Below, piece after piece: positions 1 to 64,000 of a stretch of DNA of 64,000 nt. The translations under genes and the position numbers were made by a program. Position 1 is the first letter of the stretch. Each line of letters starts with the position of its first letter. The stretch comes from Ceratodon purpureus (Eukaryota; Streptophyta; Bryopsida; Pseudoditrichales; Ditrichaceae). The notes under the pieces were generated by a model. That model saw only the letters and a list, made by a program, of their open reading frames with translations. It made no database searches and was not told the DNA's origin. Location of the stretch: contig CM026421.1 in the NCBI GenBank assembly GCA_014871385.1, positions 26,654,752-26,718,751 of the forward strand, in the 5' to 3' direction.

Positions 1-920
1 AGTAGTCAAGTTCTTTTGACATCCAAATACAGTAAATCCCACGTAACCTCGGTTGTGCGTGGTTTTATACCCCCAACTTCGGGTTTAATGAAAACTTAAG
101 GATACTTCACACTAGAATCGACCAAGAAAATCCATTTACTTCCTTCATCATGGATAAAATGGAAAAAATGATGTGGTAAAATGTTTCTATTGGAAGTAGT
201 AGATGAAGTTGAAAATGGATACAGATAAAGTGGCTTACAAACATGGATCAAGTCATACACTAAAATACTAGAATTTGATCCAAAGTCCATGAATTTTGTT
301 CACTCATGTTATTTTTGTCGAAATGTTTGTAGTAACAAGTTTGATTCATTTCTTTTCAATATGTCCTATTTCACACATTCAAAATGAGATAAAACAGAAA
401 TGGTACAAGGAGGAGTAATTTTTATGAATACTTTGGACAACAAAAAACTAGTTGAAATGATCAATGGAGGTAAATTTGAGTACCCGGAATTTTTATCTTT
501 GGTGAGAAGATTAGTCAACCCTGATCTTTTAAGGATTAAGCAGACGATTGGAGCAATTATTGACGATGAATTGGATCTTTGGAAGTTTCAGATATGTATT
601 AAGTGTCAGAGGAAATCTTTGAACAGAAAACTGATTTCAGTTGGGGTACATAACTTACTGCAGGGGATGGGTTTGTTGCAACAGTTCTGATGAAGCAGCT
701 CTAGGGGCCAATTTAGACAAGGAAGACAAGGCCAATCTTTTTGGAGGCCTAAATATCCTTCTCTATATTTCTTCGCCGGCCTGCTCTACTCGGGCCTGGT
801 TAGCAAAGGCGTACTTTCTTTTCTCAATGGAATTTTCACCATTTGACTCAAAATAAATAATATATATATCCTTCTTTTTGTTTTCGGGGGCTATCATTCT
901 GCTTGTCCTTTCATTAGCTA
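1..920. other. AT-rich intergenic DNA, no gene recognised
   Basis: This stretch has only short open frames (for example 400-690 on the plus strand) with no recognisable domain and no convincing splice structure. It ends at the TTAA that borders the first short transposon. I see no RNA gene or regulatory site that I can support. Confidence 0.5.
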
Positions 921-924
921 TTAA

Positions 925-1703
925 CCCCTAAAGCATCAACTCAACAATTTTGGTATGATTTTGGGTCCGGTCAGGCTCCCTATGAGTCAAATTTTACCGG
1001 ATGTGGTTGTGACTTTGGTACAATATGGGAAATTATCATATCTTTCTAACAAGACCAAATTTTACTTTCATCGAGCCCGTAGTTAAGAAATAATTCGTGT
1101 TTAAAGATCAAAATTCAATTCAGGGCAGCTCGGGCAGGTTTGGTGTGGTGTACCAAATCTATGACACTCTACAGTGACTTCCAAATGATCCTTTCTGAAA
1201 TCGTTTCACAATTTTTTTTAAAACTTGATTTTGAGAAATCCAACCGTAGGATCTTGTTTAGAGCCATCCAATTAGTCTACGAACAAAGTTTTATAAAGTT
1301 TGATTGTACGGATCTTGAGATATATTCAGTCAAAGTTCCAAGTTTTATAAAACTTGTGAAACAGATCTACAGCGATTGGGTCACCTTCGTCACCCATTTT
1401 TCCTTCACCATTTTCTCCTCCTAAATCACTGTAAAATTCATATCTATTTCACTCTCCGAAAGGTGGCTGTCCCTGCTAGGCAGTACCCAAAAAAACTTTT
1501 CTCTCAAGTTCAAACCTTATGATCTTCCAAACGGCGAGGAGTTACAATCTATAATTTTTTGTACACATACATGTACAAGTTAGGAACTAGATCCTACGGT
1601 TAGTTTCTTTGAAATACGTTTGAATTTGCATAATTCTGCCTTGAACTAAAATAGGGCAGAATTGAGGCAGAATTTGGGATTTTATGGCCAAATGCTTTAG
1701 GGG
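925..1703. mobile_element. Short non-autonomous piggyBac-like element (MITE family A)
   Basis: The element is bounded by TTAA on both sides (921-924 and 1704-1707), the target-site duplication typical of piggyBac transposons. Its left end begins CCCCTAAAGCAT and its right end finishes ATGCTTTAGGGG, a perfect 12-bp terminal inverted repeat. The first nine bases equal the ends of the full-length piggyBac copies at 24966-35591. It is 779 bp and has no transposase frame, so it must move in trans if at all. The interior (a GGTCCGGTCAGGCTC block just inside the left end, and a block near 1561-1610) is shared with a decayed relative at 43718-44587. Confidence 0.85.
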
Positions 1704-1707
1704 TTAA

Positions 1708-2957
1708 TATCTCGATAGGGCTTTGAGAGCATCATTAATCAAGCTGCAAATTAAGGGCTAGTTCACACTATGCCCAAGTTGAGAGGATGACCGTCACTTT
1801 TTTTACCAAACTCAGGTAGAGAAACCAAAAACCTTGAAAATAAGGTGATTTGTCCACAAAGGACGGAGATAAAAATTCTCTGAAATTTTTTTGAAATGAA
1901 GAAGAAGAAAAGATGAAGGATATACCTTGTTTAGTATTTTTATTCTTTGTGAATAATTGTCTATAATTTCTAAAAGTGGGGAGTTTGTCAAACCTTTTCC
2001 TTGTATACTAGACTCTTCCTGAATCAAACGTGATGGTGTTCTAAAACCATTAACTAATATTATAGAAAAATCGACATAAGACTACTAAAAAACCACAACT
2101 TAACATTATCTGGCAAAACTTGGTTGGTCCACGAAAACTTGGTTGGTCATGCAGAAATTATTTATTTTTTGTTTACCACGTCCCGATTTTACAGCAACCT
2201 TATTACACGCCTTGAGGGTATTCATGGTTTTTGATTTCTTTATCTTATGTGAAGAGGTAGAGCGCAATGAAAAAAAAGTTTGGCCTCTTTACGAAAGTTT
2301 GGATCGAGCATTTTACTCGACCCAAATTATTGCATGAGAGGTCGTTGGCTTGGCACCATAACTTCATACGAGTGATGCCACCTAGGCTTTTTTCGAAGCG
2401 ACGTTTTTTAGACTTTGGCCTTTAGAGTGAAGGCCCACAAGTCGGACTTTGGACATTCCAGCATTTTCATTGGTCCAAAGCAACGGCCTTTCAAAGTCTG
2501 GACATAGTCTGAATTGGCTCTAAGACTTCCATACGTCGATAGCAAGTTCCTTCACCTTTGAACAAAAATTATTATTTGAAAAACTAAAATTCATCTCCTC
2601 AAAATTGATTTTATTTATTTATTTATTTTTTAAAATCACTTGAAATAACCTCATATGTCTTAATTTAGACAAATATCACTAAAAATATTTTTTTGTATTT
2701 TCATTTTTAATCTTCAAAATTTTCAACTTTATTTATTTGTTTGTTTTTTTTTTTTTTTTTTTTTTTAATAATCTCATTTATAAACAAACGTGCTATTGAT
2801 ATATGATATGTAAAAACTAAATATGAAATGGCCATTATTTAAGATTTTGGTTACCATTTCAAGTGAAGGTAAAGGGAATCCAATACATAAGCATATGAGG
2901 GCCCACCAAAAGCTTTGGAAAAGAAGAAGATAAATTATAGTCACAAATACCTAGTAA
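1708..2957. other. Intergenic, AT-rich; no gene seen
   Basis: No domain-bearing frame is visible. It contains a poly-T tract near 2747-2766 and ends at the TTAA bordering the next short element. Confidence 0.5.
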
Positions 2958-2961
2958 TTAA

Positions 2962-3788
2962 ACCCTAAAGGACTAATGGACCAAAACTTACTATAACTTA
3001 TGATTGCAATAAAAAAAATCTTAGTTTGAATTTTTTAGTGAAGGTGAATATTTGTAAGACCTTTAAAATAAAACAATTATCATCAAATTTTGATATATAT
3101 TGAGAAAGTTATGAGGTTTTTGAGATTTCGTCCCAAATCAAGACAACAATGTTAGGGTTAAGAAAAATCTCAAATCCTTTTTTAATCTAAAAAATAAATA
3201 TAATCGTATCGTGTAGGTTTTTATGAATTTAGGAAGCTTTGATTCATTGCATTCTGACAAGTTAAGCAAATGATACAAAAAGCCATGTTTTGTGGAAAAT
3301 TCCCGAAATTCTAACAAAAAAATATTTTTAAGTCTCATTTTGAATTCAATTTTAAAAATTTACAAATTAAAAAACTATGAAAGGTTAAAATAGCTTCTTA
3401 CAACACTCTCATAGCTAGGATTGACATTATTGTATTTTATGTCAAAAAAAGTAGTGATATTGGTTTTATTATCATATAATGTTTCTATTCACTTTATATT
3501 TTTGTGAAAGGCAAGTATTGAAGTTTTTTAAGTAAATTATTTTTTGGGTGAATCTTCAAATCATTCATCTATTAGAATACCAATTTTTCTAATTGAATGC
3601 TCGAAGCCATATTATTTGAAAATTAAAGATCTTTAGCATGAATTTTAAAAAATCTTTTTTTGGTATTTAGGGACTATGAGCTTGCAATTCGTTTTGATTC
3701 TAACCCTACATTTTGGAGAGGAAGCTTTTGCTATGGAGGTAATAAAATGACAATTTTGAGAAGAAAAAAAATCTTAATCCTTTAGAGA
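2962..3788. mobile_element. Short piggyBac-like element, left member of a TTAA-sharing pair
   Basis: TTAA at 2958-2961 is followed by ACCCTAAAGGACTAATGG. The right end reads ATCCTTTAGAGA before TTAA at 3789-3792, and its reverse complement matches the left end in the core CTAAAGGA. The element is about 827 bp with no coding capacity. The right TTAA is also the left TTAA of the next element, so the two abut with a single shared target site. The ends are diverged from the CCCCTAAAG consensus, so the call is less sure than for its neighbour. Confidence 0.6.
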
Positions 3789-3792
3789 TTAA

Positions 3793-4706
3793 CCTCTAAA
3801 GGACAAATAGCCCACTAGGGGCTATTTTAGAATTTGGGCAAGTACATGTAACTTCAATTTAAGTTGGGATTTTTTAAAACTTTTTGTGAATGATTGCCGT
3901 AGCAAGGACTTCAAGGAAATCTATTTCTTTTTTCAATTTGACATTTAAAAAAATTGTTATGGTACCTGAAGTCGAATTTGGTGCTTAGCGGGCAGTTCAA
4001 GCAATCATGCTAAATATATCTATTACCTATGAGATTTTTTCAATAAATATTTCATCTTGTCATCTTTGAGATTTCTCAAAGAAAAAAATCTTTTAGTACA
4101 AAAGGTTCACTCCACAAAAGATCAAAGTTTTATCACTGTTTCAGGCAATGTACTAAAAAAACTTCTTCTTTCCTTCATAAAAGTTAGAAATTTTATTTTT
4201 CTTAGGTTTTTTCTCTTTTTCACTTAAATTATCGACATCAATCTTAACTTTGATCGTTTGGATTGGGACTTGACAAAATAATGGAATTTCTACGAAAGAA
4301 ATAAGATTTAGCATTTTTTTGCATTCAACTCAATAAAAATATCGTTTTTAACATGCAGCTACACTTGCTTTTTAGTTGTAATTTTTTATATGCAATTATC
4401 TAACTTAGTTTTCTTTGTCATGCACCAAAAACCCCAAAATCCATAATGCAAAAAACCTAAGAGTATGACGACTTAGTAAAAAATCGTGTCAAAAAAGTTT
4501 GTTTTCAAATTTCAAATGATATAATCTTCTAATCTCTACAGTCGATTATGATAATGTTTATTGAGCTATTTACTACAAAAATATAATTGAAGATCATACG
4601 GTTAGATTTCAAAAATAATGATTTTTTAGTCATTCATGCTCTTTTACTTTGGAAATGGCAGTTTTGAAGCGTGTTTTGATGAAACATAGTCATAGAACTT
4701 TAGAGG
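3793..4706. mobile_element. Short piggyBac-like element (MITE family B)
   Basis: The left end is CCTCTAAAGGACAAATAGCC and the right end CTTTAGAGG, flanked by TTAA at 3789-3792 and 4707-4710. The first 70 or so bases parallel the left end of the autonomous piggyBac (a GGGGCTATTTT block, then a TTTGGGCA-GTAC block). The 914-bp body aligns by eye along its whole length with the element at 46094-47017. No open frame of note is present, which is consistent with a deletion-type or MITE-type derivative mobilised by the piggyBac transposase. Confidence 0.8.
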
Positions 4707-4710
4707 TTAA

Positions 4711-6119
4711 TAACAAAAATTTAACTAACTCAATAACAACTAATTGGTATAAGACTACCTTTTCTCCAATCTAGTTTATCTCCAAGCCATAAGCTCACTA
4801 TTAGTTGGAAAAGGCGTTTATTTTATATAATTAGTCTGAATTTAAAATTGATGGATTGGTTTTAGCAAATGTGGAAAATGTAATGGCTTGGACACAATTA
4901 AATGAGCAATTATAGGAAAAAAAACATTGTGCCAACCAACAACCGAAAAGCTTTGAAATTTCTATTTCACACATTAGGATTGTTTGACAATGATGTAATA
5001 AAGACATAGTATTAGACTTTTGTCCAATCAAATGCAAGTTTGTAGTTTAATAGTGACATATTGGGCTTTGCACATTTACAAAGTATGCCTTGTAGAGGAA
5101 GAATTTTGTTGTGGTTTGTAATGGGAATCCCCAAACACTATTTCAATTGAATTGGTTACGAGTGTGGATCAAGGTGTCAAATAGCACATATGTCGGTTCC
5201 GCATCACTTTTTGTATTAGATTGATGATGCATTACCTTGATGAATTGACCCAACAATGTCTACAAAAATGGCCTTCCAAAATAATATCACCATTTTTATT
5301 TGTTGTCGTAATACACATAAAGTAGCCATTATACTTTTCGTTGAAATTAAAATCAATTTTTTTGTATTGCAAACATTTTGACACAAAGAGAAGTCAAAGT
5401 TTGTTGACATTTTTTGGATGGCACGAATAATACCGATATCTTTTATTTCAACTTTTATGATCTTTAATTGGCCTAAACCTCGAGAAGAAGCATTGTTTGT
5501 TTTTGTATTGTTTCATTTTTATTTGCTTAAAATGTCAAAGACTGAGATTAAATAACAATATTATAATGGAGATATTTGTATAACTACTGAAAAAAATATA
5601 TTTTGTTGGAGACAAGAACATTACAAATGTATGACTTTCTTTCAATATTTAATAAATTTTGATTTTTTTGGTTGAAAATAAGGACAACTAACAAGACTTA
5701 TTAGGCATTTAACGTATTACGGATAAGACATTAAATCTAGAAAAGTGTGAAATTCTTTGCAATAATTGATTTTTTGTAGATCATGTGTTGCAAGAAACAA
5801 ACAACAATAAAAAATTTCATAAAAAATTAAAAAATTAAATTTTTTACAAAACAAAAAGTGAATAAATAAAATAAATTTGAAAGTCTTCCCTACGCAAATG
5901 GCCAGATGACATTGTAGGTAGCCCATTCACAAAATGTAAGTTTTTTAATCATTACTTTTGAATTCGTCTTTTTTGAATTCAAATAATTAAATCTTAAAAA
6001 AAAAATGATCACATAACTTTCTATTAAATTAACATATTGAAAATTTATCAATTCTAATTTATTTTAAAATGATTATGCAATGTCTATTTAAAAACAAAAC
6101 AAATAAACTTTTAGAAGTC
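4711..6119. other. AT-rich intergenic DNA
   Basis: Only short frames are present, with no recognisable domain, tRNA or tandem repeat. Nothing further can be supported. Confidence 0.5.
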
Positions 6120-6412
6120 TTTAGACTTCTTAAATAATATAAACAACATAAAGTATTATATAATGATAAATCACATTCAAGTCATATTTGAAGTCTACAA
6201 AAGAAGTCATGAGAAGGCGTTTCCTAAAAAAGAAGACTTGAGTACTATCGATAATGCTTAAATTAAAATTATTTATATATTTAAACTTTACAAGTATGAG
6301 GTCATATATTTTTCATGTCAATGTATGTTAAACCGTTATTAACATTTAATTAGAAAGTATTATCTCAAAAAACTTTAATTTACAATATTTCTATAAATAT
6401 GTGAAGTGTATG
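6120..6412 (+). repeat. Left copy of a dispersed direct repeat flanking a gene-fragment cassette
   Basis: The stretch contains phrases that recur in the same order at 8440-8905, for example AAAAAAGAAGACTTGAGTA, CATGTCA-TGTATGTTAAAC and AAAAAACTTTAATTTACAAT. The right copy is longer because of an extra AT-rich segment. The two copies bracket the broken gene pieces at 6420-8430, so they could be degenerate ends of one composite element or independent insertions of one repeat family. Confidence 0.6.
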
Positions 6413-6419
6413 ATAAATC

Positions 6420-6764
6420 CTTAGTAAGCACATCGCTTCGTGCCTTGATATGGAACGGATAAAAACGCATTCCTATCCTTGGTGCTATTGGAACCGGATT
6501 ATCTTCAGGCATTCTGTGAGTGGTCTGGTTACCTAAATTTCACCGATGCTATTCTTGTTAAAGTAATTGGCATGAATGATCCATTTTTTCGGAACACTCT
6601 TGGTATGGCCAAGGTTCGGGACATAGTGGTGAATGGAGACCTTATGGATACATATGTCTGCTAACGTCAAGTAAAATACATCTATAGGTTGCATGCTAAT
6701 TATTGGCTTGCGTTGAGGTTATCTGAGGATGGTGTTGAAACAAAGTAGGGGTGGCCCAAAAGGT
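6420..6764 (+). pseudogene. Broken gene piece related to the pseudogene at 19861-20656
   Basis: The nucleotide sequence follows 20036-20390 closely: the frames EWSGYLNF, AILVKVI, MAKV and the block around 'LHANYWL' recur in the same order. The frame is interrupted by stops, for example after TYVC at 6664. The piece ends at a 24-bp sequence (6741-6764) that is repeated at 8293-8316, where the same gene family resumes, so about 1.5 kb of other DNA splits this copy. I do not recognise the protein family. Confidence 0.6.
6741..6764 (+). repeat. 24-bp direct repeat, copy 1 (split point of the pseudogene)
   Basis: A 24-bp string centred on GGGGTGGCCCAAAAGG occurs here and again at 8293-8316. The two copies flank a 1.53-kb insert inside a pseudogene copy. 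It may be a target duplication of the inserted DNA or a repair-associated tandem duplication. Confidence 0.65.
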
Positions 6765-7131
6765 GGAGTACAATTGCTCTGAATTTCTTAAGTTGTCTCT
6801 TTTAATCTATTGAAGTTCCTCGCTTTTTAAAACAATCTTGTAAATTTGCAGAAAGACTTCCCAAATTTACCATAAGAAAATTAGCTCATTAGGTGTCAAA
6901 AGTACGTGCAGCATAAATTGATTGCAAGATATTGGGCACCTCATCAGTCCCGAGCGTCTTCATCTCCACTTTGTCATCTGCATTTTATGACATACGACAT
7001 GAGCATGAAAAGTATCGCAACTCAATACCGTATCGTAATGAATGCACAACTACAACGATAAAAGCTGTGAAGAAGTCAAACGATTGATGCGAATTCACCC
7101 TCAAAAATGTACTATATAAAGTACTATCTAG

Positions 7132-7980
7132 CTACTTACTTGCACTCCGAATGAACACTCGATGTCCGCATTGCACTGTAATTCTTTTGTCAACATCTGT
7201 GCACGCAATTGCTACATTCTGTAATTTGTCCAAGAGATGATCATCCAGCGATACTTTAAACTGCAGAATGCGTGATCCTTTCGTGATGTTTTGAACAGGG
7301 CCTATTACACTCTTAGAGGCTTTCAGAGCATCGATCTCTATTTCGTTTGAAACATGTATCACAATATCCACAGGTGGGGAACGACAATCTCGAGAATCCT
7401 TTTGAGCGATGTACTGAGAGTCAGTTGGATTTGCCGACGACGTTGAAGCTTCACTACTCGAGTTGAGTCCTCCTCCATTCGCACAAACATCCTTGGGCTG
7501 AGATTGTTGATTATTTGCAGAGATAATTGTTTATCCACCTTTTCAAATTTTAAGTCGCACAAACCTTTCAACATACTGTGAATCTCCTTCATCGTTCTGC
7601 GATCCTCCTTATCATGGGCAAACACACCCTGAAAAGGCCAAAAATGCAAATATCTAGAGAAGTGGTGGAGGAACAAAAGGATAATTGGCCAAAAGATATT
7701 CGTATAAGGACTCGCTGCAACAGCTTCAAACTTGGATTTCAATGAAAAATTTGCCGATGGACTTTGATCAGTGGATTCCGGTGAAGTTGTCATTGCTCTC
7801 AAGCAGCTCAAGAGATGGTAGCAGTACTCATCAGATGGTGGCAGTCGGCTGGTACCAAACACGTCATTCCTGAGTCCTTGATTTAGCAAAAAAAGGGTGG
7901 CATGGCGACATGTTTCTGACCCAAGGGCTTCGCCTAGGAGCTGTGTTAGCAATGTCGTTGGGTCAAGCTGACGGCATGGA
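7132..7980 (-). pseudogene. Minus-strand gene fragment with a frameshift, unknown function
   Basis: Read on the minus strand, one frame (7952 to 7359) begins near QLDPTTLLTQLLGEALG and continues through LPPSDEYCYHLLSCLRAM. A candidate splice acceptor, CCTTTTCAG, falls just before GVFAHDKEDR, which suggests that part of the open stretch was intronic in the parent gene. Near 7370 the sense jumps to another frame (VDIVIHVSNEIEIDALKAS, ending at 7132), consistent with loss of one base in a C run. The piece lies inside the 1.5-kb insert bounded by the 24-bp repeats. I do not recognise the family. It looks like a captured fragment of a conserved gene rather than a working gene. Confidence 0.4.
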
Positions 7981-8199
7981 CAAACATTAGGTCCCTTGAA
8001 AAATGGAGTCCTTAAGAAATGGAGTTACAGTCCACTGAGCTGGGAAGCATGCCCTTGACGTGGCAATTTCTGATTTCACCTTGTGCGTTCAACTTTCCAT
8101 GTGCTGCCTACATGGACGAACTAATTTGGGGTAAATTGCTGACATGGATTGAGCGCTTCTCGTTGATTTATGGATTTCTACCTGTACTCAAGGTTATTT

Positions 8200-8430
8200 G
8201 CGAAACACCGGTGTACCATGGGTTTTGCATTGCGGTCTTTAAGGGACCTCGATGAATTCTGCAAAAGAAAAACCAATTCTCAGTATCCTCCTCAAAGTAG
8301 GGGTGGCCCAAAAGGTAGGATTACAATTAACCTAAGCTTTGGTGGAAGCAGTTCAAGTTGGAATCCCAATCCTATAGATCCAAAGACTGGTTTGGCTCAC
8401 TCTACTAGGGTGAAGATGGCTATGCTCTAA
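8200..8430 (+). pseudogene. Continuation of the split pseudogene (SRGGPKG...DPKTGLAHST piece)
   Basis: From 8293 the frame SRGGPKGRITINLSFGGSS followed by NPIDPKTGLAHSTRVKMAML matches 20370-20490, where the same passage is followed by EQEERYLQLRML. Here a stop codon comes directly after MAML. It is the 3' part of the copy whose 5' part lies at 6420-6764. The product is not recognised. Confidence 0.6.
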
Positions 8431-8439
8431 GAACATAAA

Positions 8440-8905
8440 ATATTTTTATAAGCAAAAATATTGCAATATGGAGTATTATACAATGATATATCACATTAAA
8501 GTCGTATATGAAGTTTAGAAAAAAATTCATGAGAAGATGCATCCTAAAAAAGAAGACTTGAGTAATATTGATAATGCTTAAAGTGTTTAAAGTACCTAGA
8601 GTTATGAGAATGAAGATAGTAAAAATGATGATAATTATAAAATCCGTTGGTATATAATGATATAATATATAATATATTATGTGATAGAATATTTTTTAAA
8701 TGTTTAAATTTATTTTTAAATTTTAAGAAATTTAAATCTTTAAACTATTAAAATTCAAATGGTTTATATATTTAAACTATTCAAGTATTAGTTCATATGT
8801 TTTTCATGTCATTGTATGTTAAACTGTTATTAACATTTAAATAAAAAGCACTATCTTAAAAAACTTTAATTTACAATATTTTTATAAATATGTGAAGTGT
8901 GTATT
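8440..8905 (+). repeat. Right copy of the dispersed direct repeat
   Basis: Its phrases match 6120-6412 in order, with an added AT-rich block around 8590-8760. Together the two copies enclose the gene-fragment cassette. Confidence 0.6.
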
Positions 8906-9700
8906 ATATTCAATAACATTTATACACAAATTCATAATAGTATTAATATGATTAATATATATATCTTATTTTATAAACCTTGAAATACTACTTCCATGTC
9001 ACTATTTATTTATTAATCAAATTAAGTAAAATCAATAAAGTCATAGTTAATACAATTATCATAGTTTAAATAAATAAATTATAGTTTTTACTTATTATCA
9101 TCAAATGTAACAAATTTTCTTAATCTCTTGATAGTAGCCTCTATTTGGATCTTAGAGGAATTTTAAGATTTGAAGATAGTGACAAGAGATATTACAACAC
9201 AATACTCCTCACTACATTCTATTCATTGCTTACCGCCCTTTGAGGTGCAAATTCTCAAATTTATCAAAATTTATTTTAGAATTTATTTCCAAATTAAAAG
9301 GATTTGAATCATCTATAAATGATTAGTTTTAAACATACTTTTTACACATGTTTATAAAGAAAGTATGACATACATCATGTTTTTTTTTTATTTTTTTTTT
9401 ATTTTTTTTTATTTTTAATTTTTTTATATTAGCCTATATCAATAAGTTTCATATATACCTATCTTGTGATCTTAATCAATACCCCATGGTCAAAAATGGA
9501 AAGAATACATTTTTATAGTCTATTGCTCACACTAAAAAGGTAATTTAGGAATATTTGGTCTTAAATAAATGCAATAAATTTTTTCGTAGAATAAATTACC
9601 CATGTTCAAACGACCAATTTCTTTAAATATTTTTGTATACTTTGTGAAATCTAGTTGAAACTTTCAAGATTGAATCTTGAACATATTGAACATGTTTAGG
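8906..9700. other. AT-rich intergenic DNA with T-rich tract near 9380-9425
   Basis: No supported gene. A run of T with scattered A residues sits near 9380-9425. Confidence 0.5.
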
Positions 9701-9707
9701 ATTTACC

Positions 9708-9724
9708 AGTACTATACTGGTGTA
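9708..9724. repeat. Short perfect inverted repeat ACCAGTA/TACTGGT
   Basis: Two 7-bp arms flank a 3-base centre. It lies at the point where base composition changes from AT-rich to GC-richer DNA, and similar AGTATC/CAGTA words recur through 9.7-10.5 kb. Its meaning is unknown. Confidence 0.5.
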
Positions 9725-11590
9725 ACGCATCCAAAACTTCAACCACAACGTGGCAGCCAATAGCAATACAAGTGGGATTCAGTGCACACCTACAATCACA
9801 ATACTGTACTGTACTCATTTCCCACCTGAGGACCTAATGTCCAAATCTGCGAGTACACCAATCCATGGAAACGCAGTTCTCCATGTTGTTAGTGAACCTG
9901 TCAAATTGAGTTGAGGCAATCCGTTGATTGCGGCCCCATCCAGAGGACAACTTGCGCAGGTGGAGCCTTCCTGCCCCCGCCCTTCACTCCAGATTCCGAA
10001 TCCCGAATACTCCACCACGTGGCCGACCCAGAACTGCCCAGCGCATCCCCTCCTCACGCCACGCTGGACCCAGTATCGACCAATAATAGCATCACCAATG
10101 CAACTCCCTCGCCGTCGGTGCCGTTGCCCCCCTCCTCGGGCACCGACTCACATCCGCCACCACCGAAATCCGAATATCCGGACATAGTATCAAAGGGATA
10201 CTAACATGAATATTACGCAGGTAGCATACCAGTATAAAACAGGTATCTCGGAAGACCTCCCCAGGACGCCTGGCGGGCCCGTTCTGTTCTAGTGCCCACA
10301 GCTTCGTCGGTCCACGACGCAAAAAACCCGTCCACTATTTTCTTTATACCCGCACTAGTATCATACAGGTAAAACAGGAGTATCACCCCAGTACTACGTG
10401 GTTCTCACCTAGGCTTAAACAAGTGAGCTCTGTTCTTGCTTCTTCGGTCCACAACTCGCACTGCCCAGCCGGTTCACTCTCTACCCGCCAGAGTATCACA
10501 AGGACATCACCACAGTATCACCCAGACATGAGCGCAATATTACAATGGTTGGACAGGTGTATAGTCGAGGTATTGCCCGGGGCTAGTTGCGATGATTCCA
10601 TTCCGTTGTGGGGTTGGCTACTTGTGCACGAATTCCAGGGTTGCCGAGGCAGAGCTGCACGGAGAGGACGAGCCTCCACTGGGAAGAGCCTGCGCAGAGC
10701 TACCGTCTTTTTAATCTCCGGCGTGAGCTCAGTCAGTGGCCTTATGCACCTGTCGCGGCGCCTTGCGCTCTGAATTCCTTCAGATTGATTGCTCGCGTGT
10801 GGTGGAAGGTGGGGAGGAGAGGAGGTAAGTAGGTTTTGTTTTCGGATCAAATTGGGTTTTGGGTTTGAGTGTTTGTGGAGTTTGCGGAGATCGAGGTTTT
10901 GGGTTGCGTCGATGGCGAGTGGCGTTTAGAGCGCGTTACGTGCGCGTTGGGTTATGGTTTTGAGGTTTTGGTGTTAAGTTTTTTGGGATTTGGTGAGTTG
11001 GGGTTTTTTTTTGGCTGTGTTTTGGATTGGTTTTTTTGTTGGAATTGGTCAAGTGGCGTTAGCTGGGTGGGTGTGACGGTGGGGATGGAGAGGGATTTTG
11101 TGGGGAATGCTGGGAAGAGTGTGCTTGGAGGTGCTGGGGAGTTGCGGGGAGGAGCTGAGAAAGAATTTGAGGTCGTTGGATTTTGCTGATAATTCGTGAG
11201 GGTTGTTTTGGTAGGGTTTCCGAGATACATTTGATTCGACTAGAAGATGCATGTTGCTTTTTTCGCTTCTATTTAGGTTAAAGGCAACAGTAGTAATAGA
11301 ATACTCTACAGTTGGTGGGATCATGATTTGTTAAATTGCTCTCTGGTTGTCGCAGAAGGGTTTTCTAGATGAGAGCTCTTTCGGCTCTTTCGGCCACAGG
11401 AGTTCGAGGACTAATCTTGCTGTATTTTGTTTTTTACGAAAATACGTTAGTGCTGTAATATTTCTATTCAAGACATGTCGATGTCATCGCGATCTATTAC
11501 TGTCCCACTGGTCTTCGTACTCTGAGTTATGGCATGCCCTGTTTTTCTAGTAGTCCTTTTTAACGTGGAGTTTTTTACTTTTCTTTGCAG
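9725..11590 (+). promoter_or_regulatory. GC-richer upstream region and probable 5' leader of the EF-hand/SAM gene
   Basis: This region is richer in G+C than its surroundings and lies directly upstream of a plus-strand gene. A near-perfect splice donor, GAGGAGGTAAGTAGG, occurs near 10821-10835, and an acceptor, CTTTGCAG, ends at about 11590. Together they suggest a non-coding first exon and a 5'-UTR intron of about 760 bp. The proline/serine-rich open frames in 9.9-10.8 kb overlap on both strands, look like by-products of composition and are not called as genes. The promoter itself cannot be placed. Confidence 0.4.
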
Positions 11591-11666
11591 TGAAAAAATC
11601 CGTAGACAGACGGACGACGGGGTCTTTCAGCATAAACATGCATTGATTGCTTCGAAGGTTCAACAT

Positions 11667-14600
11667 ATGGTCATTGCTAGCTGTAGAGTAGGAAAACAGA
11701 TGCATAAAGGACAATTTAGGGACAATGCGTGTGGTGCACATGGACACTTCGCTGTGGGAGAGGTTGGGGAAGCCATCTCGAAGACGATGGCAAATGGGGA
11801 TCGTTTGCAGATTTGCAGAAAGCACCGGTCCAGTTTGAAGTTTTGTATCTCCTGGAAATTTGCGCTTCTTATAGGACTTCTGGTGGTGGTGTCCCTGGGA
11901 GGAAAAGCGAATACCAAAGGCTTTCAGCAAAATTTAGATTCCTTTTTCTGTAAAGTAGATCAAGATGGAAATGGCGAAATCGAGCAAGGAGAAGCGTCCA
12001 AGGTTACCAATCTTTTTCTTTGCAAATTTTGTTTAATTTAGGGGGTTATGTTATCGCCTGCATATGGGCTCGTAACGATCGTGGTGTTGTTAGTTCAAGA
12101 TTGAGAGATAGCGCTCTATTCTTTCTCATTTTGGTTAAGTTTGTCATCGTCTAGGCGTAGCCCTTTGTCTGGGCTTCACAAAGTCGAATGTTCACTGACA
12201 TACGGCTCGCACTGAACATCTGGACTCTGAATGCAGTTTCTGCGGAAGCTGGACGCGAAAATGGCAGATGAAGGTGATTTGGAAACAAAAGAGGGTATGA
12301 GTGAGCTGATAGCGTCCTCTCAGTTCGACTTTGATTTCAGCTATGGAGGGAACACCATATCCGCTGAAGAGATGCTGGTGAGAGCTTTTCACCTTGGTTC
12401 CGTAATTCGCTTGATTCCTGGTTTTGTTTACTCGAAATTGTTCATTTCAGAGAAATTCACGGCCGATCCTTTAGCGAGAGCTAAGTTGGAAAGTGCAACA
12501 TATACTGATAGAACCGGTTCTAGACTCTAGAGGCAAGGAACGAATGCATTGGAAATCTAGGATCAGGAGAGCTAGGGAAGGATGATTGTAGTATTTATAA
12601 GGTTCCGAATTTTTGTGTTTAGATCTTCTTAAAGCTGTACGATAGAACTTCAACTAGAAGGTTCTGCGTTGTGTTGATTTATACACGTAGTTAGTCAATG
12701 TTCTGGTACTTACATTCATGTGTTCTTTTGTACAGGATCATCTGTCAAACATGATGACTGCAGACCATGTAGTAGATTGGGTTACTCACGGACTACAACT
12801 GCCACAATATGCAGAAGCATTCCGGCGAAATGCTATCAATGGTATGGATTTCCCCGCTCTTATTGAGAACGACAGCGAAGCTTTGCTCGAGGACCTTGGC
12901 ATCAAGAGTACTCTACACCGGACTAAAGTCACACATGCTTTGGTGAGACAGATTTTCGGAATCGGCACTGTTCCAGGTCCAGTTCGGTCATTACAATGCA
13001 GTCCATCTAGTTATGGTGGCATACAGCTATCATGGGAAGCTCCTATCAACCGTGGTTTGCCTCCCTTGCACAAATATCTGATCGAACGGTGGTCAAAGAC
13101 ATTCTCTACTTGGACAAATGTGGCTGATACAAGGGAGGTTGCCTTCCTGGACAGAAATGCTGTCAAAGTCGGGAAAGAATACACATATAGGGTGCAAACT
13201 TGGGGTGGCCATGGCCCCTCAAATTGGGTTACTGTCGACGCTTGTAGAGCAGATGTTGCTCCTCTTTCGTCTTCGAAACTGGACGTGGAGGATACGCTGC
13301 CCTTGCAGATGGCACGCCAAGTTAGTGCAAGCCTGGACCCAGAGTTGTTGATGCCCACAGGATCCAAGCCATCCCAGAAAGAGGAAAGTGGTATGTGGAC
13401 TTGGATAAATTCAGGGATTATATTGCTTCTTGCCTTGGCCTCAAGACACACATTCTTCTTCGATGTAACTTTGGCTGCTTGGGTTCTTCTGCATAATCAT
13501 TTACGGCAGGCATTGATGAAAGGGTTAGAAAGCCCTCATCTTTGTGTGAGAACAGCAGCACGTTCTATTTCATTAGCTTATGATAGTTGGTTGTACATGC
13601 GTCAAAAAATCTGGGCACTTTCCAGGCGTGGAGTGGATCCGTCATTAGCTGCAAGGAGAGCTACTCTGAAGAGTTTAAGTGAACCGTGCATGCAAAGTCC
13701 TTTTGACGCTGAGGAAGAGCTCAATGGGGGATATTTTGAGGCTCAAGATTTACGAAGTATTAGTGCGGATAACCTTTTAGGGGCAAGTGGTTTTGGGGCA
13801 AGTAGTTTAGGGGCAAGTAGTTTAGGGGTAAGTGGTTCAGGCCTGCAACTGAGTTCAGGGGATTCAAAGGGCTCATCTCCTAATAGCAGTGAGAGAGAAG
13901 TGGAGTTGGAGGAAGTGATAGACAAGGCAGTGGTGTTCCCACCATCTCCTCCTCCGCGTGACGTAGAGCTGCTTCCTGTTCCTTCGAAGCGGAGTAGAAA
14001 CAGGTGGGTTGTGTTCCTGCATCAATATGCAAGTTATCCTTTCTTGGCATTTGCTTTATACTTCGAATACTTGTTTGGTAGAATAGCATCTTCTATCACA
14101 TTATTGATGTTGGCAGTGGTGATGCTGTTGTGTAGTATTGTTACCGAGATTTTAGGTTGGTTATTGAAGTTAATCTGAATAGCACTTGGAATAGCATGCA
14201 GTTCTGACTTGTAGTTTTGCTGAAAATGCAGGTGCAACCACGAAGGTTGTAAAGTACGGTTTGATCGTTGGCATTCATTGCAAGACTGGTGGATGAAGCT
14301 CAATAAACATTATTGTCGAGAATGTCAGAGTGTTTATTGTGTGAAACACACTCGAATCTCGCCACATGGACCTCGTGGCCAATGTGGGTTGGATAGCAGT
14401 TGCTACTGTTACAACTGCCATGCAAACTTACCTTCAGAAATCCAACGCAGGCTAGAAGAACAGAACAAATTACGTGTTGGCCCTTCAGTGACTAGCGATT
14501 CATCATCAGCAGCAAATTCTTTGGGTAGTTCGAAGCAGAGTTTCGGCAGTTCCTCCAACAGCTCCATAGCTGGTGCAGGACTCCCCCCCTCACTTAGCGA

Positions 14601-14769
14601 CACCGTGGAGCCCTACTTAGATAGTAATGGCCTACTTGACTTTAGGGACTCTGTTGCTGCTAAATCTTTGGGCATATCAAAAGCAGCTTCTGACTCGGGA
14701 ATGCCCGATGAATCAAGTGACCGTGCGATTTCAATGCGTGGTCATAGAAAACAGAGGAGCTTTGCTTGA
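11667..14769 (+). CDS. EF-hand / SAM / fibronectin III transmembrane protein with Cys-rich tail, four exons
   Basis: Proposed exons are 11667-12002, 12237-12377, 12736-14168 and 14232-14769. All junctions are GT-AG and keep frame, giving 815 residues. A hydrophobic segment at about residues 65-79 precedes an EF-hand loop (DQDGNGEIEQGE, 98-109) and a weaker second one (about 142-156). A SAM domain (about 168-235) and a fibronectin III domain (about 245-335, LSWEAPINRG, YTYRVQTWGG) follow. Membrane segments lie near 378-412 and 587-636. After the exon 3/4 junction comes a Cys-rich module (CNHEGCKVRF, HYCRECQSVYC, CYCYNC) that could bind zinc, then a Ser-rich tail ending GHRKQRSFA. The combination suggests a Ca2+-responsive membrane scaffold, which is inference. 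The start at 11667 is the first usable ATG in this frame after the 11590 acceptor; 11700 is an alternative. A short coding repeat (GASSLGASSLG) lies near 13790-13840. The exact plant ortholog is not named. Confidence 0.8.
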
Positions 14770-15780
14770 GAAGGTTTGCGGTTCTATAGCATCCTCGGTA
14801 CACGGTGTTGGATGGCAAGTATGCAGGTATTTAAGAAGTTCACGGGCCTTGTGTATTGTACAAATTCTTGTTATCGTGTGTGAAGATTGTTCGATATCTC
14901 GATTCAACATGGAGATTTGTCAGATTCCTCGCCTTCTTTCCCTGCTCTTTCTTGTCGTACATCAGGCCAGCCGGCACACAACTAACCCAGTGCAGTACTT
15001 TTCTTTAATAGAGCTTTTGTCCGTGTAGGTATGTTTTTAGCTCACAAGTACTGATAAATCTTTGGTTTGCCTTTGCAGGGTATGAAGCAAGACGCGTAAT
15101 TTATCCGCGAATCTTCTGTGGCCGCATATAGGTGGCTCTTGTACACTAGAATTGTTTTCATGAAGCATAGTGCTTCTTTTGATACACAAGTGCGAATAAT
15201 CAGATTAGGCAAATTGCAAATGCTATTGAATTTGTACTCATTCATTTACTTTCTGGACGGATCTTTGAGTTAACTCTGTGCGTTGGAGCTGGCTCATACT
15301 GTATTTTTAAAACTCGTCTGTCATGTTGACCACATATTTTATTGTTCTCGTTTTACAGATAGGCAAAGGGTCATGGAAGTCACTAAAACATGCAGGGTGA
15401 TTTTTTTGGCCTGAGAAGCACAGACGTGTGTGGGCAGTCCATTTGCTTACGAAGCCTACCAAATCTGGTTTCTGTGACTTATTAATGTAGTGACATTTAT
15501 TGTTCTTTGATTGAGAATGTAAGGTCCTGTGCAAAACATTTTTCTATGCAACGTCTCATCTAATCTTTTAAGAGTTCGGTACGGTAGTCTTGAACACCAA
15601 CTGGACCGCCGCTCGCTGATGGTGCTCGTCCTGTTGGAACTTTGTATGATATTCTGGCTGGAGTAAGTACGACGTGCTTCCGCCGATGGTTCCTTCCTAT
15701 TTAGTAATTCTGTAGCTGGTCTGGATAGGCTCTTTCTTGAAGCAGAGATTTGTGTTGATACTTATTCAACATGAATAGTG
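14770..15780 (+). other. Probable 3' untranslated and intergenic DNA
   Basis: No coding frame of note follows the stop at 14769. Several TTTGCAG-like acceptors and GTAGGT/GTAAGT donors are present, so the 3' UTR might be spliced, but I cannot fix its end. Confidence 0.35.
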
Positions 15781-15783
15781 CAA

Positions 15784-16540
15784 CTATTTGTTAACGGTAT
15801 ATCTTGCATAGTGGCTTACATTTGTAGATGTGGTCGTACTTGTTTCTACAACATGCTCCGTTCTATGGACATGTGACTGGGTCTTAAGACGCACGAGGTA
15901 TTTGGACAAATCAATCACTGCCTTCGCAATGTCTTCTACCACCGAGGTCGAATACTCTGAGGAAAGGCTAACATCATGCACTGCGCGCAGTAGGAATTTG
16001 AGCCCCACCCCAATGTGCTTTTGATTGACACCAACTTCGTAAAGAGATCAAGCTACTCCTCCTGTAAGAATCTGAATCACTTTCTACTGAGAATTCACAG
16101 TAATGTTGGTAAATCTCCGAAAAGCAACATTAGGCACAGATGCACACACTGTATAACTACCAATATGTTGGGTGTGAGACGGAGTGCATGTGAGTTCAAA
16201 TTACCAGCATGTGCGCGTGAGCCGTGATCGAACAAGTGTCTGGCATCACTCAAATGTGCACTCTGCACAGCATCTTCTTCACCAAACCCCATGTCTCAAA
16301 TAAGCAAATTTCGATAAGTTCCAATCCCATCTTGTCTTCATTACCAAAAGCACACCGCAAAACAACTGGCAACCTCCGGCGTTTCCACTCCGGGTTCAAC
16401 TCATAAAGATACGAGAATCGGGTGTTTCTTTTGCCGGTCGCCCACCATCCGATATTCCCCATGCCGCATCGATACCCGGCATCACCTTTTGGAAACCCAC
16501 CTGGAGGCATGCGTTCAAGCCACACCAACGTCATCTGTGG
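15784..16540 (-). pseudogene. Coding-like minus-strand fragments, unknown, possibly a decayed gene
   Basis: Two minus-strand frames look more protein-like than their surroundings. One covers 16008-15784 (FLLRAVHDVSLSSEYSTSVV, then DIAKAVIDLSKYLVRLKTQ). The other covers 16534-16250 (GDAGYRCGMGNIGWWATGKR, then FSYLYELNPEWKRRRLPVVL). They are in different frames, no clear splice sites join them, and no family is recognised. They might be a decayed gene or retroelement remnant, or chance frames. Confidence 0.25.
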
Positions 16541-16761
16541 GCCGCCATCGCAATGCCAAGTGTGTTACAATTCGTCCGCTCATAAAAGTGATTAGCTGGA
16601 GTTTGGAATTCTCACGTCACCAACGCTGTCTTGCATGCTGCAAGATCTTTCACATAGCCTTACAAATACCCGCTTGAACGTATCAATTTACAGTGAATAC
16701 AGAAAGAAGATCCAGGCAGCGGTGATAGAAATCAGTCAGTTTAGAAGTACTATTTGCCAAG

Positions 16762-18012
16762 ATGGTGAAGCTTACTTCAGCTCGGCAGTCTCGTATGTAT
16801 GGTCCTCCCGGGACCAGGGACTTGTTCGAGAATTTGAATGCATTTTTGTATCTGTTCGGTACCATTCTGTTTGCAGCTGGGACCGTGCTGTTGCTGCCCA
16901 GCTTTGAAGTGAAGCAGAACTGGGGGTTGTGGATGATTCTTGTTGGAATTGCCACTATTGTTCTTGTCAACTTCCATGATTTGCATGCGCACTTGGCTGG
17001 AATTGATTACAACTTCAGCTTTCTGACGTTGGATACCCAGCTATGGATGGTCGAGCTGGCTGCTCCTCTAGTTCAAGCCATTGGATCAATCCTGCTCTGC
17101 ATCGCAACATTCTTGATGATCAGGGTGAGTTCGTAAGAATCACATTACAAATCCGTTTCTAGAGTTTACATACAATATTTTGCTGCTTTCAGTATGTATT
17201 CTAATGTAGTAGATTACGGCAGAGCATGCAGCATTTTTTGCAATACGCACTGTTCCATTAGCTTGGTGGTAATTTGGAGATCATTTTTACTGGTTGGTTT
17301 ACGATGGGAGATTGATTCGTACTTATGATTTATTGCAGTTAAACAAAGGAGTGTACGGCGATGACGAGATTCAGCTGAAATTGGTGCAATCCTTCAGGCT
17401 CGTGGTGGCAGGCTCGGCCTTGTGGTTACTCGGATCAATCCACAACGCATTCCAAGTGTATGAGAAGACAGGCATGCGAATCCAGGTCCTACAGAAGGCT
17501 GTGTCGGTGCCCTGCATCATTGCCAGTGAGCTTCTTCTCGTGAGCGGAGTAGTCTCCCTGCAAATCTCCGGCGAGGATCGTAAACTCGCGGTACACATCC
17601 CAAGCTATTGCTTTCATCCTTGTCAACCTCTCCGAATATCACTCTTCACTTTTTTCTCAGAACAAACCTTCTTGACGCATCAAGAATATTAGAATTGCAA
17701 GCTTCCGAGCCCTGATTAATTGTTTGTCGAATGCAGACAATCTCGACCTGGTTGGCACTAGTGGCGAGCGGTGTACTTGTGGTGGCAGCCGTGCTGAACG
17801 CAATCCGTGTGGTGGCGCTCCAGCAAGTGGACAGGTTCGGGTCCCATCTTGAGATTCTGAGGGGCGGTGCGCAGGAGCAATTGGACAGCACCCGTGCACA
17901 TTCGGAGCCTTTGCTGAGCTCTCAGGGCAAGTACCAATCCGACATCGAACGTGACCAGTCCAACGCTCCATACAGAGGCTCTGTTGTCCCTTCTGAGTCT
18001 CTTGCTCGTTAA
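16762..18012 (+). CDS. Plant multi-pass membrane protein, 296 aa, three exons
   Basis: Proposed exons are 16762-17124, 17339-17590 and 17737-18012. Junctions (AGG/GTGAGT, TTGCAG/TTA, GCG/GTACAC, ATGCAG/ACA) all fall in phase 0. The product starts MVKLTSARQSRMYGPPGTRD and has about six hydrophobic helices (roughly residues 28-45, 54-71, 95-120, 142-160, 176-196 and 208-232). Its hydrophilic C-terminus (EQLDSTRAHSEPLLSSQG, ending SLAR) contains an acidic/dileucine-like SEPLL motif that could serve in sorting. I recognise the style of a conserved plant membrane protein of unknown function but cannot name it. The 3' end and downstream DNA have a decayed duplicate at 21403-21940. Confidence 0.75.
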
Positions 18013-19735
18013 GTTTGTCGTTCTAGACTTTTTGCAGTAAGTGAAAATAACGAGATAATTCTTGCACTCTCAACTGAATCAAGAGAGTTGTATCGTGTTG
18101 TCTGAGGTGGGGTCTGTACATGTGTCTGTAATTCAGAAATATGTAAATATCGGTTTCGTTCAGAGTTTTGGCCTACGTTTGGTTTAGGCTTGACGATGTA
18201 CCATTTCTGCTATCCCCTCTTGTGAAGGAGGCCATCGACAATAAATGCATCTTCTATGGAAATGTATGCTTATGAAAACTGATGATGATGGTATTATGTC
18301 TAGGTGAACCAGTGATATGATGCTTGAGTAAATTATAGGTTTTGCACAGAATGTTTACATTATTTTGTTTTGGGGATGTTTTGGATAAACGCAGTTGAAG
18401 ATGCTAGTACTGCATCTGCAGCAAACCTCCTGACAGGATTTCGTGAGTGTTGATGGGCTGGTTATCATATATTTGTCTACCACATTTAAATGCTTGTTGA
18501 TCACTCAGTTCTTTTTGCAGCGGCAACTATCCACTTACACTAATCAGACATTTGTTAGATCAATTTTTCAACTTCTCCTCTCGCTAAAAATATGAGCCTT
18601 ACGGAATTCTTTAACTTAGTTGTGATTTAGTTTCTATGGAAATACAATTTTTACCCCATATTCATTGTCGAAAGTTAGTGCACCACAAGAGCCTAATAGG
18701 CGTAATAGACCGCTTTTCACGGTGGTCATACAACAAGTAACGACAGTACAGGTGAAGATTTATAACCATTCACCTTCAACATCTCGTCACTCTATTTTCG
18801 CTAACTATGACCTACTGCTTAATTCCTGCGCTGCACTTTTGTCGATGCTTGTAAGGTTGAAGGCACGAACATGTGATTCGTGAGTTGGATATGGCGTTAT
18901 AAACGGAATGGAGTCCTTGTTATCCGACGGAGGGATTGCTAGTTAGAATTGCACGTTGTGGGAGTCCGAGTGGGAGCTGAAGTTGTCATGACTAGAGGGG
19001 TTGTGGGGTTTTCGCAGGCCCTGAAATTGATAATGAGTGAACTGCAATTAAGTGCTCCTTTGTCGTGTTTCAAGAAATAAGGCCTTGGAGCGAAGCGGAA
19101 GGAGTTGATGGTGGATTTTGGTGTGATCGTCGCGGAGGCTCGCAAGCAAGTTTGGTCAGGAGCCGTGCCTCTGCAGCTTCATTTCTACCCTTTCGAAATC
19201 ATTTGATTGCATGTGCCGTATTCCTTCCTGGTAACCCTGCCTTCTTTTCCTGATGAGAGGGTTTATGAAATGCTAATTTGTTTTTATGGAACTTTTCTTT
19301 TTCTTAAACCCTGATTCCTGGTTATGTCATCGTGATTTGTGACACACGAGCTGCAATAGTGTCAGGGTATTCTCTCAAAGGTTAAGTCTTATCGCTAGCA
19401 ATGGCCACTCGGGAGTGCTGAATTGGGTGTGTATTAGTGTAAATGTTATTCCTCAGTGCCGTTCAGTTGTAGCATCGGCAATTACATGTAGCTATTATGT
19501 GGATGCTTCTTGTGACTTGTCTCTGAGTACTAGTTTTGTGGAATGTTTTGTGTGTAGCCTTCGGCTGTGTTTGGTGCACTTGGATGAACCCCTGCTGGAC
19601 AGATTCCTTGCAAACTCCACAGCAAGGTGATTGGGGATGTGTGTGAGATTATTTTTTACTAGTCTTTACATTTTTGATCATTTTATGAGGAGCTGAATTT
19701 TCTTGATGGTGACTTTTGCTTTTGCTTTCACTTCT
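18013..19735 (+). other. 3' flank of the membrane-protein gene and intergenic DNA
   Basis: The first 400 bp or so is the probable 3' UTR and is duplicated at 21.5-21.9 kb. Beyond it are only short frames (18665-18883, 19065-19253) with no recognisable domain. Confidence 0.4.
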
Positions 19736-19855
19736 GTTATTTGCACAATAATCTTTAGAGCTGAACCTCCTTCTACGCCTTCTCTTATACAAAGTGTTAT
19801 TTGCACAATAATCTCTAGAGCTCAACCCCCTTCTACTCCTTTTCTACGAGTGTTT
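19736..19855 (+). repeat. Two-copy 60-bp tandem duplication
   Basis: GTTATTTGCACAATAATCT begins at 19736 and again at 19796, and the following bases match with scattered substitutions. The duplication sits immediately 5' of the pseudogene at 19861. Confidence 0.75.
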
Positions 19856-19860
19856 TAAAA

Positions 19861-20656
19861 TTGTTTGCCCGTTGTATTAAGCCACTTCCCTCGTCATCCC
19901 ATGGTTGGTCTGCTCTGAATGTAGATTCTTTTAAAAGCATCAAGAAAGGATATGGACATGTTGGATTGTTGCTTCATTATGATGAAGCTTCAAAATTTGG
20001 GGTGATATTTTTAGGTACAAGAAATCCTCGACAAGCGCATCGTTTCGTGCCATGGTATGGAACAGACAGAAAAGCATTCCAACCCTTGGCGCAATTGAAA
20101 CCGGATCCTCTTTAGGCATTTTATGAGTGGTCTGGCTATCTAAATTTTAGATAGCCATGCAATTCTTGTCAAGGTTATTGACGTGGATGATTTAGTATTC
20201 ACTTCCATTCCTAATATGGCCAAGGTGCTGGATATGGTGTTGAAAGGGAACCCTGTCGATACGTTTGTCAGCCAAGACCAAGTGGATTACCTCTACCAGC
20301 TGCATGCCAATTGTTGGCTTGAGATGAGGTTCTATGAGGATGGTGTTTACCTTGAGACACGAAGTGCAGGTGGTTTAAAAGGTGGAGTTACAATTGACCC
20401 AAGCTCTAGTGGAAGTCGTTCAAGTCGGGATTCCAATCCTATAGATCCAAAGACTGGTTTGGCTCACTCCACTAGGATGAAGATGGCTATGCTCGAACAA
20501 GAGGAAAGGTATTTACAATTAAGAATGTTAGATGGAGAACTTGATGTGGAGGTAGACTCTGTTCCTTGTCTTCTTTTACCGCTGACAAAGGAACTTCTCA
20601 AAGAGTTACTAGATGAAGACAACTTCCCATACGAGCTGACGCCAGCTAATATGTAG
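19861..20656 (+). pseudogene. Multicopy unknown gene, most complete copy in the window, frame-broken
   Basis: One frame runs from 19861 to 20115 (FKSIKKGYGHVGLLLHYDEA through VPWYGTDRKAFQPLAQLKPD) and hits a TAG. The sense resumes with FYEWSGYLNF, then shifts frame near 20150 where a short GATAGCC-type duplication appears to have been inserted. The last frame, 20183-20656, reads VIDVDDLV-like residues, LYQLHANCWLEMRFYEDGVY, NPIDPKTGLAHSTRMKMAML and EQEERYLQLRMLDGELDVEV, and ends ELTPANM. At least one other copy lies at 6420-6764 plus 8293-8430. I do not know the family. The aligned copies suggest a former protein of about 260 or more residues, perhaps carried by a repeat. Confidence 0.5.
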
Positions 20657-21400
20657 TTACCATGTTTACTAGTTACCATGTTTACGACGCCCAAAAGCGT
20701 TAATAGACCTAAACCCGCTATTATCTACGAAATTTGTGTATTGACATTCTGAAATCTAGGGAAGATGATATTGTGGCGATAAGTGCATGGTTCACTCTCA
20801 AAGCACCATGCATGTCGACGTGCTAGATTATTAGCATTTGCTGGGGAAGACTTGATGAGATGGAGCTGGTGCTTGCGAATGTGACATCGGATTATGTTAA
20901 TCTGGGTCTGCATTTTTTCATCATGATGATCATCATTTGGTGGAAGTTTTGTGGAGGATTTAGTTCAAATCGATATGCAGATCCGAGAGTTAGGTTTGTG
21001 TTGGTTCTTGTTTTGCAATCTAACTTGTGTATGTGATGCTCGTGTGGCACTATGGAGATTTTCGTTCGAATGTGATGCTAGTTGTGGTAGCTTGGTTGGT
21101 TGGCCTCACCTTACATGCAGAACAGACCTTTAAAGTAGCAGCGTTTTCTTCAGTTTTACTCCATCCATTGTATATTTATACTGTAAAGCTAGAGGTGTAC
21201 TGTTCGGTGGATCAGTGTGCTTCGACGTGTGAAGATCCAGTTCGAGCAGAAGCAGAATAAATGCTGGCTATGGCCGTGTTACTTGTCTTTTTGATCGAAG
21301 CTTGTGATGTGTATGTTTCGGTCTGGAGGTACTCAGTGTTCATAAGTTGCACAAATTCTAGTGTCTTCAATGTTGGATAGTTCTGCTGCAATATTGGGAA
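20657..21400. other. Intergenic, no gene seen
   Basis: Only short frames are present, and none has a recognisable domain. Confidence 0.4.
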
Positions 21401-21402
21401 GG

Positions 21403-21940
21403 GAAGCCGTGCACATTCCGAGCCTCTGCTGAGCTGTACCAATCCCACATCGAACGTGACCAGTCTAACGCTCCATACAGTCCAAGGCTCTGTTGTCCCT
21501 TCTGAGTCTCTTGCTCGTTAAGTTCGTCGTTCTAGACTTATTGCAGTAAGTGAAATTAAAGAGATAGTTCGTGCACTCAACTAGGAAGTTATATCGTGCT
21601 GTCTGATGTCGAGTCTGTAGATATTTACATACATGTGTCTGTAATTCAGAAATCTGAAATATGTAAATATCGGTTTCGTTCAGAGTATTGGCCTACGTTT
21701 GGTTTAGACTCGACGATGTACCGTTTCTGCAATCCCCTCTCGTGAAGGAGGAAATCGATAATAAATGTATCTTCTATGGAAATATATGCATATGAAAACT
21801 GATGATGATGGTATTATGTCGAGGTGAACCAGTGATCTGATGCTTGAGTAAACAGGTTTTGCATGGAATGTATACATTATTTTATTTTGGGGATGTTTTG
21901 GATAAAGGCAGTTTAAGATGCTACTACATTTGTGACATCG
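21403..21940 (+). repeat. Decayed duplicate of the 3' end of the membrane-protein gene
   Basis: The sequence tracks 17893-18437: the codons for the SEPLL region, the DIERDQSNAPY region and the terminal SLAR plus TAA are all recognisable, followed by the same 3' flank. A missing block within the coding part (between GCTGAGCT and GTACCAATCC) and small insertions show it is a pseudogenic fragment. No upstream exons accompany it. Confidence 0.85.
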
Positions 21941-22622
21941 GCCAGCAATGTTGTGCTTGGAATGTAACTCACAATAATTCTCTAACACAAGATGTTCGGT
22001 CTGACTTTGTTATTTGTTATGCTTGCTACTGGTATGTACTGTACTGTAGACATGTAAATCATCGCATGATACCCTGAATTGGATACTTATTGCACAGAAG
22101 CGAATTTGTGAAAGAATTTGAGAAAGTATAAATCGTATTGACGGTTTCTTAATTCGATGAGGCGAATTTATCGCTTCTGTTATTTATTTTAGTAATACGG
22201 TCATTTAAGTAATGATGTCATTGAAACTAGAAACTTAGCAAAGAATTTCAGAAAGGATTCCTTTCTTGTAAGACTACTCAGTTGTGTGAGGAAGGACGTG
22301 GTGTTTCATTTTGGTTTATTTAAATGCCTACACATTCAATTTTTAACAACCATTATTCTAAACAGTATTTTCAGATGCAAGTTTTTGAATTGATATACAA
22401 TTTGATAGAAAAATATTATGGATTTTTACATCAAACAAATATCTTTAATTTTAGGAAGTCCTAAAACTTTCTGTAATGAAGCAATGAATAACATGTTTAG
22501 AAGAAGGAATACTCTTTATCAAACATTGCGCACATTTGAAAAGCAACCATGCATACTTTGCATCTAAATGTACAATTCAACTATATCTCAAACTATCTAT
22601 TATTCTTAGTTATTGGTGGTTG
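21941..22622. other. AT-rich intergenic DNA
   Basis: No gene or repeat could be supported here. Confidence 0.45.
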
Positions 22623-22626
22623 TTAA

Positions 22627-23382
22627 CCCCCAAATGCCTGAGCCTATGACCACGGAAATAGATTTTGACTTTGGATGCTCTATTATGCTACTATAAATAA
22701 TGTAAAATATGAATTTTATACTTTTCTTAGCTAGATACACATGTTATCTACAAGAAATAATTTTATCAAAATTAAATGTTTCAAAATGTAATTAATATAA
22801 ATTTTCAAATCAAAACAAACAAAGAAAATTCATATCAAATATAGGTTATACTAAAAAATTATGAAATATTTACCATAGATGAATATGACAACCAAAAACC
22901 TTATATTAGTTACCGTGCTCAAAAATTATGTTTTAAATCAAAAATATGATGAAAAAACCTAAAACCGTGGAAAATCAAGAAGTAGCGACGGTTATACCCC
23001 TTCATCTTATACCAGCTATAAATCAGTCAATTTTAGGTATTTTTCAAAATTTTAAATTGGACTGGAAAATAGATTTGCCAAACTACATTTCATTGGTTTA
23101 CCTCAACTGCAAAAAATATCATCTCGATAGTCAAAATTGTGTTTCAGCTGTCTGTATCAAGGAATTTTTGAATACACACACGGTATTGATGTTTTTGACT
23201 TTAAAGAGGCACCAAAATTCATGAAATTATTATTTTGAGAAATTTTTAATGAGGTTAGATAGATCTCTGTCAACTTTACCACGTAAGAAAAAAAATGGAT
23301 GAAAAAATTGTCATTTGGATGACAGTTTTGGAACTTGGAAAAATGAAAACGACCAGTTTTTGGTCGTTTGGGCGTTTAGGGG
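22627..23382. mobile_element. Short piggyBac-like element (MITE family C)
   Basis: It is flanked by TTAA at 22623-22626 and 23383-23386. The left end is CCCCCAAATGCC and the right end GGCGTTTAGGGG; the reverse complement of the latter, CCCCTAAACGCC, matches the left end at 10 of 12 positions. It is about 756 bp with no transposase frame. The interior differs from families A and B. Confidence 0.65.
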
Positions 23383-23386
23383 TTAA

Positions 23387-24961
23387 ACATTGGTTAGTTA
23401 TAAGAATGTTTATCTTGAAAGAGTTTTACACCACCAACCTAAGTTGTGTGCATAGACTATTGGTTGGTGGTTGTGAGACATCGCTTGTTGGTTAGAGTGT
23501 CTATTCTTGATAAGAGGGAGTAGTTCTATACCACCAACCTATGTCGTATGGTGGATGAAACACACACGCTATTCATGCTAGTCTCTTTCTTTCATGCACC
23601 CAGATATTCAATCTAACTTTTGATTAGGAGCTTCTTACTCTAATAACCTAGGAAAGTCATCAGCTAGATACCAGATGTTTGAACTATTCAATTGTTTGTT
23701 AAGGATCAAACTTGCAACAAGGTCAGTCCCAGTACACTGACTTAATTCAGTTCTCCTCTGTAACTAAATCTGTTTCGTTTAATGTACAAGATTTCGTCTG
23801 ACCGAGAACGACCATTTCGACTTCAAATACATCAATTTCTCGAACAGTGCACCTGCCAGCCATATCGACAGGGCGTCAGAGAAAACGGTATGCAGAGTGA
23901 TATCATGGTTGGTATCAGCTATTTGTACAACTTTGTTTTTGGAAACAAGAAGGTGACACGTCTTGATCATGCGTAACAGAAGAGAATACAATCCCAAGAC
24001 AGGAAGGAAAAGTGCACTAAGGGTGGTTTACGCTACAGACCAAGGGCCGTGACCAAGGAAAATGGACTAATTTCACGGACACACTTCTATGGTTACATTT
24101 CAGAAAAATGTAATTTTCAAAGTTATTGGGCCTTGTACTAACTGTAAACCAAATTTGGACCGGGAGGAGTGACTATGTACTAAAAAATGGGTGTGTTGAT
24201 TTTTAAATGATTACCTTAAAAAAGATAGTTTTGGAACATTGATGATTGGACTTTATTTTTAAAAAATCTAAAATATTAAAATAGCACTCTATGCCCATGG
24301 TCCCTTCTTTTGCAGTGATAAAACCATTTTTTCCTCTCTTACTACAAAATCTAGAGGATTGTTCAACATTATCCATTATGGTGTGAATAGGCCTTTTGAG
24401 AACCTCAATTTCTTTGATCATTTTCCTTTCTTTTTAGTAGTGTAAACCCAAGTCATCTCAAGACGAGTTGATGGAACCAATCATAGATTTGAAAAGTGCA
24501 TGGTACGAGTTCATAGTGTAAATCCTTCTAAACTACATAGTAAGTAACATGCTCTTTGTACATAGTCTTTGTTTCTAGCAATTTCCAAAGAACTTTCGCC
24601 ATTCAAGTATTACCTAAGTTTTAAATACATTTTCCCTGTAATTTGGAAGATTTAGCAATGCAAATCCAAATCGTTCTTCAAACAACTTTGTCATACTCCA
24701 ACATAGCTTGCTAAATGTCAAAAAAAAACCAGGAGCATCATTCTTTACCATATTGGCAAAGATCTTGATGTTGCCTTGAATCATATTAAAACTAGCAGAA
24801 CTACATATTGTTGCTTTCAAAGTTTTTTTAACTAATTTCTAAAGGAATATTGACGTTTCTTATAATTATGTTCTCTTTGCCATTTTGTACTATTCTCACT
24901 ATTTAGTATGGCTCAATTGGAAAACGCAAAAAAATCATTTTATTGAAGTGTTTTCTTTTCA
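23387..24961. other. Intergenic DNA between short element C and the piggyBac pair
   Basis: Short frames only. Phrases such as CACCAACCTA recur near 23432 and 23535, suggesting an old local duplication, but no gene is supported. Confidence 0.45.
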
Positions 24962-25414
24962 TTAACCCCTAAAGGACAATGTGGCAAAATGGGGCTATTT
25001 TGGAGTTTGGGCATGTACCTGCGGATGCAATTTGAATTCAAATTTTATGAAATTTTTAATGAAAGTAGGCCTTGGTGAGAGCTTCGTGTCGGTATTTTTA
25101 ATTCTCAATTCCGATGTTGGAGTGAAAAGTTATTCACCTCTGAACCGCAGAAGCTACTCCCAGGGCAGGCTTGCAAAAAATGTTGTCCAATGAGAATGAG
25201 TTTGGGGAATTGACTTTTGGGGTGGGCAGCTGAATTTGTTTAAGGGGATAGAGGGGGGGCAGATTTTGAGAGGATGGAGGTGCAGGGGGCTGGAAGAAGA
25301 TCCCAGGACACGGTCGCCGAGGGGGGCCCGCGCCAATAAATGCCCAAAAAAAACCCTGTCACAGTCAGGCTGTGCGGGGCATCCAATGCCACAGCGGTGG
25401 ATGGCTGCATGGGG

Positions 25415-25525
25415 CGGGGCAGAGACATGGGCATGGGGGGGCTATGGGCATGGGGGGATTATGGGCATGGGGGAACAAGAGAACGGGGTGGGGAACAAGA
25501 GAACATGGGGTTTTGGTGAACATGG
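25415..25525 (+). repeat. G-rich minisatellite in the piggyBac leader (copy 1)
   Basis: Units of the form CTATGGGCATGGGGG recur about three times, followed by two copies of GAACAAGAGAAC in a G-rich context. A related phrase (GACTATGGGCATG) reappears inside the transposase coding region, where it encodes GDYGHEGNG repeats. The same block lies at 30730-30840 in copy 2. Confidence 0.7.
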
Positions 25526-25581
25526 GGTATCAGCAGCCAGCAGGCTGAGCGCAGCCAGCAGGCTCGACTGTATCGACGTTG

Positions 25582-25620
25582 CAGCCTGTGACTCTCTCCA
25601 CCAAGAGAGTCTGCAGGCTG
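25582..25620 (+). repeat. Hairpin in the piggyBac leader (copy 1)
   Basis: The arms CAGCCTG/CAGGCTG and GACTCTCT/AGAGAGTC pair around the loop CCACCA, with a one-base mismatch zone between the two helices. It lies upstream of the proposed start codon. It may shape the leader RNA or bind transposase. The second copy is at 30897-30935. Confidence 0.65.
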
Positions 25621-26005
25621 TAGACATGTATTTTTTAAAAATTGTAATCCCTCTCCTCAACTCTCATGCTCCTGAACTTGGTACTGATTCTTTCACCTTT
25701 GTCAGAAATCTAAAAGTAAAAAGAGACAAAGCCTTGGACTTGTTCATGATCTATTATACCTCATGAAAAAATTCAAAATGCATCAAAGTCAATCTCCAAG
25801 TTTGTCATTCCACCAAGAAGACAAATTCAGATGCTACACAACAAGGCAAGAGACCTAAATTCAAACTTCACAACAAAACCCCCCCATGCCCAAGAGTTGA
25901 CAACTTCAAGACATCATGAACATATAATTTCAGCTCAAGCAAAGAGCAATACATCATTTTCATTTGTGCACATTGTCATAGTGTCTACTCTTTACTACTC
26001 CTAAG

Positions 26006-28994
26006 ATGCCAAGGAAGAGTGCAAGGTCATGGAGAGGGAAGGAGGTTAGAGACACTTACTTCATGTTGAATTTTCTTGTTTTGTGATCATAGTCAATTGC
26101 TCTAATTTGATGCCAAACTCACTCATGGATGTTGCTGAAATTTGCAGGAGAGCTTCTTGGAGGCTCCACGACGAAGTTCAAGGTTGCATGTGTTGCAATT
26201 GGGAAGTACTTCCAACCCTCCTCCTATTCCCTCATCTCCACCTCCACCTATACTTTCACTACCTCCTACACTTCCAACTCCTTCCTCACCACCTCCACCA
26301 CCTGTAGAATTGGAGGGAGACATTCACACATTGCTACAGGACATAATTGGAGATTATGATCCTGATTTCGATGATAGTCAAAAAATATGTGTCAATGAAG
26401 GAAGGGAAAGCTCCTGTGAAGAACTAAGTGAAGACAGCTTTGATGAGGGAGAGTTTGCAATTGCAGAAGATAGAACTCTTGAAGAGTTATGGTGGCCTGA
26501 AGAATTACAGTACACTGTACAACAATTTGATTCAAGATGGAAGCAAAGAAAACGAAAATTACGAAGAGATGTGCAGAGAGAAGAGCAAACACATGCAGGA
26601 GAGCTAGGTGAAGGAAGCGGGGCTGCGATACAGACATCGACGGGGAGCGTTTGGGGCGGGGAAGGGCGCCCAACGGCACTCTTGGCCACGGTAATGGGGG
26701 TCGAAGGTGAGTCTATCACCGGGGCTGCAGTGGCAGGCGCAGCCACTGTTCCTGATGGAGGCAACCAGTGGGGGACATGCCACCCTGGCGGGGGCAGGGT
26801 CGCCACTGTAGCTGCAGTTGCAGCTGTGGCCAGGGAGCATGCGTCGGAGGCATGGGGGGAAGACCATGATGGGGGCATGGAGATGGGGGTGGGCCAGGGG
26901 GACTATGGGCATGAGGGGAATGGGGGGGATGATGCTGCTGATGTGGACGACAGGGTTGGGGGCATGAATCATGGGGACTATGGGCACGGAGGGAATGGGG
27001 ACGACGGGTACAGGGGAGGGGAGAATGTAGAAGATGGCAACAGGTTGGGGGCGGAGGATGACACTGCAACAAGGGGTACTGAGGTTCAGGGGTGTAGGAA
27101 TAGGGGGGTTGAGGGGGAATTAGGGAATTTAGGTGGATTTGAGGAGGATATGAGGGAGTTTGTTGTGGAGGAGGGGGAGACTAATATTCGTCAGAGGCAA
27201 AGGCAACAGTTTAGAGAAAGGAACAATATATATGATGTGCCAACATTGGAGAGTGATAGTGATGGGTCCAACGAGGAGGATTTTTTGAGTGGCGAAGAAG
27301 ATGGGGATGGGGAATTTGAGGACCCTAATAGCATCAAATTTTTATACCGTGATGATACGTGGAAAAAAACCTATTTCAAGTATGACCCACCGCCTATGGA
27401 TTTTGTGGGTGTTTCAATGCCTAACTTATTTTGGAGGGCATTTCCGACAATGTTGCAATTGTTTGACATTTTTTGGACACATAATATTATCCGCGACATT
27501 GTAAGAGAGACCAATCGTTATGCCACGGCGGTAGATGACGAGGGGAAAACTATGGGAGGTGTGGATTGGAGAGAATTTACCTTTCTAGAGTTCAAGGCAT
27601 TTATGGCAATTTGGTTATATATGGGTATGAAACGTCAACCAAACATCAAATCCTATTGGCATAGGAAAGGATCCATTTTCCACTGTTCTATTATTTCAAG
27701 GATTATGACGCGTTCTAGATTCATGGAATTGACAAGATGTTTACACATAACTAATCACGCAAATTATGTTAGAGATAAAGATTTGCCGGGTTATGACAAA
27801 TTGGGACAAGTTCGATGGTTGATAGACATCATTAGAGAGAACTGTAAGAAGGCTTGGAATTTGGGGAAGTTTTGTACAGTGGACGAGATGATGATTAGGT
27901 ACAAAGGCTCATATTGCCCATTGCGTCAATATATGCCCCAGAAACCACAGAAATGGGGTATCAAGGTTTGGTGCTTGGCATGTTCTACCTCCAAATACGT
28001 TTGGAATTTCTCAATTTATTGTGGGAAAACACAAGTTGTAGAAGAGGGTCCTAGGAGAACTAGAGGAGAACCTAGATTGGCCCATAACGTGGTTTTGGAC
28101 TTGACGGGTGACATATGCGGGAAAGGACATGTGATTACTATGGACAATTTTTTCACAAGTGTAGGGCTTTTCAGGGATTTGTATTCGAGGTTGATTTATG
28201 CAACGGGGACCATGCGAGCAAATCGTGTAGGATTACCTAAAGTATTTAGAAATACTAAGACTTTCATGAGAGAGGAGCAGGGATGGATGGATTGGAGAAT
28301 GCATGTGTCGAGGACAATCTCTGCCGTGGTTTGGAAAGATAAAAAACCTGTTCTACTTTTGTCTACACATGCTCCACCAACTACTGCACCAGGGAACATC
28401 ATCGACACGGTACCACGTCGGAATGGAGCAGTGCGGGATGAGGTACCAACATCTCCTATGCATTTAGAGTATACGACGCACATGAGGGGGGTCGACGTTG
28501 CCGACCAACTACGGGCGTCGTATTGCACTCAAAACCGCTCGCATAAATGGTGGCATCGCATATTCTTTTTTCTCATTGACATGACGGTTGTAAACATGTT
28601 TTTGGTGTACGTGGACAAATGTAAGAAGAGTGTACCGGTTAGAAGACCTATGACACACTTGCAATTTCGGACGGAGTTATGTGAAGCTTTATTACGAAAT
28701 TGGGGCGGGAGGGATTATGAAGACATTGGTAGAACTCCACAAGATCGAGGTGTATGTTATCCGTCATATTCAAGGAAGAGGGGTTATTGTGTGGTTTGCA
28801 ACAAGACTAAAAGTAGACTTGGAAAAAGGCCTCATCACTATTGTTCTTCATGTGACAATAAGTATATGTGTATTCATGGCATTTCTTGCTTCCAAAAGTA
28901 TCATGAACGCCTCCGTCGCCAAAGCCTAGAGAATGTGAGTATCTCAAAAATACCTTCAATTTTTTTCCCATCTTTTTTTCCTTATGCTCTCTAA
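26006..28994 (+). CDS. piggyBac-family transposase, two exons, copy 1
   Basis: The 948-codon open stretch from 26148 has no ATG near its 5' end. A 13-codon first exon (26006-26044, MPRKSARSWRGKE) followed by a 103-nt intron (donor GTTAGA, acceptor TTTGCAG) joins it in phase 0, giving 961 residues. The N-terminal third is low-complexity: a proline run, acidic stretches and GDYGHGGNG repeats. The DDE core follows. Catalytic Asp residues are visible in CTVDEMMIRYKG (D592), VITMDNFFTS (D679) and HMRGVDVADQL (D796 and D799). The C-terminus has a Cys/His-rich finger (CVVCNK, HHYCSSCDNKYMC, CFQKYH). The family cuts and pastes at TTAA without a footprint. A strong donor (AAT/GTGAGT at 28935) suggests that the last 19 residues may be replaced by another exon. 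Confidence 0.9.
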
Positions 28995-29414
28995 TTCAAT
29001 TTTTTCCAACTTATCAATCATTTCTTGTTTTGTTATTCCCCTCTCTTGAATTGGTTGAAAAAATTCTTCACATTACTATTTAGAATGGGGAAAAAAAAAA
29101 AAAAAAAAACAAGAAAAGTTGCAAAAAAAAAATCTAGAATTATTAGTTTTCTAGTATATGAGAGGTAGATGTTATCCATGAGTGAGAGGGGAGAGAAAGG
29201 GAAGTTTTGAAGGAGCTCACAGTGAATTCCCAAATACAGAGACGCATTTAGGTGCCACATGCAATAAGGAGGTGGCAAGATTAGGGGAAGGCGGTGGCGG
29301 CTTTAGGTGAAGGAGGAGGAAGAAGGTGGGGCACTATTTCTAGATGAGGGAGGAGGAAGGCCATTGGAGAGGAAGGGTCAGGCGGGGATCAGTGGGTGCA
29401 GAGAAGGGAGGTGG

Positions 29415-29444
29415 GCATGCATGGCCATGGGGGGCCATGCATGC
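29415..29444. repeat. Perfect 12-bp palindromic arms in piggyBac 3' region (copy 1)
   Basis: GCATGCATGGCC and GGCCATGCATGC flank a 6-base centre. A related but imperfect palindrome follows about 75 bp later, each with a GTGATTTATT phrase downstream. The region 29280-29720 is unusually GC-rich for this window. It might hold transposase-binding or regulatory sites. The copy 2 equivalent is 34730-34759. Confidence 0.75.
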
Positions 29445-30276
29445 GAGGGGGGAAGGGTGATTTATTGACAGCAAGGCAGGTTTACATGGTGAGCATGGCA
29501 TGGCCATGCGGGGCCATGCATGCGGGGAGGGTGGGGTGATTTATTCTCTGCCAGCAGAGCAAAGGGTCAAGGGGCTTGGAGGCCCTGTCAGGGGAGCCCC
29601 GGCCCTTGGCAGGGATTTGGTGCCGGGGAGGAAGGGGCGGGGACCAGTGGGGTTGGGTACATACACCCACCCCTGCCCTCTACTCTCTGGGCCGGGCAGC
29701 TAGGGGGTCTAAATCTCTGTATTTACCCCCTAGTTTGTTGTGTAATGATTCTTTTATTATTTTTTATTTTTTATATTTAGTATTACCTACTTACTCATGT
29801 TATCACCGTTTGGATTTTGAATTTTTCAAGATCCGTATTTACTACAAATGTTTTACCTAGAACTGTATTTGTGCAGAACTTTCACATGTGTTCCATTGCA
29901 TGATTTTTTGCAATATGTTCTACGTATCCAATACATATGAGTTTTGGTACACATGTTCCTAAGAATGTGTACTATGAAAATATCAAAAACCTCCAACTTC
30001 AACAGTGTAATAATTTTATCATACAAGCGGTCAAACTATTGTAACCTTCATGGGCAGTACAAAAAAAAATTTAGAAACAAACATCGAATGCTATAATTTC
30101 AAAATCTGCGCGCTCAATAATTCCAAAAAAATTACACCAAGTTCTCATAGACACATCCTTCAAGATCTAACGGTTGAAGGTCAAAAACACACCTTTCCAA
30201 AATTTAAATAACCTCTACATAGAAAATCGCAGATTTTGTCACTATAAACCCTGAAATTGTCAAAGAACTTTAGGGG

Positions 30277-30280
30277 TTAA
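30277..30280. other. Single TTAA shared by two piggyBac copies
   Basis: The right end of copy 1 (CTTTAGGGG) and the left end of copy 2 (CCCCTAAAG) abut this one TTAA. The junction is therefore exactly what a TTAA-targeted insertion next to an existing copy would leave. Confidence 0.95.
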
Positions 30281-33200
30281 CCCCTAAAGGACAATGTGGC
30301 AAAATGGGGCTATTTTGGAGTTTGGGCATGTACCTGCGGATGCAATTTGAATTCAAATTTTATGAAATTTTTAATGAAAGTAGGCCTTGGTGAGAGCTTC
30401 GTGTCGGTATTTTTAATTCTCAATTCCGATGTTGGAGTGAAAAGTTATTCACCTCTGAACCGCAGAAGCTACTCCCAGGGCAGGCTTGCAAAAAATGTTG
30501 TCCAATGAGAATGAGTTTGGGGAATTGACTTTTGGGGTGGGCAGCTGAATTTGTTTAAGGGGATAGAGGGGGGGCAGATTTTGAGAGGATGGAGGTGCAG
30601 GGGGCTGGAAGAAGATCCCAGGACACGGTCGCCGAGGGGGGCCCGCGCCAATAAATGCCCAAAAAAAACCCTGTCACAGTCAGGCTGTGCGGGGCATCCA
30701 ATGCCACAGCGGTGGATGGCTGCATGGGGCGGGGCAGAGACATGGGCATGGGGGGGCTATGGGCATGGGGGGATTATGGGCATGGGGGAACAAGAGAACG
30801 GGGTGGGGAACAAGAGAACATGGGGTTTTGGTGAACATGGGGTATCAGCAGCCAGCAGGCTGAGCGCAGCCAGCAGGCTCGACTGTATCGACGTTGCAGC
30901 CTGTGACTCTCTCCACCAAGAGAGTCTGCAGGCTGTAGACATGTATTTTTTAAAAATTGTAATCCCTCTCCTCAACTCTCATGCTCCTGAACTTGGTACT
31001 GATTCTTTCACCTTTGTCAGAAATCTAAAAGTAAAAAGAGACAAAGCCTTGGACTTGTTCATGATCTATTATACCTCATGAAAAAATTCAAAATGCATCA
31101 AAGTCAATCTCCAAGTTTGTCATTCCACCAAGAAGACAAATTCAGATGCTACACAACAAGGCAAGAGACCTAAATTCAAACTTCACAACAAAACCCCCCC
31201 ATGCCCAAGAGTTGACAACTTCAAGACATCATGAACATATAATTTCAGCTCAAGCAAAGAGCAATACATCATTTTCATTTGTGCACATTGTCATAGTGTC
31301 TACTCTTTACTACTCCTAAGATGCCAAGGAAGAGTGCAAGGTCATGGAGAGGGAAGGAGGTTAGAGACACTTACTTCATGTTGAATTTTCTTGTTTTGTG
31401 ATCATAGTCAATTGCTCTAATTTGATGCCAAACTCACTCATGGATGTTGCTGAAATTTGCAGGAGAGCTTCTTGGAGGCTCCACGACGAAGTTCAAGGTT
31501 GCATGTGTTGCAATTGGGAAGTACTTCCAACCCTCCTCCTATTCCCTCATCTCCACCTCCACCTATACTTTCACTACCTCCTACACTTCCAACTCCTTCC
31601 TCACCACCTCCACCACCTGTAGAATTGGAGGGAGACATTCACACATTGCTACAGGACATAATTGGAGATTATGATCCTGATTTCGATGATAGTCAAAAAA
31701 TATGTGTCAATGAAGGAAGGGAAAGCTCCTGTGAAGAACTAAGTGAAGACAGCTTTGATGAGGGAGAGTTTGCAATTGCAGAAGATAGAACTCTTGAAGA
31801 GTTATGGTGGCCTGAAGAATTACAGTACACTGTACAACAATTTGATTCAAGATGGAAGCAAAGAAAACGAAAATTACGAAGAGATGTGCAGAGAGAAGAG
31901 CAAACACATGCAGGAGAGCTAGGTGAAGGAAGCGGGGCTGCGATACAGACATCGACGGGGAGCGTTTGGGGCGGGGAAGGGCGCCCAACGGCACTCTTGG
32001 CCACGGTAATGGGGGTCGAAGGTGAGTCTATCACCGGGGCTGCAGTGGCAGGCGCAGCCACTGTTCCTGATGGAGGCAACCAGTGGGGGACATGCCACCC
32101 TGGCGGGGGCAGGGTCGCCACTGTAGCTGCAGTTGCAGCTGTGGCCAGGGAGCATGCGTCGGAGGCATGGGGGGAAGACCATGATGGGGGCATGGAGATG
32201 GGGGTGGGCCAGGGGGACTATGGGCATGAGGGGAATGGGGGGGATGATGCTGCTGATGTGGACGACAGGGTTGGGGGCATGAATCATGGGGACTATGGGC
32301 ACGGAGGGAATGGGGACGACGGGTACAGGGGAGGGGAGAATGTAGAAGATGGCAACAGGTTGGGGGCGGAGGATGACACTGCAACAAGGGGTACTGAGGT
32401 TCAGGGGTGTAGGAATAGGGGGGTTGAGGGGGAATTAGGGAATTTAGGTGGATTTGAGGAGGATATGAGGGAGTTTGTTGTGGAGGAGGGGGAGACTAAT
32501 ATTCGTCAGAGGCAAAGGCAACAGTTTAGAGAAAGGAACAATATATATGATGTGCCAACATTGGAGAGTGATAGTGATGGGTCCAACGAGGAGGATTTTT
32601 TGAGTGGCGAAGAAGATGGGGATGGGGAATTTGAGGACCCTAATAGCATCAAATTTTTATACCGTGATGATACGTGGAAAAAAACCTATTTCAAGTATGA
32701 CCCACCGCCTATGGATTTTGTGGGTGTTTCAATGCCTAACTTATTTTGGAGGGCATTTCCGACAATGTTGCAATTGTTTGACATTTTTTGGACACATAAT
32801 ATTATCCGCGACATTGTAAGAGAGACCAATCGTTATGCCACGGCGGTAGATGACGAGGGGAAAACTATGGGAGGTGTGGATTGGAGAGAATTTACCTTTC
32901 TAGAGTTCAAGGCATTTATGGCAATTTGGTTATATATGGGTATGAAACGTCAACCAAACATCAAATCCTATTGGCATAGGAAAGGATCCATTTTCCACTG
33001 TTCTATTATTTCAAGGATTATGACGCGTTCTAGATTCATGGAATTGACAAGATGTTTACACATAACTAATCACGCAAATTATGTTAGAGATAAAGATTTG
33101 CCGGGTTATGACAAATTGGGACAAGTTCGATGGTTGATAGACATCATTAGAGAGAACTGTAAGAAGGCTTGGAATTTGGGGAAGTTTTGTACAGTGGACG

Positions 33201-35591
33201 AGATGATGATTAGGTACAAAGGCTCATATTGCCCATTGCGTCAATATATGCCCCAGAAACCACAGAAATGGGGTATCAAGGTTTGGTGCTTGGCATGTTC
33301 TACCTCCAAATACGTTTGGAATTTCTCAATTTATTGTGGGAAAACACAAGTTGTAGAAGAGGGTCCTAGGAGAACTAGAGGAGAACCTAGATTGGCCCAT
33401 AACGTGGTTTTGGACTTGACGGGTGACATATGCGGGAAAGGACATGTGATTACTATGGACAATTTTTTCACAAGTGTAGGGCTTTTCAGGGATTTGTATT
33501 CGAGGTTGATTTATGCAACGGGGACCATGCGAGCAAATCGTGTAGGATTACCTAAAGTATTTAGAAATACTAAGACTTTCATGAGAGAGGAGCAGGGATG
33601 GATGGATTGGAGAATGCATGTGTCGAGGACAATCTCTGCCGTGGTTTGGAAAGATAAAAAACCTGTTCTACTTTTGTCTACACATGCTCCACCAACTACT
33701 GCACCAGGGAACATCATCGACACGGTACCACGTCGGAATGGAGCAGTGCGGGATGAGGTACCAACATCTCCTATGCATTTAGAGTATACGACGCACATGA
33801 GGGGGGTCGACGTTGCCGACCAACTACGGGCGTCGTATTGCACTCAAAACCGCTCGCATAAATGGTGGCATCGCATATTCTTTTTTCTCATTGACATGAC
33901 GGTTGTAAACATGTTTTTGGTGTACGTGGACAAATGTAAGAAGAGTGTACCGGTTAGAAGACCTATGACACACTTGCAATTTCGGACGGAGTTATGTGAA
34001 GCTTTATTACGAAATTGGGGCGGGAGGGATTATGAAGACATTGGTAGAACTCCACAAGATCGAGGTGTATGTTATCCGTCATATTCAAGGAAGAGGGGTT
34101 ATTGTGTGGTTTGCAACAAGACTAAAAGTAGACTTGGAAAAAGGCCTCATCACTATTGTTCTTCATGTGACAATAAGTATATGTGTATTCATGGCATTTC
34201 TTGCTTCCAAAAGTATCATGAACGCCTCCGTCGCCAAAGCCTAGAGAATGTGAGTATCTCAAAAATACCTTCAATTTTTTTCCCATCTTTTTTTCCTTAT
34301 GCTCTCTAATTCAATTTTTTCCAACTTATCAATCATTTCTTGTTTTGTTATTCCCCTCTCTTGAATTGGTTGAAAAAATTCTTCACATTACTATTTAGAA
34401 TGGGGAAAAAAAAAAAAAAAAAAACAAGAAAAGTTGCAAAAAAAAAATCTAGAATTATTAGTTTTCTAGTATATGAGAGGTAGATGTTATCCATGAGTGA
34501 GAGGGGAGAGAAAGGGAAGTTTTGAAGGAGCTCACAGTGAATTCCCAAATACAGAGACGCATTTAGGTGCCACATGCAATAAGGAGGTGGCAAGATTAGG
34601 GGAAGGCGGTGGCGGCTTTAGGTGAAGGAGGAGGAAGAAGGTGGGGCACTATTTCTAGATGAGGGAGGAGGAAGGCCATTGGAGAGGAAGGGTCAGGCGG
34701 GGATCAGTGGGTGCAGAGAAGGGAGGTGGGCATGCATGGCCATGGGGGGCCATGCATGCGAGGGGGGAAGGGTGATTTATTGACAGCAAGGCAGGTTTAC
34801 ATGGTGAGCATGGCATGGCCATGCGGGGCCATGCATGCGGGGAGGGTGGGGTGATTTATTCTCTGCCAGCAGAGCAAAGGGTCAAGGGGCTTGGAGGCCC
34901 TGTCAGGGGAGCCCCGGCCCTTGGCAGGGATTTGGTGCCGGGGAGGAAGGGGCGGGGACCAGTGGGGTTGGGTACATACACCCACCCCTGCCCTCTACTC
35001 TCTGGGCCGGGCAGCTAGGGGGTCTAAATCTCTGTATTTACCCCCTAGTTTGTTGTGTAATGATTCTTTTATTATTTTTTATTTTTTATATTTAGTATTA
35101 CCTACTTACTCATGTTATCACCGTTTGGATTTTGAATTTTTCAAGATCCGTATTTACTACAAATGTTTTACCTAGAACTGTATTTGTGCAGAACTTTCAC
35201 ATGTGTTCCATTGCATGATTTTTTGCAATATGTTCTACGTATCCAATACATATGAGTTTTGGTACACATGTTCCTAAGAATGTGTACTATGAAAATATCA
35301 AAAACCTCCAACTTCAACAGTGTAATAATTTTATCATACAAGCGGTCAAACTATTGTAACCTTCATGGGCAGTACAAAAAAAAATTTAGAAACAAACATC
35401 GAATGCTATAATTTCAAAATCTGCGCGCTCAATAATTCCAAAAAAATTACACCAAGTTCTCATAGACACATCCTTCAAGATCTAACGGTTGAAGGTCAAA
35501 AACACACCTTTCCAAAATTTAAATAACCTCTACATAGAAAATCGCAGATTTTGTCACTATAAACCCTGAAATTGTCAAAGAACTTTAGGGG
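30281..35591 (+). mobile_element. Full-length piggyBac transposon, copy 2
   Basis: It is the same 5311-bp element in the same orientation, offset by 5315 bases from copy 1 and followed by TTAA at 35592-35595. I found no base difference from copy 1 in the stretches compared, and all translated frames agree. Its leader minisatellite (30730-30840), leader hairpin (30897-30935) and 3' palindrome (34730-34759) correspond to those described for copy 1. A retroelement lies 32 bp beyond its right TTAA. Confidence 0.95.
31321..34309 (+). CDS. piggyBac-family transposase, two exons, copy 2
   Basis: Proposed exons are 31321-31359 and 31463-34309, encoding the same 961 residues as copy 1. The Asp residues of the catalytic core lie in the codons at 33197, 33458, 33809 and 33818, and the C-terminal Cys/His finger is complete. 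The two genes are transcribed in the same direction, so read-through from copy 1 into copy 2 is possible. Functional redundancy and lack of decay imply a very recent duplication or, less excitingly, an assembly duplication. Confidence 0.9.
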
Positions 35592-35627
35592 TTAATATGA
35601 TAATTAGCATAAAATTGTCATACTATG

Positions 35628-37016
35628 AAAAATCTCATTTCGGTACACCTCATTTCTGAGCATATTCCCTTTCCTTTCAAACTTATTTCAATCCACTCAT
35701 AATCCCTTCATATTCTCTGTAATGGATTCACAAGATCCATTGCATTGCATCTAAAGTTCAAACCTGTAACCAATCGGTTATTTTCAGGTTATAATTTGTA
35801 TGACTTTTCATAACTTAGCTACCACATTGCCTGGGCCTGTGTTTACAAGATGCCTCATGTCATAATAGTACCCATGCATCGCTTCTCCTTTCTGTATCTC
35901 AAGGGTAGCAACAGCCTAAATCAAATTCAGCTTTCTGTTCTCTCCCTACGGAGCTACTATCTGTGACCACGATCATTCCTCCATGTGCTTCGACTGCATA
36001 ATCTAGACTCAGCTTAACTTTGTCTAGAACCGAACTATTACACCATTCACCATACACCAAGCGTAATAAACCAATTTAAACACAAGTTCAGAGAATTTCG
36101 GTGGACAGTTGGGGTCGTGCTCCAGAATTTATAACGGCACTGCCTCTCACCTGTGCCCGTGAACATCCAACATCAGAGAGGTCAGATATTCGTACACAAG
36201 GTGTCGACAAGACAGTGCAGCTTGCTATCGCTAACATCATAAAATCAAAAGCAACGAATCCCAACAATATATCAGGCAAACCATTATGCTGAGTGAAACC
36301 GCAATATTCATGTGAACCTGCTGGCTCGACGACGGTTGAGTGCATGCCATGGTTCTACAGTGCTCAAGCTCACGTCCCCTCGCAGTGAACCTCAACGAAG
36401 TATGTATTTGGCTGCGGAGTATACTGCACTAGGTGATGCATCTGGGATTGGTGAAAACAACCCTTTGCCTTGGTAGCTGGTGCATATATGTTCGTTTCCA
36501 GCCTCTAATTGGGCTCGAACGTGCTTACACTTTTGCAATCTCATGAGCTGATTTTTCTCGATCCTAAATGTTGAATCAGTACTAGATGATCCCAGTGGAT
36601 ATCATTTTGTAAATTATTTGCTCATCCCTGTACAGCTCAGAATCTGTGTCACCGATTTGGTGATCACCATCCCTACTACCTTTATGTTATATACAACTTA
36701 ATGTATCTAGCTGCTGGGATATGCCACTTGATATCAATGTATCGTGGGTGTCATATTCGTGTAATCTCATTATGCGTTAAGCCACCTCAGCTCCTGGCTC
36801 AGAAAGGGTGGGCGGGTGGGTTTAATTAACAATTTTTATCATTGTCGACCCCCTGTCATAGACTGTACTGGTGTCTAATGTGCTTATGCAACCATTGATC
36901 CAACCATGCACTTTTATCCTCGTTTTGAGAACTTAATTGCCTCTGCGAGACCAGTTCCAAATCTCTCGCAATATTAAAGCGAAATTTTGAAAAAAAGAAA
37001 AAAGAAAAAAGAAAAC
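35628..37016 (-). repeat. Terminal direct repeat, 3' end of the retroelement
   Basis: It is identical, as far as I compared, to 41282-42671 apart from the length of A runs at the edges (5 versus 7 A at one end, 6 versus 7 A within the GAAAAAAG tract at the other). No large frame is present. As the 3' copy it should supply the transcript end. The constant offset shows no internal indel, so the two copies are very young relative to each other. Confidence 0.9.
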
Positions 37017-37043
37017 ACCCGCCACCACCCCTGGTGCGGATAT

Positions 37044-37093
37044 CCTCAGTAAGAGAGTACCTGGTGTACTCCCCTACTGAGGAGTACACCAGG
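37044..37093 (-). repeat. Overlapping inverted repeats between RT stop and 3' repeat
   Basis: Arms at 37060-37072 and 37081-37093 are 13-bp perfect complements with an 8-base loop. A second pair, CCTCAGTA at 37044-37051 and TACTGAGG at 37075-37082, uses bases of the first loop and arm, so the two folds compete. The element lies in the roughly 97-bp 3' untranslated spacer of the retroelement. It could act in template recognition, termination or RNA processing. No ribozyme core was confirmed. Confidence 0.7.
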
Positions 37094-37113
37094 CTCTTTA
37101 CTTGTTCATTGCA

Positions 37114-40100
37114 TTATTCGCAATGAAATTTCCTTTTTCTTGTTATTACCTTATGTATCAGTGTAATGTTCAGGTTTCGAATGCTGTGAAGTAACATTCG
37201 TACCTTTACGATTAGTTCCTGGAGATCAAATTTCAGGCCTGGGAAAGGGCTATCCATGAGGAACGCTGAAATCAATCGTCTAAGTCGAAGTGGTTTGAAA
37301 CCATTCTTTACCATGGTCGAAATTAATATCTCGAGCTCTTGAGCTGCTGCTTCAATAGTGCTCGACAAATACAGTATCGGCACTGTTTGGGAGACGGCAA
37401 TGTTATATGATTGCTTGATGGGCCTGTTGGAAGCAAACATGATATATTGCGTGTAATCAAAAGGTTGATTACGTCGCTTGTCGTATTTGCATGTTTGGTA
37501 CTGTCCCGGAACTAAGTCCGAGATGGTCACATCTAGGTTCATGAAATGGGCTTGTATGCCCCTTGTAGGATCTTGTGGGTCATAACGTGACGTTTCACAT
37601 TTGATTTCGAGAACATTCAATGGGTATACCCAAAATGGGTTATCCGCGACTCGGGGCTGCTCAGGTGATAGGAAACGCATGGGGTCCGGTGTATTGATCC
37701 AGCAGAGGTCATCAATGTACCTATATGCGTAGGCAAACTGCCTCATGAGATCAGCCCGTCCAAGCTTAGCTAATCGTTGCATAAAGGAAACCTCGTAATG
37801 GAGGAGGTACATATTGCACCACAAGGGGGAACATGAAAACCCCATAGGGATTCCAAGCTGTTGCCGCCACACTCTGTCACCCAATCCAACGTAACAGTGG
37901 GTAATTAACCATCTGTGCAAGGATATGAGTCTCTGCTCTGAGATACTAAACCAATCACCATACGTGGGTTTGGAACTACTCCATTTTGTGCTAGCTGCTT
38001 TTCCTTCCTGATCAACTCTCACCCATATGCTTGGGTTAGAGCGAGGGTGATCTTTCCGTGCCTGTCTAAAACCGATTCGTATGATATGAGATATGGCGTC
38101 GATAAGGTTGTCTTCCCCTTCTAATGGGATGGACTCATAGCATCTGGTAATGTCCGCAACGAATATGTTGTTGACTTTCTCAGGCATATTCAGGGCCATT
38201 TCGATGGCTGAATTCACTATCCAAAAGGTAGAAGTGTTGCATTTCATGAAGCTTGCATACCCAGTCTGGGTGTCGTTGGCCCATTCCTTGACCTGATCTA
38301 AAATGATCATCGTAGTAATAGTCAATAAGTGGCCAATATTAGAGTAAATCGTTTGGAACGCATTGGTGATCCATCGATATGTGTTCTTATGTTGTTTGTA
38401 CGTAGACATAAGGTATGGTAGTGCCTCATAGGTCACACGCATTTCAGGTAATATCTGTGAAATTTCAGCTGAGTTTTGATATGCTACTGAAGCTGGTAGT
38501 AGCCATATCTTGTCTTCACGACAAGGGTGGAAATCAGCACCCATTAATCTTTCATAGGCTAGCAACCTTATGTGTTTTGCACACATAAAGCACGGATTAT
38601 TTCCGGCTTTGTCCAACCCAGCACAATATAAGTGTTCCGTCAAAAATGCCACTTCATTTTTGACTGGTTGCATCTCAAGCAGATTCTTACCGGAAACTTT
38701 GAACCCGAATTTGTTCGTTTTGTATGCCTGTTTTAATCTGTCCAAACATGTGGCTCGCAGCCATTCCTTAGCCTGTACCATTGGAAAATTCATCGCTTCA
38801 AGATCCAGAATTGACGCACATTGCTCAAAGGCATCCAAAATTGTGGCCACACAGATTCCTAATGAAGTTTCCCGAAGTGGAATGTGATTAAGTCCTTTGG
38901 ATATCGCATGTCTGAGTCCATGGTGTTGAACCACTGCTGTGTCCATTGTACGCACATGAATCTCTGCTGGTGCATAAATGCCACCTTCGGCAATAGTTGT
39001 AGAGTCCAGGAATGCTCGAAATCGAGAGATTTTCCCACAGACACAGTGGTCATTAGGGTCCAGCAAATGCATGAAGCTAAACGTCTTAAACACCACAGAG
39101 GGTTTGTAAAAGACTGTAGATAACGGTGCATGATATTGCCATGCAATCATGATATCTGATACCATTGGCACCATGTACTCAAAGTTGTATAGATGCAATA
39201 CTTCTGCAAGTATATTCCGCAAATGTATCCATTCCATTGCCCTATTAGGGTATTTTAATACTATATACCCTATTGCTTTCCTTTTACTGCCTCTAATCAA
39301 CACTGTTCGCCCTAGCACATCTTGGCCTAAGCTACGAGTTGCTTCTGAAACAAGACATACAAAATTTCACAGGGATATTAGTATCACTACATCTCGTCCT
39401 CAAAACTAAACATACGTCCCTTAGGAACTGTAGGCGGGATCTCTGTTATGGTGGCTCGTGCTACAGCATTGCTGCTCACGGTGTTGGTATTAGCACCAAA
39501 CATGCCCATAATTGTTCTCTGGCCGGGCATTGGCAAGGCAGTGGCATTAAGCTCAGGCCTCATCTGCGTGGCTACTGGTGACGCCAAGTTAGCCGCATGC
39601 AGATTCTGCTGGTGGTATCCGGGTGCAGCATAGTTGCCCTGCTGGTTACGAGAACCAGTCCCGCCACTGTTGAAACCACCATAATTGCCGTGGAAATTTC
39701 CAGGATTTCCCCCAGTATGCCTATGGTATGCCTGGCCGGAGTTGTTCCAACCGCCACTGTTCGCGTTCCTCGCATTATTGCGGTAGTTACCGCGTCCGCG
39801 ACCCCTTCCTCTGCTGTTGCGAAAACCACCACCACCTTCCTTGGCTGGTCCTGCATTCATGTTGAACTTCTGGCGTTTCCCAGCTGGTGCCTCTGTAGGC
39901 GTCAGCGGATTTTTCAACGAGAACTCAAGCGGTAGGAGAAGCCTCTCGACCTTGATCAATCCTGCGTGCTCAGGTATGTTGGGAAAAAGGCGTGCGTTGA
40001 TATCAGCTGTAAGCTTGATCGCTCCATCCACAAGCCAACCACGACTATGCATAAAAAAGATGTGGCATTTGGTGGCCAAGCGTCCAGCACCTGCCAGCCA

Positions 40101-41267
40101 TATCAGAAATGCCCCAAACTTGGAAATCAACGAAGGATAAGTGTTGTCCGGAAAGAAGCGTTCCAGGTGATTCACGATGAACCATACCGCGTGGTCAAAC
40201 CAAATAATGGCTCCACTACACCCCGAAACTGCCATTTTGTGACAAACACAGCGTAGGTACGGTCTGGCACAGTTCCATAACTCGTTCGGAAACTTCCACG
40301 TGCGTTCTAGCGGGCTGAGGTCCTGCTTGATGTGTACACGTACGGAAGGTGTCGGACATTTGGTATACTCGTAAGATGACAACGGAAATGCTGATGGCAT
40401 GGTGTATGCACTTGCGATGAAGTGTGTGTTGCTTTTAGCATTTTCCGCACATAAGTCCATTTCTACTGAGGTCAGGCCAGCCCAGATTCTCCACATATGA
40501 AATGGGATCGGTGCCAATAGATTAATGTTACCATTGGTCCATACACGATGGTTGATTCCCGGTAACATGTCCTCAACTGCGCGCGCAGGCGTCAGTGGTA
40601 TGGCTAGCTTTTTGCCGGTGGCAATATTAGCTGCGCTGTCAATCGCTACTTGAGAGAGACTGATATTCTCCTGTAAATCCTCAAGTGCAGCCTTATGTGC
40701 CTCAGACACCTTTAAATTTTTAAGAAACGGATGGTTCAACGTAGTATCGTCCTTAGTTTCTGTTGGAGGCTGGTTCTGTTCTGTTACGTCATGAAACTCA
40801 GAGTTGGCAGCTCTTAAGGCCGCTTCAACTAGTGGAGTGTGCACTTCGGCCCATTCGAAATCCTCGTTATCCTTATGCACCATCATTCGTAAGCATCCCT
40901 TGAGTTCTTTCAATCGTTCCAGCGCCTTAGGGGCGTCGATATTTGCGAATTCAAAGATACGAGTCCATTGTCCGAGGTCCAATGTAATCAGCAAGAGAGG
41001 TTCACCGTCATCAGTCGGTGTGGCTGTCGCCTGTGCTGCGAGATCCGACGCTTGTATGTACGCGTGAATCTCCGACGGTTGAATTGCCGACAGTGTTGCT
41101 TGGACAGCTGGGATCGGTACTGGCAGCGGGTCGTTATAACCCATGGCGACTAGGTCAGGATGCCATACAGCAATCCTCTGTCGTGCCGCCTGCCATGTAG
41201 TAGATAGAGAGTTAGATATCGCAATTTGAAAGAAATATAAAATATGACGAAGGTTCACCACCTTCAT
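37114..41267 (-). CDS. Gag-like/RG-rich ORF1 fused by splicing to a Penelope/TERT-branch reverse transcriptase
   Basis: Proposed CDS: complement of 37114-39344 joined to 39416-41267, 1360 residues. The ORF1 part (617 residues) is of unknown fold, with a basic KRQK motif and an RG/GN-rich tract at about 477-545, typical of RNA binding. Unspliced, it would add nine codons and stop at 39387. The RT part has no ATG and is closed upstream by TGA. In it I see CVCG and HVRTMD (about 719-752), LDKAGNN (862), VADITRCYESIP with motif A Asp1015, QQLGIPMGFSCSP (G1115-G1119), YRYIDD with the catalytic pair D1162/D1163, and YDKR (1238-1241). All three catalytic Asp residues are present. GIPMG...SP and YDKR also occur in a widespread animal RT family related to Penelope elements, from memory. 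No endonuclease follows. The ORF1 ATG lies 15 bp inside the 5' repeat edge. Confidence 0.75.
39345..39415 (-). other. 71-nt spliceosomal intron joining ORF1 to RT
   Basis: On the minus strand the interval starts GTATGTTTAG, contains GATACTAATATCC (a TACTAAT branch-like site about 30 nt from the 3' end) and ends CTTGTTTCAG. It contains the ORF1 stop codon and the TGA that closes the RT frame. Removing it leaves GGAC joined to AAGCA, which makes a Gln codon and continues the RT frame with no shift. Retention would give a 626-residue ORF1 protein alone, so splicing could set the ORF1:RT ratio. Confidence 0.75.
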
Positions 41268-41281
41268 GCGGATAGATTGAA

Positions 41282-42671
41282 AAAAATCTCATTTCGGTAC
41301 ACCTCATTTCTGAGCATATTCCCTTTCCTTTCAAACTTATTTCAATCCACTCATAATCCCTTCATATTCTCTGTAATGGATTCACAAGATCCATTGCATT
41401 GCATCTAAAGTTCAAACCTGTAACCAATCGGTTATTTTCAGGTTATAATTTGTATGACTTTTCATAACTTAGCTACCACATTGCCTGGGCCTGTGTTTAC
41501 AAGATGCCTCATGTCATAATAGTACCCATGCATCGCTTCTCCTTTCTGTATCTCAAGGGTAGCAACAGCCTAAATCAAATTCAGCTTTCTGTTCTCTCCC
41601 TACGGAGCTACTATCTGTGACCACGATCATTCCTCCATGTGCTTCGACTGCATAATCTAGACTCAGCTTAACTTTGTCTAGAACCGAACTATTACACCAT
41701 TCACCATACACCAAGCGTAATAAACCAATTTAAACACAAGTTCAGAGAATTTCGGTGGACAGTTGGGGTCGTGCTCCAGAATTTATAACGGCACTGCCTC
41801 TCACCTGTGCCCGTGAACATCCAACATCAGAGAGGTCAGATATTCGTACACAAGGTGTCGACAAGACAGTGCAGCTTGCTATCGCTAACATCATAAAATC
41901 AAAAGCAACGAATCCCAACAATATATCAGGCAAACCATTATGCTGAGTGAAACCGCAATATTCATGTGAACCTGCTGGCTCGACGACGGTTGAGTGCATG
42001 CCATGGTTCTACAGTGCTCAAGCTCACGTCCCCTCGCAGTGAACCTCAACGAAGTATGTATTTGGCTGCGGAGTATACTGCACTAGGTGATGCATCTGGG
42101 ATTGGTGAAAACAACCCTTTGCCTTGGTAGCTGGTGCATATATGTTCGTTTCCAGCCTCTAATTGGGCTCGAACGTGCTTACACTTTTGCAATCTCATGA
42201 GCTGATTTTTCTCGATCCTAAATGTTGAATCAGTACTAGATGATCCCAGTGGATATCATTTTGTAAATTATTTGCTCATCCCTGTACAGCTCAGAATCTG
42301 TGTCACCGATTTGGTGATCACCATCCCTACTACCTTTATGTTATATACAACTTAATGTATCTAGCTGCTGGGATATGCCACTTGATATCAATGTATCGTG
42401 GGTGTCATATTCGTGTAATCTCATTATGCGTTAAGCCACCTCAGCTCCTGGCTCAGAAAGGGTGGGCGGGTGGGTTTAATTAACAATTTTTATCATTGTC
42501 GACCCCCTGTCATAGACTGTACTGGTGTCTAATGTGCTTATGCAACCATTGATCCAACCATGCACTTTTATCCTCGTTTTGAGAACTTAATTGCCTCTGC
42601 GAGACCAGTTCCAAATCTCTCGCAATATTAAAGCGAAATTTTGAAAAAAAGAAAAAAGAAAAAAAGAAAAC
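41282..42671 (-). repeat. Terminal direct repeat, 5' end of the retroelement
   Basis: This is the upstream copy of the 1.39-kb repeat. It should contain the promoter and most of the 5' leader, since the ORF1 start codon is only 15 bp past its inner edge. Its outer edge is a GAAAAAAG-type purine tract on the plus strand, next to AACAAAACAAAAC. Confidence 0.9.
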
Positions 42672-43713
42672 AAACAAAACAAAACATAAGTTACATGAGT
42701 TTTAAAATATACACAAAGAATTTAAGCAATATAGATGTTATAAAACAATACTTTATAACTCCATACAAAGAAACATATTCTCATGGACTCTTGAAATAAG
42801 AGTCCAAACATTTTTCATGTTGCCGACTTAAGGTAGCATTTGTCATCTTATCTAAATTTCCTACTACTTTCTTAATTTGATAATTTTATGAACAATAAAA
42901 TATGAGGATTTTTTTTATAAGAAACTAGACAACAATGAGTATTTCCCTTCTACATTTGTACCTAAACCCTAATTTTCATTAGTTTCCAATGATAAGTGGC
43001 TTTTCTAAGTAGTTTCCAAGTAAAAATGGGTTAATTTTAGACAAACATAACATAGATATAAGAATTTCAACCTTGATTGCCTATCTAATATGACAAAACA
43101 AAGATATTAAATGTTGCATCTCAAGTGTTGTAGTCCAATAAAAGAGGGAATTGTAATTTAAAAAAATTGATTGCGGAAATATGCGTTGTAATATCAAGGA
43201 TGTTGTATAAACAAGTGTCAAACTAATGTTGTTAAAATCTATTAGTTAAATGGCAAAATTGGTAGGAAAGAAAAACAAAAAGACTTGGCAATTTTAAGAA
43301 ATATAGACAAAAAAGTTCAAGTTCTTTGGAATCGTATTGAATTTTCTATGAAATTTGAAAGGTTTAAGATTATAATTCCAAAAACCAATAGCAAGTGGTT
43401 TTGATAATCAAAAGTAAAAGGCTACTAAAAAAAATATTATAGAATCAGTAAATGGACCAATGACACAACAGCTGACATGTGAGGAAAATAATGTCTTCTA
43501 TGATAAATTGTATACCTTTAAAATAAGGCAATTACTAGTGATAATATCTCATACCAAAGTTTGGAACTAGTGTGTATTAATAATTGATCAACTATGAAAA
43601 TCAAGTTGGATTTGAGCATCTTTGTGGTGAAGAATAAGCTGAATTTTTGGAAAGTAGAATGTTTTGTCAACCAAAGTAAACACATTCCATAAAATTTTCT
43701 TAGATAAAATGTT
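42672..43713. other. AT-rich intergenic DNA
   Basis: No gene is supported. The stretch begins with an AAC/AAAAC-rich tract right at the retroelement border and ends at a TTAA. Confidence 0.5.
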
Positions 43714-43717
43714 TTAA

Positions 43718-44587
43718 TTCCTAAAGCATCAACTCAACAAAAATGGGTTGTTTAAAAGTCCGGTCAGGCTCCTCATGAGTCAATTTTTATAAGGTGAAAT
43801 TTTAATTTAGGCATAGTATAGACAATTATCATATCTTTATAACAAGACCATTCATGCTTTAAAATTCCTTAGTTCATGAGATATTTTCAGTCAAAATTTG
43901 AAAACATTGTTGGGGCATACTAAAATGTGCCCAAAATTGCACTATATGCTCAAAATCTGTCCAAAATTAATTAGATCACAAAAACTTCAAAATTTCACCA
44001 GAAATTGAGATTTTACTTTTTCAATTTTTATTTTTTGTAAATGTAAATAAAATTTGAAGGCATGATCTCACCGCTCCCATTTTCAATCCAACATTTTTTC
44101 ATATGATTTTTTTCCTATCATAGACCGGCCTTTGTTTTTGAATTTCAGCATACCTCTATGTGAAAAATCAAGCATTTCTTTAGGTTTTATAGATTGTATT
44201 AAGGAAAAAAGTGCATGGAAATATTTCTAATCCACTTAGAGACAAGAATTTGAAGAGCCTCACATCAAATTTACTTTAGAATTTGGTTTTTTGGCTCACG
44301 AAACACTTGAAACCCATTTTGCAAATTGCAAGAAGGGAGATTTTTTTGTTTTGTTTTGTTTTTTTTTTTTTTTTTTTTTTTTTTCCAACTTTGAACATTA
44401 TTATCTCACAAATGGTAAGGAATTTGAATCTAAGATTTGAGGTACATACACATGTACAAGTAAGGTACTAGACCCTACGGTTATATCCTCCAAAAAATAC
44501 ATCAAAAATTAAAAACATACACCTTGTATTGAAAGAACCTAGTTTTGAGGGTTTTTGACGATTTTGAGGCCTTTCAATTCTAGGGCT
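43718..44587. mobile_element. Decayed short piggyBac-like element (MITE family A)
   Basis: TTAA at 43714-43717 is followed by TTCCTAAAGCATCAACTC, then GTCCGGTCAGGCTC and CATGAGTCAA, matching the left part of 925-1703. Near 44450-44490 the ACATGTACAAG and CCCTACGGTTA phrases match 1570-1605. The right end is diverged and its border is approximate. A long poly-T tract (about 44345-44385) has expanded inside. Confidence 0.6.
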
Positions 44588-46089
44588 CAAACTAGATGTA
44601 ACTTTTTCAACATAATAGGCTTGTATATTGTATAACTATATGTTGAAGAAGGTGAAGAAAAATTTTGTGATTGTTTTCAAAATTAGTAAAATTTCACCAA
44701 ATATATTTTAATGGTAAAAATTGAACTTTCACAATCTTTTTGACTTCTTGTTTCAACATAATTTTTTTAAGTCAATGGTTAAGACATTATTTTTCTATTG
44801 ATAAAATCTTATGATAATACAATACTTTAATAAGTTTTTGCAATAATATAACAATAGAATATTTTATTATACTACAATATTATCGTACAATATTCAATAT
44901 TTGATATCTTACTGTCAAATAAATACGTTGATTATCTCTATGAGTGTACATGTTTCAAGGCCAGGGGTGCATGGTTCATGCTCTAGATATCATGTAGAAA
45001 GTCTTGGATTTGATTTGCCATGGCCATGGCAAGCTGTGAGAATGGCTCACAGGGTGTGTCAAGGTGGCATCAATTGAGGTGTGATTTATCATGAGGCCAC
45101 AGTGACGTCCAATTGTGGGAGACGGCTACAGGTAAGTTAACAGCAGCAACGTGAGTCGTGAGCAGGCTGTAGTAAAGTGTGCTCACAACAATCACGTTTT
45201 TTACATTTATGAATCTTTTAAAATTCAAATTTAAATATAGAATTTGTTCGTGAAGCTAGTAGATGAAGTGGATTAAATTTGGATTTATGAAGTCATATTG
45301 ATTAAAGTATTATAATATTTTATTATCAAAATTTGTTTTCAAAATTTGATTCTCAGAACTTTGATGTTGAGGGATTGACATTTTTGCCATTTCATTCATG
45401 AAATTTAATAGCTATTAGTTATAATCACAGTTTAAATAAGTCTTGAGGGGACTAGGATCAAGGATATTCTGATTTTAATCATCAATTAGATTTGAGGTAT
45501 TTTATCTTCACCCACATATATTTCAAATCAAGCATGTAGCTACATTCAAGATCTCTAGTCACCCTCATCCTTCCAATAGTAGTATAATCCGCACCTTAGT
45601 CGTAATTCTTTGTGACTTGGTTGAATTTACAATAATTGCTTGAAGGACATTTAAAATTGAACATTTAAAATTGAACAAACAATGTTATTGTGGCTTTGAT
45701 ATTTGTTGTAAAACTCTATATAATCCACCTTCAATTTGTGTTAGCACTAGGGATCAAAAATACTTATACATTGAAGCCCTATTGTCACTTTAACATTCAC
45801 AGAATCACAAAAAATGAAAAAGAGAGTATATAACTCTTATTTCACTTAGAAATTAAAAAGAATAACACTTACGTAAATAAATGGCAAAATAATATAAAAT
45901 TAAGGATGAAATCAATGATGAAAATACAATTTTTAATTTTTTTTTTTGCAATTATATGAAATAAAGTACGAAAATATACAATCAACACATTTCAATTTCA
46001 TCCAAATTGTGTAAGTTTCTATCGTTGTTTTTATGCAAATAAAAAAATAAATAAAAATGAACTCATTAAAGATGATAATACAATTTCTT
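44588..46089. other. Intergenic DNA
   Basis: No supported gene. A GC-richer patch at about 44950-45190 contains several short inverted phrases (for example CCATGGCCATGG) but no coding frame. Confidence 0.45.
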
Positions 46090-46093
46090 TTAA

Positions 46094-47017
46094 ACCCTAA
46101 AGGACAAAGTGGCAAAATCGGGCTTTTTTAGAGTTTGGGCATGTACTTGTGACTTCAATTTAAATCAATATTTTTTGAAATTTTTTGTGAACGTTTGTCG
46201 TAACAAGGACTTTGAGGGAATCTATTATTTTTTTTAATCAGAAATTTCAAAAAATAGTTATGATACCCAAAGTAGAAAAAGCTCTTTGGTGGGCAATTTG
46301 TGCAGCCATGCTAAATACATCAATTACCTCTGAGAATATTTCTATAAATACTTCATGATGTCATCTTTGAGATTTACAAAAAAAAATAACTTGTTTCAGT
46401 ACAAAATTTTTACTCCACAAAATATCAAAGTTTTATCACCGTTTCGGGCAGTGTGCTAAAAAACTTCTTCTTTCCTTCATAAAAGTAAGAAAAAATCTTA
46501 TTTTAATTTGTTCTTTTTTTTTAATTAAAGGATGGAAATCAATCTTTACTTTGACTGTTTGGATTGGGACTTCATGAAATAATGGAATTTCTAGGAAAGA
46601 AATAAGATTTAACATTCTTGTATATTCAATCTAATAAAAATATTGTTTTCAACATGCTACACTTGAATTTTGTGTGTAATTTTTTTATGAAATTAGCTAA
46701 CTTAGTCTCCTCTGACATGCACCAAAACCCCTAAAATCCATAATACAAAAAACCTAAGAAAAAAAAGTTAGAGTGTGTCAACCTAGTCAAAAAATCTTGT
46801 CAAAAAAGATTGTTTTCAAATTTCAATCGCTATAATCTTCTTTTTTCTACAATCGATTATGATGAAATGTTTAGAGCTGTTTACTAGAATAATCTTGTTG
46901 AAGATCTTACGGTTAAAATTAGAAAATAATGATTTTTTAGTCATTTAAGCTTTTTACATTAGAAATGGCAGCTTTGGAGCGTTTTTTTGGTGAAACATAG
47001 CCAAGGAATTTTAGGGG
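46094..47017. mobile_element. Short piggyBac-like element (MITE family B)
   Basis: It is flanked by TTAA at 46090-46093 and 47018-47021, with left end ACCCTAAAGGACAAAGTGGC and right end TTTTAGGGG. The left 60 bp is closer to the autonomous piggyBac (shared AGTTTGGGCATGTAC) than the other copies are. The full 924 bp aligns with 3793-4706. No transposase frame is present. Confidence 0.8.
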
Positions 47018-47021
47018 TTAA

Positions 47022-48240
47022 CAACTTACAAATTTTTATATGGAAGGATTCGTTTGGATTCTTCTATCATAGAGAACATCTAGATTTTAATTATCTTTAA
47101 TTGTTTATGTCTCATTCAATACTTAGAATTATCATGTGACATTGGTCCCAATTAAAAAATCTTGTTGAACACTCAGAAATAATATTTGAATAAGTTTTGA
47201 GCAAGATGTGAATAAGAGAATTTATTCTTTAAAAGTCCACATCTCCCTCAATATTAGATGTATCGTAGTGCTCTTACGCTTTATAGAAATAACTAAACTA
47301 GGACTACAAGACGTATATCTCACTCAAAAAAATCAAGTATGATACGAAGGAGATATAGACTTTTAGCTTTCTTTGATCTTTAATAGCTGATATCTTCACC
47401 AACATGAATTGTATGATCTTGTTCTTCACCTTTTGAAAACAACATGTTTAAAACTATACAATTAAAGCATTCCTTTCCCAATTTAAAGAAGTCTTGAGTA
47501 ATTAATGACACATCCAATTCAAAGTAGATTTAGAAACATCAACATTGGAGCAGATCAGTGGTATCAACCAATCTACAGTAGATCGCCCAATACCTGCGCA
47601 ATACCAGAATCCACAGTTTAGACCTATCCTACGGAGGTACATTATAACTTCCAACTTCAAATTTCTATGTAATCATGGTTTACATTTTAGAGTGAGCGGT
47701 TTTTGAACCATCTACAAGTTCCCCTTCCAAAATTCATAACTAATTCAATATTAATCCAAAATCAGTTATCCCAATTGGTCTAATTTTCTGAATACTTTGC
47801 ACATTTTCCAAAATTTGATTTCCTTAAACCGGAAGTTCATGCGCCCATCCGCGCTCAACGTCGAGGTTATTTGGGAATTACTATTTTTTGAGGTCGAGAG
47901 AACTTGACTACTCTTGGATTCGCAGAGAGCTCCAAGAGAGGTGGAGACCTCGTAGGATTAGGATTACAAATGGTACAGAGTGTGTTCCCGCCTTAAATAC
48001 CCAGACTCCCGGTTTAATAGCTCCTCACCGAGCCTACCAATCCGAAATTTGAGCGGTTTTTGAGGGCCACTTACTATAGATGGCCTTTTAACAATCAACA
48101 CTTCTTAGAACTTGCTCGGGGGAGCACAATTCTCCATCACACAGACGCTCATTAACACTGATTGGAACAACACTTACCGATGGTGAGCTGTAGAACAATT
48201 ATCAAAATCATTCACAGTCACTGTTTAAACTTCCCACTGT
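47022..48240. other. AT-rich intergenic DNA
   Basis: Short frames only. Nothing further is recognised. Confidence 0.45.
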
Positions 48241-48816
48241 ACATAAAACTACTAGTGAGGTGCTGAAGACGGAGCTTAAGGTAAGTTTCGCAGAAGTGTG
48301 GCAGCGACTAATAGGTGGCCCACTGGTGGGACCCACAAGCCTGCACCAGCTCCACCTCCACCATATCTGCCGGCCAAGGAGTGATGCTCCAAGGTGCGGA
48401 TCTCCATAGGGAATTTGCAGAGCTCTGGCTTTCGGTGGTTCTTTCGTTCGAGGCTCTCCTTGTTATTTTGCATCTACAACTGGTAGACATACCGAATTGA
48501 AGCTCTTGGTGAGCTGCGTTCTGCCGACTTTTTTAACCAAAATGTGCACAGAAGTTTCGACATATGGTATGTCCTTATCTATTTCTAGTGATCCAAGGAG
48601 TTTGTGTATTGATTACTAGAGGGGAGTTCTTCAGGATCGGTTGAAGAATGTAGAAATTCTCGTTGGGAATGTTGGAGGGGAAGTTTAAGAAGTGAGCAGC
48701 TCTATTTCGACTGCTCTGGTTCATCTTTCCGTTGATTTTGGCTTCCCTAGATAGTAGTGCTTTAGTTTTTCGTGGTAATGTGCTGTGATGTTGTTGACAT
48801 TCTTCTCAGAGAACTC

Positions 48817-48916
48817 AAAAGTGGTTGCATCTAGGATTTAAAGTGGTTGCATCTAGAACTGAAAGTGGTTGCATCTTGGACTGAAAGTGGCTGCATTTAG
48901 AATTTTAAGTGGATGT
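48817..48916 (+). repeat. Minisatellite, about 22-bp unit, 4-5 copies
   Basis: Units of the form AAAGTGGTTGCATCTAGAAC recur in tandem with scattered substitutions. The array lies in non-coding DNA. Confidence 0.85.
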
Positions 48917-50559
48917 GTTTATCTCCCAGCTAGATCATTTTTGTCATTCATGCGCAAGCAATGTGTTTGGGTGCGAGCTTCGTTAACCACCATCCGGGGA
49001 ATTGTGTGTGTTGTTCCAGTTGAGTGCGCGCTCGTGAGGCTGTGATCTCGGATCGCTTTGATGAAGTGGTTTGAACCTACAATTTGTTTATTTGAGGTAA
49101 ATTGTTTCATTTCTCTTCAACAATTTGAAAATATATGCTGAGGCAGGGATGGATTCTTTGGGTGCTGGAAGACATGGATTTTTTAGAAATCTTATGTACT
49201 ATTTGTGTTTCTGTGTAGCTAGAAGTGAATGCACGCCTGTGAACTTTATGTCGCAGGAGTGACCTTGACTGAATGATGAGAGGGGTCTTTGAAGATTTGT
49301 ATTTGGGATTCTTGGGTTATCGTAAAACATTTCCAGGTTTCATCATCGTTCTCGTGTTTTGTCGTTTGTGATGGCACCAGATTCCATTGCAGCTCTGCAA
49401 CCTACATCTGTAATGTGACGCACATCACTCGGGGTCATTTGTAATCGTGCGTGACGCTACTACAACTCATTATCCAGCATTTGCAAAGCCTGCCCTAGGG
49501 AGATCCATTTGGAAACGGGTGTAAGGTAAGTCTTGATAAATCCGTGCGAAATGAGTGCTTCTATTTCATAGTTTAGGTGTTCATGAAATCAACACTGCCC
49601 AGTCCCAAATCCCTAATTATTGGGATTAGGGCTGAAGACTGTTTTGTTTTTTTGTTTTCTTTGAAGCAAAACAAATTGCAAGGGAAAAGAAAACAAGCCC
49701 TCATCAGGCAAAGCCCAGGGCCGGGGAAGAGCTACCAGAAAACCAAAGGCCGGTTAGCAGGAAAGGCTTCCAGACAACCGAAAGACCATTCCGGACACAT
49801 AGCAAGTCATTTTGAGACCAAACAGAATCAAATCATTTTGAGACCAAACAGAATCAAATTCGTCTCACGCTTTCTGAACCTTCTCGGGGGACTTAGCCTG
49901 GCTAATTCTACGCTGCGTCCTAGCCCATTCAACGCGCCCATACTCAAGGAGGGAATCCCAGACGTATAAATGAATCTTGGTGGAGGACCGGATGACCCGT
50001 TCGAATACTGCTTCGTTGCAACACCCCCACATAGCAATGCCCCTGAGGACGGCCCAGATGCATGCTCCAGACTGTTTTGAAATCCTCGGTAGTTACTAGC
50101 CAAAGCAAAAGAGACATGACACCTGTCGTTACTCGAGTAGCTTTGTTTAAAGAGTGGAACCACGGCCGCATCAACTGCGATCCAGATTCCTGTGAGTACT
50201 TATCAAATCATCTGTATGCTTCACAGGATAGTAGTGGCTGCGCAACTCTTGGGAGGGAAACATGTGTGATGGACGAAGGCAACTTCAAACGAGGAGTCAT
50301 CGGAATAAAAAGGTTCTCAAAATGCATCTATCGAGCTCGTCATTGATTTGTTTTCAAGGTATGTACAATCCATTGTGACTCAAGTTCAAGTCTGGAACAG
50401 TACGTGATACAGTAAATGAACATTAATTTCTTGAATAGGGGTATCAGAGTGCGTGAAACTGTATTGCATCCTTAAAGTTTGTCCTCTAGAGGCTGTATCC
50501 GGTACTAGAGAAATGATTTCCTTGTAATGGCACCTCTGGAAGCTTGATGGAAATTTTGT

Positions 50560-50960
50560 ACGGGACTGCGTAGCGGGCAGGGCGAGCCCTGCTACGTCGA
50601 GTAAAGGGCAAGCTGCTACCTACGGACGAGCGCCGAAGTGCCAGATCGGTAGGTAGCAGCGAGCCCAGCGACATTGGTAGGTAGGGGGTGAGACCTGCCT
50701 GCTACGCGACTTAGCGACTTAGCGACATAGCGGGTCTGCCGCCACCCTCATTGTTGATCATTTTCTGTATTATTCTAGGAGGTCGTTATATCATTCTAGG
50801 GGGTCGTTCCATCCCGTTCATTGATTGGGTTTTTAGAAGTAAGCTACAACCGCGTTTGCTACCGTCCGTATTCAGTGCGCTCTAAGCCAATCGGTAGCGG
50901 CCGAGCCATGTGGAGAGTTATGCCGGGAGAGCCCCTCACAGTCCGGGCTCATAGCCTATG
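50560..50960 (+). other. GC-rich block of uncertain origin, possibly organelle-derived
   Basis: The block has short tandem words (GCGACTTA twice, then GCGACATA, near 50705-50730) and compact GC-rich segments (CGAGCCCAGCGAC, CGGTAGCGGCCGAGCC) unlike the surrounding AT-rich DNA. The texture resembles plant mitochondrial DNA, but I recognise no organelle gene, so this is only a suggestion. Confidence 0.2.
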
Positions 50961-52073
50961 GGAGGATCCTATGGCTCAGCCCAGCCTTAATTTTGAGGGG
51001 CTAATCCTTTACAAAATTACCATATACAAAATAAATAATTTTGAGAAGAGTTTCGAGGGGGTCCTTGTGGGCAGGTTCTTGAGTAAAGGAATCCTTTGGG
51101 TATTACGTGCTGTGAGCCCTTACCTTTACATGTTAGAAGGCCTAACCCTTACATGCTCACATGCTGAATCGCTGATGGGGCGAAATTTGATATCATACCT
51201 AGTATGATACCGACACCCGTATCAGAGTTACATGTGATAACAAGAAAGCAACTTAGACCTCCCTGGTGTCTTAACAATCCCTCTTTTGTCAAACATATTT
51301 GGTCATGCACCATGGTTGTTGGATTTGGTCAAATATATTTTCCATGCATCATGGCTGTTGGTGGTAAAGTTCATGAACTTTCTCGTCCAGGTTTCCTCGG
51401 TTCGGATGGGAATTGAGCATGGGAACCATCCCCCATTCTATATGAAATCAAACTAAGTTTGATATGTTAACCATTTTTTGTACGGCAATATCAGTGTTTA
51501 AAACATCCTAACTTCTTTCCCTGTACTTACGTGTCAAACTTATCAAGGAATGAAATAACAACTTTCTATTTTACAGGTTGATACATGTGTCGGATTGACT
51601 ACGCATTACTGGTGAATCATTTGGTAGAGGTGATGCTATTGCCCATTTATTCAAGTTGGACGAGCCGGGGGCTTACTCTTTCAGAAGCTTTTAGTATTCC
51701 TATGCATGCCCCAGACTCACTGAAAACCAATGCTGCTAAAAACCCCTTCCGCCGACACATAGAGGTTTCCTTTAGAATTGACATAGTTTCAAACCATTAC
51801 CACTACTTAAACTCTTCTAAGAACTTCGTAAGAATATGGACTCAATGGGTCGGTTCAGCACACCCATACTGGCCCATGTCTTGTCTATGGATCAATAATA
51901 ATTGTAATAAAATCACAAGTAGTGACAGAAAATCTTAATGTGACGAAGCTACAAGGTTAAAAGCTACAGAAGCTCAACCTTGGAAGGTAGAGGACCTCTG
52001 CCGTTAGATTCTGGGTTTGATACCTTGAAGAAAGTTTACACAAAATAATATTATATTCAAGTCTCGGAGGGAC

Positions 52074-55000
52074 ATGGCCTGGGCGAAGCCCTCCAAGGTC
52101 GCTGCAGGTAGCATCGCCTTCATGGTATGGTGGATATTGTCCGTCTTCCCGGCTTTGCCTCTGCTTCCGATCGGCAGGACTGCAGGTTCACTGTTGGGTG
52201 GCACTCTCATGGTTGTTTTCGGAGTACTTTCACCCGACCAGGCATTCGCTGCAGTGGACCTGCCCATCCTTGGTCTTCTCTTCGGGACCATGGTTGTAAG
52301 TGTCATGCTTCAGCAGGCTGGTCTCTTCTTGTATCTGGGACGGATGCTTTCATGGAAAACGCGGGGCGGAATCGACCTTATGTGCAGGCTGAGTCTTCTG
52401 TCAGCTCTGTCAAGTGCATTGTTCACGAACGACACAACCTGCGTGTTTTTGACTGGCTTCGTGCTGAAGCTTTGTAAGGAGAAGAAGCTCCACCCGAAGC
52501 CATTCCTGCTTGCGCTTGCTTGTAGCGCCAACATCGGCTCTTCTGCCACGCCCATTGGAAATCCTCAGAACCTCGTCATTGCCGTGGGGAGTGGCATCGG
52601 TTTTGGTAAATTTTTGGCGGGTGTTTTCCCTGCGATGGCGGTAGGGTTGGTGGTGAATACTCTTTTGTTGGTGGTGGTTTATGGGCGTCGTCTCTCTTTG
52701 GACCCCTCGAGGGCCGCAGAGACTGTAACCAGGAGCCGAGAGGATGGTGAAGATGTTCATGGCATTGCTCCTGACATGACTGATCATCGTGGATGGGGCC
52801 AAATGTCCCGAGCTGATTTAAGCGGTCCGCGCGTATCAGTCAATGAGTCCCACCAGATTGAGCAGAGAAGGGAGGGCAATGGCGAAATTATGGATGAGAG
52901 CTCGGAACGGGATGTTGGAGGACGACTTGATCATGACAACGGTGTCAATAGGTCTGTCCCTGAACGGGATGTGGAAGAACGACTTGATTGTGAGAATGGT
53001 GTCAATAGGTCTGTCCCTGAACGGGATGTGGAAGAACGACTTGATTGTGAGAATGGTGTCAATAGGTCTGTCCCTGAACGGGATGTCGAAGGACAACTTC
53101 ATCAGCATGAAACTGTGAAGCCGGATGGTCCGCCACGGAGATCCTTCAGGACAGCCTCTTATAGTGCTTCCGGCGTGTTACCATTCCGGGATCCATCGAC
53201 ATTGAGGAACTCTTTGAGATTGAGGAACTCTTACAAGGAAAAAATGAGGAAGTCTTGGATGAAGCACAAGGAAAAACTCTGGAAAATTAGCGTTTACCTT
53301 GTGACGCTTGGGATGCTGGCTGCTCTTTTAGCGGGATTGAGTCTTCCATGGACTGCAATAACAGCTGCCGTGGCAATGTTGATACTAAACTTCTCAGATG
53401 CGGGGCCGAGTCTTGACAAGGTTTTTGCCTCTTCACATATCCTCGAAAATTGGAATGGACTGAAACCTTCTCTCCTTCTGTGCATTTCTGTCGAATGTCA
53501 TCAAGAGGCGATGTATTCGGTAGCAGGTCGGGTTGGGGGTACTGGACGTAACCAAAGAAAACAACCAGATGGGCTACTTGGAATTGCCTGTTTGTCTTCG
53601 GAACTTGAAAGTTCGGGTCGAGAACCTCGGTTAGGGTTTGAGCTCTGCGAAAATCTTGTTGTGCGTTTTGACACTCAACTCAAGACTTCATTTGCATCAC
53701 CTCGTCTTGCTGTTCACACTCCTCTGGCTCACTTGCTCGAGTTTAGCTTTTGTGGAAATTATTATTCGCTAATTTTGAGGTAGGAATGTGGGCTGGGTGA
53801 GTTCGTTTTGCGTTTAACGTGATGTGTGCGGGGATTTTGTCGTTGGTTCGCGTGACCTTCATGGTGTTGGACACAAATGCTGTGTTCATGACGTTGATTT
53901 TCAGGTATTTGGAGTTTTTTGCTCTGTGAGTTGAGAGATATTTCCTGGTCTGCGTAATTGATCACACATTGATGTGTTCAATTGCAGGATGTGTGCGTTG
54001 CTTAGTGCCTGCGCTCTTTAGGGATGAGATAGAACGGTTTCGGCTAATTCTGTTTTCAGGTTGTGGAATTGTGACGATCTATTTTAGCGGGTGTATTTTG
54101 AATCAGCCATTAGAGAGTCCACTAGGACTCATGCGAGAATTGTATAAAAGCTGGTGCTAGGTAGGGTCACTCTGAGTTCAGCAGTATGTTGCGTGTCGCA
54201 TTAATGGAGGTGGTCTCTGAAGCTGTCACACTCTACGCTTCTCGATACCTTTGGTTACTCGTCTAAATTGAAATGCCTGGGTTGTGCTTGGAACCTGAGA
54301 TGGTAAACCATTTTATGACAATTTTGTACACTGAACACCATTGTGAAATATTACGAAACGAATGCCCAAATTTCAAGCTACTCCTTAATTGGAGAATTTC
54401 TGGCAATCTCACATGCGAAGTAATGTTCGTGCAGGTTTCGTACAATTTGCTGGTGTTCTTCTCTGGTATGTTTATTGCAACATCTGGCTTCAACGCGACT
54501 GGTGCTCCTCAAGAATTTTGGTCAGCAGTGGAGCCACATTCTCGGATTGATACTGCTAGCGGAGTCAGCGTGCTGTCTCTGGTTGTTACCGTTCTCTCGA
54601 ATGTGGTATCGAATGTTCCGACAGGTACTGTATGTCTCTGTCTTTGATGTGTCTCTGACCTTTACATAGCATTTCTATGCTCTTTTGGTCTTTATAGTGG
54701 AACTGATAACCTTGTCGATCATTAGTGGGGTTCGAATGCCAATTTTTTCTTGCAAAATCATAATTAAATTCAGCTAGTTGTGTAACCTGACTTGTGTCCT
54801 CATGCATTTATCTGCAGTTATACTGCTAGGGGGAAAGGTTGCAGCATCAGCAGTCAGCTCTGGAGCGAGTTCTGATAAGGCATGGTTTATCCTAGCGTGG
54901 GTGAGCACAGTGGCTGGAAACTTGACATTGGTGGGGTCTGCAGCAAACATAATTGTTTGTGAAGAGGCGAGAGAAACACAGGCAGAGAAAAAGCTTCGTG

Positions 55001-55152
55001 AAGAACAGTTGAATAATCTTGGAGGCGACTATATAGGGCCTGCCAGGTTAACTTACGACCTGACGTTCTGGAACCATCTGAAGTTTGGGTTTCCATCTAC
55101 ATTGATTGTTATTGCTGTGGGTTTGATTCCCATTGCGCTTCAAAAGTCTTGA
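52074..55152 (+). CDS. LSI2-like efflux transporter (ArsB/NhaD-type anion permease), three exons, paralog 1
   Basis: Proposed exons are 52074-53420, 54435-54624 and 54818-55152, in phases 0 and 1, giving 623 residues. The N-terminus ([20 protein letters not shown], then [11 protein letters not shown]), [35 protein letters not shown] and [20 protein letters not shown] are hallmarks of plant LSI2-type silicon/arsenite efflux carriers, which use the proton gradient at the plasma membrane. Exon 2 carries [14 protein letters not shown] and exon 3 the [12 protein letters not shown] motif plus the last helix. Usual family length is about 470-540 residues; the excess here is a charged loop (about 215-400) containing a 57-bp coding minisatellite. 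Intron 1 is about 1 kb. A second copy lies 2.6 kb downstream in the same orientation. Whether the substrate is silicic acid, arsenite or borate cannot be read from sequence. Confidence 0.9.
52905..53093 (+). repeat. Coding minisatellite, 57-bp unit, in paralog 1
   Basis: Units start at 52905, 52962, 53019 and 53076 (the last partial). Units 2 and 3 look identical. Each encodes 19 residues of the form [19 protein letters not shown], so the array keeps frame. It lies in the predicted large hydrophilic loop of the transporter and is absent from paralog 2. Confidence 0.95.
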
Positions 55153-57080
55153 AGAAAAGCTGTTTTTTTTTTCTGTAGTTATACACCATCTACCGTACCC
55201 TCAATCTCTGTCCATTTTGACTTGCTAGAGGATTTGAGACAGTGAGACACCCTATGCATCTCAGAATCCAGCTTAACGCCATCGCATTGTTTAGGAATGC
55301 AAACCCCCTAGCATTCAAGATTTTAGCCTGGGCAATTTCTTCAACTTCACGAAAACGCTTCATTTTCCAGGTCCAAAGGCTCTGATATCTCGACTGATGT
55401 TGGAGATCGTCTGATAACTTTACCAGGCCCAGAGTATCCACCTCCCGACCTGGCATATCAAAATCACTATCCAACCACTCAACTTGAGGAAAACCTGAAC
55501 CAAATGATCACCTCCCTTGAACAACCGACTTGGAACGCTCATTAAAACATCTCTTGTGACGTCGCTAATAGCAACTTGGATGACTGTCTACCTCCTACTA
55601 CTGCCAATTCCTGTTGTGTAGAAGTTCCAGTGGAATTCAACCACTGCTGAGATCTGCATAGTGGAAGCTAATGACACCTCTGGATACTCGTCTGAAAACT
55701 CTGGAGTACTCTGTATACTGTAGTACATAGTTTATTGGACTACAGTTCTTCAGTACCATTATTTATCGACAACTGGTATACAGTAATGCCGTTATTCATC
55801 GACTGTCGGTATACAGTAACTGATGATGTTGGCCTACCTGAAGGCACTGTAGATCGGCAGTTTCTTTGTAACAGCTCGTCCAGCCAGCGCTTCCTTGATT
55901 CGTTTAAGTTCACTTATTTTATTGTGCCTCCTGTGGCCAAGCTTAGGATCCTGCTTGGTTCCTGCTACGGGGTAGGCGATGCACGTTCTTCACCCTTTTC
56001 AAAGCCGCAGCGCATTCTGGCTCAAAGCCGCAGCGCATTCTGGCGCAAAGCGTACACGTAACACGACTAAGTTCCCTTGGTTTGGTTGCTTTGTGCTTTC
56101 AATAATGCCTAGATCTCGGGTAGGCGGGGGGTAGCTCAGTTCGCAGAAATGTCGTGGATTGTTTATGATTGCTTCAATTTTTAAGATTTTGAGTGGGCCT
56201 TGGTTGCCAGTATGGAATAGTTGGTATCCTTTGACTATTCTATGGATTTGGAAGTTTGGTGGGCAATGCATGCGGTAGTCATTTCTCTACCTCGCACCGT
56301 TGAGGTGGATTGGCAGGAGCATCAAGATGAGGGTATGCCTTGTCTCGGTGGTGTCCGATTCTGTATTGATGTTCCCGCGCATAGCTTCATCCACTCGGCT
56401 ACTGGGCAGGTTAGTGATGACCTCTCAACCTTGTCTTGAATGTATATTCGTTTTAAGGCTGCTGAAAGTGATGTTAGAATGTTGTTGAAACTTGAGATTC
56501 ACCGTGAGAGATATGTCCGGTGCTATATATTTTCAGGCCGGTGAGTCTAGTCTTAATGTGTCTCTCGCTAGAGAAATCAAAGTTTGTCATTTATCTCTGA
56601 GTCATTTGGCAGCGTTTTGGTTGTCCTCGACTATCTGGAAGTTACTTTGTGTGATTTCCGTCTGTCCATTTTGATTCTCTGATTATAGTCAGATGTGACT
56701 ACCGACAAAATTTGATATTCTCTGCTGCACGTCCTGAGCATTTCTGTTGCATAGCATTATGTGCCATAACATTCTTTACGACTTAGAGAGAAGCACCCGG
56801 CAGTCAAAGCGATGTAAGGCTCCTAACTGTACAGGTCTTGCATCAACCTCTTGCAAAGGGCGATGTGAGACCCATCGTCAAGTTTAACGGGTGCTCGTGC
56901 GGTCAGGAATCCTGTCCCGTGCCCGTTAAGTATGCTTCACTTCGTTAAGCTTTGACGAATGCAAATTCTGGAATATCAAGGCATATGTTTTCAAAAATCA
57001 ATTATCTTTTTTCAAATTTATACTTGGTGTTGAGCAAGGGTTCTAAAGAGTGTTATGGCACATACAAATTCTCAGTTATA
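55153..57080. other. Intergenic DNA between the transporter paralogs
   Basis: No supported gene. Small tandem words occur, for example a TCAAAGCCGCAGCGCATTCT-type repeat near 55995-56040 and CAGTA-rich hairpin words near 55715-55820. The frame at 56221-56439 has no recognised domain. Confidence 0.4.
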
Positions 57081-57284
57081 ATGCTAATGAAGTCCTTTCA
57101 AATCTTGTTTTTGTTGTCAGTGTTAGTGTTCCCTGGACCACTGCTGATTTATGCAGATAATAGTAACATTTGCACCTCATGCAATTATTTTTCAAGAGGT
57201 TCTTGTACTAAATCCCTTTTCTCATTTGGCGGAAATGAAATGAAATTCCATTGCAAGAATAAAAGTACAAGTGACCCTTGCTGA
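57081..57284 (+). CDS. Candidate small secreted Cys-containing peptide, 67 aa
   Basis: The frame starts MLMKSFQILFLLSVLVF, a convincing signal peptide with a likely cleavage after LLIYA. The remaining 43 or so residues (DNSNICTSCNYFSRGSC and on to STSDPC) hold five cysteines and several basic residues. A longer upstream in-frame start exists (56952), but the internal ATG places the hydrophobic stretch at the N-terminus. An odd cysteine number and lack of a recognised family leave it uncertain; it may be one exon of a longer gene or a chance frame. Confidence 0.35.
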   Translation: MLMKSFQILFLLSVLVFPGPLLIYADNSNICTSCNYFSRGSCTKSLFSFGGNEMKFHCKNKSTSDPC

Positions 57285-57761
57285 ACACAGCCTGGCTGCT
57301 TGAGTTCCTAGTTCGGGACTTTGAGTTACTAGTGCGGCTGTCGTAGTTGTTGATTGGAGGACTTCTGACCGTTTTTTCATTGTAAACTGATTCTAAACAT
57401 CAAAGTGCTCATTCCTTTAATATTCAAATTGTTTCTCTCCTGCAGGTGCACATTTTTTGCATTGAAGGATCAGCATACTGTCGGAGAATTGAAATGCTTG
57501 GGTTGTAAAACAACTCTAGCAGAAGCCGGCCTTCGGAGAATCTTGGACTGCTGATTTGGTGCGGGTCGGTGGTTAGCCAATATTCAGTTCATGAAGGAAA
57601 GTTCCAAGTGGGTAGATTGCCTGCATACAACTTGTAAATTACCAGTGTGTTGAGGGTAGGCCAAGGTCAAACCCATTGTCAAGAGGAAAGGATTCTTGAT
57701 TCACCCCAATCCAAAATTTTAGGTTTAGTTCTTCTGATCAGTAACAGTATCTCCCATACAA

Positions 57762-59752
57762 ATGGCAATGTCGACTTGGACATCCATCAAGGGATGCGCT
57801 CCCTTTGCAATATGGTCTCTTTTGGCAGTGTTCTCAGCCTTCCCTCTCCTGCCAATTGGACGAACTCTAGGATCACCAGAAGACAAAGTCATTAAGGGAT
57901 GCATTGCCTTTGCAATATGGTGGATTTTGGCAGTCTTTCCAACTTTCCCTCTCTTGCCAATTGGACGAACTGCAGGATCATTGGTGGGGGCAGCTCTTAT
58001 GGTCTTATTTGGGGTAATATCACCTGATGATGCCTTCAAAGCAGTGGACCTGTCCATTCTTGGTCTCTTATTTGCAACAATGGTCATCAGTGTATACCTC
58101 GAACGATATCAGATGTTTGATTATTTGGGCAAAGCTCTTTCATGGAAAACTCAAGGTGGAACAGACCTACTCTGCAGGGTGTGTCTACTGGCAGCCATCT
58201 CAAGTGCTTTATTCACAAATGACAGCACCTGTGTTGTATTGACTGGCTTTGTTCTCAAGCTTTGTAAGGAGAAGAATCTTGATCCCAAACCGTTTCTTAT
58301 AGCTCTTGCTTGTAGCTCAAATATTGGCTCTGCTGCAACTCCCATTGGCAATCCACAGAACCTGGTGATTGCCGTTTCAGGGAAGCTTGGATTTGTGCAA
58401 TTTGTGGCGGGGATACTTCCTGCAGTGGTGGTGGGTTTAGCACTTAACATGGCTGGCTTGTTGCTGGTTTATGGGCGTTCTCTGTCATTAAAACCAAAGG
58501 AGCAGGCAATTGAGGATTCAGTTCAAGAAAAGTTTAACCTAGCAAATGAGGATGTTAATATTGCATCTGCATCCTTCTCCTTTAGCAACGAAAGTTCTTT
58601 TCTAGATGACTCGGATATTGAAGAAAAAGGACGCTTGCTGCATGTGGTGCAGAGAAATCATAGCTTTAATATCGAGTGTGCTGGAGGAGAGAGGGACAAT
58701 AGTGGATTCAGATTATCATGGAAGTTTCTGAAGGAGTACAGGCAGCAAAATGTTTCCAAAATTCTGTTTCTTCTCTTCTTTGTTACGCTTTGGATAGGTG
58801 GTGGAATGTTGCAAGTATTTGAAGCAGGAATGGGCCTGGCCTGGACTGTCATTACAGGTGCTTTATTACTGACAGTGGTGGACTTCTCAGATGCCACTGA
58901 AACTCTGGACAAGGTTAGTTGATGACTGATGAGAGCTTTTGGATGTGTCTCTCAATGCTCACGGAGAGAATTGATCAAGAGGTTGAAATCTGTGTGCATG
59001 GCAGTCAAGGGCATGAAGAGGTTGGAGTTCTAATACATGGCAGTCTGATTAAACTGGCTCTTTTATTGGCAGGTATCATATCCCATTCTCGTATTCTTCT
59101 CTGGTATGTTCATCACTGTAGAGGGCTTCAATAGAACTGGAGTTCCTGCACAATTCTGGAGGGCAGTGGAGCCATACTCTCGAATTGACTCTAAAGGAGG
59201 CGAGGTCATACTCTCCGTGGTCGTTACTTTCCTCTCTAATGTGGCATCTAATGTTCCAACAGGTACAGTAATCTCATACCCTGCTCTTTTAGAGCTACTC
59301 TTCACAGTTACACTTGATTGAATTAAGATCGGTGTCTTGTTAACTCCTGTTTGATAAAAAAAAAAACATGTTGATTACCACTTCAATAGTTGGCAATAGG
59401 AAGTACGTATGTTTTGAACTAGAGTTGGCCCTTCGTCTTTTTTCAAAATTAATTTGGTCCTAATTTTTATATTATTTCTCCAGTTTTGCTGTTAGGACCA
59501 AAAGTAGCAGCATCAGCCGTGGCAACTTCAGGGGCAAGCCCAGACAAGGCATGGTTGATTCTTGCTTGGGTGAGTACAGTTGCTGGAAATTTGACATTGG
59601 TGGGATCAGCAGCAAACATCATCGTTTGTGAGAAAGCTAGATGTGAACCTGAATTAAGCTACGACTTAACATTCTGGACGCATTTAAAATATGGATTTCT
59701 CTCCACTTTAATTATTATTATAGTAGGCTTGCCCTGGATAGACTTGCTGTAG
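57762..59752 (+). CDS. LSI2-like efflux transporter (ArsB/NhaD-type anion permease), three exons, paralog 2
   Basis: Proposed exons are 57762-58913, 59073-59262 and 59484-59752, giving 536 residues. The introns sit at exactly the same places and phases as in paralog 1 (DK/VSY and NVPT/G), and exon 2 has the same 190-nt length, so the pair is a tandem duplication. Shared signatures are [55 protein letters not shown] and [12 protein letters not shown]. The first helix is duplicated by a 105-bp in-frame tandem duplication (57785-57994). The loop between the halves is short and lacks the minisatellite of paralog 1. It would act as a proton-coupled exporter of a small oxyanion or neutral metalloid acid at the plasma membrane; the substrate is unproven. 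Confidence 0.9.
57785..57994 (+). repeat. 105-bp in-frame tandem duplication of the first membrane helix, paralog 2
   Basis: [20 protein letters not shown] with the following LLPIGRT is repeated as [20 protein letters not shown] with LLPIGRT. The units start at 57785 and 57890. The second unit is closer to the family consensus, so the first is the extra helix. It would change the side of the membrane on which the N-terminus lies. Confidence 0.9.
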
Positions 59753-60728
59753 ATTGTGTCATACATAGAACATAGAAAAATACGTCATACATAGCTTCTA
59801 AACCAAGTCTAGCGTCGGATTGTTGAATAGCCTCTTTTGTTTAGGAATTGATTCTTTCAATTATCAATTAAAGAAAGTAAACATTGGTCTCCGCAAGAAG
59901 ACGGATGTGAGTAAAATGTTTATTTGAGTGTTGTGGAACAATTGAGGACGAATTTGTAACATTGGCAATTCAATGTCTATAATATAAGCATGATTAGTCA
60001 CCACATAGGGATTAACTGTGAAAGTTTAGTATACTTGGCACTACACAAATCCACAAAACTTAAAGTATAGAGTTAGCATGATTTAGAATCAAATTTCAAA
60101 GCCACTTAAAAACTTAGTTGTCTACTCTTATTTAAAAATTAAAATGATATTGGAATTTGAATTTAAAATTTAAACAATCCATCGATACTAGTACACGTAA
60201 AACTAAATCAAACGTTACAAACTTGGAATGACCTATAAATTGAATTATGTATTGGAACTTTGTATAAGAAATTCATCAAATCCTTCGTAGCTTTTTTAGA
60301 ACATTTGAATAAATCCTAAAAACTAAAAATAATTATAAAAAACTTCAGAAAACAAGTCTAGTGTAATCTTTAAAGTTTGTTGATGATTTTGAAGCAAAAT
60401 TGCCAAAAATAGATAGTAAACCTACTAATATCTATAATAGGTGAATATGTCCAATTGGAACTACAAGTGGTAGATATATTCTTGTGCATAGAAAAAAAAA
60501 ACAACCACAAAAATTTACAGTACAATAGGAGTAAAACTCAAATTTATTGACGTTTTTGAAGAATAATCACTTTATTTTTGTGGAAATTCAAGGAACATCT
60601 TTGTAATTGTAAGTATTGTGGATAAACTTGCTCCTATGTCACGCAAGCCTCATAAAAAATGATATTTGAGGAAGATGATAATTTTTGAAACATCAATTGA
60701 ATGGAAATTAGACTATTGAATGAAAAAT

Positions 60729-60730
<2 letters not shown>
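59753..60730. other. AT-rich intergenic DNA
   Basis: This includes the probable 3' UTR of paralog 2. No gene or repeat could be supported. Confidence 0.45.

Positions 60731-60768
<38 letters not shown>
60731..60768. repeat. (AT)19 microsatellite
   Basis: An uninterrupted 38-bp AT dinucleotide run, flanked by TCC and GGA so that the whole tract is palindromic. Confidence 0.98.
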
Positions 60769-60770
<2 letters not shown>

Positions 60771-60899
60771 ATGAAAAAATATTGGGCCCATTATGTTGCA
60801 AGCGCCCACTCTTTTAAATCATTAATATTCTTTTTAGCCCTTGAGTATGACAAGAAATATGGGTAAAAACTGGGAGATTGTAATTGTTGCGGCTTGACC

Positions 60900-61095
60900 T
60901 AATTTATGGCAAATCCTTCTAAAATCAATAACTTTTGCATTATAACTTCAATTTTGTCCAAAATTGTGTTTTTAGAAAGCTGATGGTGAAGTGTATGCAT
61001 GGTAAAAAAACTAGAAAATTTCAAAAGTTACAGAGCCTAAAATAGTATGCCTAGAAGTGTTGCTATCAAAATATGATCTCAAAGAACTTTAGGAA
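60900..61095. mobile_element. Right-end remnant of a piggyBac-like element
   Basis: CAAAGAACTTTAGGAATTAA at 61080-61099 matches the right terminus of the full-length piggyBac (CAAAGAACTTTAGGGGTTAA) except for two bases, with TTAA at 61096-61099. The left end could not be found, so the start given is arbitrary. Confidence 0.45.
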
Positions 61096-61099
61096 TTAA

Positions 61100-63000
61100 T
61101 ATGTGGCCTCCAACAACAAATGAAACATAGACATAAATATTATTTCATTTAAAAAAATAGATTTAGATGATAAACATCAAATTGGGAACAATAATAGGTT
61201 AATGGGTTGAAAATAGAGTCCGAAAGCTTATACAACTAAATCCTTCTATGTACATCCCGTACACTTACTAGGATTTTTTCAAGTATATTCACAAATTCTT
61301 CCATCACATGAGAAACATTCCACAAAATTCCCTCACATGAATAACCCGTCCATAGGAAAAATCCTAGAACTGCAACCAATGATTTTATTTTTTTTGCCTA
61401 ACGCTCGTTGGTTTCCTTTTTTATCAAGATCTTGAACACTTCATGTAATGTGAGGAAGACAAAAAACCTCCCAAATTTTTGGCCGGAATTCCTCCACGCG
61501 GGAAAACTTATATGTGGGAGCCCCAATTGCAAAAGGCCCTCCCTTTACCAAAATCCCCAAAAGGCTAGAGTAAAACAACTACGAGTATACTTTAGGGGGA
61601 TTCCTATTGTCCCAATTTCCTCTTGTCCGGTGGGCATCGGGTCATTAGCATTACAAACGGACACTTCATTCATGCCGGCCCCTTACAGAGGGACCGGAGT
61701 TTTTATCTATCTATCTGAGGATTCCTCACCGGGAGACAGGCAGAGGCCCACAGATCCATCAGTGATCCACTTCCATTATCAGTGATCCACCTCCATCAAC
61801 CGAGTCATGTTTTGAGAGCAAGCCGCACTGCTTGAAGGATGTAATTTGCAAGTCCCAGAGACTGCAGCTTGCTGATCAGTGATCACAGAGCTCCTTCATG
61901 CTGGTAACTTAGTAACTTAGTTAGGGCAAGTTTGTGAGCCTCGAAGGACTTGGTGCTTTTACCAATGACTCACGTCTCAGATGACTTTAGTGCTACTCTA
62001 GTGGTATCATGATCACACTAAAGTACTGATGTAGTTCTGAATACCATGTAGGTATTCTTTAGTAGCTCACGCTTGCTATTACCCCATTTTATTCCATCAT
62101 TTGCTGCTTGCCACAATTTTTGAATGCAATCTATGGGTCTCTTTTTCACTAGAGACCATGACTAAGTGACCAAGGCAAATAACAACCCATCCTAGTCATT
62201 TTGCAAGGTCACAAATTGTGACAAAGAGAAAGTCAAAACCATTTAAAAAAAAATCTGGCCACTGTTCCACAATTTAATAGAAAGTTGGATTGGAACGAGC
62301 GGATTTTCATGGCAAGGAAGATATTCTTTGAACTTCAATTCATAAGCATACCCAACAAAAATATTTTGAACCTTTAAGAATTAAAACCTTTCTAGATTTT
62401 ACACTAACTGAAATACTTTATATTTCATATAAAAAGTTGTCATATATCTTGAGAAAAATATTTAAAGAAATGGTTTGAAATACATCCACCTTAGGATATG
62501 TAACCATGCAACTTCTTTTCTCAATTGACCAATATAGTCGATAACTATAACAATTGACTTGAAATCCATTCTATATACTTTAATAAAAGAAATCTTTCAC
62601 ATTTGAAGTCTACATAAATTTGTTGTATAATGTTTGACTAAGTTTTGAATTCATCATTAAAAATTTATTAAGAAAAAATAAATATTAAGATTAAAGATTG
62701 GCCTTGTTCAATTTCAATGTCTAAGATTTTCCATGTGTGTAGTTACATACGTTATTCAATAAGAGGAGACCAATACTTGCAAAATGACAAGTTGCTTTAT
62801 TCTGCAACTTGTCATCTTGCAAGAACTAGTAGCCTCTTTTCTCACAAGTCACCAAATTCATTACCAGATTCTATATCGTTGTTGCTAGATGTCAAATAAC
62901 TATTGGATTCCAAGAATTGGTTTACATGCCATAATTGGTTAATATGAGCCATCGATCAGTTTAAGATTTGTAGTATCAACGATTACAATTGGAAGTTGCA
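61100..63000. other. Intergenic DNA
   Basis: No supported gene. The frame at 61408-61785 is the longest but shows no known domain. A CAGTGATCCAC phrase occurs twice near 61760-61790. Confidence 0.4.
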
Positions 63001-63030
63001 AAACCGGTTATCTGATACATAACCGGCATG

Positions 63031-63076
63031 GGCCTCCTGCCCTCGACCGGGTATGTAGCCCTCGACCGGGTATGTA
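63031..63076 (+). repeat. Short tandem duplication (GCCCTCGACCGGGTATGTA)
   Basis: A phrase containing CCTCGACCGGGTATGTA occurs twice in succession at the start of a GC-richer region. Confidence 0.8.
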
Positions 63077-64000
63077 AAAATTCTGGAGCCCGGACCAGTC
63101 CAAAATTAAAAAACTCGGGAGGGACGGGCGGATGAAGCTAGATGAAACAAGGCCGGGACGGGGATGACTTGAAGGGGGGCAGCGGACGGGGAGGCGAGCC
63201 GCATGCACATCGCACCGCAGAGGCGCATCGCATGCGACGTCGGGAGTCGCCCTCGCAGGCTCACACTAGTACTGGACTCTGAGCCGCACTCGAATATTCT
63301 GCCCAACCTTGCATCGCAACTGCCACTTCTCCTCACAACCAGGATCTCAATCCTCTCACTACACTACACCACAGTCTCCCTCGCTCGCACCGAGACGTCG
63401 TCGATCTCCTCCGTCTTGTCTATCTCTCCCTCAGGCTCATGATCGATCAGTTCGACTAGCTTTCCTCTGATCACTATTGTGGTCGTTTGCTTGAGGTTTG
63501 CGCATGCTAGTAGGTTCTGGTGCCATTGCGCGCTGGGTGCGACGTTGCGGACATGATTTGCGGGGTACCCATTGGGTGATGATATCGGAGTGGGGTCATG
63601 TGGGACGCTTTCGTGATGGTGGATTCGGAGCAGATGGAGGGAGTCCGTGGCTCTGCTCACGTGCATTGTGTTGTGATCATTGAGTGGCGGTGCTCTTGAG
63701 GAGCTAGACCGGACGGAGCAATTCACGGTACTGTTCGGATTCTTCGTTGGATGTTGATGGGGCCTGCTTTGTGGCAATGCATTCGAAAGTGGTCGTTTTT
63801 TTCTAGGAAGTTACGGGTGGAGGGGAAGCTGCGGGAATCCTTGGAATGCACGCACGGGGTTTAGCTACGCTTTTGACGTTGTTTATGTCGATTGTGTTGA
63901 TTTTTTCGCTACTTTGGAGCTCTTTCTGCTTCGATGCCGCAACACGTTCTTTCAGTGCCCGGCATTGTTCTTTTAATTAGAGTGAAGGTTTTTGAGACTA
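63077..64000. other. GC-richer region at the window edge, possible promoter or 5' leader
   Basis: Base composition rises and a CT-rich tract with Ser/Pro-type codons runs through 63290-63440, as seen in plant 5' leaders. No single frame continues convincingly to the window end, so a gene starting here is only possible. Confidence 0.25.

What the first reader, a model, noticed from the sequence alone, without database searches (positions are those of the whole stretch)
35628..42671. Retroelement with Penelope/TERT-branch RT, own intron, Gag-like ORF1 and non-LTR direct repeats in a plant
Seen: 1.39-kb direct repeats, two minus-strand frames, and RT motifs with catalytic Asp (VADI, YIDD) and GIPMG. 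No protease, RNase H, integrase or GIY-YIG domain was seen. Known: Penelope-like elements carry LTR-like repeats and can keep introns, and endonuclease-lacking forms have been reported from some plants, fungi and rotifers. Inferred: this is an endonuclease-lacking Penelope-like element or a sister lineage with an added RG-rich ORF1. Near-identical repeats suggest recent movement.
Basis: partly seen in the sequence, partly recalled or inferred. Interest (0 to 1): 0.9.

Follow-up and report, generated by a model that had tools for sequence, protein, structure and literature searches.

The report
Moss retroelement with telomerase-like enzyme
This is a recently mobile retroelement in a moss genome whose copying enzyme resembles telomerase; its copies lie in simple repeats that match its own ends, and it probably makes that enzyme from a spliced message, so it could help connect telomerase with mobile DNA.

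The parts
35628..42672 (-). whole element: repeat - ORF1 - ORF2 - repeat
   Evidence: same borders at C68 and in the C1 trimer
41282..42672 (-). 5' direct repeat (pseudo-LTR); starts TGTTTTCTTTTTTTC, ends GAGATTTTT
   Evidence: diverged solo repeats with like ends
35628..37017 (-). 3' direct repeat (pseudo-LTR)
42643..42672 (-). T-rich tract that opens the repeat; (CT)n in other subfamilies
41247..41267 (-). stem-loop just past the repeat end, loop GGTGA
   Evidence: 8 pairs, 91.1% of cells paired, 4 pairs with changes on both sides over 7 subfamilies; not remarkable by energy alone
39387..41288 (-). ORF1 open frame (633 codons, stop to stop); candidate start ATG 41144; C-x-C...C...H cluster and RGG-rich tail
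39345..41005 (-). proposed 1661-nt intron (G|GTGAAC ... TTTCAG) whose removal fuses early ORF1 to RT
   Evidence: donor codon GGT and in-frame acceptor in 10 of 10 readable loci; one fusion protein, P0009
TTTCAG), in phase here, donor not conserved
37114..39366 (-). ORF2 open frame (750 codons): conserved N-terminal ~75 residues, CxC motif (108/110), telomerase-like RT
37011..37116 (-). structured RNA stretch before the 3' repeat, with CCAGGGGTGG
   Evidence: -56.7 kcal/mol, z -7.7; related motifs in other subfamilies

Best explanation
It is an autonomous, recently active Penelope-class retroelement without a recognisable endonuclease, in a moss. Unspliced RNA makes ORF1, an RNA-binding and perhaps coat-like protein. 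Removal of a ~1.6-kb intron that spans most of ORF1 fuses about 46 residues of ORF1 to the telomerase-like RT. The RT binds element RNA at the stem-loop just past the repeat end and/or the structured stretch before the repeat start. A simple-repeat 3' end in chromosomal DNA ((GA)n, or oligo(A) for the window's subgroup) anneals to the matching (CU)n or U tract at the repeat end and is extended into the element. Starting at successive repeat/internal junctions of array transcripts gives solo repeats, single elements and head-to-tail arrays. Shown: anatomy, copy number, arrays, solo repeats, matching simple repeats at the borders, conserved splice signals, one fusion protein record, covarying stem-loop, telomerase-like predicted fold. 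Inferred: that splicing happens, priming by annealing, which RNA structure is bound, the role of ORF1, and how the target is opened.
Confidence: 0.7

Rival explanations
1. A lineage outside PLEs: a sister group of PLE and TERT that kept a telomerase-like RT and gained ORF1 and the splice layout on its own; it works much as described above but is not a PLE.
For: Profile searches reach no known PLE, only Chara proteins; no GIY-YIG; ORF1 without known relatives outside the family; own splice layout.
Against: Tandem arrays and pseudo-LTRs are PLE hallmarks (PMC11167929 passages); the CxC motif (78-79 of 81 rows) recalls the Naiad/Chlamys PLEs (recall, not a call). The search tool is word-limited, so its silence on PLEs is weak evidence.
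Confidence: 0.2
2. A true LTR retrotransposon with a diverged pol: the repeats are LTRs made by tRNA-primed strand transfer and inserted by an integrase supplied in trans.
For: Precise repeat ends and solo repeats; repeat begins TG.
Against: RT fold nearest telomerase; no RNase H, integrase or protease family; no shared word of 5 or more at the three recent junctions; variable 3' T runs; (CT)n borders.
Confidence: 0.06
3. Insertion by an unrecognised nuclease (in the conserved N-terminal 75 residues of ORF2 or in ORF1) that prefers simple repeats, with reverse transcription primed at its nick; annealing plays little part.
For: Residues 8-79 are conserved (R-A-x-E-W and others) and have no assigned fold in the VIA rows; ORF1 has a conserved Cys/His cluster.
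Against: No nuclease family found, no GIY...YIG pattern in either ORF; element tract and site change together between subgroups, which annealing explains directly.
Confidence: 0.35
4. A cellular telomerase-like gene or a domesticated RT.
For: Telomerase-like fold; intact frames.
Against: 67 matches, arrays, solo repeats and broken copies; the only Telomerase_RBD match in the assembly lies elsewhere (C7:4422945).
Confidence: 0.01

Closest known systems
Penelope/Poseidon-type PLEs, e.g. Poseidon of Anolis (PMC11167929; abstract and passages seen)
   Same: Pseudo-LTRs from tandem copies; copies inserted at an internal/repeat junction; internal start of reverse transcription near a stem-loop at the repeat/ORF junction is the published model and fits the borders here.
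   Different: No GIY-YIG domain and no hammerhead ribozyme found here; an extra ORF1; RT behind conserved splice signals; start tract matches the target, which the paper says is not so for its element.
N-terminal-endonuclease PLEs, Naiad and Chlamys (Craig et al. 2021; recalled, paper not held)
   Same: As recalled: CxC motif before the RT, pseudo-LTRs, tandem insertions, bias for microsatellites, no hammerhead.
   Different: As recalled they carry an N-terminal GIY-YIG; none was found here. Whether that paper already lists moss elements of this kind is unknown to me.
Endonuclease-lacking PLEs (Athena, Coprina; EN(-)PLEs of Selaginella and conifers are listed in PMC9033089, passages seen)
   Same: No endonuclease recognised; present in a land plant.
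   Different: Recalled as tied to chromosome ends; here 16 of 19 loci measured lie over 1 Mb from a contig end.
Telomerase reverse transcriptase (TERT)
   Same: Predicted fold over most of ORF2, about residues 78-730; motif Q..GI..G...SPL.C shared with the host TERT.
   Different: Multi-copy mobile element with its own template RNA region; host TERT is a separate single match.
Chara braunii proteins CBR_g12620, g41701, g44593, g40692 (and g40067)
   Same: Homologous N-terminal and RT motifs, 27-31% identity.
   Different: Fused or partial gene models; repeats, ORF1 and splicing not examined there.

Membership tests
Penelope-like elements (PLE), the order | RT closer to PLE/TERT than to other RTs | tested here: inconclusive
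   TERT chains lead Foldseek and VIA; no PLE reference sequence available, no tree built
Penelope-like elements (PLE), the order | tandem or partly tandem copies with pseudo-LTRs | tested here: met
   trimer and singles with shared borders; dimers, composite and longer arrays
Penelope-like elements (PLE), the order | introns kept by transposed copies (recalled) | tested here: inconclusive
   splice signals kept in 10 of 10 readable loci; no transcript seen
EN(+) PLEs (Penelope/Poseidon, Naiad, Chlamys) | GIY-YIG endonuclease domain | tested here: not met
   no such Pfam match in 19 ORF2 and 25 ORF1 proteins; no GIY...YIG pattern in the window's two ORFs; a strongly diverged domain is not excluded
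Penelope/Poseidon PLEs | hammerhead ribozyme in the repeat | tested here: not met
   Rfam search of 35400-42900, E up to 10: two chance rows only
Naiad/Chlamys PLEs | CxC motif between N-terminus and RT (recalled) | tested here: inconclusive
   C108 in 79 and C110 in 78 of 81 rows; not aligned with a real Naiad or Chlamys protein
Naiad/Chlamys PLEs | insertion bias for microsatellites (recalled) | tested here: met
   (CT)n or CT-rich flank on at least one side in 5 of 6 CT-type insertions read; no (CT)5/(GA)5 tract in the other 56,955 bases of the window
EN(-) PLEs (Athena, Coprina) | confined to chromosome ends (recalled) | tested here: not met
   16 of 19 loci over 1 Mb from a contig end; two sites on small contigs, C15 and C68, were left out of that count
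LTR retrotransposons | RNase H, integrase, protease | tested here: not met
   no such Pfam match
LTR retrotransposons | short target-site duplication | tested here: not met
   no shared word of 5 or more near the junctions of 3 of 3 recent insertions; solo repeats and (CT)n sites not tested by script
DIRS-like elements | tyrosine recombinase | tested here: not met
   no such Pfam match
TERT | single cellular gene with Telomerase_RBD (PF12009) | tested here: not met
   ORF2 family has no PF12009 match and is multi-copy; host TERT is elsewhere

The most novel reading that the evidence does not exclude
A separate order-level lineage beside PLEs and telomerase: a two-protein retroelement that makes its RT by splicing a short ORF1 leader onto it, may package its RNA with ORF1, and needs no endonuclease because its telomerase-like RT uses a short simple-repeat stretch of its own RNA, next to a stem-loop, as annealing template for exposed microsatellite ends, and changes target by changing that stretch.
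Probability: 0.25. Interest if true: 0.9.

Novelty: new variant of a known kind. Interest (0 to 1): 0.72.

Why it matters
How telomerase relates to mobile elements is an old question. A family whose RT keeps a telomerase-like layout, whose RNA carries a short repeat tract beside a conserved stem-loop, and whose copies lie beside the matching repeat makes a step between retroelement and telomerase testable in vitro. Within one genome, subgroups with T-rich and with CT-rich ends lie in T-rich and CT-rich surroundings: a natural experiment on whether target choice follows the RNA. Conserved splicing of RT behind an ORF1-first RNA resembles retroviral gene expression and is, as far as I recall, not described for PLEs. 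It would also add a moss to the PLE hosts that a land-plant review lists (Selaginella and conifers; PMC9033089, passages seen).

Tried and rejected
Sequence routes to a family name failed. ORF2 alone and as a profile found only its own family and Chara (105 and 113 proteins). PDB sequences gave chance matches only. Phage records gave none. Viral contigs gave no relative, and two RT motif patterns gave nothing. NCBIfam and PADLOC gave weak group II, Drt2 and CRISPR-RT rows, as any RT might. VIA rows list no LTR-element RT; that absence shows nothing. ORF1: no Pfam family matches more than one of 25 members, and no structural match was found (mean pLDDT 66.5). Hammerhead: not found. The label PF26215 printed for P0094 was not reproduced by a direct scan. 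The stem-loop does not stand out by energy in the window alone (z -0.15). Its pair count is far above the slid versions, but the +3 slide also has 4 pairs changed on both sides (covariation 0.274 against 0.506). The CCTGGTGT/ACACCAGG stem is weaker evidence: the -3 slide has as many pairs changed on both sides and a higher covariation score (0.174 against 0.089). An exact search for GTGGTGA near ORF1 found it in 2 of 7 loci; L006, L007, L008, L010 and L028 lacked it, L008's lineage carrying GCGGTGA. Rows dropped: L010 and L028 had no readable early ORF1 and are not among the 10; the pattern required Gly at the donor codon; several of the 10 are close relatives (L006/L007; L009/X7a/X15), leaving about seven lineages; in the window and in L017 a second in-frame CAG exists. 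Literature searches listed no paper on a moss PLE with ORF1 or splicing; only listings were read except for passages of PMC11167929, PMC9033089, PMC12477816, PMC9273592 and PMC8000587; Craig et al. 2021 is not held.
Full report
WHAT IS THERE. The element runs on the minus strand from 42672 to 35628. Two direct repeats (41282-42672 and 35628-37017) align over 1391 columns with one A-tract indel and no substitution. Between them lie ORF1 (41288-39387, 633 codons) and ORF2 (39366-37114, 750 codons). ORF2 has RVT_1 similarity below Pfam's cut-off and ORF1 has no match.

HOST. The assembly has 362,488,568 bases in 151 contigs; the window is C1:26654752-26718751. Contig C6 has 110,524,308 bases. A passage of PMC9273592 gives 110.5 and 112.2 Mb for the sex chromosomes of the moss Ceratodon purpureus, and one of PMC8000587 gives a 360-Mb genome. 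I infer this species; no tool named it.

RELATIVES. ORF2 alone finds 105 proteins: 101 without an organism name at 40-62% identity, and 4 from Chara braunii at 27-30%. A profile of 19 gives 113, with one more Chara protein. ORF1 finds 24 proteins. Two pairs of ORF1 and ORF2 hits show the same source and longest-contig length (P0119/P0018, P0123/P0023), which suggests one contig each. The two ORFs therefore seem to travel together beyond this moss.

COPIES AND ARRAYS. The ORF2 search gave 67 matches (60 of 101 candidates scored), five of them about 100% identical. They lie at three sites: the window; C68:15842-22887, a single element; and C1:28679993-28698349, a trimer with units of 5655 bp. 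Diverged subfamilies are arranged alike: C7:14.35 Mb and C15 as dimers with repeats of 1659 and 2101 bp; C7:0.33 Mb as a composite, where one element sits at the internal/3'-repeat junction of another whose internal part is 65% identical; C10 with three ORF2 copies 8499 bp apart; C2 and C4 as arrays of shorter units of about 3.6 and 1.9 kb, open at the edges fetched. The repeat by itself gives 26 rows in the genome: 8 near-identical copies at the three sites, 9 diverged places, and one 30-nt row. None of the 9 places is in the ORF2 list, so I call them solo repeats. Both borders were read for 7 of the 9. Six of those 7 start like the element (TG)TTTTC or TTTC; C6:49125877 starts with a T/A tract instead. 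All 7 end in GATTTTT followed by more T.

WHERE IT LIES. In the CT-type subfamilies the repeats begin with (CT)n and end with CTCTCT. Of six insertions or arrays read, N9 (C6:27.09 Mb) has (CT)n on both sides; X7a (C7:14.35 Mb) and N8 (C13:4.82 Mb) on the 3' side; X15 (C15) and X7b (C7:0.33 Mb) on the 5' side; C10's outer border is only CT-like. N8's 5' side reads N, and C15 ends 5 bases after the last repeat. The window's subgroup has T-rich starts, and 3' T runs of 5 to 16 at 11 of 11 places. Its 5' flanks are T-rich at some places and not at others. N6 (C6:101.5 Mb, 62%) starts with a T/C tract after a T-rich flank, but its 3' border is unclear. No word of five or more bases is shared across the junctions of the three recent insertions. 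In the other 56,955 bases of the window there is no (CT)5 or (GA)5 tract (the script's 57,055 includes 100 N). End tract and surroundings thus match, and they change together between subgroups.

RNA SIGNALS. Just past the repeat end comes a stem-loop with an invariant GGTGA loop. Over 7 subfamilies 91.1% of cells pair and 4 of 8 pairs have changes on both sides; slid controls pair in 29-57%. Before the repeat start lies a structured stretch: in the window -56.7 kcal/mol against -29.6 for shuffles (z -7.7). Its CCTGGTGT/ACACCAGG stem pairs in 81.5% of cells over 8 sequences, slid controls 22-46%, but covariation there is weak. CCAGGGGTGG precedes the repeat in the window, X7a, X15, both X7b units and N9; C10 and N6 have variants.

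EXPRESSION. In contrast, an early ORF1 codon is GGT in 10 of 10 readable loci, and with a CAG just before ORF2 it gives an in-frame, stop-free fusion; introns are 1522-1661 nt. GGT is 34% of 186 Gly codons in six ORF1s. In 25 ORF1 proteins the residue is G in 21, S in 2, C in 1 and R in 1, each encodable as NGT. One of 113 ORF2 homologues, P0009, joins the ORF1 N-terminus ...MAGEE directly to ETVRLLIKDQLGRS of the RT, the predicted product. I infer that unspliced RNA makes ORF1 and spliced RNA makes RT with a short ORF1 leader.

ORF1. Mean pLDDT is 66.5, with confident regions about 37-168 and 260-460 and a disordered RGG-rich tail; a C-x-C...C...H cluster is conserved. No structural neighbour was found. 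RNA binding is likely from composition; coat formation is a guess.

MECHANISM. For an Anolis PLE, PMC11167929 (abstract and passages) reports transcripts spanning tandem copies, need for the first 172 nt of the ORF, and internal start of reverse transcription. The moss element fits: its outer 3' border is the repeat end, which in array RNA is followed at once by the stem-loop. Starting at successive junctions gives solo repeats, single elements and arrays without strand transfer. The difference is that here the start tract matches the target, as in telomerase priming. Variable T runs fit slippage on such a tract. What opens the target is unknown; the conserved N-terminal 75 residues of ORF2 are the first place to look.

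LIMITS. No tree, no transcript, no empty site; one haploid assembly; copy counts are lower bounds by the tool's own statement.

VERDICT. A real, recently active element: a new variant of the PLE kind, with four features worth experiments. Whether it deserves a rank of its own depends on the tree.

Noticed in passing
window 24962-35595: Two letter-identical 5319-bp copies of a piggyBac-like transposon (DDE_Tnp_1_7, E 6.9e-78) lie head to tail and share one TTAA; the right end is 32 bp from the element's 3' repeat.
   Followed up: partly
window 52029-53783 and 57738-58922: Two neighbouring frames of CitMHS/ArsB-type transporters, 71% identical in DNA over 581 columns, probably a tandem gene pair.
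   Followed up: partly
window 13776-13841: Tandem array of TTTAGGGGCAAGTAG, 4.4 copies, inside a frame with SAM and fn3 domains.
   Followed up: no
L054 (C4:5504001-5513000) and L055 (C2:490001-498500): Arrays with periods of about 1.9 and 3.6 kb that carry only the C-terminal part of ORF2, satellite-like derivatives of this element family.
   Followed up: partly
X7a, X15, L009: region between 5' repeat and ORF1: CAG acceptors with pyrimidine tracts just upstream of ORF1 in several subfamilies hint at a second, 5' leader intron.
   Followed up: no
L083 (C7:4422945-4423406): Host telomerase gene: single Telomerase_RBD match, 579-codon open frame.
   Followed up: partly
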